This document shows positions 1 through 64,000 of a stretch of DNA of 64,000 nucleotides, in pieces (positions within the stretch are counted from its first letter, which is position 1; every line of letters begins with the position of its first letter). The translations under genes and the position numbers were made by a program. The stretch covers positions 744,001 to 808,000 of the forward strand of contig NC_134031.1 of NCBI RefSeq assembly GCF_964204645.1, read 5' to 3'. The stretch is from Tubulanus polymorphus. Taxonomy: Eukaryota > Nemertea > Palaeonemertea > Tubulaniformes > Tubulanidae. The notes under the pieces were generated by a model. That model saw nothing but the letters and a program-made list of their open reading frames with translations. It was not told the DNA's origin and searched no databases.

Positions 1-356
1 TTTGCCAAAGGGCAACTTTCTTTAGCGATTTCCCTTGAAAATCACCTTTATCAACCAGTCACCGGTTAAATGTTGAATGTAGCGAGACGATAGGTGTTCA
101 TTTACATTTGGGAAAATTGAAAAATCACCCATGAAATACTTTGTAAAACCTGGGAATTTTGAATTCATACAACTGTGGCAACCATGATTTATATTTGCAA
201 TTTTCTACTCATTCTACGTATTAAAATACCTAATTCATAACAAGGTTGTATCGAAAAATAGTGTGAGCATGCATAGTAGACTACTTAGATATGGAATATT
301 TCATCAAAAGATTTACATAATCTTTGAGCGATTTATGAATGAAGGAGTATTGAATA

Positions 357-513
357 CAATGGAACCTCGTCACAACAAACTACTGGTGTATAATGATTGA
401 TTGGTTAAACCTTGAATTTCAAATAGTAAAATATTGATAGTTTCATACTGAATAATTAACATATTTTTTAGTCCGCCAGTCAAGAGTTCGTTGTAACAAG
501 GTTCCACTTTGTG
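357..513. mobile_element. Degraded pogo/Tigger-like MITE
   Basis: The left end reads ATGGAACCTCGTCACAACAAAC and the right end carries GTTCGTTGTAACAAGGTTCCA, its imperfect reverse complement. This resembles the better preserved copy at 18233-18408. There is no coding capacity. The pogo/Tigger assignment rests on the remembered end motif CAGTGGAACCTCGTTATAACGAAC and is tentative. Confidence 0.45.
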
Positions 514-1519
514 GACATTACTGGCAAAACCATGACGCTAGAATATGTGTGTTTTTTACGTATCAGTAAATCTTTTCATGAATCACTGTTTTGTGATAGT
601 TGTATAAGGTGCATGCTTTTAGTTTCAATGATTATTGTACATTATAAATGATGAAATAAACTATTATTGTAAATGCGTTTTTATCCAATATCTTTTTTGA
701 AGAGGTTGATGATTTCTAGAAAACTTTACTTGCTAAGACTAGAACAAATTCGCCCAAAACGCCCGTTGCTTGTGGCCATACTGTATAGAAAATCCCACAA
801 TAATGACGAGAAAATAACGTTAAGTCCGAAAATGAAAGGTTGATTCAAAGGTTGATTCAAATGCAGCCCCTTGGGCTTGGCCCTGCTTTGTTTATTTCAT
901 CGTTTTTTCTACCATGAGTTTTCTTCGAATATATAATATTGACTTTTATCACTTGTGATGACTCTTTCTCATATTCGAGAAGTTTGAATTGGTCAGTGTG
1001 GTCGATTTATGAATTTGTAATGGTGAATCATTTTAGTCTGACACTAAACGCGGTATATCGTTCTCATGTTCGAGAATTTTGAATTGGTCACTGGTGGTCA
1101 GTGATGATCAATCTATGAACTTATTAAAGAAATTTGTGGTTTGAATAGAACAGCGATCAGTGATTGGCTGACTTGGCGAACTTGTCACACCCCGCACAAT
1201 TTAAAATGACTTGAAATATTATGGCTGCTGACTACCTTTATCTCCCGATAGCTGTCACCAAAAAAGCAATTCTGTTGTTTCATTAGCAATAAAAAGTGAT
1301 AAAGATCTTAATAGATCTCCAAAAAGTGGATGCATTAAGATCGTAGGTATATCGGCAGGATCCAACTCGAAAGCAATGGAAATATCGTTCTTTATAACGG
1401 CCACATTCGTTCAACGTCATGTTTTTTTCACTAAAAGTGACATTATGAAAGACCTTTACTGTATTTACAAAAGGATGGCGGCAGTTTCAGCCGTGTCCAG
1501 TCATAATTGTAGAATCCTA

Positions 1520-1650
1520 ACATGCTGGTCCTATATAGAGCATAAGCGGCGGCGAATATGTAAACTAACTGGACTGCAGGCTATTCCTAGTGCGGCATGC
1601 CAGTAATAAGTTAGTTCGCCGCTTATGCTTTATAAAGGGGCAGCACTAGA
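1520..1650. mobile_element. Short inverted-repeat element, family of 38438-38863
   Basis: AGAGCATAAGCGGCGGCGAA on the left is mirrored by TTCGCCGCTTATGCTTTATA on the right. The right end continues into AAGGGGCAGCACTAGACGGT, which matches the right end of the larger element at 38438-38863 (AGGGGCAACACTTGACGGT). It is non-coding and probably a MITE remnant. Confidence 0.55.
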
Positions 1651-2995
1651 CGGTTAGGATTTCACCCAGATCGCTATTCTTACTGTGGCACGTGAATAAC
1701 AGAGGTTTACGTTATTTGACTGGTGACGGTAAAAATAATTCTACCCACGAAAGGTTTTCTCCACTCCTTTCTCAGAAAATCCTATTTCTATTTTCATGGT
1801 CATCGTCCTTTAAAAAGCATTCCCTGGATGTCGATTTAAATGACAAATGCCACATGATCTACATCTAGTTCTAGTTTAAGTTTCGTGATGAGCATTGCAA
1901 TGTTTTGACTTAATCCTTAATCAGGGCCCAGTTCCACAGTTGTATTTAAATGTTTAAACTCTGAATCAAATCTTAACTCGGAACTGCGGAACTGTACACA
2001 CTGGCTCACAGTGTTCCATTTATGGTTATAATTTAGAGTCAAATGATCACTCACACATAGATCAGCGCCCTGCACCCTGGTATAACGTGGTCACTGAATC
2101 TCAATGACGACTCCGCATATTTACTTAAGACTGTGAATCGTGTTTGACACAATGAAAACCAATATATACAACAATAACAGTATTAATCTAATGATTGCCA
2201 ATATATAGATTAATATATTATATATCTGTGTGTGAGTACGTGCGTGTCTTAGCACCGGAAACCTCTACTTATAGTTCTTATTATACGCGTGTTCGTGTTA
2301 GAGATTGTCAGACGGATTTGACTGGCGTTTAACTGTTAGTTCACACACATCAATCACTGAGTTCATATCTGTTTGATTAATTCATTTAGCGAATTTAAAG
2401 TGCAAACAAAAATTGGAATCTGTAATATTTCGGGAGTGCATGTTTTCACTGAAAATCAGTGACAAATTTACAAGGAGTTCAAAACTACATCAACCGCGTA
2501 GGATACAAGACTTGAAACTTCAGCCTAGGAGCTTCGATCTGTGATTCGATGATTCGTTTTAATCAACTTTTAATAGCACTGGACCGCGAGTTAATAGGTA
2601 AATACGTGAGTTGACACCTAGTTCAAAATGAACACCGCCTTATGAGGATAGCCGAGGAACTTTTCACCAAACGTTAATCCAAGGATAGCTGTTAATTTTG
2701 TTTCGAAAACAGGCTACCGCGATCTGTGTACAGTACGCGTTCTGGAGCGCATTAGGAATCAGTTCGTATAGGGATAGAGAGAGTGAGAGAGTGAGTGAGT
2801 GAGTGGTGACGGAGAATGATAATCACTTCACACTCGTTATATAGATAGATATATCAATCCCGGGGACGACATAGAAACAGGCGGACGATCTCCCTCGTCT
2901 TACGAATATTCAACTTAACAATGTTTGAATGACGTGGAACGGCGTTTTTGAGATATTCCTCTAAAATGGATTAATTAAAAGTTATAAGATTTTAA

Positions 2996-5900
2996 ATGGA
3001 GAAGTCGGATTATCTACTGCGGCCTTGTTGCTGTTGGATTATAATCAAGTGTTTATTTGTGTTAGTTCTAACGGATTTAAACGTATCGTTTGGGTATCTT
3101 CATCGACCGGGGTAAGACTTATAAACATTTAATACCCGCTACAATGAATATCTTAATCAGTAACGATTTTGGGCTGAATATTTTTAATTTCAAATTTCAT
3201 CCATATTCGCGAAAATTAATCATTGACGAAAAAAGTCGTACGTAAAAATAACTATATATTCCGCGTGAAAAGAGATTTTCTAATTCAAAGTTTGATTTCA
3301 AAATCAAAAGGAACTTAGACGTTCAAAGTTAAATCTTTTTCGAGGATAAACTGCGGATTTTCTTTTCGCCTTGAATCAAAATTACGCACTAATAAATCTT
3401 CGTTGAGCGGATTTCAATCGACTTAATTTCGATCGAACGCCACGAAAACTCATTCAAATTTCCTGTAAATACCCGGATTAGAGTCATCTACCGACAGTGT
3501 CGTCATAGTAACGAGTCGCCCATTATTGGCCAAAAGGCGTACACCTGAAAATGTTGTATTTGACAGATAATTAGGACCTGATGATCTCAGACTCACGGAG
3601 GTCAAAAACCTCTTGATAAAACGCCCAACAATCAAGAAGCCTATACATCTCTGAGATAGATGCTAGTTATAATTAACCTGCCATTCGCAACTTGAAGAAA
3701 CCCTAAAAATGAAATTTTTCCGAGTCAAAATTCGATTAGACGATTCTCGTTTGAGATGTGATTTCCAAGAACTGTAGAATTTCTGTTGTTTCATTTCTTC
3801 CAGTCGACACGTCTGTTCTAATCCTCATGTCCGGATGGAAACAGTTAAAACTACTCAGTCTTATTGTAAACCGGTTTATTCTAGAGCGGTGTTCAGGTGT
3901 CCAAGTGGATTTGGCATGTGTAACACGATGAGGTAAATCCAGTTGAACAGTCGTTACTTCAGTTTAAAAGTAGTCACCAAAATGCTTAGTTTAGACTGGT
4001 CCTAAATTGTTAGTTTGTCTATAGAACCAAAATGAGTTAAGACTGGTCTGAAGTTGTTAGATTGTCTATAGCACCAAATTGATTTTAGACTGGTCTTCTT
4101 ACGTTTGCTTTTTGGATGGCAGCTAAAATAGTTTAAGACTGATTTATAGCTGTTGTCTCAGAAATATGTACCCAAAAAACTATAAATGAAAAATTTGCCT
4201 TCGTTGAGCTACTGTAGAAGAATCATCTTAATTCTTCGTGGAACTTTGCCTAACATCAAAATAATGAAAAAAGAATAGTTTGTGATAATTTTGCGTCATT
4301 TGTAGAGTGATGTACACAGTAGGTTACAGAGAACGGTATAATCTACAACCTGCTACAACGATGACGTATTACTGTTGTCCAGGCTGGTCGCAATATTCCC
4401 CTTCCAGTCAAGACTGTCTTAAACGTAGGTATTTTAGTGTCATTGAATTGAACGTGTTCATCGTTTTTGTTCTCTATTCGCTGGTAATGGTGGCTGATTC
4501 GGGCCACGGTTGACGAAGAAAAAACTAATTTCATTGCGTTTGTTTCCTCGCATTAACATTTGTTTTCTCGCTATAGAATTTGTTGTCAGATTTTTTTGTA
4601 CTCGAAAAAATTCGGCGTGACCCGAATCAGCCAACATATGCTGGTTCGACTCAAAGCATTTACCCTGTTTTTTTCGGAAAGGTCATTCGTAATTCTTTCC
4701 TCCAGCTCACAAATAGTCCTGTAATCATGTAACATCTAAAGAAGATTACACGCGCTCTCTGATCGGTGCAGTTACTGCTGAAACCCGCCTTTCTTCCAAT
4801 CATAGTCTGTATTTATCCTACAGAGAACACCGACACCAGTGTCTACCTACCCGTGGTGCCTCAGACCTTCGTGTGTGCGCTTCATCAATAAATGAAAATA
4901 AAAAATCCCTCGTTGAAAAAATATTATCAAAGTGAAGCTGTTTATGTTAAAGCTGTTTGTGAAACGGGTTGCGGTTTCATTCAGAAGCACGTATACACAT
5001 AAAATCAGGTCAATAACCCGAATAGCCACCTGAATCTTCGAGGACATTATTCATTATTCATTCCAAAATCGTGATTTCTATCAAAAAGTGTATTTTATTC
5101 CAATTATCCATAAAAAAGATATCTTCGATGCAAAGCTATGGGATATCTAAAAAATCGATCCGAAATCAGATGCATATAAACGCATTCTTCGGGGATCGAA
5201 CCTGCGGCCCGAGCAGATCATTTCGAGCCGAACGCGTGAACCACCAGACTACAGAACCGCGTGGTTGTGAAAGCTTGTGGTGACCAATATTACCTATTGT
5301 GACAGGTTCGGTGAATTCCTCGAATGCAATTTAATCTGAATATTTTCATTATTTTGTAGCTATTTGTGAAAGAGGCTGCAGGAAGGGTCGGTGTAAAGCT
5401 CCTAATGTATGTTCCTGTCGACAAGGCTGGCAGGGTAATAACTGCCAACAAGGTAACTACATCCATTATATATACTTGAAATATCGAAATGTTGTGCAAT
5501 TGTTACATTAAACCTAGGAAGACAGTTCAATCGAGGACAAAATGCTTAATAGGGACTTATCAGCTAATATACAAGCAATACTGTACTAACAGTGGGTCAT
5601 ATTCATAGACCTATCACGGTGATTGGATAAGTATATATTGTGAAGTGCCTCGGTGAAGTACCCAGTCCTGATAGACTGTCAAATGCTCGTGATAATAACC
5701 TCAAGTGTGGCCTCAAGTAATCGCTTGGACACGTCACGTAGGTTTTTGGATTTGGTCGAACACAATTATCGTAGTTTAAGAAAGTTGAGCGCGCTGGTTT
5801 AAAAGCTTTGAGAACATGGTATTCATCATTGTTAGTATGAATATTTCTACTGATTATAATTTTAGAATCAACGTCACATACATTTCGTAAATCTTTCGCT

Positions 5901-8444
5901 AATTTAAATTGTAGTTTACATAATAAATCAATATATAAAACTCTAGAAACATTTCGTTTTGAACGTGGCTATCCCTGGTGCAGACACGATATCTATTTCA
6001 TCTTCGGGGAAAGCCTCCACTTGTTATTCGATCTATAAAAACTCGATCTGTGCGTATAACATACATTCCTTGTTATATAATTAAGCGCTGATTTGATAAG
6101 TAATTTGCCTGCTGTAATTAATCAGTATATTTCTGTTATAATTACATGAGATCGTGTGATATATTTATTAGCCGTTCAGAAGTGACTAAAAATAAGCCGT
6201 ATGTACCGGTTATTCTATAAATGTGTGTTCAGTCAATCTGTACCTTTCAGTGCGAGTCATTCCGAACTAACAATAAAAATGATTCGTATTAACTAGAGAT
6301 TCACCAGGTCCACGCGGTTTGAATGTTTCTCGAGTTGTCAGAATCCACCGAAGATCGAACCGGTGGAAATATGATAAACTCCAATCGCAAATTATTTTAG
6401 AAAAGAGAAAAATCAACCCTACATGACTAAATTACCCTCTTAAAATGACGGTTAGCAACCTCTAAAATGGTTTATTCATAAAGTTTGTATGTCTATAAAC
6501 GATGGAAGGGGTGAGAATAACTTGATGGTTAACTTAGTGGCATCGTAGATGCGACTGAATTACAAGATCACCTTCTACCAAAGTACGTATCAAAAATCAC
6601 CGATAGAAATGCAGATTTTCCGTTGTGATTACAGATGTGGATGAATGTAGTGAGGAAAATGGAAACAAATTGTGCCATCAGAAATGTATGAATACAATCG
6701 GTAGTTTCCGGTGTGGCTGTTTTCCGGGTTTCACTTTGGATACCGACAAAAATCGCTGCACATGTAAGTGATTGGTTAAACTTGATAAATAAAATAGAAT
6801 CCTTCTTGGGGTGCCAGTCAACCCTACAGTGTTGTCTCCTCCTCAGCCAGGGTAAAGCTAAGTCTTCTTTTACTAGAATTTATATGAAAAACTCTTTTAT
6901 TTCCTTCTCATCTCGGTGAAATATAGAGAACAGTCCCAGTCGTATCGAGTATCTGACGAGAAATCTATAATGTGCTTCTTGTGTGGATAAGCATCAACAT
7001 TTACTAAACTCTTGAATTGAATTAAGTTTTTGTTGTGAAATCGATCTTACAAATAAAACATCTTTGTTTGAATGTAGTTTAAGCTATTTCAATCACAGAA
7101 ACAGATACGATTACAGTTTATTATTTGATGCTGGTTTTATTTATTTACTTACAAATATCTTCGTTTGAAAGCCGTTCACACGATCTGTATTAATGATAGA
7201 ATCAATGCTTTATTTCTATGATGTAAGTTTTATGTTACAGTCTGTTTACAATGTACAACTGAATACAAACATCTTGTGAAGAATCAAAGTTTACTTTACG
7301 ATAAACTCGATCACCTTCAACGAGAAAAGGTTAGCTATGAATGCAGTAGAACAGATAAACAACCGCAATCGGAAAATAACAGCGAATTTGGTTGTTTACA
7401 TTTCGAGCAGAATTGACAATTCTCTAGTCATCTTCACAGTAATAAGTTGAATTTACTTGAATACTCTGAAGATGAGCAGAAGTTTTAAAAATGGCTGTGA
7501 TAGAATTAAGTTGAAATGTTATTACTCGAAACGACAGAACTATATGCAAGCTGTATCTTCTGATTGTGAGTTTTCGACTCTGCTACCAGCCTCAGATGCG
7601 GATCCGAGAGGAGGGTTCACTCCTCCTAGAATTGTTGAGTTGCCCTGAAACTTTACGAGCAAATGAGGAATGTTAAAGCTGATACCTAAAAACAGCTTGT
7701 TTTCTGTGTTGAATTATAACGTTCTCCGATGAGCTTTCTTTGGGGATGGTGTTTTGATTATACGATGTGCCCTGTCTTGGGGGTGCTCCCCCTCCCTGAA
7801 TCAGGCCCTAGATCCACCGCCACTGAGCTTGCTATTACTAGAATGTAGACACTATCGATATTCCAAAATGTTGTGTCACATTTCACGATTCGTTGAATCA
7901 ATTGATTTCAGATCGATCTTCAACGGAATTTGACGCGGAAAATTCGAGGCTACGATATTCAAATGAAAACGACCTTTAACCGAGTTCAAAATATATTCAA
8001 CCAAACTCTACGGGATAATGTTGCTCGAATTAACCGCACTTTGCAAGAAAAAATACAGAATCTAAAGACGAAAATCAAACGGTTCGAGCGGCCGCCAGGC
8101 GACCTTGACATTCACCCCGAATCGAACGGTTTGAATAACGCGATTCTGGATAATCTTCAGAGGACCCCTGGCGGCAGGAATGTAAACGATGCACCAAAAC
8201 CGGACCCGTATCTGTTGGATTTGATCAAATCTCTAACTGTGAGAATATCAGCGCTGGAAGAGCGGTTAGAAACCTGTGAGTTTAACAATTTAATATTCTT
8301 TCATTTTTCTGGAACTCCAAATCCCAGGTTTTTTTTAATGTTATGTTTCTATTTTCTGATTTAGGTAAATGTGATCATCCATTAAAGAGACGAGTTTTGG
8401 GAGACGAAGATATACTGAAACACCGTGGTGATATTCTACCGTAA
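2996..8444 (+). CDS. EGFL7: EGFL7/EGFL8-like secreted EMI and EGF-domain protein, 8 exons
   Basis: Exons: 2996-3111, 3804-3932, 4306-4424, 5360-5452, 6635-6763, 7241-7329, 7912-8275, 8365-8444. All junctions are GT-AG and in phase, giving 372 residues (human EGFL7 is 273). Residues 1-38 hold a hydrophobic signal sequence (WIIIKCLFVLVL) and end in HRPG, like the YRPG before the EMI domain of vertebrate EGFL7. The EMI domain spans about 42-120 and ends YYCCPGW. An EGF module (CERGCRKGRC, about 122-151) and a calcium-binding EGF starting DVDECSEENG (about 152-194) follow. The C-terminal half has charged heptad-like coiled coil and an extra segment that accounts for the added length. The family is a secreted matrix protein that affects vessel and Notch signalling in vertebrates; the role here is unknown. 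The start is the only ATG that opens a signal peptide in phase with exon 2. EGFL8 is an equally fair name. Confidence 0.88.
3985..4115. repeat. Dispersed GACTGGTCT...TTGTTAGATTGTCTATAG repeat in EGFL7 intron
   Basis: Three diverged copies of a roughly 60-bp motif (TAGACTGGTC, TTGTTAG, TTGTCTATAG, ACCAAAATGAG) lie between EMI exons 2 and 3. The same words occur at 8500-8620, 14440-14640, 41838-41977 and 49725-49947. They are the interior of a MITE family whose ends read GGGCCAGTTCCATAG. Confidence 0.6.
5190..5267 (-). mobile_element. tRNA-derived SINE head (fragment)
   Basis: Read on the minus strand, TCTGGTGGTTCACGC resembles a pol III A box, and GCAGGTTCGATCCCC, about 35 bases on, matches the B-box consensus GGTTCGANNCC. 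It does not fold as a clean tRNA, so a SINE remnant is more likely than a tRNA gene. It lies in the third intron of the EGFL7-like gene. A similar head is at 22553-22625. Confidence 0.5.
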
Positions 8445-10273
8445 TACGAGTTGTAGGTGGCGCCACATGTACTTGTGTAATCACAGGGGCCGGCCGGTTG
8501 AACAGTCATGGCTTAGACTTAAGACCAGTCTAAGACCATCTTAGTTCCACAGCCGATGTAACAACTTAAGACCAGCCTTAAGATTTAAGTTCCGAAGTCA
8601 CGACTCCTGAACCTAGTTCAATGTTATTCTAGTGTTAATTTCAACACTAGTCGCGTCGCAATCCAACCCGCGTCATCTGCAGAACCGATGGATTTAGAAC
8701 TCGGATTCAGGATGAGACAGTTTTAGTCTCCACCAGTAACACATGATCCAACTATAGTTTCTTCTCGCTTGAATCTGCTGCCATGTTTACTGAATTAATC
8801 TGTGGAAAAATAGTGAATGATGTGAAACCGATTTCTAAAATGTATGATTCGTTTTGTTTCGGGCATCGACTTTTGAAAATGATTGACAGAATTAAATCAT
8901 AAGATTATTTCTAAGTTGTTAGATTGTCTGCATTAGTTTATAGAGAGACTGGTCAGAATGTAAGCCTTGATCGTTTAACGGCGAGGCCTGGATAGTGAAA
9001 TGTATCAATTACCGGTGCAGCCATTTTTAACACAAGTCTAAAAACGCTTCCCTGGGAATTCTTTTTATCTATGTACGTTCACAGCCTGGCGACACACATT
9101 ATCACCATTTATCATTCAGGATTTAACTTGATAAATATTTTTGATACATAAAATTGAATACGAAATTTAGATACAAAATACTTTTAGCTTTGAACATATC
9201 ATCGATGTGTTCTATAAGCTTACACGTATCTGATTACCTATAATGTAACCTAGTTTAAATGATAGGTACTTGAAACCCTTCACACGTGCAGTTAATTTGA
9301 ATAAGCCAATGAGATGCATTAATGCAAATGAAACAGTTTTATTGACCACCATATTGTCCCGCGTAACATATAATCTATACTGAATACATACTTTTCCCTT
9401 GAAAACCCTTAAAAATAGAATACGAAATCATATATTTCCAATGTAGAGAGAATCCCACAATTATAACGAAAAAGTCCGAAAATGAAACTTCGAGATAGTA
9501 GTTTATTTCAACGTTTCGACTATATCCTAATAGTCATCTTCAGGAATAATGAGATACTACAAAAATTATGAGATATATATACAATCCAGAGACAAAGAGA
9601 CTAATTCAAGTAATCAGAGATGATACAAACTAAAGGAACTAAACTTTCCTTTAGTTTGTATCATTGAGATAAGGTCGATGATACAATCCGTGATAGTCTC
9701 CAGTTGTAATTCTCCTACATACCGGTTATCTAAATTTCTCACGAAACAGTTATCTCCTTTGCTCGGTTCGTTCTCTCCGTCGCACTTCGGACATTTTCGG
9801 ACTTTTTCGTTATAATTGTGGGATTCTCTCTACATCGCGTCAACACGGAAATAGTGTTCTATCAATCGTGATCATATATTTCCAAATACCGAAACAAGGG
9901 TCTCATAACATGTATCCCAGCACCGGCAGTATCGAGCACAGGCGGCTCGTCATAAAGCTTGAAATCCAAAATTAAAACTTTCAGAAAGTATCCCGATAAC
10001 TTATTATTCTTTGATTTTAGATTCCCCGCCAACTGTGTCAAGCACGTGTGATACTGAGTTAGTTTAAATCAATATACATTCAACTACCCGTTATACCACT
10101 GCCCCCCCCCCCCCTTGATAAACCACCACGCCTCATGTCCCCATATTTTTCTGATTCATAAATATCTGTATTTTCCCTCGAAACTAGTCAAAATCCCCAG
10201 CCATACCACCATACCCTCAATACCAGCTAAATCATAAATCACCGATTTGGCTGGTAGTGTGCAGACGTTGACT
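8445..10273. other. Intergenic, 3' of the EGFL7-like gene
   Basis: No coding exon is supported. It contains a MITE copy at about 8500-8620 (TTAAGACCAGTCTAAGACCA, AGTTCCACAGCC), the 395-bp inverted-repeat element at 9441-9835, and a C-homopolymer near 10102-10115. The EGFL7-like 3' UTR must end here, but I see no unambiguous AATAAA close downstream. Confidence 0.5.
9428..9884 (-). mobile_element. Inverted-repeat element with 15-bp target duplication and hammerhead-like core
   Basis: The 44-bp ends at 9441-9484 and 9792-9835 are nearly perfect inverted repeats (ATGTAGAGAGAATCCCACAA on the left). The 15-bp word ATCATATATTTCCAA occurs at 9428-9442 and again at 9870-9884, which looks like a long target-site duplication bracketing about 427 bp. 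On the minus strand, 9511-9543 reads CTGAAGA, a helix GACTAT/ATAGTC, then GAAAC, close to a hammerhead ribozyme core. An inner hairpin (CAAACTAAAGG / CCTTTAGTTTG) lies at about 9625-9665. Long duplications plus hammerhead motifs are known for Penelope-like elements, so a non-autonomous derivative is my best guess. A partial copy of the left end is near 785-840. Confidence 0.55.
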
Positions 10274-10803
10274 TTATCTCCGTGTCGCACACACAGCTAA
10301 CATCCATCCTTTATCCAAGTCGTAATTATCATCATACACGGCCTTCTCCTTCGTACATTTCTCCACAGTGATACCGGGCATGTTTGTCGACAGAATGTGA
10401 CGTACGGCTTCGAATCGATCTTTCGCTTCTTGCCACGAACAATCGAACATACGAAAAGTGAGGACGCGATAAACCGTGTTGATCGAGTCGTCTTACGACC
10501 TGTTTTCTTCAGCACGGAACGCGCCAGACGCCCGAGTTTCCGATCCGTTTCGATGCCATCAAACACGGTCGCCGATTCTCCTCGTAGAGTGTAATGAAAC
10601 TCGTAATACTGACCACTAGTTAAACGCTCGTTTTTATTCGTGTGAAATGGTTCTTCGATTTTTCTGCGTACCGGGTATAAACCGCAGGCTGTGGCATCGT
10701 CTGCGAATTTGTTCGCCAGTTCCAGCGGGTTTTTCGTGCACACCAATGCGCACAGTAGCTGGTATTGCCTTTCAACGTCCGGCGGAAGTTCTACCAGAAT
10801 CAT
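10274..10803 (-). pseudogene. Unrecognised gene with one apparent frameshift
   Basis: The 5' part starts at an ATG (10803-10801) and reads well to about 10490 with normal composition (begins MILVELPPDVERQYQLLCAL). Past that, the same frame turns Arg/Lys-rich and odd. The -1 frame opens at 10492 right after a TAA (10495-10493) and reads 72 plausible residues (includes YRVLTFRMFDCSWQEAKDRF) to a TAA at 10276-10274. Joining the two halves would need one base change near 10490. I do not recognise the family. Options are a pseudogene, an assembly or sequencing error in an intact intronless gene of about 177 codons, or, less likely, recoding. I see no classic slippery heptamer in the small overlap. 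Confidence 0.55.
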
Positions 10804-10874
10804 TTTACAAACATAATTGTCGTTTATCTCGGGAATTACTTAATTAAACAGTGAATAAACTAAGTTATAACTAG

Positions 10875-11175
10875 TTAATGCAGGACCCGGTTCCACAGTT
10901 CAGTACCCAGTTCCACAGGTCAGTACCCTTTTCTACTGATACAGGACCCGGTTCCACGTTCAGCGGCTCGGATCCACAGTTCAGTACCCGGTTCCACAGT
11001 TCAGTACCCAGTTCCACAGGTCAGTACCCGGTTGTACTGACACAGGACCCGGTTCCACGTTCAGCGGCTCGGATCCACAGTTCAGTACCCGGTTCCACAG
11101 TTCAGTACGCAGTTCCACAGGTCAGTACCCGGTTCTACTGACACAGGACCCGGTTCCACGTTCAGCGGCTCGGAT
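10875..11175 (+). repeat. Higher-order minisatellite, about 101-bp period
   Basis: The phrase GGACCCGGTTCCACGTTCAG begins at 10944, 11045 and 11146, giving a 101-bp period. Each unit contains several smaller copies of CAGTACCCGGTTCCACAG. The short unit shares GGTTCCACAG with the ends of the dispersed MITEs. Open frames across it are low-complexity artefacts. Confidence 0.8.
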
Positions 11176-11501
11176 CCACACTCGTAAAGTTTGAATCTAG
11201 AGTTATAATTAGTTCATATTCCAATCCTTTGATCCTAAATTCAAATTCTGAGTAAGAAATAGCTGTTTTACTGGATCCAGAGTTTCTGGAATGTGTTCCC
11301 TGATGAACGTCTCATCGCACGGCAGAGGGAGGATCCAGTGCCCGCCAGGTCGCTAGACACGGAGGATTATCTGAATTTAAGCTCAGAAGCATTTAATCTC
11401 ATGATTTGGGTAATGAAGTCTCGGGGGCCACACACATTTCATCGAAAAAAAACATCGGAATCGTACACGTCGACTCCGCTAGACGGAAAAGTTATTAAAG
11501 T

Positions 11502-11830
11502 TTAAACGCATTTAATGTGACCGACGCCCACATCGTAGCCCATGGCGTCGTTAGATTCTTTGATTCTGACTTGCCGGGGCACCGTGTGCGGGCCGAGAGG
11601 ATTGAAACGTCCGATCGACGGATTCGTCGGCGGTCGCCACACCGGAAACGGACAACAAGAGACCTGCCGTCGTCCGATTCCGGTTGACGTGATATAGAGT
11701 AAACCCAAGATGGCTATGATGGAGATTGGCGTTTTAGAGCAGGATATTTTCAGCCAGAAATACAGAGCTCTGTTTTCTGGTACGATTCTGTTTTCCTGAC
11801 CAATAGCTAGTGTGAAGTATAGAGACTAGT
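11502..11830 (-). CDS. Possible terminal coding exon of an unrecognised gene
   Basis: An open frame with ordinary amino-acid composition runs from about 11830 to a TAA at 11502. It includes a hydrophobic stretch (PISIIAILGLLYIT) followed by CCPFPVWRPP and ends VGHIKCV. There is no in-frame ATG, so it would need an upstream exon; AG at about 11803 (TATTGGTCAG) could be its acceptor. It lies head-to-head with Roquin, and its 5' end approaches the likely Roquin 5' UTR exon. It has no recognised domain and could be a chance frame. Confidence 0.28.
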
Positions 11831-11871
11831 CTCGGACGGCTGGACGGTGATTATTGGATTATTAGTAACTG

Positions 11872-12582
11872 GTAAGTAGTGATTCTCAACCGCCGGTTCA
11901 TCTGATCCAGAAACCAGTCCAAAAAGATGAAAATCCCTTTTTGTAATTCGCTTAAAAGTTCGAAAAAAGGTGTTTTAGCCTTTTTTACTCGACGATAAGT
12001 TCACCATACCGTATTGATAGACATAGGTTTGACTCTTGGGAAGAGGTTACTGGTAGTGGAAGGGTGTGTTAAATACCAAGTGAACCCTAAACTTCCGAGC
12101 GAGGGTAACACTAACTAAAAACCAATCGACCATGTCCAACCTAACCAGCACTCTGCAGCACTTGTATGCCACTTCTTTTATCATATTTTTTATGTTTTAT
12201 TTGAGGTTGCCCACTTAGTGACAGGGACAAGGTTAACAATCCTCTAAGGTTTTTTTAAGAAAAATTCAAATAGCCTCGGCTTCATCCGCAAAGGCATAGG
12301 CCTAACAATTTACAGAATTGAAATCTGTCACAAGCGATTCAAAACTTATGAGTGAATTTTTCAGCTGAAATTTACACTTCAACGTTTAGCGCCCACAGTT
12401 TAGAGAAAATATATTTTAAACGGATCGAGGCCTAGTATTAGACGCTAGTTATACTTGTAGGTCATTGAGAGTGGAAAGTTGCCTCCACTCTTCAACAACT
12501 GGTTTCTCCCCCCTCCCCCTCACCTGGTTTTCTCACATTTCGTTGTGAAACTAACACAGAGTTTTTTGTTTTTCTATTTCAG
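11872..12582 (+). other. Likely Roquin 5' UTR intron
   Basis: A strong donor (AACTG|GTAAGTAG) begins at 11872, and a good acceptor (TTTCTATTTCAG) ends at 12582, 113 bases before the Roquin ATG. Roquin transcripts would therefore start before 11871. No coding frame is supported inside. Confidence 0.5.
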
Positions 12583-12695
12583 ATTATATCAGTATATTGT
12601 TTATTGCTGGATGTTATACATACTACAACTATTGTTACATAGTGAATTTCAAAACATTTTGAAACATTGAAGAAGAACGTGTCATTTATTTTAAA

Positions 12696-15600
12696 ATGCC
12701 TGTTCAAATTCCGCAGTGGACCGAGTACCTGTCGTGTCCGATCTGTTTTAATAAATACAACGATTTGATTCACGTGCCGTTAACTCTGAGCTGTGGTCAT
12801 ACGTTGTGTAAAACATGTCTGTCGAAACTTCACCAGAATAAATGTCCGTTCGACCAGACAGCGATCGGACGATCAGCCGACGACCTGCCGCCGAATAACG
12901 TCATCATTCGACTGGTCAACGGTCGACCGCCCGAATTCAAAAAACTTCCGAAATTAATCGGGGATAAAAATGTGGATCTGTTTGAGTCGTGTATGTCGTT
13001 AATTGAGGAGTTAGCGATGTATCTGAAACCAGTTACGCAACCATTACAAGGTAAGGTACCATCTCACAGGGGAGGGAGAGGGGACCTCACAGGGTAGAGA
13101 GAGGGGACCTCACAGGGTAGAGAGGGGACCTCACAGGGGAGAGGGGTCCTCACAGGGGAGGGGGACCTCATAAGCACCTCACACAGGGAGAGAAGACCTC
13201 ACGGAGCTGTCAACTGTCCCTGATGGGCGTTTTGTAGGCGATTGAAAATCAATTGCTGTCCCTGAAACAATTTTCGGTTATCCCTCTTAAAAATTCTTCA
13301 TTATTTCCCTAATAATGTCCCTAAAAATTGTAAAATTTTCTTTTTTATCCGTGAATATGGTAAATTGATAATAGCATGTCTGAAATTGTCTGTATCCTGA
13401 TTGGTCGGATCAAATCACAGACTGTGTTTCCATTTTAAGTTAATTATTGACTCTTGAATTATTTATAGATTTGAATGTGAATATCCCGAGTAGCGGTAAT
13501 TCGACCAGTAGCGCCACCTGTAGCAGTGTATTGAGTCGACCGATGCAGCGTAAACTGGTCGCGTTGATAAACTGTCAGCTGATCGAGGATGAGGGACGAT
13601 CTCGAGCGATGCGAGGAGCTCGGTCCCTCGGCGAACGTACCGTTACTGAACTTATATTACACCATCAGAATCCACATCAACTATCGGCGAATCTTTGGGC
13701 TGCAGTGCGAGCTCGCGGCTGTCAGTTCTTAGGACCAGGTAATTACAACACTTACGCAGTATTCTCTTGGTTCAAATGGATCTATTGGAAAAATGCTTGT
13801 CTAGTTAAAGAATTGTGAAAAAAAAATTGAAAATTATAAAAAATGTGTGAAAAATTGGAGAAAATTGTCTGTCGAAATATTTTGATCCCCTTTTTTATGC
13901 CGTACACGGTTGAGCTTGAAATCTATGCAAAAGCTGAAATTTTATTTTAACCTGTCCAGATTGTGATTAGTTACCTCTTATAAAGCTGCAAAGAAAAATG
14001 TGAATAGAGACCTTATTTTTATGGATTTTAAGATTCCTCAGTTCATTAATCTGATCCCTGAAACAATGAAATATCTTGAAGTCTTTGATTAAATCGTGTG
14101 GCTTTTCATCAAAATGTTCTTCTAGCCTAGAGAATCTAACTGTGGGTCAAACAAGTTTAGTTTCTGAAGTCCACGTTTGATGTATTTATATAAATTATAT
14201 TTTAGCGATGCAGGAAGAAGTATTGAAGTTAATATTGTTAGCTTTAGAAGACGGTTCCGCTTTATCTCGTAAAGTTCTCGTATTATTCGTCGTGCAGCGA
14301 CTCGAGGCTCAATATCCACAAGCATCAAAAACTGCTATAGGACACGTCGTACAACTTCTCTATAGAGCTTCTTGTTTTAAGGTTTGTATCATTCCTTTTA
14401 ATTGTGATGATATTCGAGTCTAGTTACTCTGAGACTGGTCTTACATCGTTGAATTTGGCTTAAATACAACATGAGCTTAGACTGGTCTTAAGTTGTTCGA
14501 TAGGCTAAAGAACCGAAATGAGTTTAAACTGGTCGAAAGTTGTTAGATAAGTTATTGAAATAAAGTAAGCTTGTGGACTGTGGTCTCAAGTTGTAAGATT
14601 CACAATAAAACCAAAATGAGTTTAGACTGGTCATGACTCTTGATTCTGCACCTGTTCGCTAGATTTTAGTCGAAATGTGTTTCAATCTGTGCTGACTGAT
14701 AGTTTAACTGCAGCGGGCTGCTGTATCTGATAGTTTAACTGCAGCGGGCTGCTGTATCTCTGCTGGTAGTTACTGTATCTGATAGTTTAACTGCAGCGGG
14801 CTGCAGCTGTATCTGATAGTTTAACTGCAGTGGGCTGCTGTATCTGATAGTTTAACTGCAGCGGGCTGCTGTATCTCTGCTGGTAGTTACTGTATCTGAT
14901 AGTTTAACTGCAGCGGGCTGCTGTATCTCTGCTGGTAGTTACAGTATATGTATGATATATTTCAGGTTACAAAGCGTGATGAAGAATCGTCTCTGATGCA
15001 GCTGAAAGAAGAATTTCGTAATTATGAATCGTTGAGACGTGAACACGATTCACAGGTCGTACAGATCGCTACTGAGGCTGGATTACGTATCGCGCCCGAA
15101 CAATGGTCGTCTTTACTATACGGAGATACTTCACATAAATCACACATGCAGTCTATCATAGATAAGGTATCTATTTAAAATCTACCTCTTTTACTGGGTT
15201 CTTAAACGTCTGGCAAAATCATTCCAGATTTATTGCGGGATAATCTGGGTTCTGATTCTTTTAAAAATCAGCGTAAAGTTGGGGTACTTTGAATTTTGAG
15301 TGTTGTTGTTCTTGCCGGTGAGTGGCACAGAAGAAACTGCCCCCACTGAGGATATCTTATAATTTGATTAGGATGTTCTTCAGTTAAGGGTCTTGAAAAT
15401 ATCGGGGAATTTCGAATTTCCTGATCTTGATATTCTACACAGAATGATATAAAGATAATTGTTTATTTGTTTCAGCTTCAAACTCCTCAGTCGTTTTCAC
15501 AGAGTGTCAGTGAACTGGTGATAGCGTTACAGCGTACCGGTGACCCGGGTAACCTGTCGCGTTTGAGACCACATCTCGATCTGTTAGCTAACATTGATCC

Positions 15601-18600
15601 TACACCGGGTGAGTGTGACATCAATTATCATCATCAGACTCGGCTCAGGTCTTTTAGGACAAAATTTGTCAGACTTGACAGTCATATCGCAGTTTGATAG
15701 TCTTTTGTATAATGTATGATATCAGTAAAATGTTTCAAACATCTAAAGTTGAACTGTTAGCTCTGAGTTTAAAGGTCATCTGCAAGTTGGTTTTCACTGG
15801 ATTAAGCCCTTATCCATGAGTAATAACACTTATACCTGACTAAAACAGTTATTGTTTAAAGTTAATCAGTTATCTCTGAGACTTAATCAGTTATCTAACT
15901 GTCAATTAAACAGTTATCTCTGTCAGTTCAGCCATTATCTCAGAGAATGGTTGAATCTAAATCTTGAGCCTACTGTACCTGTGCGTGCACAATCTGAATG
16001 TATTTATCATAAATGGCGTTGTAAGTATTTTTGTGTGTATTGTATTTTGTTTAGATACACCTCCTCCATCGTGGGATAATCTGAACGCTATAATCAGCGG
16101 AACTCACACGGTTATTAAAGGATTGATCGAATTCGTTCAGAATCACAGTTTTAAAAAGTACGACGCCCCAACGATGCACAGCGCCAAATATAAAACCAGC
16201 ATGTGTCGCGATTATATACAGAAAAACAGCTGTCCTCGTGGCGCCATCTGTACGTTCGCTCATTCCGATGATGAGATGGAAAAGTAAGTCGATGATAAAC
16301 AAAACCTTAACTTCAATAACTTGATTCGATTCTTAAAGTGTTTTATACACAGCCGAGAACCTCTTCACCTCTTCACTATGATAGTGTGAACTGATGAAAT
16401 GTCTGAATAATAATAATCGTATTGTTTTAGATACCGAGCTAAAAGTAAACGAATCGCTAAAACTGGTTTTACAAAATCACTCTCAAGCGATGGAGATTTG
16501 ATAATAGCCAATCAGCAGCCAGCACCTGTTGGATTAGTCCATCAGACCGCTGCCGATAGGTAAGTTACACCTACTCACCCTTCTTGAATGCGTTTTGAAT
16601 GATGAATTGTAAATGATGTTGTAATTGTTTCAGTTTAACGGTAACCGCCTCCAATGGAACATCTACAGTCACAGCTCTAGCGACACCTGTTAATATGTCG
16701 GCTACTGTTAACTCTAATACTACTGTTACTCCTTATACTCCATCAATCAGTAAGTTATCACTCATTTCAACCTGTAGTGTTTTAGGCAGACTACATTTAA
16801 AGTACCTCTGATTATCACTTGTCCCTTTGCTTCTGATGGTCATGTGCCCTGCATGACAAGATATTTGAAATTTTCATAACTCTAATTCATTATTACTGCA
16901 ACTGCTTCAGAATGTGAGCTGAGTCTACTGTAGTATTTTCTGATACGTTAAGTTCATGGTAGTTTTAATCTTGTAGGAAATAATTTACCGATTACGGCAC
17001 CTGCTCATCATCACTACAACCACAATTCAGCCAATCACAGATCAGTGAGAGTACCGATATATAACGTCATGTCACCACAAACACGCCCTCTATTGACCGC
17101 GGGAGTCACTCATAAATATCGGCCTCCTACGCGGTATTACTCATCGGGAATCTATGAGGAATATCCACCAACATCTGGACCTCCACGGGTACGTGTGTGC
17201 ATGTGTTCCACTGATCCAGGTTCCACACTTACTGGACCTGGTTCCACAGTTACTGGACCTGGTTCCACAGTTACAGGACCAGGTTCCACAGTTACTGGAC
17301 CAGGTTCCACAGTTACTGGACCAGATTCCACAGCTCTGTTTGATCCCGGTTCAACATTTTAAGGTTAAAATTTGACTATGGTTAAAACATTATGGATGAA
17401 CTAATTTCAAATCTCAAGTAAAATTTAGCCAATGACACCTTGGGAACAGTAGACATCGATACTGTTAGTTCTTAGTCAAATGTGACTCAAGGGAAATGAA
17501 TGAACTAATTGCGAATATTTATATAATATAGGTGAATATTGGATCAGGAGGAATCTTACAGGATTTATATCAACGTCGATCCGAATTATTGGCTCAGTTG
17601 CATCATCGAGTTCCGTCGGTGACACCAGGTGTCGCTAGTAGTAGCGGTAGTATGACCCATAGAGAATTAGCGCGGTCTGTCAGTGATACCGCTGGTACGA
17701 TGCACGTTACGTCAACACTAGCGCAGCATAACAACACCAACAAGAATTATCCTCGCACCACGACGACAGGTAAGACAACTAAACCGGGTTCAACTAAACA
17801 GGGGATCGGACTGGAACGTACTATACCGAGGACCGGACTCGGTCCGGTTTCATATTATCGGATAAAGTTCCTCAATCGTGACAGAAATATCATTGTATTT
17901 TTGAAGGTAAAACAAAGACATTGAAAACATCGAGTTCAAGTTCTAACTCTAGTTCATACACGGCCTGGTCGACAGGTGATGATTCTGAATTACTCGTAAG
18001 TGTTTATTCGTTTATATGGTTTCCTCCGTGAATTCCCCCTATGACATCATACTTTCACTATTGTTTTTATTGATTATAGCGTTGTGAAGGCGATATACAA
18101 ACACTACCGGTAGTTAGTGACGACGATATCTGGGATAATACGTTTCAAACTCCGGTCAGGTCAGTAGAAACGTTATCAGTTCTTAATATTTAATTCTTAG
18201 ATATACAGTGGAACCTAGTAACAATTCTTAGATATACAGCGGAACCTCGTTACAGCGAACTTCTCAGGAAATCTGTTCGTTATAACTGATAGTTCGTTGT
18301 ATCCAGTATGAAATTAATCAAATTTTCTGACTTAGGACGAAATTCTGTATTTGTAATATCCGATGAATCGTATCGGAGGGTTCGTTATAACGACGTTCCA
18401 CTGTATTAACGATGATAGGTTTTATAAAACTCTTTGTGTTTCACTGCGCTATCTCTCGTCCATACATCTGTATAAATAGATTACATTTCAGTGTCCTCTT
18501 AAATGAATCAATGTTTGTAAAACATTGGTAAAAGAACTGATTTTAACTCTATGAATAGTTTATTTGCAACTGTCCGATTAAAATAGGTACCGAATGACAA

Positions 18601-19908
18601 AGGGTTAATTGTGAATGTTTGATTGTAGTTTGGATTCTGATGATGATGAAAGTTACGTTCCGTTCGGTTATAATGACGGTGATGATGACGACGATGATTT
18701 GATCCCGTTTGACCCGGTTCCGCGAGTATCGAAATATGGTCCGATATCTCGAACTGCGAGATCTCGTATTCGTAACACAGCGCCCGTCATGGCAACAGCT
18801 TCCATTCAGGTTCGAATCGCGTTCAACTTATTCACGTTTTATTTTTAATTTGACTGATTTAACGTTGTTTCGATTGTTGTGTATTTTCAGGAGGTTGCCA
18901 CGACACCGGTAACAGCGTTAACACCGTTGAGTCACCCGTATCAGACGGTATCTTGGATACCGAGTATCTACACACACCGTAACGATACATCGGAGCCACT
19001 TGCGATACACTCAAAAATACACGATTCAGAACCAGCGAGTTTATGGAAACAAAGGTTTGTCCTCTCTCTAACCAAACACCCTTCAGCCTGGAACCACCCT
19101 TCAATAGTTAACGATGTCAGGTGTGCAGGGTCGAGGGTGTGTGGGGCAGAGAGTGTGCAGGGTCGAGGGTGTGTAGGGCAGAGAGTGTGCGGGGTCGAGG
19201 GTGTGCAGGGTTGAGGGTGTGCAGGGTTGAGGGTGTGCAGGGCCGAGGGTGTGCAGGGTTGAGGGTGTGCAGGGTTGAGTGATATGAAATGATTGTTATA
19301 TTGTTTATTGATAGAAGTGACACAAGCCGCAGGATGATGTACGAAGAATGTGATCATGTGATGCATGAATTAGAAAGAGTAGATCAACAGATTCGAATTA
19401 TTGCTGAAGATGAACAACTTGTTAAAGACATACAAGCATTGAATATACCGGGTCCCAGATCGCAGGCCTTTAATATACCGGGTTCTGGATCGCAGGCCTT
19501 GTACCGGGTACGTCATTAACCGTCTTTAAAAACCACAAACCAGTTTCACAGTTCTACGTACGTTAATTATTGACTTTAAAACAATGAAAATGAACTAATT
19601 AATACCTGAAGTGCTGGAGATAATTTGAAAGAGAGATAGAGATAGAAACTAATTACTAATAGCATTAATACACCGCGGTGCGGTGTACTAGCAGAGTTCA
19701 TCATCGATTTATACACTGCACTGAAAGGGTCAACTTCAAGTTGACAACTGTAGAACTGGCATCTTTTCATCTTGTTCTTCGACATCTGTTTGTTTCTGAT
19801 TTCAGAATTAAGAGCGAGAATCGATGGAAGTTATTTCACAGTTTAAGCGGAAGGAATAAAACGTTCACTCGTACGAACTCTGTTTTAGGAGAGAGAGAGA
19901 GAGATTAG
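12696..19908 (+). CDS. RC3H1: Roquin, RING and CCCH-type RNA-binding E3 ligase, 16 coding exons
   Basis: Exons: 12696-13050, 13469-13738, 14206-14381, 14966-15166, 15476-15608, 16055-16283, 16431-16559, 16634-16749, 16977-17188, 17532-17769, 17907-17995, 18080-18159, 18629-18809, 18891-19054, 19315-19507, 19813-19908. All are in phase, about 953 residues (human RC3H1 is 1133). The N-terminal RING (residues 14-54) has [20 protein letters not shown] and CGHTLCKTC. The ROQ and HEPN-like region follows ([50 protein letters not shown]). The CCCH finger near 420-448 is [20 protein letters not shown]. The remainder is low-complexity, with an acidic run ([13 protein letters not shown]). The family binds stem-loops in mRNA 3' UTRs in the cytoplasm and recruits decay factors. 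One gene here probably corresponds to the vertebrate RC3H1/RC3H2 pair. The last splice junction is uncertain; the core is secure. Confidence 0.93.
13055..13200 (+). repeat. GGGGACCTCACAGG minisatellite in Roquin intron 1
   Basis: Six or so imperfect copies of ACCTCACAGGGGAGAGAGGGG follow the exon 1 donor directly. The frame that runs from exon 1 into this array stops within it, so retention would truncate the protein after the RING. Confidence 0.75.
14690..14945 (+). repeat. TGATAGTTTAACTGCAGCGGGCTGC minisatellite in Roquin intron 3
   Basis: About seven copies of a roughly 31-bp unit (TGATAGTTTAACTGCAGCGG, GCTGCTGTATC), some with an added TCTGCTGGTAGTTACTG. It sits just upstream of the exon 4 acceptor at 14965. 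The intron also holds the TAGACTGGTC dispersed repeat at 14440-14640. Confidence 0.85.
17205..17345 (+). repeat. 21-bp GGTTCCACAGTTACTGGACCA minisatellite in Roquin intron 9
   Basis: Six copies of CCAGGTTCCACAGTTACTGGA lie right after the exon 9 donor (17189). The unit contains GGTTCCACAGTT, the end motif of the dispersed inverted-repeat elements. Open frames across it are intronic artefacts. Confidence 0.85.
18233..18408. mobile_element. pogo/Tigger-like MITE in Roquin intron 12
   Basis: The left end is TACAGCGGAACCTCGTTACA and the right end GTTCGTTATAACGACGTTCCACTGTA, inverted copies of each other. TA at both outer edges fits a TA target duplication. A second partial left end (ACAGTGGAACCTAGTAACAA) lies just before it at about 18205. 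There is no coding capacity. Family assignment is from end-motif memory. Confidence 0.65.
19118..19285 (+). repeat. 16-bp GGGTGTGCAGGGTTGA minisatellite in Roquin intron 14
   Basis: About ten copies of a 16-17-bp unit (GGGTGTGCAGGGTTGA, GGGTGTGTGGGGCAGAGA) end about 30 bases before the exon 15 acceptor. Frames reading through it on either strand are repeat artefacts. Confidence 0.85.
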
Positions 19909-20572
19909 TGAATTATTGCGGTTTAAAACCGATTGTTAACGCGTTAACACCGGGAGTTGATTATACTTATACAAACTGTGCTTATTTGAAATGTACTTTA
20001 TACATATATATATATATATAAACCTCACATTGCTTTTCATAATGAAAATGCACTAAAATTAATCGTTAAAGTGACTATTTTTATCCGTAAATCCGACTCA
20101 AATTCTCAATTTTTCTGATTATTTGAAGTGATTGAACTAACAATTCACAACAGTTGTTTGTAACAGTCCATTGTTGTCCGCTGTAGTTGCGGTCAAAACG
20201 TGATTAGGTCATCGTCAGGTTCTCTTTAAGTCGTCACGTTACTGAAGTTATCTGTAAGTCATTTCGATAAGTCATCATAACTAGGTCATTCCGTTCATGA
20301 CTCGTCCAAATGACAACTTACGTTTAGTAAATTGAATTAGAAATATAAATCATGATTCAAAAATAGCGAAGACTTCAGTAATTCGACGACTTATCAGTTG
20401 ATGACGAAGTGATAAGCGAGTTTGACTGTTATGTTTATTACAACAACGATGACTTTGACTAAAAACAAATGACTGTTGTGAGAAGTGAATTCAGTTACAG
20501 GTGTGTTAAAGTGCTGTCAGATGGATGAATATATTCTATGGTTTATAAAACTATAATAGTCACTTTAGCTGA

Positions 20573-20578
20573 AATAAA
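20573..20578 (+). terminator. Probable Roquin polyadenylation signal
   Basis: An AATAAA hexamer about 665 bases after the Roquin stop, followed by AT-rich and T-rich sequence. An AATAAA at about 19855 is inside the last coding exon and so is unlikely to be used for the full product. Confidence 0.45.
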
Positions 20579-20929
20579 TGGCTTCTAAATACTTGTTTAT
20601 TGTTTAATATTTAAAAAATTCATACATGTTATTTAAGCCATTCTGTTACCTTCTGAGTGACACGTGTAATATAGATATTTATAGATTCCTACGTGTACTG
20701 TATATCGGTATATTAGATAATGATTATGTTTATAATGTTATTGATCTACTGCCTGTACCCCCACCCCGCGTCCTGTTATAAATCATCACGATGTCTGCAC
20801 AATGTGCTTCTCCATGAAATAGGTAAAAACTGTAATTCATGTTCATATAAAAATGTCTGGAGTTTAAACAAAAGATCGGGTGCAGTGTTGATCAGTTTTT
20901 CTAAGGAAAGCCAAAGTTTTTCTATTGTC

Positions 20930-21150
20930 TGAGGGTTTGCGAGGTACAGGCAGCAGATTGTTTACGGCTGAAAGCAGATTGTCTTAGAGGGTGGGAGTAT
21001 AGACAGCAGATTGTCTGAGGGGTACAGACAGCACAGATTGTCTGAGGGGTACAGACAGCGCAGATTGTCTGAGGGGATGCAGGTTACAGACAGCACAGAT
21101 TGTCTGAGGGTCCCGACAGCACAGATTGTCTGAGGGGGTACAGGTTACGG
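20930..21150 (+). repeat. GCACAGATTGTCTGAGGGGTACAGACA minisatellite
   Basis: About seven diverged copies of a roughly 27-bp unit containing AGATTGTCTGAGGGG and TACAGACAGC, in the Roquin to GPCR intergenic DNA. Confidence 0.8.
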
Positions 21151-22552
21151 ACATCAGATCGACATTTGAACTGATAATCCACTAGCGATGTATCTAGCTT
21201 CTGCGCTTGCAAATTAATCGTAATTTTTAAAGCCGAAATAAATAAAAACCTTAAGTTCAAGCTATAATTAGATAAAGTGTATAAGAATACAAAGCAACCT
21301 TGTGTAATTCGTTTGGTGGAGTTGTTTTTTTGATATTTAGCTGTAATGTGCTGTGCTGCTTACAGATTTTTACCTGTTTACGAATATTAACGTAATTTAG
21401 ACTTTAATATTGTGTGTAGTGTTGGATTGTTATATATTTTAAACTGTGAAAAAAGTACGGAAGGCGTCCCGGAAAGAGGTCTGCCTGGGATCGAAAAATA
21501 TTTTTGGAATTTATTCCATGGTAATAAATATCTCAAAATGAAAATTAATTATTCTCGTGAGATATCATGTCGAAATGATTTCTGAAATGTTTTTGAATTG
21601 ATGAAAATTTACCCGAAATTTCCTGGGGGTTTCTAGTCAGTAACCTGTGAGTGTCTGTGGTTTAATTTCATTAACCTTGTTATAAGCCCCATTCTTTTCT
21701 AAAAGCTTATCACCAACGTTTATTAAACTAACTAAGGGGTTTCACCATTCAATTAACGAGTTGTTAACCGTTGAGTTTTGTTTTTTATTACCGGTTAAGA
21801 TCTAAGGACTCTTCCGTATCAATGCCTATTACATTGTATCCAGCTGGATACAGTTGAGACCTCGATGCTGCCAGCAGGGGGCAGCGGGTCAGGGAGTCTA
21901 GTATAAATCGCAATTTCACAATTCGTGAAATGTTGGAAATGTGCTTCATTGTTAATGTATACACCGTATCCTTCAGAACGTCATACCGGCCGTCAATTGG
22001 CCGTCAACCATTCAACTACATACTTCAGTGCCGTTTGCGCCTGAAGGATATGATATTATGACGCGTTTATGACGTCACGGGTCTGACGAGTTGTATGTCT
22101 AACAGTCTAATCGCGGTAGTTCGCCGCAGCTACAGCGAGAGAATAACACCTCGACTTTGAATTTAACTACATGTATTGACCTCGTAAGATTTATTATTTG
22201 TAATTTAATTACGACATAAATTAGTGTTAATTTCTAGCACTCTGAATGCAATGATGTAACCGCGGCTGACATCTTTCTTCAATATTCCTCTGTATTACAT
22301 GTATATACAACGAATAATGAATTAAACAAATGATGTTTATCAATATCGCCAGTGAGAAAAGTAGATAAATCATGATTTTGTTTTTTTTGTTCGGAAAAAG
22401 TTTTTTGAGAGCGCAAGATCGGAGTAAATTTTGAGACGATATCAACATCATCAGTGCGCGCGTTCCGAGGCCCCAGTCGAGACGTACTGGGACGATACTA
22501 AAACAAGAATTCGCGCCCGAAACCTAGTTCTTCCGTAACCCTAACCCTAGTC

Positions 22553-22625
22553 CCGACTCGAACCCGGGACCTACCGCGTACCAGTCGGACGTGCTAACCA
22601 CCAGACCATTGATATAACCGACGAC
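22553..22625 (-). mobile_element. tRNA-derived SINE head
   Basis: On the minus strand GGTCTGGTGGTTAGCACGTC resembles an A box, and CGGGTTCGAGTCGGG a B box at tRNA-like spacing. It shares TCTGGTGGTT with the copy at 5190-5267. The acceptor-stem halves do not pair well, so I do not call a functional tRNA. Confidence 0.5.
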
Positions 22626-22944
22626 GTTTGTAAGTTCGTCTGGCCAGTGTGGTGACCAGTCAGGTGTAATCACTGAGAATCAACCGGGGGTCGTAAGGCA
22701 CGTTGCGCTCTGAAAATACGAGAAATTAACCACAGTCTCATCGCCGAGAATGAATGTCATTTTTTGTAGCATTACTTTTCGTTTTTAGCTCGAAATACCG
22801 CGCATCATTAATCAATGGAGTTTTTTTAGTGGCTATCGTGAACCCACCTATAAGCAGCGTCACCGTTTCAACTTTATAATTGGTTACGAATTACAAACCA
22901 GTGAATGATTAGCTTCGTCACTGTAGTAATCGATTACACACAGT

Positions 22945-24090
22945 ATGAACGGCGTGGTGACAACATTACAAGCTGCGCGCCAGGACAACGTGACAACTAC
23001 TAGGACAACCGTAACATCGACTCCTTCGTTTTCAGAATGCGATCATCCGCCGGCGAAATGGCAGTACACGTTCACGTTCTACATGTACACGTTCGTGTAT
23101 CTACCGGCCTCGTTACTGGGAATAGTTCTCAATTTAGCTACGATTACCGTTTTCCGTCGTATCGACAGCGACGCGTATCTCACAGTAATCAATCTCGCCT
23201 GGTTTGACTTACTGTTTCTAGTCACAGTGTTTCTACTGTTTCCGATGCGCACTATTGTCAACTATATATTACTATCCGACTACATCCACAGTTACGATGA
23301 TTGGTATTTTGGTCACGAGATTATTATTTGGGTGTTGCCGTTTTTCTTCACGTTTCAAATGGCCAGAAACTGGTGCGTCGTTATCCTAAATTTCGAGCGA
23401 TTATTGGTCGTCGCCAGTCCGCTGTATTTCAAACGGTTTTGGGCCAAATCTCAAATCATATGTTTCACCGTTGTAAATTTCTTCGTTTCAGCATTCTGTA
23501 ACTGGCCGTATTTCTTTCCGTTGACTCTCCCGGGCAAAGCTACTTGGCACTGTTTTAAAATGGTATCGCTTTACACTATGGGAGCATTTGCGGCCAAAAC
23601 GATCAAAACTCCTTTCGACTACAATTTCAACATCGCGTACTCTTTTACATACCACACATACATCTACATGTGCATCATTTTTCCGTTCGTCATTTTAGCT
23701 TTGATCAACATCGCGTTGGCGATTTTAATTCTACGCAATTATTACAAACTAAAGCGCATCGTCTCGCATTCCAGCGTCAACAAAATCTCGACGAATTCCA
23801 CGACGGCCGAGACGAAAGAGCAGACGATTTTAAAAATGGTTCTTTGTATCGTTTTTATGTTCATGGTATTTGAAATTCCCGCCTCGATGGATCGGCTGAT
23901 TCGTTATCACGAAAAACGTATGGGATGGAACGCGGGTCTTCATTATAATATGCTGATGGTTTTGAGAAAGGTCGGAATTCTGTTGAGTATTTTAGATTCT
24001 TCGTTTAATTTCGTCGTTTACTGTTCGACGAATCGGCTTTTTAAGAAAACGGCAACACGATTTTTCCTCGTTCATTATTTCACCGAATGA
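22945..24090 (+). CDS. Orphan rhodopsin-class G-protein-coupled receptor, intronless
   Basis: A single exon of 381 residues with seven hydrophobic segments: TM1 (VYLPASLLGIVLNLATITVF), TM2 with the class A sodium-site Asp (INLAWFDLLFLV), TM3 ending FERL in place of DRY, TM4 (Trp in FCNWPYFF), TM5, TM6 (IVFMFMVFEIPA) and TM7 with DSSFNFVVY in place of NPxxY. The N-terminus has potential N-glycosylation sites (NVT). TM6 has Glu-Ile-Pro where many class A receptors have CWxP. The usual Cys at the top of TM3 is missing, although ECL2 has a Cys (WHCFK). The overall look fits the peptide-receptor-like orphans expanded in lophotrochozoans (FMRFamide or sex-peptide receptor neighbourhood), but the ligand cannot be told. 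AATAAA at 24788-24793 is a possible 3' signal. Confidence 0.88.
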   Translation: MNGVVTTLQAARQDNVTTTRTTVTSTPSFSECDHPPAKWQYTFTFYMYTFVYLPASLLGIVLNLATITVFRRIDSDAYLTVINLAWFDLLFLVTVFLLFPMRTIVNYILLSDYIHSYDDWYFGHEIIIWVLPFFFTFQMARNWCVVILNFERLLVVASPLYFKRFWAKSQIICFTVVNFFVSAFCNWPYFFPLTLPGKATWHCFKMVSLYTMGAFAAKTIKTPFDYNFNIAYSFTYHTYIYMCIIFPFVILALINIALAILILRNYYKLKRIVSHSSVNKISTNSTTAETKEQTILKMVLCIVFMFMVFEIPASMDRLIRYHEKRMGWNAGLHYNMLMVLRKVGILLSILDSSFNFVVYCSTNRLFKKTATRFFLVHYFTE

Positions 24091-25050
24091 TGACGTCACT
24101 GCGTGAATTCGAGATCTTTAGAAAAATACCCGCTGTAATGAGACCCTCTGGGGCGAGCCAAATTAATACCCAATAAGAAAAATTATAAGTTGTTTTTTTT
24201 CAAGTTATGCAACTTGTTTTTTGTGTGTTTGGGACTGGATTACATGTTGCTGCCTCAAACTAAGAGTCTTAAACTAACCAGGGACACATTTTCACATCTT
24301 TAAACTGCTGACCACAAGGTCCCTTAAATGGGCGAGATCACTTCAGATCCTTAAGCAAACTCGGTCGGCGGCTCCATTCGAAATTTTAATCAGTTTATTT
24401 TGTGGCTCGCAGCTCTTTCTTTTCGCGAATTAATATCACGTGATCAGCTAGCGTACTATCGGATATAAACGGGACAAATGTATTTTTTGAAATGACGCAA
24501 GTGTATTACTACTCTTTAGACGCGCTACTTTCTGACTGTACTTATCACAGCGCCGCGGCACAGCGCATCAAAACTAGTTCACTCCAATTCAGGGTAACGT
24601 TTGGAGATCCCAGTACCTTCCAAGTTCTGGTAAAGTTTCGAAGCGGTGTCAGAAATCGAGTTCCCGGCATTTTCGGAACAAAATCAGAGAAATGAACCGG
24701 CGTGCCTTCGTGCCGACCCTAGTGCGCGACAGCGGCGACATCTGAGGGTAAGAAATGTTGCCGTTCCGACAATGCCCTATTGAAAAGAATAAATACCATC
24801 TTCCAGTTAAGATAAAATTCTATCTTTTTTTTGGCAAATAATTCTTTTCCTGAAATAGAAAACACACGATCGATGTTCACGAGCTGAATGATAGTCACAG
24901 TGCTCTATAACCCCTTTTTCGATAAATGGTGACACTCACAATTTTGTGGGTCATACGCAAATGTTATAACTCCTGGCCTGGATCAAACCACCACTCAAGA
25001 GTCCGAGGTTCGAGCCCGCGCACACGCGTCGCGCGCTTTTTGAGCAGTGT
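24091..25050. other. GPCR 3' region and EHMT upstream region
   Basis: No coding exon is supported; the open frame at 24492-24695 has no recognisable content. AATAAA at 24788-24793 could end the GPCR transcript. A B-box-like word (GAGGTTCGAGCCCG) at about 25005-25018 suggests a SINE fragment immediately upstream of the EHMT promoter. The sequence becomes CpG-rich from about 25018 towards the EHMT start. Confidence 0.45.
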
Positions 25051-25089
25051 GGCGCATGCGCGTACGGTGCTATCAATATGGCCGCTGCT
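25051..25089 (+). promoter_or_regulatory. EHMT promoter core: NRF1-like and YY1-like sites at the start codon
   Basis: GGCGCATGCGCG at 25051-25062 matches the palindromic NRF1 consensus (TGCGCATGCGC). The start codon lies in CAATATGGCCGC, close to a YY1 site (AANATGGCGGC). The pairing of NRF1 and YY1 sites over a short 5' UTR is common in housekeeping CpG promoters. Binding is inferred from motifs only. Confidence 0.45.
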
Positions 25090-28000
25090 GGCTGTTCTGT
25101 TCAGGTGAGGGAAATAAATACAAAAAACTAACAAACAGTGCCTCTAAAAAAATTAATACAAACAAAAAACCCTCAAATAGACAATTTGATTTAATATTCC
25201 CACGATATAAAGCCAGTTTCGGGCGGGATGGTTTGTTTGAATCGCTGTAATACAGCGTTTTATAACGCGATCGCCGGAGTTTTCGCTGATTTTAACCCTT
25301 TCAACGCGGCTTTTAGGAAAACCGAAATTACCGCTACGTCAAACTCTTCAAATATCTGATGACCAATAAACATATGGCGCCATTTAAGTTATTAAAATAT
25401 TCCGATTTGTTTAAAACTGCTGATTTGATGCGTTATACGCTAATTCAACTGTTCTGATCGAAGGTGAAGGTCATCGAATGGTGCATGTTATAATTTGAAG
25501 TGATTGGCTAACGCGGTTTTAACGTTTACTGCTGCGATGCTGCTATTTTATCAGAGATTGTTAATACGGATGCTTTGAAAAATTCATTTTAATTTTCATG
25601 TCCTGTTAATGCCTGCTAGCTAGTTCTAAACTCAAAAACTTCCAAGTTTTTTCTTAAAAAGATATTTACCGATTTATCACATTTTCTCTCTTTCTGTTTC
25701 TCTTTTTGTGACAGCAGAAAAAATTAACAGCTTGGCTCAAAAACGGTAAAACCGATTCCGATGACAACAGTGAGATGGATATAGCGGCCCCTCATCTGAC
25801 TAACGGAACACATATTGAGAACGGAGGGGTTGATGAGTGCTCGGATGAGTGCAGAACTCCAAACTCGACTGATATCGGTGATATCAGCGATCTGGAGCCG
25901 GCGGCCATTTCTAAATCACTGCGTTTAAAATCAGTTGATTCCGATTCGTATTCGTTTAACTCGGATAGCACGGTCGTTTTACAAGATACCAATACCGATA
26001 CCAATACCGATTCCAATACAACAACAGCAGCAGCAGCAGCAGCAGCAGTAGCCGAGGTGGTCGGGAACTCAACAAAAAAATCAGCGTTAGACAAAAAAAC
26101 CAGTATTAAACAACGAAAATCTAATAACTTCAAATCTTCATCGTCTCAACTTGAAAACGGTTCGACTTTAAATCAGATTAAATCAGAAGAGAAAAATGTG
26201 AATGGATCGAACAGTGACGGGAATAGTGAGAATACTGAGAGTGAAAATATTAAACATGATGAGATCGAAAGACAGACGGATGATACAAGTCCAGAAACAA
26301 CATGTGAGGCTATAAGTGAGGGTACTCATCAGGGTATTAGCGAGGGTGATGGTGATGGTCCGAAAGAGAAATCGTCTAGTATCCTCGCGAGTATAATTAA
26401 GGGTGAATTAGACGCAGCTCCACAGAAAAGGAAACTTATACCGAAGCAAACAGCTCGTAAAACCGGGTTCCCGTTGAGGAAAATTAAAAATCCCGCGGTT
26501 TCTTCAGAAACGGTGAAAACGGTGAATCTTTTTCCGATCGCGAACATGGCGTTGAATTTACCGGAGATCGAAACGGCCCTCGGGATAACGGAGATTAGAT
26601 CGGAATCGCGAAGAGATCACGCCAACTCTGCGGAATCAACCGATAGTAGTAACACCTCTCCGCTCGTAGAGTCCGCTATCGCGCCGCTCACAGAGTCCGC
26701 TAGTACACCGCTCGCAGAGTCCGATAATAGTGTTACCAGTAAAACAACGGAAAACTCAAAGAACAACAACAACAATGCGGTGAAGAGAAAACGACGAAGG
26801 TTCGGCCGGTACGACCTCAACAGAAAACGTAAATACGGCAAACGTAAATTAAGAACGGATCATGATAATACTGGCTCCGATAGCGAGGCTACTATTGATA
26901 GTCAGGTAGCGTTCACAGCCAATCATATTCATTTATTTCAAGGTCGTCTTAGTAATTTTGTTAAAAGATAGATATTGGAAGAAAACTAATATAACATTAA
27001 AGTTTGTATGGTGAAGTTTCTCGTCATGAAATAACTGTTTAGTTGCCTCTAAAGGCAGTCAACTTAGAGCGTAATTTTGTTACAATTTTCTTTTGCGTTT
27101 CAGGATTGCGATGATCAACTATCAAGCGAGGGGGCGCCACCGTCTAAAAAACGTAAGTTCACAAATTTTAATGGGTTCATTCATAGTAAAAAGAAATGTG
27201 TGGCACATTCTCTATCCACCGCAGAAATAAACCAGACAAAACCAAACACCACGATCTTACAATCGAATCAAATTTCACCCAAAAAGTTCATAAAATGTAT
27301 CTTATTTTTAATTCAAGACCCTAATTTAAAATTCTTTCTTTAGTTCGTTTAGATTCAGAGTCGATTGCATTGAAACCGGCAACAAACTCACGAGGAGGGA
27401 GGAGACGCCGGGCGCGAAAATCATTCCCACCATCTTTAGTTTCATCATCGGTGACCGGTTATCATCCGATACAGAAATCAGTCACTTCTAGCTCGATACC
27501 GATCGCATCGCCTCCTCAAACTACAACGCATTTAATAACCGTTCCGGGTATCGGTAAACGAGTTATCACTTTACAACCACCGTCTGCTGGATCTTCCATA
27601 CCGACCGGTAAAACACCAGTTATAACCGGTATTAACAATAAAGGTCAGTCGGTAGTGATACCAGTCGTACCGATATCAGCCGAGTCGATCGCGAATACGC
27701 AGGCTACGACCGTGTTCTTTATACCGAATAATCCATCCATAACAACCACCGGGAATCACCATCGAATCACCGCGAATCACAGTTTTAATCATCCGTTCTT
27801 ATTACCGAATCCGGCTCGTCCGAGTAACTTTTCACCGGTTCAGCCGGCGACTGTTTTACCTCGGCTTACATCGGCGTCGATACTCAGAACTAACACCAAC
27901 ATCATCACAGCTACGTCGACCAGTACGCAGCAGCTGACATCAACCGCTACCAGACAGATGCCGACTTTAAAACCGGCCGTAACGACCGTCGCTAAGAACC

Positions 28001-31000
28001 TCGTAACAATGACGTCGTTGTTAAGTTCATCGCCTCCGCAGCTTATCAAATATAATTCACCGCAGTCCGGAACATCTGTGTGGAGTTCCTCGCCGCAGTC
28101 CGGAACACCTCCGTGGAGTTCCTCGCCGCAGTCCGGTAATACTCCATCGAAGAATCGTCATTCATCTCCTAACGGTATTATTCATCATCAAAAAAGAACA
28201 GTTCGTAATCACCGATCATCGTCCGGTTCAGCTCCAGCTGCTCATATCACTTCACCCATTGTTACTATGTTAAAAACTGATTGTGCATCGGGATCTTTAA
28301 CTCCATCAACAACTACTTCATTATTACTGTCAACAGCAGCAACTCGTAATGTACACAGAACACCTTACAATCAGGTCAGTTATCAATCTCTTATAATTGT
28401 TTGAAGAAATCCCACAATTCAAATTTTTATACGATGAAGTTTATTAGAATGAAACCACAATGGTTTCGTTTTAATAAACATCTCTTAAATAAAACGTCGA
28501 ATTGTGGCACTTCGATTATCTGCAGTTTACATGGATTAAAGTGTTTCATTCGACTATTGCTTACTTTTAACAAAATGCCTCACTAAAACGTTTTACTTTT
28601 CTTTAAAAGTCCTCGGGTATTTTTTCATAAAAAATGGCGACTTTGCTGCTGTCAACCCTTTGTATTATGAATATATTGTAGGTAAAAGTGACGTCTGAAG
28701 AGACTCCAGATCTATTCGATATTCCTCTCTGTTCTTGTAAAGTTAGAGGCACGAGATTCGCGAATGTTGCGAAGGTTTCTTACTGTCAGGCTTTAGATTC
28801 TATAGATGATAAGGTCAGTACATAGTAAACCTGTTTAAATCATTCGCGGCTGATGAAATTCATTCTGTTTATGATGAAACATCCTATTATCTGTAAATGA
28901 TGTGTACGTTGTTTGTAGATTGTTGGATGCAGTAATAAAGTATCCGGAGGAGGTGTTTTACTTCGTCCTGCCGTCAAAATTCCATTCATGGCTTTCTGTG
29001 AGCAACATCAATCACGTTTAAAATCGCATCAATGTTGTCCGAGTTGTGGACATTTCTGTACTCAGGTAAATTATGCATTCACACTGCATTCACTCGCACT
29101 CATTCCACAGCCTGCATTCAGTCTGCAGTCTCATTCTTACAATTTTTGATCATGTGCCCTTCACCAAAGGTTGGTTCTAGGCTACAGGGTCCACAGTTGT
29201 GAGTTAGAGTTAACTCTTGAGTTAAAATCAGTTCATTTTCAATGTTTTAACTCTAAGAGTCAAATTTAACTCACAACTGTGGAACTGGCTCCAGATGGAT
29301 ACCTGTTTTACCAGATAAAAAGTAGTTCTAAAAATCAGACACAAAATGTCCATAAAACAGAAACTTGCTCGGCTTACATTCGGTTTTTCTCTCATTGTTT
29401 CAGGGTAAATTTTATCAATGTCGTAAAGAAGACGAATCAGTCATACATCAATTCCATAGAGAATGTCAAATATTTCGAAACGGTAAATACTTGTGTCCAC
29501 ATTGCGGAGAGGAGTCCGTTCAACATGAGATCACAGTCAAACGATCAGACGCTAAAAAACAACTTCAATTTCAACGAGAGTAAGTCTCAAGTGCTCCATT
29601 GATTTTAGCTTTCTTCTCATAAACAGATGTTCGTTTGTCAATTATTGTAAGGTTTCTATGGTATAGATGTATAGCAAACTGTATCAAACGCTGTAGTATT
29701 CGGGCAGTCAATATTTTAATCAGGATAAATAGCGCTTTACGTACCCCACTTTGACCAGTACAGATGAAGCGAGGACCATGGGCCAGTTGCCCAAAAGTTG
29801 GTTAAAGATAATCTGCCGATATTTACCATAGTATAAATGAACAGTTAATTGTAACTATGTCAACTATCAACCGGTTTACTCTTCATTCTATAGATAATCT
29901 TAATAATAAACTAAAAACAAGCATCCAGAAATGAAGACCAGTTTTGGAACCCAGGGTCCGGTTTCATAGACTGGTATCAAAGTTATCCCTAGGGATAACT
30001 CCTAAATTTGGTGAACAACCACCACAGTAACAATGAGAAACCATGGCTATGACTGACGAATTTCAAAGTTCCCAGGGACTGTTTTGCTTGCACAACTATG
30101 AAACCCAGCCCTGAAGTTTAGTTTATTGAGCATATCTCGGTATTTGATGAGCCTTTATTGTTTTATTAAAGGAGAGCCAAGATGACCGGTTTATCATTTA
30201 CGAAAGTTCGTCAGGAATCTGAAGAAGCAGAAGACGAAGGAAAATCATTAGAAATCATTTCCAATAATAAACGGTTAACGTCGAGTATGTGTTCAATATA
30301 TTCACCGTCGTTTGAAACTTCATGTGGCAGATTTAAATCTGAAGAGGAAACTGCTTTTATAAACTGAAAGTCAGCAAAGTCAATCGATTTTTTGTTGAGT
30401 TAAAACCAGTCTATAAATCTTGAGTTAAAACCAGTCTATAAATCTGAGTTAAAACCAGTCTATAAATATGAGTTAAAACCAGTCTATAAATATGAGTTAA
30501 AACCAGTCTATAAATCTTGAGTTAAAACCAGTCTATAAATCTGAGTTAAAACCAGTCTATAAATATGAGTTAAAACCAGTCTATAAATATGAGTTAAAAC
30601 CAGTCTATAAATCTGAGTTAAAACCAGTCTATAAATATGAGTTAAAACCAGTATATAAATCTGAGTTAAAACCAGTCTATAAATATGAGTTAAAACCAGT
30701 CTATAAATATGAGTTAAAACCAGTCTATAAATCTGAGTTAAAACCAGTCTATAAATCTGAGTTAAAACCAGTCTATAAATATGAGTTAAAACCAGTCTAT
30801 AAATATGAGTTAAAACCAGTCTATAAATATGAGTTAAAACCAGTCTATAAATCTGAGTTAAAACCAGTCTATAAATCTGAGTTAAAACCAGTCTATAAAT
30901 ATGAGTTAAAACCAGTCTATAAATATGAGTTAAAACCAGTCTATAAATATGAGTTAAAACCAGTCTATAAATCTGAGTTAAAACCAGTCTATAAATCTGA

Positions 31001-34000
31001 GTTAAAACCAGTCTATAAATCTGAGTTAAAACCAGTCTATAAATATGAGTTAAAACCAGTCTATAAATATGAGTTAAAACCAGTCTATAAATATGAGTTA
31101 AAACCAGTCTATAAATATGAGTTAAAACCAGTCTATAAATCTGAGTTAAAACCAGTCTATAAATCTGAGTTAAAACCAGTCTATAAATCTGAGTTAAAAC
31201 CAGTCTATAAATCTGAGTTAAAACCAGTCTATAAAGCTAGTGCCTTTAGTTTATATGATTATAGAATTGTGTACACATATCCTAAATATGTATAAGATTT
31301 ACGTTCAGAAAATGTTTGAATGGAATGTAATTGTTTTTGATTGTAGAAGGGTTACCTCTAGGTCCAACTCGAACACAAATGGAACTTATTTTAACGTATA
31401 TGGAAGCCGAGAGGTAAGAGAGAGAGATTGATTGATTCAGGGACCGTGTCGCTACTGTTATGAGGCACTGCTTCATCTTAAATCTGCATTTCTATTCTAG
31501 ACCAAAGAAATTGCGACTGAGCGCCAAGAATTTATACATGGTCAGTAAAAACGGAGAATTAGATAAAGTGATATTCATGTTAGGTGCGTAAGACTGCTGT
31601 GTATGTTATTTACCCTCAGTAACTGTTATACGTGATGTTATATTCTGATTGTATATTGGTTTAGCTGAAGGTTTTGATCCTAATTGTGAAGTCGATGAAT
31701 TCAAGAAACGTTCACCTCTTCACGCGGCAGCAACTTACGGACATCTCGCCATCGTTCATTGTTTATTACAGGTAAATAAATACTTTCTGATATAAATACT
31801 TACTATTGATGAAACGTTCTGAGTCTGTTGTAATGACAACACAAAATCCCTGGGGCTGGTTTTATAGACTGGTATTATCTTTAACCCGAGGGTTAACTCA
31901 ATTGATAATGAATTGAGTCAGCCCCGGGGTTAAAGGTGATAAAACTATCAAAAACTAGAATAAAACTATATATAAGTCTATAAAACTGGGCCCTGCACGC
32001 TAAGAATAACGGGTCCAAAATGTTTAAGTTTGGGATTTTATGTAACTGATAATATAGAAAATAGGTTTTCATACGGTTACAGGGTTCCTACAGTCCCTCA
32101 AATCTCTCAAAAAGCTTTCAAATTCCAAAATTCAATTTCAAAATCCTCAAATTCTGAGTAAAAGCCCTTCGCTTCTCAAATACTCCTCAAATGTTGAAAA
32201 TGTGCCTTAGGAAATCTTTTTAATCGCATATATTCCCTTCATATACACATTTCCTGCAAAACATACTAGCCTTTGGCTTGCTGGTATAACTGCCCTAAAT
32301 TCAACTTGCAAATATTTCTAAAGAAAGATTCCTAAAACGATCTTTCTATATCATGATAACAATACGGTTAACATGTCGTCGATGGTAAATGACTGGATGT
32401 AGTTGTGATAATTCAGGCTGGTGCTAACCCGAATGTAGAAGATGAAGTCTTAGTAAAACCAATCATGTGCGCAGCGGAAAATAATCACGTGAATGTGATG
32501 AAATTACTGATTAAATCAGGAGCTGTCATTGAAACGAGGGTAAGAGTTAGAAATGTGCGATGGTATCGGGTTGTATCCTGTGTGTGTGTGTTTATGTGAA
32601 CTGACCGGTTTCATTTCAGGATGATGATGGAATGACTTGTATACATTTAGCAGCTAAACACGGACATCTAGAAACACTGAAATATATCTTAGATGAAAAA
32701 CTCATGGATATCTCGACACTAGTAAGTCCTGTTAATCTCTCTCACCCCCTACACCGGAGTTAGTGAGGGATTGATTATTCTGATCAGTAAGTGTCTGTTG
32801 TATATTGTAGGATGACGGTGGTTGGACTGCTTTAGTTTGGGCGTCTGAATATAAACGTATCGATACTGTGCGTTATTTATTATCTCAAGGCTCCGATCCG
32901 AATATTAAAGATAATGTAAGTTGAGACACCAATCAACCCTGCTGCCCACAGGTATCCTTTTGCCCAATCTACCTGCTGCCCACAGGTATCCTACTGCCCA
33001 ATCTCCATGCTGTCCACAGGTATCCTTCTGCCCTATCTACCCTGCTATCCACAGGTACCCTACTGCCCCTATCTACCATGCTGCCTACATGTATCCTATT
33101 GCCCAATCTACCCTGCTGCCCACAGGTATCCTATTGCCCAATCTACCCTGCTGCCCACAGGTATCCTACTGCCCAAACTACCCTGCTGCCCAAACTACCC
33201 TGCTGCCCACAAGTATCCTATTGCCCAATCTACCCTGCTGCCCACATGTATCCTATTGCCCAATCTACCCTACTGGCCACAGGTATCCTATTGCCCAATC
33301 AACCCTTCTATCCACAGGTATCCTGCTATCCACAGGTACCCTAATATCCACTGGTTCCCTGCTATCCACTGGTACCCTGCTATCCACAGGCACCCTACTA
33401 TCCACTGGTTCCCTGCTATCCACTGGTACCCTGCTATCCACAGGCACCCTGCTGCTGTCCATGTCACTGAATTGTGTAGATATAATTGATATTTTGTAGG
33501 AGGAGAATATAGCTTTACACTGGGCAGCATTCTCAGGAAGTGTTGATATAGTTGAATTATTCCTAACTCGTGGCTGTGATTTAGAATCGATGAATGAAGT
33601 CGGAGATCGACCTTTGTAAGTTTTATTCATTAAAACTCTGTTAACTCTTTAAAACCGGTATATTCAATTCCTCAACTGAAACAGTCTTATATGATATCAG
33701 CTTTCTAGGGTATACTTCAGTTATCTCTATTCTAGTGAATGGGGTTAAGTGGGGAGGTGGGAGGCTTTCGGTATCTCCATGGACTGTTACTGTGCACACC
33801 AGACCTGTTTGAATCCACTCCTGTTTAACATTTATTTATCAAAACATTAGAATGAAACTTAGAAAATATTATTTTCTGTCCACAGACATGTTGCTGCAAG
33901 ACAGAATCATTACGAATGTGTTGCGTAAGTTTATAAATCATGGAAGTACCATTGCTGCTGCTGCTGCTGCTGCTGTTAACTGTGTGTTTATATTTCTAGG

Positions 34001-35641
34001 TTACTGTTAGCTCGTGGAGCCGATGTTGAAGCCGTAAATAATGCTTCACAGACTCCTCTAGAGGTTAGTTTATAGAATAGATTCACCTCCTCTACGCTGT
34101 TTGAATTTCAGTATTGTATGAATTGATCGGTATATTTTACTCTCTGTAGTGTTGTCCCGATAATGATTCTTCCGCGTGGATGGCTTTGAAAGTTAACAAA
34201 CAACTGAAAAAATTCGCGGCCAAAAGATCAGACCGGCCAGAGAAACTACTGCATCGGTAAGCATTCTATTGATAGACGGATAATGTATGCGTAAACCACA
34301 CCCATTTACCGGAGATATGTATTGATTGACAGCTGTGTTTTTATTGCAGTGATTTATCGTTTGGTAAGGATAAAACAGCGATGCCTGTCGTGAATTCAGT
34401 TGATGACGAAGATTGGCCTCGTGATTTCATGTATGTGACGGCAAATGTAGAAACGAGTCAACTAAATATCAATCGTACTATTACTAGTCTGCATGTAAGT
34501 TATATACAGGATACTGCATTTATACTAGACTAAAGATAACCGTTAAACTCAAAGAGATAACTGTTTAACTAAGAGATTTAACTGGTTAATACAGAGATAA
34601 CTGTTTATCTATGAGATCACCGTTCAATTCTAGAGATAACTGTTTAACCATTTAAGAGAGTAGTCAGATAGTGATCGGATATTGTTGCATATTTGTAGAA
34701 CTGCCAATGTGAAGATGATTGTTCCACCGTAACGTGTCCATGTACTCAAATTAGTATTAAATGTTGGTATGATAAGGTATGTATTCATCCATCTCTTTCT
34801 CTCCTCCAGCCAGCTCACTGTCTCCTCCAGCCAGCTCTCTCTCCTCCAGCCAGCTCACTGTCTCCTCCAGCCAGCTCACTGTCTCCTCCAGCCAGCTCAC
34901 TGTCTCTTCCAGCCAGCTCACTGTCTCCTCCAGCCAGCTCACTGTCTCCTCCAGCCAGCTCACTGTCTCCTCCAGCCAGCTCACTGTCTCCTCCAGCCAG
35001 CTCACCTCTCTCTCTCCTGCGGTCTAGCTCACTGTCACTGAGAGACTCCTCAGTATTTCTCACACCCCTCTCTCCTGCAGTCTAGCTCACTGTCACTGAG
35101 AGACTCCTCAGTATTTCTCACACCCCTCTCTCCTGCAGTCTAGCTCACTGTCACTGAGAGACTCCTCAGTATTTCTCACACCTCTCTCTCCTGCAGTCTA
35201 GCTCACTGTCACTGAGAGACTCCTCAGTATTTCTCACACCCCTCCTGCGGTCTAGCTCACTGTCACTGAGAGACTCGGTATTTCCCCCCCTGCGGTCTAG
35301 CTCACTGTAGACTCACTGTTTATTTCAGGAAGGACGTCTATTGCCCGAGTTTAATATGTTAGAACCTCCGATATTATTTGAGTGTAATCGAAGTTGTCGA
35401 TGTTGGGCGAATTGTTACAATCGAGTCGTACAAAATGGAGTCCTGTGAGTATTCATCCCATTGTGAGTAGAACCACTCTCTCTCTCTTCCCCTCGTGCCC
35501 CGCGGTACTAACTAGAGATGGATGGGTTTGTGTATTTGTAGGACTCGGTTACAGATATTCCGTACAGTCGGACGAGGTTGGGGAGTTCGTGCGTTATTAG
35601 ATATACAACGTGGAACATTTATATGCGAGTAAGTGTCCTCA

Positions 35642-35717
<76 letters not shown>

Positions 35718-36901
35718 GAGATGAAACTCATCATTCACTGCTGTTCAGTAACATGTGTCTCTCTAATTATAGATATATAGGTGAATTGATATCTGATTCT
35801 GAAGCCGATATACGTGAAGATGATTCATATCTATTTGATCTTGATAACAGGGTAAGCAGTGACGTTTATACACATACTGTACAATGTGCTATGCCTCAGA
35901 TTATCATGTCACTCAGTCTACTGTAGATCTGAGGCAAGCCCCTCGTCCATGCATTTACAAAATGTTTGATATTTTCCTACTATTACGCCCAACTGCCCCA
36001 GAATTCACTTGTGGCCTCACAGAGAATATCTATTGATCTCATGTGATCCAAAACAAGCCAACAATCTACTGTAAATCAGAGTCAGTCTACTGTAGATCAG
36101 AGTCTGTCTACTGTAGATCAGAGTCAGTCTACTGTAGATCAGAGTCAGTCTACTGTAGATCAGAGTCAGTCTACACAGTTATTGTTTCTATTATTTAACA
36201 GGATGGTGAGACATATTGTATCGATGCTCGTAAATATGGAAACATCGCCAGATTCATCAATCATCTCTGTGAACCGAATATAATTCCAGTTAAAGTATTC
36301 GTAGATCATCAGGATTTGAGATTCCCTCATATTTGTTTTTTCTCTTCGCGAGAAATAAAAGCAGGCGAAGAACTTGGGTTAGTATTCAAAATACAGCTGT
36401 CAATCATCTTTCTGTTCCCGCCCCCTCAGACAATTTACCGTCTGAATGGAAAATCAGACCATCCAAACTTTCCCCATCAAAAGGTGAGTGTCTGAGGGAA
36501 GCAGATTTTGTCCTTGCCTAAATAGAGAGTGCACTTGATACTAATTGCTCGGACAAGCCAAGTGAGTCCCATGCTAAAATTTGGCTGGAGCATGGTCTGA
36601 CATTTTTGTTCGGGCCAAACAGGTACGGGGCCATTTGGCACCTGTGTGAACAGTTGTTCCGGGCCAAATTTTGCCAAAACTGTTTGTGTAATTGTGGCTA
36701 TTGGTTTCACTTCTCATCTAATGAAACCGATGTTCGTTATTTTATAGTTTTGATTACGGAGTGAAATTCTGGGTGATAAAATGGAAGCAGTTTTTATGCG
36801 CGTGTGGAACTGCCAAATGTAAATACTCCAGTGATAGAATACAACAAACATTAGACGATTATCATAAACGTATGCAAGAGGAGGAGCATTATGATAATTA
36901 A
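25078..36901 (+). CDS. EHMT1: G9a/GLP (EHMT) histone H3 lysine-9 methyltransferase, 25 coding exons
   Basis: Exons: 25078-25104, 25715-26905, 27104-27152, 27344-28374, 28682-28813, 28919-29065, 29404-29579, 30172-30284, 31347-31413, 31501-31583, 31665-31771, 32417-32539, 32620-32721, 32811-32915, 33500-33615, 33886-33924, 34000-34063, 34150-34256, 34350-34494, 34699-34776, 35329-35444, 35542-35628, 35773-35851, 36202-36377, 36748-36901. All are in phase, 1537 residues. Order: disordered Ser/Thr-rich N-terminus with a poly-Ala run, basic segment [20 protein letters not shown], Cys-rich domain ([18 protein letters not shown]), ankyrin repeats (about 1010-1225), pre-SET ([14 protein letters not shown]), SET ([39 protein letters not shown]) and post-SET Cys cluster (CACGTAKC). 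The Trp/Glu cage of the ankyrin reader ([21 protein letters not shown]) is kept. It places H3K9me1/2 in euchromatin. The single gene likely corresponds to the vertebrate EHMT1/EHMT2 pair. Confidence 0.95.
29188..29293. mobile_element. Palindromic MITE in EHMT intron 6
   Basis: GTCCACAGTTGTGAGTTAGA at the left is mirrored by TTTAACTCACAACTGTGGAA at the right, with an inner arm GTTAACTCTTGAGTTAAAA. The whole 105 bp could fold as one hairpin. It belongs to the AGTTCCACAG family seen across the window. Confidence 0.75.
29780..29885 (+). mobile_element. MITE family A copy (GGGCCAGTTGC ends) in EHMT intron 7
   Basis: GGCCAGTTGCCCAAAAGTTG and AACTATGTCAACTATCAACC match the copy at 63613-63735 in the same order and spacing. 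The right end is degraded here, while the other copy retains the inverted TTGAGCAACTGGCCCC. Confidence 0.65.
29954..30110 (+). mobile_element. MITE family B copy (GGTTTCATAGACTGG ends) in EHMT intron 7
   Basis: It begins GGTTTCATAGACTGGTATCA, contains AACCACCACAGTAACAATGA, and ends ACTATGAAACCCAGCC, an imperfect inverted end. A copy at 63453-63612 is about 85% alike by eye. It lies just upstream of exon 8. Confidence 0.7.
30390..31235 (+). repeat. 24-bp tandem array, about 35 copies, EHMT intron 8
   Basis: The unit TGAGTTAAAACCAGTCTATAAATC/AT is repeated head-to-tail with almost no change other than the final one or two bases; every fifth unit falls on the same position over 120-bp steps. 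The first copies have a one-base insertion. The unit contains CCAGTCTATAAA, the reverse complement of the TTTATAGACTGG end of the MITEs at 29954 and 31855, so it probably grew from such an end. Confidence 0.95.
31855..31993. mobile_element. MITE related to family B in EHMT intron 11
   Basis: GGCTGGTTTTATAGACTGGT on the left and AGTCTATAAAACTGGGCCC on the right are inverted repeats. An inner palindrome (AACCCGAGGGTTAACTC / GAGTCAGCCCCGGGGTTAAA) lies between. It is non-coding. Confidence 0.75.
32930..33470 (+). repeat. CCCTGCTGCCCACAGGTATCCT minisatellite in EHMT intron 14
   Basis: The first part has a roughly 35-bp unit (CCCTGCTGCCCACAGGTATC, CTATTGCCCAATCTA). The second part, from about 33300, switches to an 18-bp unit (CTATCCACTGGTACCCTG). 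All three frames stay open for over 80 codons because of the repeat; none is coding. Many units contain CCCACAGGTATC, which combines acceptor-like CAG and donor-like GGTAT words. Confidence 0.9.
34795..35290 (+). repeat. 21-bp then 58-bp minisatellites in EHMT intron 20
   Basis: About nine copies of CTCACTGTCTCCTCCAGCCAG (21 bp) run to 35010. About five copies of a 58-bp unit follow (CTCCTGCAGTCTAGCTCACT, GTCACTGAGAGACTCCTCAG). CTCACTGTC is common to both, so the longer unit may derive from the shorter. The exon 21 acceptor is only about 40 bases downstream. Confidence 0.9.
35640..35719 (+). repeat. CAT microsatellite, about 27 units, EHMT intron 22
   Basis: An uninterrupted (CAT)n tract begins about a dozen bases after the exon 22 donor. 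In one frame it reads as poly-His, but it is intronic. Confidence 0.9.
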
Positions 36902-38270
36902 ACCACGCCCCCTTCCAACCAGTAGACCACACCCCTCTTCGGGCATTACTGATAACATTTCTACTCCGCGGTACAAAATTGAAGATTTATTGTTTGTCTT
37001 GTATTAATGGTTATAGACTCAGCTAAGGGAGATTTTGTTATGTATGTGAAACACTTTTTCCTAATTTTCAACCCATCTTCAACATTGTGTACAAAGGAAG
37101 ACTAATTTTCGAGCCGTATCACTACATGGGTGCCTGAACATTGTACAGTCAAGCTTGCTCAAGTTGTCATTGTTGTGGCAACCATGACTTACACTTAGTA
37201 AATTGGAATGAAATGAATTGGGACTTAAAAATAGAAACTTCAGTAATGATGGAATTAACAGAGTTTGACTATTAGGATGGTCCTAAAGTCCTGTAAAAGC
37301 AGAGTCAAAATTCATAAACTAAAGCATTTTGTTACTATGTATTCATTAAAAAACTGCTCTTGTTTGTAAATGTCGTCGATCTACTTAGAAATCATGATTG
37401 TTCTACCGTAGACTGAGCAAATACTCACTAACCACAACCTGCTAAAAGGGGTACGACATCCAGCTAGAAGAGGTACTACACCCTGCTAGAAGGGGTGTCA
37501 CATCCAGCTAGAAAGGGTACTACACCCTGCTAGTAGGGGTTGTCACGCCCTGCTGGAAGGGTTACCATACCCTGCCAGTAGGAGTATCACATCCAGCTAG
37601 AAGGGGTACCACACCTTGCTAGAAAAGGTGTCACCCCTGCTGAAAAGGGTCACACCCTGCTGGACAGGTGGTGTTATAAACCTGACTCAATAATCATGAC
37701 TTTTCAATCATTATTCATTCAATCTTCAGTCATCGAAATTATGTATTTAGTAGAAATTGAAAACATTGTAGATATTTTTCTAGTTTATACGACTTTAAGA
37801 GAGGATGAATATTTCTTACAGAGTTTAAATGTAATAATGTATTTTAGTCGATTGTTTCCTTGGTGTAGATTAACCAGCCAGTCAAATGTACAACTGACCA
37901 GCCAGTCAGATGAACAACTGACCAGCCAGCCGGATGTACAACTGACCAGCCAGTCAGATGTACAACTGACCAGCCAGCCGGATGTACAACTGACCAGCCA
38001 GTCAGATGTACAACTGACCAGCCAGTCGGATGTAAAACTGACCAGCCAGTCGGATGTAAAACTGACCAGCCAGTCGGATGTAAAACTGACCAGCCAGTCA
38101 GATGTACAACTGACCAGCCAGTCAGATGTACAACTGACCTGCCAGTCAGATGTACAACTGACCAGCCAGTCAGATGTAAAACTGACCTGCCAGTTGTTGA
38201 TCTTTGTGCATGTACTAATGTCAATTGAATGAACAAATTTTACCAATGTAAATTATTATGTAATAAAAAA
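36902..38270 (+). other. EHMT 3' UTR with tandem repeats
   Basis: The first AATAAA after the EHMT stop is at 38262-38267, implying a 3' UTR of about 1.36 kb. It would include a degenerate 23-24-bp repeat at 37435-37670 (CCCTGCTAGAAGGGGTACCA) and the array at 37870-38200. The long open frame at 37696-38232 is created by that array and has no other support. Confidence 0.5.
37870..38200 (+). repeat. 24-bp array CTGACCAGCCAGTCAGATGTACAA in the presumed EHMT 3' UTR
   Basis: About 13 copies with changes limited to a few positions (CAGTCAG/CAGCCGG/CAGTCGG, GTACAA/GTAAAA). The period is a multiple of three, so open frames of 130-180 codons appear on both strands. It ends about 60 bases before the AATAAA at 38262. 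Confidence 0.9.
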
Positions 38271-40079
38271 TGAAACGATTCTTAAAATATCAATGAATTT
38301 TTGTGTCTGTTTTCATCGGTGAAGACTTTTCGAATCATAATTAATGACCACAGGAAGTATCATTGGATTCCAGATGATTTATTTACAGTGAAGACAGAGA
38401 GAGAGGATTTAAATACGCTTATTAGTAGCCCGACCATGAAGTGCTGCCCCTAAATATAACGATAGCGGAAAAAATGGAAACTAAATTTCTGGTGCTATAG
38501 CCTTAGACTGGTCGCCTGTCCAATTCTGCACCAACTGTTCGCAGTTATCATTCGCACGGATCTGACTGAAGGTAGAGACCGGCAACCAGTCTACTATAGC
38601 CTTTGAACAGTGGCCGGGGACTAACTAGACCAATTTGCGGCGGGGCGGACTGAGAAAAATTCTGACATTCTTAAAACAATACTGAAACTCTGCTACTCGA
38701 CATATTTATCATTTAACTGATCAACTCTGATAAGAAGAAATGGATGATTGGAATTTTGCTGAGTAATACAACCACTGAATGAATCGAAATATCACTTGAG
38801 AGTTCCGCTACGTTAGTTCACGATTTTACCGCTATCGTTATCTATAGGGGCAACACTTGACGGTAAAAGAGTCTATACATCGTGCTATTCTACCCTGGCA
38901 TGCGAGCAATATACAGACATTTTCCGAATCAAATTTCGTTCATTATTCAATATCATATTCATATATTGTTTCAACCATAATTTCACTATTAATGAAAGAA
39001 GGTTTCGTACGAGGGGAATCAACTTTCATACAGATTTTCGAGTAGTATTGATAGAACCCTTTGCTCGGAACGGATGGTTAGTGGCGAGTAGCTTGGACGT
39101 GAAGCGGTCACTCACATGCCACATGAAGCATAGATAATATAAATAATGTTTTCCTTATAACCTAACATAACATAACATAATGACGTATCAAATTTGCCGT
39201 TAATTTGCTAATCTATTGTATCAAGGTGGATATTTTTACTTGTTCATTTTAAACTATCACTTGTAAGATAAGACGAAAGGGAAGCCAACCCCTACCTTCC
39301 ATACTTATAATAACTAAGACGAGTAAGTCGGAAAAAATTCGAACTTTCAGCCAACAACGTTTCATCAATTCAGCGCCCAAAATAGGGGACCCCGTTTACA
39401 CAGTGCTAAGAAAAGACACGGTAAAAGATGGTAAATATATCGATATCCAACTTTTGCATCGAACTTTGTGATGCTTCCTCGCACGTAGCGCATTCATTTC
39501 TATCATCTTCTATTCGATAATAATATTGTCTCCAATGATTGATTGACTGATGCCTTATTAGTGAAAACCCAGCGTATATCATCGGTGAAAGTAGTCAATC
39601 TACTTTTGACTTAAGTCTCTTTAGCCAGGAAGTACCAAACTGGCTTCGCTTCAATATGTTTTCGGGGTTTACTGAGGGTCCGTAACGGACTAGCAGTTCA
39701 TGCGTGTATTATATCGTGTATCATCAATGAAAGCATAGTAAATTTAGTTCAGTTAGTAGCTGGTAGATGTCACTGAACACACATACTAATCGTGTCTATC
39801 CCTGTCAACCGGAGAGTGAGTGGTTTTGCGCCTGTTCTCGGTGGAGATTCGGAGGAAAACCAGCATCTCGGAGATTATTGTTCAAAACTGCTGGAGAATC
39901 TGACTGGACGCACGTCAAGAGTCATGTATTCTATCTGCGTGAAATATTGTTAAAGCGGATATACTAACATAGGTTAATTCTGGGCATCAGTTTCTGATAG
40001 TTTAAACGCGAGAGTGGCCCGCTGGAAAACTTGAGTAATCTCATACCTGTGGAATACATCATAACGACAGTCCGCCACG
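38271..40079. other. Intergenic between EHMT and the agrin NtA exon
   Basis: Holds the MITE at 38438-38863 and a short TAACATAACATAACATAA tract near 39160-39180. No coding exon is supported. The promoter and 5' UTR of the NtA exon should lie in the final few hundred bases, but no clear TATA box is seen. Confidence 0.5.
38438..38863. mobile_element. MITE with about 35-bp inverted ends (GAAGTGCTGCCCCTA)
   Basis: The left end GAAGTGCTGCCCCTAAATAT, AACGATAGCGG is matched in reverse by ACCGCTATCGTTATCTATAG, GGGCAACACTTGA on the right. The interior of about 350 bp has no open frame of note. The related short copy is at 1520-1650. Confidence 0.75.
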
Positions 40080-40536
40080 ATGCAGAATTTCAGAACAAAG
40101 TTAATCATTATTTCACTGATATGTCTAGTGACAATTGGCGAGTGTCGCCGGAGAAGAACCGCAAAAAACTGTAAAGAAAAAGATAACCTGGCTCATCGTG
40201 AACAGATAGCTAATGTCGTAATGACCGGTACAGTGAAGGAACTTTACGGATTCGTGCGAACAGGTGGTGGATCTTATATGGGCGAAGTCGAGGTGAAACG
40301 AATTATGAAAGGTGAAAACTACATTGAAAAGTTGCCGACTAAAATGTCACACCGTCGCAGGAAGATGATCATGGTGGAAGGATTCGGCGATCCCGATATC
40401 TGTGTTAGCGACGTTCACAAGTACGACACGAGAATCTTTCTGTTGAAAGATTTAGGAAATGGACATTTACGACTAAACGGGAGCATCATTAGAATGACTC
40501 TGAGAAATATAGATCTGACTGAAGCGCTCGTCAAAG
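40080..40536 (+). CDS. AGRN: Agrin first coding exon, secreted NtA form (partial gene)
   Basis: An ATG in good context (GCCACGATGC) opens a signal peptide (residues 1 to about 21, KLIIISLICLVTIGEC). A basic RRRRTAKNC segment and a complete agrin N-terminal (NtA) domain follow: ANVVMTGTVKELY, EVEVKRIMKGENY, EGFGDPDICVSD, YDTRIFLLKDLG, NGSIIRMTLRNIDLTEALVK. The NtA domain of vertebrate agrin binds the laminin coiled coil and anchors agrin in basement membrane, and I know of no other widespread family that carries it. The exon ends at 40536 with one base of a Gly codon before GTAAGC (phase 1). The open frame runs 17 bases on to a stop and is not the real end. The rest of the gene (Kazal, SEA, EGF, LamG modules) is not in this window. 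Confidence 0.85.
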
Positions 40537-41837
40537 GTAAGCAGCAGCTCTAGAAACAGGTCTCAAAGTATTGTCACTTTCTGGATGCAATGTAGCCTCC
40601 TATATTTGACCGCATTTTACACGTTCATTCATATAACGTTGAATAGGTTACAGAGGTCCTTATTTCTACAAAATTGCGCGATGTTCAACTGACGTCTGGG
40701 TCAAAACCATCATCATCAACTAAACCACGTTGTACACGCACCAGTCCTTTTTATATCGTATATATATACACGAAAAATATGTATGAAATTTCGCTATGAA
40801 AATCATTCCGCGTTTCATTGCAAAGATGAGAGGTGTTTTTGATATTGAGTAGGACTCTCATAACGGCTCAGACTTACAGCAATACATAAACCAACAACAT
40901 AACACTGACATTCTAGGTACATGCACATAAAAGCCTCTTGTCGCGAATTCTTTCGGAACAATAAGAAAAAAATCTCAATTGCCACATGGCAGTTCCTGTG
41001 CATGTGTTTAACGCTATGAATATAGCATTGAGACGATCACAAAAAACCGGACCCTTAATTGATAAATGTTGGTCGTCGATTCTATAGAATCAGAGACGAC
41101 TGGCTTTTCGTTAAAGGCAAATTCTTTCAGTCGCCAAAAGAACCACGATTCATTCATATTTCGACCTAAAATCGGCTTTTGTTGATATGCGAAATCTTTC
41201 GGATTGATCGAAATGACGTTTTATTATTTCTTGAAAGATGATTTTTGAATCGTGAACAAAAAGTGATCTTTATTCAAAATTCGGCGTGAAACAAATTTGT
41301 TGTCATTGATGTACGAGTTTCCGCTAGTGTTGTGTATCCGGCCCTATTCACAATATTGCGCCCAAAGCGAGCGTCACACATTTTTTTCTTGAATATCTAA
41401 CGTTTTCTATGGACCATTTCCTTCATTTCTTCCTCTACACATACATTATACCAGTGCCTAGAAGATTATAATTTTTTTAGCTGTTATAATGGCCTCCGGA
41501 ATTGAATTTGAATTTCGAACATAATGACGGTCTTTGTTGGTCGCTAGAAATAAAAATCTTATCCGATTTCTTTATGCCAACAAACTACAGCTAAGAGTCT
41601 TAGTAAATATTTCACACCGAACATAAATATGTCAACAGTTAATCGGACGTATTTGACACTCGAGATTTTGTCGAATTCTATGTTAAGTAAGCTGGTAATT
41701 TTGTGTGTTTTAAGATTAAAATGTCGAAAAGGTTTCGCGTCGAACCGAGTTCGAAATACCAGCTTTACCTATGTAACATGATATTTGTATGCGTTTTTCC
41801 AAAAAAGAATATTACACCATTTACTTCGAAACATCTA

Positions 41838-41977
41838 GGGGCCAGTTCCATAGACGAGACTTCAAGTGTTATCAAATGTTATGGCTGTTCTTAAGAAGTT
41901 TTTAGATTGGCTATAGAACTAAGACGATTTTAGACTGGTTTTAAGCCTCTAAGCTATAATTATGGAACGGGTCCCAA
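41838..41977. mobile_element. MITE, GGGCCAGTTCCATAG family, best-preserved copy
   Basis: It starts GGGGCCAGTTCCATAGACGA and ends TATAATTATGGAACGGGTCC, inverted ends. The interior has TTAGATTGGCTATAGAACTA and TTTTAGACTGGT, the words seen in the dispersed copies elsewhere in the window. Confidence 0.75.
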
Positions 41978-44259
41978 AACAGATTTTTTACAAACTACAG
42001 AAGTTTTGATTCCCTGCTCCGTGAACTTGCCGACGCCGTCAGACAGTTGAGACTGTAATGCCGCCGGTTACTGAGATCACTTTAATAGCTCTTTGATGAC
42101 GTTTAATTTCACACTCTGTAGTGATAGATGGGTTCATATCTAATCTCGCAATATCTCGATATATCGCGGCCATCAATGATACACTTCGATGGATTCAAGT
42201 GTTTCACATTGCCATATATCAGAAAATTGTGCAAATGTTTAAAAAGACGAAAACCCACAAACCATGAATTGTAAAACTGATTTCATCTTTAAAATGTAAA
42301 AGGTAACGCCAGAAGGGTATCAACCCACAAAGCAATACCGGTCACACTAACAATCAAGTGAATTCAATTTAATTGCGACCCGCATATCTCCCAAATCAGT
42401 GGCCTTGACACAAGCACCATTCGAGTATATGATAATGATATACAAGGGTTATTGACTTGTATTAGAGTCCAGAAATAGGATCACCTTTCTTTCCAACCAA
42501 AATTAACCCAAACCCGCATAGGTCAATGTATTCAAACATTGTCACAATATCGAAGATGAATTTCGATGTTTATTGTTATAACGGATATCCGGTAGAATAA
42601 ATCCGGAAGAGCCAAATCCGCCATTATTCGCGGAAGGTTATGACCTGTTCCTAGATCTCGAGTTACAATAGTAAACGATTATAAGGTCTCATGTTATATG
42701 AGATTGTTCCTCCTTTTATGAGATTATTGTGTCTGGGTTAATAAATTATCGTTTATATATACATGGATGTGACAAGTGACACATCTTTAGAGTCTGATTG
42801 TTGATTGTTTGTGAGAGGCTTCGTATTGTGTTCGGTCGCATGAGAAGATGTTCTCGATGAACTGCACACAAGAGGATGTGACCGACTTAAACCGTCGCGA
42901 TGTCCACCACTATTCACAAACTCAGGGACTCGGGGAGCTCTATTCTTCACTTCGGAGAATTCTACATGAATTCTCTGCTACACGCTCGGTGAACACAGAC
43001 ATAATACAAATACTTCAAAGGCTTCATTCGAAAAACGTTATCGAAATGACTTACAATGATATGTATAGGATCTCGAGTATAGCTGTCTAATCCTATTCGA
43101 CATTCTCTAGTATCAATTTCATTAGCCGAATTGCGTATGGAATTATTGATATAATTGACTCTGATTAACCCCGAAATGTAGAATTATCAATGGATACTTC
43201 AACAGGTGCTCGCTGCTGCTGCTGCAACAACGATTTCCGATGAGATCGTACACTTTTTATCAATGCTTCTCATCTATAGTGTGACTGAGTCTCTCTTCTT
43301 CTCTCTTTCCTCTCAGTAACTCTTACTCGTAACCGCAATCTCATCACTAATAGCTTTATCGGTCGTGTTTAAATTGGAAATCAATAAATGTCACTTTATG
43401 TAAATATCGATATATCGATTGAGCGGATGAGATTAGTTGAGATTGGAAGAACGTCTCTGTCTGGTAACTGAGTTGACTTCTGAGAGGAAATGTGTGAGAA
43501 GAGAGAGGATGCTGGAAGGGTTCATCTCCATCTTCCCATCAGAGCTGTAACTATATGCCCCTATCTATACAGGATATGAATAATAAAATGCAGTCCAAAC
43601 CATGCTAGATGCAGAATTGGAAAAGAATTTAGGGCGCTTTTGTGAAATGTAGGAACTTGCATCAAACGCAACAAGCTTGAAGACCATTGACAGGGGTTTG
43701 GGGATCTTATGAAGAAAATTTGAAATGTCAAGACTATTAGATTCATGGCATTTATATAGGCTTACTAACTCGTGAAAATGTGCCGTCAAAAAATATGGCC
43801 GGTGAAATGTCTTTGAAGGACACTAGAAATTCTAGACGGTATTGGACAATACGACTGGTATTGGACAATACGGCTGATACCAGCCTGCAGATTGTATGTA
43901 CGTAGAAATATATAGTAAAACTATGGAAATAATTGTGTCAGAATCATTGAGAGACCCGTCATTAAGAGTAGTTCCCGCGGTGACAGTTATAATGAAGTCT
44001 ACATTCCTACAAACCAATCTAACACTATATATCTACCCCTATACTACTGTGGAACAGAGTATAGAAGTTTGATTAGTTATGATCAATTTGTGTAAACATC
44101 CTCTTTATTGCGATAAATCACAAATGTTTCTTTTTAAATTGAGAATCTATGAACAAAACCGGCGAATACCCAATCTCCAACAGCCGGACAAGAGCCGAAC
44201 ATGAGCCGGACAAGAGTAGGGAATGTTTTCGGAAATCAAAAGTGTATATATTCATAATT

Positions 44260-44294
44260 CCTGAAGATGACTATTAGGACAAAAGTCGAAAAGT
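44260..44294 (+). ncRNA. Relic hammerhead-like motif
   Basis: CCTGAAGATGACTATTAGGA followed by CAAAAGTCGAAAAG resembles the motif on the minus strand at 9511-9543, with helix GACT/AGTC before GAAA. The GAAAC and helix are more degraded, so it is probably inactive. Confidence 0.25.
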
Positions 44295-47200
44295 CTTAAA
44301 TAGACTATTATTAGACTCAAGGAAACATTTCAGGCTTTTAAGCTTTTATTCTTAGCGTGGAATTTTGCATAATCTTTCAACAATCAGATTCACGCGAGTG
44401 TTTCATCAATAGTCGTTATTTGGGCTGATGAGTTTTGGACAGACAGCCGATGACGTCACTTTTGACATTTTAGTCTGTAGTTTTTTTCTTATTTTCGATG
44501 AATCTGTTTCGGCGCCGCCGTGATTCGAAAAGCTACACGCGATTTGATATTTCTCAGCAGTCACTCTCTCAGTTTAGACGTCGAATATGAAACAGAGTTT
44601 TTCGTGATGTCTGATGTTATGTTTTATCGGACAGAAATTAATCCTTCAGTCATAAAATATTCGCTGCCGATAAAACGAAACCGGCGGAAATTCGTTGTCG
44701 TCCATCTTTTGGGAATCGTCTGCTTGGAGATCTTGATTTATCGATCGCTCGCTGGCGCGCTATGAATGTTTGACTAGTATTTTATCTGAATCGATGCTGA
44801 ATCGGTTTGTGGTCGTCTCCGGAGATTTCTCATACTACCGTATCACTCAGTCCACCGTCTTTAAGTTTCGAAGTTCTCGATATAGTTTTAGCGACGGTCA
44901 AAATGCCTCACCTCACTTGCCACGGCATCGTTTCGATAATATTTTAGCAACAAGTGAGTGATTTTTTTGTGAACGCGCGGGCCAAATTTGACTCGGGCTA
45001 AGTCGTCTACATGTGATCGTGGTTCACAAAATGGAAACACTGAGCTCCGAGGGTGTGACAAATATTGTGTAAATCCAACCCTGAAATCGGTTTATCAGTT
45101 TTAACATTATGCAATGAAGCATCTTTTGTCAAATTCTACGATATAAGGGGAAAAATTGAAATGAATTGTAATCGCCTGGAGGAGGAGAGGGAGGTCCATA
45201 AACTCATAAAAACCAGAGCAGGCCGTTTGAGAAAAACGCAATTAGTAATCATACCGCAAAGTATCTCAACATTTACATTCTGAGATCATCAACACTAATG
45301 CTTCATACCAAAAATACATTTATGTATTTTCATTCACACTGATATTCTATAAATCTGAATATGTTCTCATAACAACAAGAGAAACAAATGGACAGATGGG
45401 TATTCAATAATTATTTGGCCCGTATAAATGGACGGATTCAAACCTCTGATCGTACAGATACCGCTGCTGCTGCAGCTGCTGCTATGAATTGTTACAGTGA
45501 TGTAATATTTAACTGTTGCCTGTATATATTGATCAATCCTAGGAAATTAATAATGATGACAATTTGATCTTCCGGTAATCAAACTCAATTACACTATACA
45601 CTGAAGAGCTCCGCCACACCGGGAAAAGTCGAACTCTTTTGTGATTCCCACCATCAGCACAGGACATCTCCTTGTTGTCACAGAGCCGACTGGCGTCGAT
45701 CACACTGTAAAACCCTACTGGTCCCCTACAACTATTTGTATTCTATGTCAGCACAGATGTATCGATCCTTAGATCCCATTGAATATTCTTAAAAATGACC
45801 CAGCCTTTTATTACTTTGTGGAGATTTTGTGCTTCTTGGTTATTAGAATATTATCGCATGAGTTATTTTTCCTATGAAAATGTCTTTCTGTGTTTCAATT
45901 GCATGTGAAATGTGAATACGTTTGAATCTGGAGATATAGATATGACATCAACAGCCTTCAAGTCGTCAATACGCGAGAGATGATTGTCTCTGAATTTTCC
46001 TTTATTGTACTGGGTTGAAATACAAGAATTTGTGAATACAAACTCTTGGGAAGATTTTATGTGATCTCGACTGACATATAAACGTGTACAAATAGTGCAG
46101 CTTATGATGATATTTCTAATGTAGCCTACATGACGAGAGATGAGAGGGAGGGGGAGAAGAAGAGGGGAAAGAGAGGAGAGGAGAAAGAGAGAGAGAGGAG
46201 AGAGAGAGAGAGAGGAAAGAGGAGCTCTCCACTCATCTCTCTGCTGAGATATGAGTACTCGATGTAATGACTCTATGTCTCTCTGAATGAACATCTCACA
46301 TGAACCTCAATGATGAAAAAATCAATTTCATTTTCACATCTTTATTTCAGATAATCCGTTGTTACAGGGTATGAACTATTATTACTTATCTTTACTTAGT
46401 TTCGCTGCATTTAAAGTTAAAAGCTTCATTAATTGCTACAGGAATCGCAACCACAATCGCTTCTTATGTGTGATGTTTAACATTATCAGCACAATTGCTT
46501 TTCGTGTTTTAGCGAATCTGCACATTTTATTAGTTTGACCAATTAACAATAAACTTGGATATAGCTGTAAACCGGCGATAACGGGTTTTCTGCCGAACGG
46601 ATAGAAAACCCTATAATTAATGTCTGGATTTTGTCTTTGCCTACCACAGTTCGTAGCTTAAAGAGAAGGTATGGCAATTGAGAAATGTGTGTCAGAATAT
46701 TCAAGAGTTCGAAGATATTCATAGTCCCGCCTCCCTAGTTCAAACTATGGGTTAATTCATACAATGAAACCTTGCGGAATAATTTGACTTCTTTATATAG
46801 AATTACCCCCTCTTACACTGGTATAATGTTATATATAAATGTTTATAATAGTAGCCTCCAATTTCTATTATATTTCCATTATGAATATTTTGTTTGACGA
46901 ATTTATTGATGTTTGTTTACAAAGATCGCGAACACGTGTCAGTTTCTATAGCAGACGAATGTCAGGGTCACGTCATATTCCTTTAAACTTGTCCGCTTTG
47001 ATTTCATCCATAAAAATATATTAGCCGCTATTATTTACGTATGAACTTCCATAAAGAATGCTTCCTTAGCTCAAAGCACGTTTTACAAGAAGTACCTTAT
47101 ACTCTGATCATAGAGTCAGGTTGTACGTAATAACCCCCCCCCTCCCCCTGTAAAAATCGCTCCTGGTAAACCCACCCTCCGAAATTCAGTTTTCTATAAA

Positions 47201-48754
47201 ACTATGAAAATGAATCTTAAATCTTTACAACAATATCTAGATAAACGTATGTGCATAGATATCTAACTATTACTATATCTCTTCGTGTACAGACTACGAT
47301 TATAACATTTTTGATGTAGCTTGCTTTAAGCATTATACGTCCATGCTTTAAGTCACAGAATAATATCATTTTCAGTGTGTAGCATGTGTGACCATCACAA
47401 CGACAACCTTAAATTTTTTTGAAATCTATAAAAGTTTTTTCAACATAAGAATATTGAATTAACTTTTTTTTGGTGGTGGGAGGGGCGGATTTTTACCTAG
47501 GCGGAATATTTACCGGGTGAATTATTTACCTGTTGCCACAGAAACAACCTCCAAATCGTGCACGAGCTGGTATATCGCAGTTTAATTTTGAAAAGAATCG
47601 AGATTATTTAAGAAGAAGATGTTCTTCTGTCAGAAACAGCTGGCATAAGGCTGGGATGGCAGTTTATCGGGGGGGATGGTGTATCGGGGATGAACCGGGG
47701 ATTACCTACGATAAGAATTTTGGAACTCCCCACCAAAATCTCTCTAGTTTCCTAATGTGTCCATTCTCTATGAGGGCAATTAGCAAATCGCTGAGAAATT
47801 CCAATGAAGTGCTCAGTAATGACGCTATGATTGAGAGGAATAGAATGCGTAGATCCAACTAATTAAACCATTTAGAGACTGAATACATGTATACTAGGGT
47901 CTACATGTCAGTATGTCATTGTACACTTGATAAGTTGTAACCAGGGGTTATTATCGCATTGTTGACTGTCAATTTAGCTCAATAACTCGGTTGTGTGAAG
48001 TTATATTTGCATAGTTGAATAATTAGCGAAAATTCTACACGACTGGAATTCGGGACTCGAACCGTACCGGGTCACGTCAAAAAGTCGTCGTTGTTTTTGT
48101 CCGAGTGTCTTTAAGTGCAGTAGCTCCTCATAAATCATGGACTTAATGTTTCAATTTCTCCGAGCGTGCCTTAAAACTCGTTTTTTCTTCATCGACCCTC
48201 AATTCCGGTTCGCGTTACATAGAAACGCGTGTAAGACTAACGAACGACCGCGAAATATAATGTTTACAATAACTCGTAGATGGCGCATGGGTCGACCAGG
48301 TGTCTACTTTACGCTGATTACTCGTGTCCAAGTAGTTATATCGTTAATTGCAAATGGCATGAAATGAAGTGTATCCAGGGAAACCAATCTCAGCTTGGCT
48401 CACTTAGAACGAGTGGGAATTTGATATGTCTCATTTTTCCGACATTGAAACCACTTGGTTTAGATGTGGCGGTATTTATCAAGCCCTTCACATTTCCAGT
48501 AGCGATCTACATTACGCGCTGGCAAACGGTTTTTAGTGGACATTCTTTATTCAGATTTTAGCTACGTTACAGAGGAGGGTAGGAATCCAGGATTCAGCTG
48601 TAGATGATTATCTAAATATGGGAATTTCATTTGTTTTGCTTCTATGCATACCTAGGATTCATGCAGCCCCAGAAATTACATGGAGTCTTTTTATTCCAGT
48701 AAAGAATTCTCTTCCAAAATTAGTATATAGAAATTTTTGAAATAATGCTCAAAT

Positions 48755-49015
48755 ACCCGTCTTACGCGTCCGGGTTCGAGCCCCTGTTTTACGCGTCCGG
48801 ATTCGAGCCCCTGTTATACGAGTCCGGGTTCGAGCCCTTGTTATATACGAGTCCGGGTTCGAGCCCCTGTTTTACGCGTCCGGGTTCGAACCCCTGTTTT
48901 ACGAGTCCGGGTTCGAGCCCCTGTTTTACGCGCACGGTTTCGAGCCCCTGTTTTACGCGTCTGGTTTCGAGCCCCTGTTTTACGAGTCCGGGTTCGAGTC
49001 CCTGTTTTCCACGAG
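48755..49015 (+). repeat. 27-bp minisatellite with a pol III B-box-like word in each unit
   Basis: About ten copies of CGCGTCCGGGTTCGAGCCCCTGTTTTA. Most units contain GGGTTCGAGCCCC, close to the pol III B-box consensus. The period is a multiple of three, so long open frames appear on both strands. There is no A box at tRNA spacing. Confidence 0.9.
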
Positions 49016-49724
49016 TGAGGATGAAATTGAGCAAGAAATTCTTCGATATTTTTCTCTCTATTGATTCAATGTTTCTGACACGTTTTATTGAAAGGTTGTT
49101 ATCGGTTCGTCTCTGAACCGAGTCGTGCGCGCGTCAGCCGCAGGCGGCGCTGCACCCCGCTGAAGTACCTCCAGTAACTCTCATCCGGCGTCCTGTATCT
49201 GACAACCACCGCCACCATTAACAGCAGACGATAGAAATTACACCGCAAAACACTGCGTCTCCTGTTCATGACATCGAATAGAAACACTGTCTAGAAGACC
49301 GCACCAGCCCTGGGGCCAGACGAGGATGACATTACCAGGGCCAATACGGCCTGGTGCTATAGAGCGTGTCTGATTTGGTTGAGAAATGGTTTAACGACTA
49401 AAAAGCTGTAGCAATGTGTTTATATTAGTTCTTCGCAGACACCGAGACGTGTTGCTGTTTTATCTTAGTTTCGCGTCTCCTGTCGATTGATCGATCGTCT
49501 TAAAACATTTACTGACAAGAACGGGTTGGATAAAGTTTATCTGGTTTAACGCCTTGTCACGTGTTGCGGTCAGTTAATCTGTTTACTGGCTCATCAGATA
49601 GATACTGATGGCAACAATGCATGCATGGTCAGTAGAATGTTGTCAAGTTAGAATTTGACTCGCTGTAGACAGATAACAGATAACCGCGTTTACTGCTGGG
49701 TCTCGAGGCCGTCTGCCATCAGAG

Positions 49725-49947
49725 TCATAGCTTAGATTGAAGACCAGTCTAAGATCATGCTAGTTCCAGAGACAATCTAAAAGCAGTCGTAAGACTTAAG
49801 ATATTTTGGACTGTGCACCAGGCTTCTGGGACCGGTACCATAGTATTAGACATAAGACTAGTCCATGACCATTCTAGTTCTTATAGCCAATCTAACCGTC
49901 TGTGATCAGTCTTGATTGCGACCACATTTTGCTATGGAACTGGGCCC
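49725..49947. mobile_element. Two adjacent MITE copies, GGGCCAGTTCCATAG family
   Basis: The first (about 49725-49820) has AGACCAGTCTAAGATCATGC. The second starts near 49828 with GGGACCGGTACCATAGTATT and ends TTTGCTATGGAACTGGGCCC. The second copy's ends are inverted repeats. Confidence 0.65.
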
Positions 49948-50339
49948 TGGGCTCTGAAATTGAAGGGAGTATCTTCTTTGAGTCCACGGTGAAACAGCAG
50001 ACTGCCGCACTCCAAGTGTCACTACAATCGATGATTAAGAACAATGTACCTTCTTTCAATGCGATCTACAGTTACTGGGAAAATCGCAATTCTGCACAAA
50101 TAGAGAGTTTGAAATTGGGGTAAATTTGATACGATTAATCAAACATTGTTTCAGTGATCAGTTTATTTACCGAACAATGACTGAGACTAGCGCTGCGGCG
50201 CAGATAATAAATAATAAACAGCAGCTGAATTCTGTCACGTCACATCGACAATCATTATTACTGAACACGATTTAACCAGAAATTGAGAACAAAGTCAATA
50301 TTTATAGAGAAGAATAAGATTCCAACCAGTTTTAGTCGG

Positions 50340-50620
50340 TGTGCCGGGTCGGTAACACAGTCCCGGTCTATTCAGGGTCGGTGCTACAGCTGAGAGATAG
50401 GCCCGGTCTATTCAGGGTTGGCCCAGAGCTGGGAGATAGGCCCGGTCTATTCAGGGTTGGCCCAGAGCTGACTGAGAGCCATAGGCCCGGTCTATTCAGG
50501 GTCGGTGCTACAGCTGAGAGATAGGCCCGGTCTATTCAGGGTTGGCCCAGAGCTGGGAGATAGGCCCGGTCTATTCATGGGTTGTCTTAAAGCTGAGAGA
50601 TAGGCCCGGTCTATTGAAAA
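50340..50620 (+). repeat. About 39-bp minisatellite (AGATAGGCCCGGTCTATTCA)
   Basis: About seven copies of GAGATAGGCCCGGTCTATTC, AGGGTTGGCCCAGAGCTGG, with variants at the 3' half (GTCGGTGCTACAGCTGA). No coding role is apparent. Confidence 0.85.
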
Positions 50621-51299
50621 GGTTTGATTCCTTTTTTCTCGACCGCAGTCTAACTGGCGCCACGCTATTCCGTGCCGTTATACATCAAACGTCTCTGGGG
50701 CTCCGTTTTTACGAGAAAACGTTGTTTTTACTAAATCGGTTTTTATCGATAAATTTCAGCGGTTTTATCGGCTCAATAGTAAACGGTCGATTGAACCGAA
50801 CACTCGGAGTACTTTTAGCAAACCATGCAGTGTGTGTAAACCGGTCCACGATATGGTTTTCAGCATTTCATTTAGATACTCAAAACCTCCTTACGCCGGA
50901 CAGTAACACGATATGAACAACCTCCATTGACATCAATAAGTGAGCACCAACCCCATTAATATACTGACAGACAGAGACAGAGAGAGAAAGAGAGAGGGAG
51001 AGAGAGAGGAGAGTTAGCGCGACATTGTGGGTACTGTAAACTTGTACGTACAACCAAGCGCAATGTCACGAATCTATGACATCCTGCGCTGTTTTATTGA
51101 CAGCTCTGATAATTATCTCATCGCTAACATCACCGCTGCTGCTGCTGCTGCTGCTTCCCCGTGTTTCAAAAGAGAAAAATAACTAACTTCGATAAATTCG
51201 AATCCGTCGACGACAACGAGATTTCACTCTTTGAAGTTGTTTAAGTGGAAATTGTTCTAGAATCAGCGATGAATGTGATGTGAAAACAAACTCACTATA

Positions 51300-51630
<331 letters not shown>

Positions 51631-52199
51631 ATTGTCAAGGACTCTTGATGTTTTGACTTGTTTTGCCTCGAGTAGAATCTGAACTGAACCGTCAAACACG
51701 TTTGAAATCTATACACGATTAAAGGGACGCTTTAGGGCAACCGACAAATTCCCATAAATCCTACATCAAACAGTTTTACATCTGAACAACTTTCATATCA
51801 ATAGACATTTTCACTGGTCGTTCGTGGACTCATCCTTAATAGAACCCTAATCCATCCGACAGTAAGAGAGCGAGTGAGGCATATCTGTGCGCTATAAAAT
51901 GATGGTGGAAATCAGATTATTGTTGGTGTATATTCATTCGATTTGTGCCCGTCTCTTTCCGTCAGCAAATAACATTCAGCAGACCGACCACGGTTCTGGC
52001 GGAGAGTGAGACTTACTGGATAAAATCAAGGATGGACGGCAATATATACAACACCATGCGGAATATGTCAAAATAATGGTTTCTTTAGAAAGAATCCGCC
52101 GCGCTTTTTTTCTGTCATGAATACGATCGGAATGTAATCTGGCCAGGGGAGGTGGTTCAAGAATATCTGGAAAGGCTGATACAACTACCACAGCTATAT

Positions 52200-52480
52200 A
52201 TATCCTCATACAGCGATATCCAGCACCCAGTTCCACAATCCAGCACCCAGTTCCACATACCACCCAGTTCTACAGTTCAGGACCCAGTTCCACAGTTCTG
52301 AACCCAGTCCCACAGTTCTGGATCTAGTTTTACAGTTCAGGACTCATCTCGATAGTTCAGGCTCCAATTCCACAGTTCTGGACCCAGTTCCACAGTTCAG
52401 GCCCCAATTCCACAGTTCTGGACCCAGCTCCACAGGATCCAGGTCCACAGTTCACGATCCAGGTCCACAGTTCTTGGTCT
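52200..52480 (+). repeat. GACCCAGTTCCACAGTTCTG minisatellite
   Basis: About a dozen diverged copies of a 21-25-bp unit containing CAGTTCCACAGTTC. The unit matches the CAGTTCCACAG end of the dispersed inverted-repeat elements. Confidence 0.8.
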
Positions 52481-53039
52481 TGGTCAATATGTAACTCTAT
52501 CAGGTAATTGCAAAGTGAACTAATTGGTCTCCAGAGTCCCACTAAACTGACAACTGTGGAACTGAGTCGTGATCTTGACGACGAGTTTATTCTGATATTC
52601 TGTGATCGTCTATCGTGCTCCGATAAGTTCTCTATATGTCAGTTATTTGGATCTTCAATCACAGACGATGTTGTATAATCCACACCCGTTTCAGGTAAAC
52701 CCACTGATTTATAGAAGTAGTGACTGCAGTAAGTCCGACTAGCACCTGAATTAATCACATCTTCATTCTGATGTGTGGCTGGAACAGTAACCGTGCTGCT
52801 GGTTCTACCGCTCCTCACTGATATTACTCAAATCGATCAGATACGGTCAGAAAGGTCACGATTCTCTGAATTCCTGTTTACATCAATGATTTATTATTCA
52901 AAATAGAGAATATTCTCAATCAAACACACGCAGGGAGAAGGTTCTATTGGAAATTCGAATATTTGTGTTTTTCAAGCGCTAGAATGTGATCGAAATTATC
53001 AATGATATCAGTCAACACTTCAATCCTCACAGTCGCACA

Positions 53040-53755
53040 GTCGCCACCTCCCCCTCTCTGTGGCTGTACAGATCACCCCCTCTCCCTCTCTGTCGCTGTA
53101 TAGATCACCCCCCTCTCTGTCGCTGTATAGATCACTCCCTCCCCTCCAGTCGCTGTATAGCTCACCCCCTCTCCCCTCCAGTCGCTGTATAGACCACCCC
53201 CTCTCCCCTCCAGTCGCTGTATAGACCACCCCCTCTCCTCTCCAGTCACTGTATAGATCACCCCCCTCCCCTTCAATCGCTGTATAGATCACCCCTCCCC
53301 TCCAGTCGCTGTATAGATCACCCCTCCCCTCCAGTCGCTGTATAGATCACCCCCTCCCCTTCAATCGCTGTATAGATCACCTCTCCCCTCCAGTCACTGT
53401 ATAGATCACCCCTCCCCTCCAGTCGCTGTATAGATCACCCCCTCCCCTCCAGTCGCTGTATCTAACCCCCTCTCCCCTCCAGTCGCTGTATAGATCACCC
53501 CCTCTCCCCACCAGTCACTGTATAGATCACCCCCTCTCCCCTCCAGTCACTGTATAGATCACCTCCTCCCCTCCAGTCGCTGTATAGATCACCCCCTCCC
53601 CTCCAGTCGCTGTATCTAACCCCCTCTCCCCTCCAGTCGCTGTATAGATCACCCCCTCTCCCCTCCAGTCACTGTATAGATCACCCCCTCTCCCCTCCAG
53701 TCACTGTATAGATCACCCCCTCCCCTCCAGTCGCTGTATAGATCACCCCCTCCCC
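53040..53755 (+). repeat. 30-bp minisatellite CTCCAGTCGCTGTATAGATCACCCCCTCCC
   Basis: Over 20 copies with small changes (TCGCTG/TCACTG; GATCACC/GACCACC/TCTAACC). The start of the array uses a shorter unit with CTCTCTGTCGCTGTA. It creates spurious frames on both strands. Confidence 0.92.
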
Positions 53756-55764
53756 TCCTCGGTTACTGATGCCTCTGTAAATTGTAGTTTGTCACGCGAA
53801 TTTGTTTTACAATCTGTCGATATTAAAACGATAAAACTGGCGCATTTTTGTCATAGTTGAAACATCGCGACGCTGTTTATCTCTTGGAGTAATCATCTGA
53901 ATGACAGTCTCCAAGCTTTCTCTCTGTAACCGCCTCCAGTCGCCGTGAAGATCGAAATGGGAGTTATACCGCCGGATTGTCACGTGACTCATGATGGTAC
54001 GATGGATCGGTCACGTGATCGATAGGAAGACAGATTGTCTACGTGACTGATGAGAAGTTATGGGGTAATTTTGGTAATTGGATTTCTCGAAATATTTTTG
54101 CAATGGAAAATATTCGATCAAACCGGCGTAATGAATTCGACGTAAACGTTTTCACCCATCCACCGACCTGCGGAGTGATACTAGGGTGGCTCCTGTATTT
54201 CGATGAAGGCCGGAGCAGGTTAATTCCTAATGAGCGAATCTGCGACGGCTGCCGGTGCGGTCAGTACCCCTAACTCCACCGCGCAGCCTTTCAGATGTAG
54301 ACTTGCAGATAATTCGATGATGGGCAGTTACACTTCCGGTGGTTACCGGTGGTCATTATCGCGCAGTAACGGCGTCAGCTTACGCGGTCAGTGTATTGTG
54401 TGATAGGACACGTTTTATCACCGCGTTAGTGTCTAACAAACCTCGATTGAACGGAAATAAGATAAAGATTATCCGTGACTCGTAAAGAATTGCTCGCCAG
54501 ACATAGATAGAAAAACGACACCGACATAAACGGCGTATTTCACAGGAAATTAGCTGCAGTCTGAATGAGTCAAGATTCAGGGTCAAACAGCCCGTTAACA
54601 CAACGTAAATTCACACGAACAACGGCTTTTTTATTATCGATAGCCATTGAAAAGGTTACGATAAAATTCTCACTCTGTCGGTCATACGGCCATTGATGGG
54701 ACTGTAAACTCATTATCACGAGTGATTTGCGGGCGGCATTAGTGAGGGTTCTTAAATGTCGAGAATATATCTTACATTCAGCATCCACTTGCTTGGAGTG
54801 CAATACAGTCAATCCTGTTTAACTTAGCAAAATAGGAACCGACAGAATTGTTTCAAGTTAAGAACAGAAAAGAGAAAAGATCAGAAAATATATGAGGAAT
54901 GTCAGATTTCTAGGATTTGTCATGTTAGCCATGCTTGAGTAAGAATTGAAAGTGAACTGTTTTCAACTGTAAACCTCATAATTCAGATCTATGGAACTGG
55001 CCCATGAAAAGCTTGAAATCCTTATTCATTCATGGAGTTTACTTATATGCAAATGGCCTTGTGATGTCAATCAATGGCGCGCTATTGGTTCTGGTATTGG
55101 TGGGTTCGAGTCCATGTATGCTTTCAGGATGATTACTGCGTTCGAATCCCGGTTACGATTGAATTTACAACACGTTTTCTTTTCTATTGTAATCTATGCC
55201 TCGGTGGCCGTTTCTGATGGCAGTCGTGTGGTGTTCGCGATAGATTTCCACTATATAATCCCGTCGTCATCAGTAAGAATGCTAAGCCTCAGTCAAGGTT
55301 TTCGCTTGACGTCCACTTGACAGCTATTCGTAATTACCAACTTATGATACTTAAGAGTAATTCCATCAAGTGGGTATAAAGTCGATGATAGCAATGGCCC
55401 TGACTAGCGGCTAATAGCATTGTATTATAGGATAGGTCTATTCTAATCACTGCATTAGAAAAGGCGAAGGAACAAGGTACTAACAACCCTACGAAGACAA
55501 TAAGCTTTTCAGCACTGTTCTTTTACAGGAAGTTTCTGAAAAAGATGAAAAAAATCAAATGTATATTTTCAGCATTTTTGCATTTTCTGCTAAAATCTAT
55601 ATTTGATGGTTCTATCTAAGAATTCACCAGTGCAAGCGTCAATTAGAGAGTCTTATTCATCCCCGACATTGCCCTATAGCTGCCGCGCTTACATCGCCTT
55701 CACAGTTGAAATAGGGAGAAACCGTTTAAACGCCAGAAAAAAACAATTTTCGATTCGCTCGGTG

Positions 55765-55796
<32 letters not shown>

Positions 55797-56659
55797 GGTG
55801 CTGGGGCAGAGAATATTAGACTCTATAGAGTTAAAACTAGCTGTAAAAATGAATGGAAATTCCTATCGGTTGAAATTCCTTTACAATAGAATACAGACCC
55901 GTTACGAGTACTAGAGAATGAGGGAGAGAGAGAGTGGAGTTTGAGAGAGAGAGGGAGAGAGAGTGGAGTTTGAGAGGGAAAAACTGAAAGATAACACAGA
56001 TGTTTGAAATCAAATACGTTCACTTCGCGTCGTATTTAACGTTGAATATTTTATGCCGTTACTTTCAAATCGAATTTCCTTATTTCCGATAACGAATTAG
56101 AATTCGATTTCGTTTGAAAACCCAATCACTTAATGGCTGAGAAATAAAAAAGAAGCTTAGAGTGGGTAGGTGAAACCTCACTTTTACTGTTTGTGATTTT
56201 ATGGGTGATGTACACTATTTTGGTTAAATATAGTTCCTTATGGATGAAGAATAGAATTTTTAAAGATGTTTTATATTTTCAGAATGTTTGTGTATATACA
56301 TGTATATATGATGAGCTCAATGATCACTTTATATTCTGTATTGATTAACAATCAATCGATGATTTTGATCGGGCAATTTACAGCGTGTAAATTGAGGTCG
56401 ATGCTATCAGCTCGAGTTGATCTGATCTCGAACACATCTCCCATTGATCTACACGACGAACTAAACGGTATTTCCCGGTCTTGTTTCAGTTAGAGCACCG
56501 AGAAATGAGACGAAAACCTCTTCGATTTGAATTATTTGTTTCGCTGTATAGTTTGCTTCGTTTTATGATCACGACTGAGCTCACGTGATCCTTCTAAAAA
56601 CTGCCTCTTTACGAGTCCATGAAACCAAACCAACAAAACAGCAAGATATTTTTAATCAC

Positions 56660-56940
56660 TATTCAGTTCCGCAGTTGGAACCTCGAGTAAACTCTGAACT
56701 CAGGATCCAATTCCGCAGTTGGAACTTCGAGTTAACTCTGAACTCAGGATCCAGTTCCGCAGTTGGAACTTCCAGTTAACTCTGAACTCCGGATCCAGTT
56801 GCACAGTTGTGAGTTAGAGTTAACTCTGAACTCAGGATCCAGTTCCGCAGTTGGAACTTCGAGTTAACTCTGAACTCCGGATCCAGTTGCACAGTTGTGA
56901 GTTAGTGCTGTGAACTCAGGTTCCAGTTGCACAGTTTGCA
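56660..56940 (+). repeat. 44-bp minisatellite GGATCCAGTTCCGCAGTTGG
   Basis: About six copies of GGATCCAGTTCCGCAGTTGG, AACTTCGAGTTAACTCTGAACTCA. Two copies carry GTTGCACAGTTGTGAGTTAG, the same words as the palindromic MITE at 29188-29293, which ties the array to that element. Confidence 0.88.
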
Positions 56941-57884
56941 ATGAGAGTGAACTCTCAAAATCGTTTTATTTTCAAGGTTTTTACTGTGCTGTGATCAGAA
57001 CTCAGAACTCTATAGACCTGGGTCCAACTGACGTTTCGGGCATCTTCAGAATATCTATTTGAAACAGTCTGATGCGAAGATACTGAGTTTTTTTTTCTCT
57101 TAGCATCTTAGAACACTAAATTCCCTCTTTCTGGTAATTCCTTGGTCGCCAGAGTAGCATTATCTCTCGGATCTAGTAATCGGTTTAGAAACAACCATTA
57201 ACTTCCTCTACTGAAAATCAACTTAGAACCGGGAATTGAAAATGAAAAAAAAAAACACCGCGCTGTTTCAATCCCCCCATTCAATACGATCTAATTTCAC
57301 TCGAATTTTAAAATTAACTTTTTATCGCCTCAGTGAATGAAACATTGCGTCCTTCTTTCTCCGGCGTCTCTCTATTTTGTCTCACTCCACACGCGTGCGC
57401 GCGGTAACTCTTCACGGCGACGTCTCCTGTTGAAAAGGGAATTGAATTAAAACATGTGAAAGTAATCGAAGCCGGCGCCGGGGCAGGTGCGCGCAGGTGC
57501 GCTTCGCTAATTAGTGAGTAGTAAGATTGTGTTTTAAGGAGGCCTGCTACTGCTACGAAGAATCCTGTGAAGATTGTCTCTTTCTAACGGTAAATGTCTA
57601 TAATACGCCTACACTGAGTATCATCACTGATTTTATGATCTAATAAAATATAATATAATGATAAGAATTATGAGTCCGAAAAGAGACATAAAAACAATCA
57701 GCTCTTCTTTGGGCATCTTTATGTCGTCCATTAGTGATTGTATTTCTGTGTATAAAACTTAATGCAACTCGAAACTAGAATAAGAAGTTCTTACACTTAT
57801 ATTCTTAGCTCATTCAACGAATGAAAAAAAAAACCATATATTTCAATGGCTAATTAAAAAATAAGAAAACGTTACCGGAGTATG

Positions 57885-57975
57885 TATCGCGTGAAAGGTC
57901 GGGTTGGATTCGATCCCGGCAGCACCACGAGTGAAATAGGGACTGCCTAACTCACTGGGCCAACCTGACAAGTTG
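57885..57975 (-). mobile_element. tRNA-derived SINE head
   Basis: On the minus strand TTGGCCCAGTGAGTTAGGCA (A-box-like) is followed by CCGGGATCGAATCCAACCCG (B-box). Spacing is longer than in a tRNA without an intron, so a SINE remnant is preferred over a tRNA gene. Confidence 0.45.
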
Positions 57976-59688
57976 ATAGCGTCGTTCATGACTGAACCTG
58001 GTGAACGAACCTTGCGAATTCATGATGACGTCAAATTAGGGTAGACCTCTGACGTCATTAAACGTATGCGTTGTACTGAATATGATTTTGAACTACTTCA
58101 TTTAGTAAAGTCCCAAGGCGTATCTATGTATTATAAAGATATATATTCGATATTCTATAAAGTCTAGAGAGTTAGTATTTATAGGAATTGACCAGACATT
58201 TCCAGGGTTCAATAATCTATCACTTCCGCCAAAATGGTGACCTGTTCTCTCTCTAGGAGGGCGGGATTGAGTCGATCGTTTTAAACCACGAGGATCAGTT
58301 TTTGTTCGATAAATGATAAAATGTCATCGCATTTCAGCCGCATCAGACTCTTATCCGTTTAAACCACCGACTTATTTTCAGAGGGATTATAGCTTGTACC
58401 GGGGTGTATTGTCAGTTGTCGGGCGCTCAGGAGACGAGTCGGATGGAGTTTGGAGTGCTCCAATGATGTAGATACGGTAGTTCTGTGTAGTATGTGCACT
58501 GAACGCATCTCCCGCGCTCCTCGCTAGCTAGCTCTCTCTCTCTCGCTTCGTGTCCGGGTTCTGAGAGTGCGTGTGCAGCCAATACAACTCACTGATCATT
58601 CTTCACGTTCTCATACTAACTACACCGTGTTCGCGTTCGCATAGGTAGGAAAACTTACCTCATTCTTACCTCATCGAGGATAAGCGTTTATTCTGTTGAT
58701 GTTACAATTAATTGTTCATACACTTGGATTAACTACCGTATTTGTATCGCTTGATTGGATTATAATCGTCGGATACTTATCAGTCTTATCAGTTACTTAT
58801 CACCTGCACGTAAAAACGGAGTTAATATCAATTGCGATAGATGTGATAGCGTTAATGAATATCATTTAGTTTTATACGGTGAAACTTGAGAGTTTAAGTC
58901 GAGTTTTAGTTGTGACGATGATGATCGTTATTGCGTCGACGACTTTAATTTAGTAAATCGAATTAGAAATTTACAAATAGAGACGACTTCAGTATTTGAC
59001 AAATTATCCGTCTGTTCGACTGTAGTTTAATCTCATTCGTAGGTAGGATAGGATGATGATACATGTGTATTTTAAAGTTGATTTCTTCCTTTTATACAAA
59101 TATTCGATCAGTGTTTGTGGTTAGGATGAAGAATCAGATGATTCTTTCGGCTCATTTCACTTTTTCATTATCGAGTATATTGTAGTGAGTCGATGTGTGG
59201 TGTGTATTCTATTTCTATAAGTCGCGGGTTTGACAGTTGTATTCAACTGTCTCACCGAGCCGGGTCCCATTCTTCCAGTCTTCGCCCCGGCGTGTCTCTG
59301 AATTATTACCCGCATTCACAGTTTATCGCTTTGACATTTCTAATTTAAATATTCAACATCAATTAAAATTTGTTCCACTTGTCGTTCACGCGTCGCGGAT
59401 TAGCTGAAAATTGAATTCCTAGTGCGAAGCAGAATTTCTAATCCTATTTGCCGTTGATAGATTCTATTGTCGGCAGGTAACAGATATAGAAAGAAAAATG
59501 AATGATAAAAACCTGCGCTTAATCTGATATATGGAGGCAGTAACGTATTAGTAGAATAATAGTCCGCGCATTGGCGTGCAGAATTTATAGATAATCAGAT
59601 TAAGATCCACTTAAAGAAATCAAAAAGAATTCATTTATCAAGAATTGTAATCATGAATTTAGAATACACAACGTTACGGGCTCTCTCT

Positions 59689-59689
<1 letters not shown>

Positions 59690-59743
<54 letters not shown>

Positions 59744-59750
59744 TCTCCAG
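59690..59750 (+). repeat. CT microsatellite
   Basis: A (CT)n tract with one CCCCCC interruption near its start and one CACT interruption near its end. Confidence 0.9.
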
Positions 59751-59879
59751 AGAATCATCAGGTGTTTTTTTTAAATTTTCTATTAAGAAGTATTAACAGG
59801 ATAGTAGACTAACTGACTGATGCTTTCCCTCTCGTTGTTTATACATAGATTCATAGAAATCACATCTTGTTTATTTTAA

Positions 59880-59990
59880 CAAGCAGATTTTGAAGGCAGT
59901 AAAATTGGGATATTTTGAAGGCAGTGGATTGGGATATTTTGAAGGCAGTGGATTGGGATATTTTGAAGGCAGTGGACTGGGATCTGGGAT
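59880..59990 (+). repeat. 24-bp repeat GATATTTTGAAGGCAGTGGATTGG
   Basis: Four near-identical copies of a 24-bp unit; the first is slightly diverged (GATTTTGAAGGCAGTAAAAT). No coding role is seen. Confidence 0.85.
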
Positions 59991-61477
59991 AATTTCCGCA
60001 GTCTGTCAAATAAAAACCCACCACATTTGATGAAATATCCCATTTATTTTCTAACCATTTCGAACGAGATTTTGTAATTACCAGATCTACAATAAAGCCC
60101 CGCGCAACTATACACGCAACGCGAAACTCGATGTTTCGAACTGAATTGTAAATAGATAACTATTAAATTGTAATTAACTAATTTAACATTGATCCCAGTT
60201 TTATACAAGACGCAATCATGTAACGGTTTAGATTTGTTTAGTAAACACGTTACACACACTACCAGCAGCAGCAGCATCACGTAGTTATAGGTTTGGTATG
60301 TGAGCTAGGATCGAGAGAGGGAGAGAGAGGATGGGTGTGTTGATGTTGTATCTTGAGTATTACGTGTATAGGTAAATACCATACCACAATACATACACTT
60401 TATACCAATAACCACCGCTATCCCTGCCGTACTGGTTCAGCTCTTCTTATACCCCGAATAACCCGGATATCTCAACAGCCAAAACCCACTTATCGAACTC
60501 AATCGCTGGATATCAACGGCTTTTTTCTGGTAAAGATGTTAATTGCCACTTAAGCATATTATGAAATGAATGCATGATATATTTCATACATCAATTTCAC
60601 AGTTTTTTTGTTGGTTGGATCTCAATTTACTCTACTATGGATCCTTCAAGCACTGAATAACTCGTAATATTTTTCTAGCGCAAGCAGCTGGCTTATTCTC
60701 TTTTGGAAAATCAATCGATTGACAGCTATTTCTACGATGCATATTGATAATTCTTTTAGAAATTGAAAAAATTAAAGTACATAATAATATTCTGAGATAT
60801 CATAATAGCTAATTAACCAGTCCCAGGATTTCATATATAACAAATGATAATTGAGGATATGATGATCATTGTCGGATTTATTTAGATACTACATGTATGT
60901 ACAGCACATAATTCGTGAAATATGTTAGCAACATGATGAATTTCAAAGTGCATTGCTAGTAACTTATACACGTCAGGTAGTCATTACTGGTTACAGTGGC
61001 TTTAGGAGGCAATAAACCATATACTCAATCGTTCCTTAAATACTGCTTAGATTGATAATAGAATCTATTATTTACCGAGATGGTGATAAGACCGAATTCT
61101 GACGTTTGTCGTGTGATAAGTTTCTGATAAGACTAATTTGAAATTCGTACAGTGTCTAAGCGAAGGAGTAGCGAAGTTGCGCAATGAGGATTGTGTCGGA
61201 TTTCAGGACGGTATTAACCGGATAGATTGAAGCGCAGACTGTTTGTGTCTGTGTAAAATACATCGGAAATATAACTGATTAATCATTATATGATGGATAT
61301 CACGTAACGTCGTGTAATCAGTGGAAGACATCGAGTATCGGATGAAAATGTCAAAACAGCGTTGAGACACTAAAATGACAGTCCTCCTAAAATTGTAGTG
61401 ATTTCACATACGCTGAAATGCTGGTAGAGTTACAGTGATCGAAGCCGCAGTTCGGGCTGTCTGAGAAAAAATCGTGA

Positions 61478-61817
61478 ATGCGAAAAATGCCAAAGATGAA
61501 TCAAGTTTATGTGTATTCACCTCAATCGGGGTCCACTAAAACTTCATTATTTACAGAACCGCCTAGTAAATCAGCGCTATGTTTGAGGTCGATAAAACGA
61601 TTTATACGCAGGAATTTACTGGCGATTCTGTGCGTTCTGTTCGCTCTGTTCTGGTGCAGTTTAGCCGTCGTTATGATTCTCGTTTATTCGCAATATTTAC
61701 ATTACGTTCCGCCGCAAAATAAAACAATAACAACAACAATGTTAACTCCAACTGAAAATGGAATTATCCTCAGACCGACCATTCGAGCAATAATTGAAAA
61801 GCCTTCCGATAAAACAG
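61478..61817 (+). CDS. AGRN: Type II membrane-anchor first exon, probable agrin transmembrane form (partial gene)
   Basis: An ATG opens 113 codons: about 45 cytoplasmic residues with a basic end (RSIKRFIRR), one membrane span (LLAILCVLFALFWCSLAVVM, about 47-70), then a Thr-rich extracellular stalk with an NKT glycosylation site. Positive charge before the span and no signal cleavage site predict type II topology. The exon ends at 61817 with one base of a Gly codon before GTAAGT (phase 1), exactly as the NtA exon at 40080-40536 does. Vertebrate agrin likewise uses a secreted NtA first exon or a short type II anchor exon, joined to the same body at a Gly-Thr stalk. Residues themselves are not recognisably conserved, so the link rests on position, strand, topology and phase. 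It could instead start an unrelated gene. Confidence 0.65.
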
Positions 61818-63452
61818 GTAAGTAATAGAACAAATCAACATTAGAACGTGCTCCACCGCTGTTTACTCACTCCCACTCCCATAAACAACGCCATCTCCCT
61901 TAAAAATAGTATCGAATAAAAAAGTCCTGCAGTCGCCCAAAATCCTATCAATGGCGTAAATTTTCTTTCCAAAAACCACTATATACTTTATATTAAGGTA
62001 ACTATTTTGGAATCTGATGAAAATCCATTATGGTGACGTTTATATGAAGTAGGTGTTTTCCCCGGAGAGTGCTCGCAGATACCCCTCAGTTTCACCATGG
62101 ACTCTGTTTCAGAGTTTCGTTTCGACTCCAGACACCCCCCCCCCCGTCAAACTGAACCATTCATCAATTACCTCATATATCAACCTCGTATATAAACAAA
62201 TCTATTGTCAATCAATATTGTGGAAAGGTTTCCAATTATTGTACCACTGTTTATCCGAAATCTTTGTTCTTCTACGTATCGTCATAAAGCGTGCGGTGCC
62301 TACCGGTCCCATAATGCATTATATATTTATTGAAGAATGATGGGTAATTGGGTAACAATGGATCCGTTGAGTGGTAACAATGTTAACCGTTGATCGCCGT
62401 TGGTTACGACCTGTGTGCAGACGACAGATTCCTGTTGTTCGGATAATGGCATCGCGATGGATGTCGGATAGCGGGGGATTACACCCCGTATTAAACCAAG
62501 CGTCCGATCAATTAACATTGTACAAACACTGGAGAAAATGCCACTCGAATACGCATCATCTAGACCTACGTGGTAACATCGAAATGGCTGAAACTGAAAT
62601 TATAGTGAATGTATGAATAAGTCTACAGTCCATTTATTGATTAATAAGATTTGTTTTTCTGTGGTATTTCGCTTAAATATTGGAATACATACCTATAGGA
62701 CCTTAACGTGACCCCGAGAAACTCAAAATGCCCCGGTCTGGTACCAGTTCAGTACTGATTTCAAGGACTGTCAACGAGCGTCTTCTATTTCTCAAAAATA
62801 AATCACAGAAAAAAGAACAATTTGCCCTACGAAATCATGGCACGTTTCATGGTAACAATATCAGTCTCTTAAAACAGTATTTCAAAATTCGTTGGTGAAA
62901 GAACGGAATTGATAGCGCCAATATTTTTCCTGTCGCTGTCGTTGTCGTGTCAGTGATAAGGATGTATTAATTGCCATTTTTCATTTATTATTAGATCACA
63001 TTGAATTAACAGAAATATCGCGTATATCAGTAAAAAAGTGACCGGTTTTGGCCGCATGTAAATCGGCCACAGATGGTCGCAGCTTTGATGCACTTATTTT
63101 CTATCTCAGCAGTTTTATCAGCTACATGTAATACGTTTAGCCAATTGGTTTTCGCTGAAATGAAGCTGATATAAACCACTTCCAATACTCTATGCCTCAT
63201 TGCTGCTGTGATAAGCGAGGTTGGCTATTTTTCAAACGCGTAGTTGTTTTTCTGAACTCATGTCCGCAATCCTTACCACGCCGTATGTCACTATATATCG
63301 TGCAGACCTTTTTTTTTGGTTAGTCCATGTGTATTTGAATTCAACTCACGCTAAGACCTCAGAGCTGAAGAATTCTCTTAAGAGTTTGAGCTTTGGTATT
63401 TTTGGTCAGCGATCGAAAACATGAAGAAATCCTACCTGTTTTGTAAACACCT

Positions 63453-63612
63453 GGGCCCGGTTTCATAGACTGAGTATCAAAGTTATCCCTAGGGTTAAAT
63501 CCTCAATCTGGGTGACAACCACCATAGTAACAATGAGAAACCATGGTTATAACTGACAAATTTCAAAATGTTCCCAGGGATTATTTTGCTTCCACATCTA
63601 TGAAACCAGGCC
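63453..63612 (+). mobile_element. MITE family B copy
   Basis: GGGCCCGGTTTCATAGACTG at the left and ATCTATGAAACCAGGCC at the right are inverted ends. Interior words (AAGTTATCCCTAGGG, AACAATGAGAAACCATGG) match 29954-30110. Confidence 0.75.
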
Positions 63613-63735
63613 AAGGGGTTGCAGTTGCTCAAATGGTGGTCAAAGATAATCAACGGATAGATACCATAAACCTTTAATTGTCACTATGTCAACTATCCAC
63701 TGGTTAACTGTAACACATTTTTGAGCAACTGGCCC
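63613..63735 (+). mobile_element. MITE family A copy
   Basis: GCAGTTGCTCAAATGGTGGT at the left and TTTGAGCAACTGGCCCCAGG at the right are inverted ends. The interior (AAAGATAATC, TCACTATGTCAACTATCCAC) matches 29780-29885. It abuts the family B copy with no gap. Confidence 0.7.
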
Positions 63736-64000
63736 CAGGGCTCTGTACAACAGACATTCCTTTTGCCAGGCGTTTATTTGTATTATCTAAGTTATATTTT
63801 AAGATAAAATTTATTACAGTATCATCTAGCTGGCAATCGTGTCCTGAGCATTACCGTAAGCTTTTAAAAATGAAGAATGTTTCCACAATAAATTGCTTAA
63901 TTTGACAGAATGCGGCATTCAATTAATGATGTCTACTGGAATTAACGGATCGCTATGTATTCTGGGGGAATGTAGACATTGACCGCCACTGTTCGAGCTC

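Follow-up and report, generated by a model that had tools for sequence, protein, structure and literature searches.

Does an invertebrate agrin gene carry two alternative first coding exons, one opening a secreted protein and the other a membrane-bound one? A sequence-only reading of the window (the whole stretch of 64,000 nucleotides of Tubulanus polymorphus analysed here, C7:744001-808000) had proposed such an arrangement, in which an NtA exon and an exon for a type II membrane anchor would both feed an agrin body lying further to the right. The vertebrate layout on which that proposal leaned is well founded, as mammalian Agrn is described, in the available parts of the sources, as having two promoters and, as alternatives, an NtA and a TM first exon (PMC9643518; also PMC2874008, PMC1939731).

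Judged by the protein it encodes, the upstream exon is clearly the N-terminal domain of agrin and certainly more than a chance open frame. Its ORF runs from an ATG at 40080 to 40536 in the donor context AAG/GTAAGC (slashes mark splice sites), and its match to PF03146 (NtA) reaches 83.9 bits against a Pfam cut-off of 25.1 bits. The top five matches in PDB are all agrins (E 4.8e-13 to 6e-12), upholding the earlier identification of this exon as an agrin start, and on a simple donor score its donor's value is reached by 1 of the 2395 GT sites in the introns on either side of the anchor exon. Across the 267.8 Mb assembly the NtA model found two matches, this exon and a weaker one on another contig (C6:4677257-4682362; 28.3 bits vs the cut-off of 25.1). 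The second NtA-like exon has a phase 1 donor and a weak NRG2_N match below the cut-off. Beyond it, with no change of strand, come an exon resembling thrombospondin-1, pieces resembling LamG and short EGF repeats, these three assigned by eye; as read from the sequence, this is possibly an NtA/TSP1/LamG/EGF matrix protein. No NtA relatives were confirmed in viral contigs. The contig of the second NtA-like exon also holds a compact Hox cluster (C6:5318228-5634756), with ten Hox-class homeoboxes on one strand in 317 kb; nine of the ten were read, one being Lox5-like with AKLNGPN after the homeodomain and others Lox4/Lox2-like and Post2-like, signatures that we take to be lophotrochozoan, as the sequence-only reading had assumed. 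Mitochondrial COX1 found no match in the assembly. To the left of the NtA exon, RING and CCCH zinc-finger-like exons on the plus strand of the window (12663-28404) look by eye like a roquin gene, and a 386-residue ORF at 22930-24090 reads by eye like a seven-helix receptor, with no Pfam match at E 0.01.

When C7:806001-966000 was joined to the window in one coordinate frame, the predicted body was found right of the window, on the plus strand like both starts and 21.4 kb past the anchor exon. It begins with follistatin/Kazal exons, continues through two laminin-EGF modules and a ninth follistatin module, and ends in LG1-EGF-EGF-LG2-EGF-LG3, the LG exons having been joined by eye. Both features by which we recognised an agrin body are thus present: nine follistatin modules in tandem, the last of them preceded by two laminin-EGF modules, and three LG domains separated by EGF modules. 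In a comparison of follistatin modules 1-2 with 17 distinct chain sequences, human agrin was the best (whole-sequence E 7.6e-48, against 1e-19 for follistatin), with its best stretch at residues 171-317 (79 bits). LG3 aligns over its full length with agrin LG3 (chains 1q56 and 1pz7; 104 bits), while by whole-chain score the top rank went to neurexin-1-alpha, whose several LG domains add up to 174 bits, and the third to full-length agrin, with 162 bits. The gene is thus, on its sequence, an agrin of about 100 kb. Within it, an in-frame, Met-containing hydrophobic stretch at 88826-88997 (window frame) runs into follistatin exon 2, and could be an additional start or simply the acceptor tract translated by chance. 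By eye, ORF translations suggest that part of the region of the last agrin exon (140765-141052) recurs in diverged form about 3.7 kb to the right (144451-144880).

Table 1. Features of the agrin locus, numbered in the frame of the window
Feature	Position	Strand	Evidence or remark
First coding exon of secreted agrin (predicted)	40080..40536	+	Signal-peptide-like start and NtA domain; ends phase 1
NtA domain, residues 36-144	40185..40511	+	Pfam PF03146, E 9.3e-24, 83.9 bits
NtA exon splice donor GTAAGC	40537..40542	+	Sequence; donor score 23.4
Candidate alternative first coding exon, type II membrane anchor	61478..61817	+	Ends phase 1; in-frame TGA directly 5' of ATG
24-residue hydrophobic segment L47-Y70	61616..61687	+	Sequence of encoded protein
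Anchor exon splice donor GTAAGT (CAG/GTAAGT)	61818..61823	+	Sequence; donor score 24.1
Start of first body exon (follistatin 1)	83229 (C7:827229)	+	Phase 1 acceptor
Stop codon of agrin body	140902-140904	+	

The candidate anchor exon encodes 113 residues, comprising a tail rich in basic residues, a hydrophobic run, a sequon and a Thr-rich stretch. Five basic residues occur among the 15 that precede L47-Y70 and one among the 15 that follow, and the sequon (N81-K-T) lies C-terminal to the hydrophobic segment. The exon therefore reads as a type II membrane anchor, the basic-then-hydrophobic order fitting an N-in anchor that would place the sequon on the outer side. Its donor matches the consensus in full, and none of the 2395 GT sites in the introns on either side scores as high; an open frame of its 115 codons would be expected by chance with a probability of ~0.0009 at the local stop rate. 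The first ATG stands in poor context (T at -3), while the ATGs of residues 4 and 7 both carry an A in that position. Searched against the whole genome, the anchor sequence found no second good match, the next (E 0.005) containing stops. The CpG ratio showed no promoter sign at the anchor exon and is not decisive, at 1.40 upstream of the exon and 1.57 within it, compared with a 500-base mean of 1.07 (SD 0.37, 90th percentile 1.53). The ORF, donor, strand and anchor-like features reported by the sequence-only reading are thus all present, and the expressed exon that it saw in them is a prediction.

The first body exon follows the acceptor TTTCATTTCAG/AACCATGT at 83229 and opens AA CCA TGT in phase 1. 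The two upstream exons lie on one strand and each ends one base into a codon before a strong donor, as had been noted; in both cases the base left is G, and both donors fit the acceptor at 83229 by phase. The junction codon had been given as Gly, which comes from reading on into intron bases (G/GT); joined to the body exon, which starts with AA, it becomes G/AA, predicted to encode Glu in both isoforms, with junctions ALVK-E-PCERHYC in the NtA form and SDKT-E-PCERHYC in the anchor form. A small extra exon may lie between either first exon and 83229. The phase agreement is real but carries little weight, since phase 1 is the rule at the module edges of this gene: with LG edges left out of the count, the best or chosen site was phase 1 at 15 of 16 module starts (the exception being EGF3, whose best weak candidates are phase 0) and at 15 of 16 module ends (the exception being follistatin 3, whose best donor is phase 2), while three acceptors inside modules are in phases 0, 0 and 2. 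We accordingly rejected the phase match as independent evidence for a dual start and treat it as a check that was passed and that counts for roughly a factor of three, because any first exon placed here must be phase 1.

A dual start calls for an anchor-coding exon between the NtA exon and the body on the same strand, and for two first exons compatible in phase with a shared acceptor; the sequence holds a candidate for the former, and the phases of both exons suit the acceptor at 83229. An agrin gene with two alternative first coding exons, one secreted and one membrane-bound, is in our judgement the best reading of these data and a likely one. The two open exons, their donors and phases, their strand and order, and the body downstream are observed; we infer from them two promoters, the splices, the membrane topology and a division into matrix and membrane forms. 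Transcripts from an upstream promoter would join the NtA exon to 83229 and yield a secreted, laminin-binding agrin of basement membranes. A second promoter, inside the first intron, would give transcripts that join the exon at 61478 to 83229 as well, yielding a type II membrane agrin with a cytosolic tail of ~46 residues, one signal-anchor helix and the follistatin/LG body outside.

Three other explanations of the anchor exon were weighed. The one that survives best, though we regard it as unlikely, is that the 3' part of the exon, from a phase 1 acceptor at 61665, serves the secreted form as an internal linker exon, lying between NtA and follistatin 1, and that the hydrophobic stretch is a pyrimidine-rich acceptor tract read as Leu/Val/Phe codons. 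In-frame acceptor-like sites do occur at 61557 and 61665 (phase 1) and at 61660 (phase 2), with scores of 0.75-0.91 that fall inside the span of 0.63-1.02 seen for the 18 body acceptors scored, and a direct splice from NtA to follistatin leaves almost no linker (ALVK-E-PCERHYC). Such sites are, however, found at chance density (7.4 per kb at scores of at least 0.75, so that ~2.5 are expected in 340 bases, vs the 3 seen), and the top-scoring one, 61660, is in phase 2 and incompatible with the NtA donor. A linker exon would also leave unexplained the ATG right after an in-frame stop, the ~60 open codons 5' of the site and the basic cluster before the hydrophobic run.

It is less probable still that the anchor exon is real but opens another, unrecognised gene nested in the agrin intron, as might be suspected from the 21.4 kb that separate it from the agrin body and from the fact that type II anchors are common to many proteins. 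Between 61.8 and 83.2 kb, none of the 49 plus-strand ORFs of at least 50 residues (low-complexity ORFs excluded) had a Pfam match over the cut-off, a search that covers only families with a Pfam model; six weak matches fell below it (E 0.012 to 0.089). Among the best 46 segments of a codon-score scan, only repeat-like ones lie in this interval, although several genuine agrin exons escape the scan too. To the right of the anchor exon, the first plus-strand exon identified whose acceptor is in phase 1 is that of agrin follistatin 1.

The anchor exon is probably more than a chance open frame. A strict pattern (an ATG frame with a hydrophobic segment, positive charge higher before than after it, a donor score of at least 22 and phase 1), chosen like all the pattern settings post hoc, once the anchor exon had been seen, matched once on the plus strand over 222 kb, at the anchor exon itself, with zero matches on the minus strand and none in ten simulated strands of 222 kb. 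Four further settings over the same 222 kb, equally post hoc, gave 1, 2, 4 and 5 matches on the plus strand, 0, 0, 1 and 0 on the minus strand, and 0 to 2 per simulated strand; the last setting listed four extra plus-strand matches, of which two continue into follistatin exons 7 and 9. In the 42.7 kb interval from NtA to body, four settings from strict to loose, again post hoc, gave 1, 1, 1 and 2 real matches, and 1, 4, 10 and 15 of 200 simulated intervals held at least one. Codon and dicodon statistics were tried as a test of the exon and set aside as too weak. In synonymous codon choice the anchor exon stands at the 40th percentile of 265 non-coding ORFs; it also ranks last among 17 exons on both codon scores, with NtA near zero and several body exons negative; because real agrin exons, NtA included, also fail to stand out, these statistics neither support nor refute it. 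That the ORF arose by chance and the gene has the NtA start alone could draw on this codon usage, no better than that of non-coding ORFs, on the simulated intervals that matched the looser patterns (10 to 15 of 200) and on the single N-terminus of C. elegans agrin by 5' RACE (as given in the extract of PMC1939731), but with the strict pattern in 1 of 200 simulations, a donor above every GT site of the flanking introns and anchor features in the proper order, we consider it the least probable of the three and highly improbable.

In the order of its body (follistatin, laminin-EGF, follistatin and LG/EGF modules) the Tubulanus gene resembles vertebrate agrin. The NtA domain of vertebrate agrin spans two exons, whereas here it lies in one. 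For the SEA domain of vertebrate agrins, separate searches of ten ORFs lying between follistatin 9 and LG1 (128200-133500, window frame) found no match, and of two splice-like candidates for a Z microexon in the LG3 intron (140078-140755) neither encodes N-x-I/V in the needed phase. A further difference is that the anchor is not detectably similar to a mammalian TM-agrin start: the local score of 31 compares with a shuffled mean of 29.3 and is reached by 34% of 2000 shuffles, so that a similarity to this one vertebrate sequence was rejected as not significant. With vertebrate AGRN/Agrn the gene would share NtA and membrane-anchor first exons feeding one body, described for mammals in the accessible part of PMC9643518 and predicted here.

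C. elegans agr-1 has an agrin body in similar order. It differs in having one N-terminus by 5' RACE, with a signal sequence and, according to the extract of PMC1939731, no NtA found and no transmembrane form. Banyai and colleagues nevertheless include C. elegans, with Trichoplax, sea urchin and Ciona, among the agrins whose NtA domains they align (figure legend, PMC2874008), while a 2023 review, in the portion available, places NtA in few echinoderms only, with sea urchin agrins beginning with follistatin modules and those of two sea stars with an MFS transporter-like start (PMC10381214). Echinoderm, Ciona and Trichoplax agrins are invertebrate agrins of which some share an NtA domain with ours, but the available text of PMC2874008 and PMC10381214 describes no type II anchor start among them, and the open-licence literature, as far as its accessible parts go, yielded no invertebrate agrin with a membrane start. 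The SEA domain is likewise reported absent from the agrins of C. elegans (PMC1939731) and echinoderms (PMC10381214), and Ciona and amphioxus are reported to have Z microexons, which were not found in nematode or sea urchin (PMC12445529), each in the extracts of these sources.

The sequence-only reading went on to suggest that the dual-promoter design predates vertebrates, a claim that requires homology and to which the anchor sequence, scoring as shuffled sequence often does, lends no support; the homology of the Tubulanus dual start to the vertebrate arrangement is an open inference. It is conceivable, if somewhat doubtful, that the dual start is an ancestral bilaterian feature, older than the neuromuscular use of agrin in vertebrates and lost in nematodes and perhaps in echinoderms; equally open is the alternative of two separate origins of a membrane start at one and the same position in the agrin gene.

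With the exact exon ends given, the question reduces to a single RNA junction, which can be sought in any lophotrochozoan with a genome and RNA-seq. If transcripts confirm the predicted splices, the choice between secreted and membrane agrin would not be a vertebrate novelty tied to the evolution of the synapse, and the role of membrane agrin would become accessible in a simple invertebrate.
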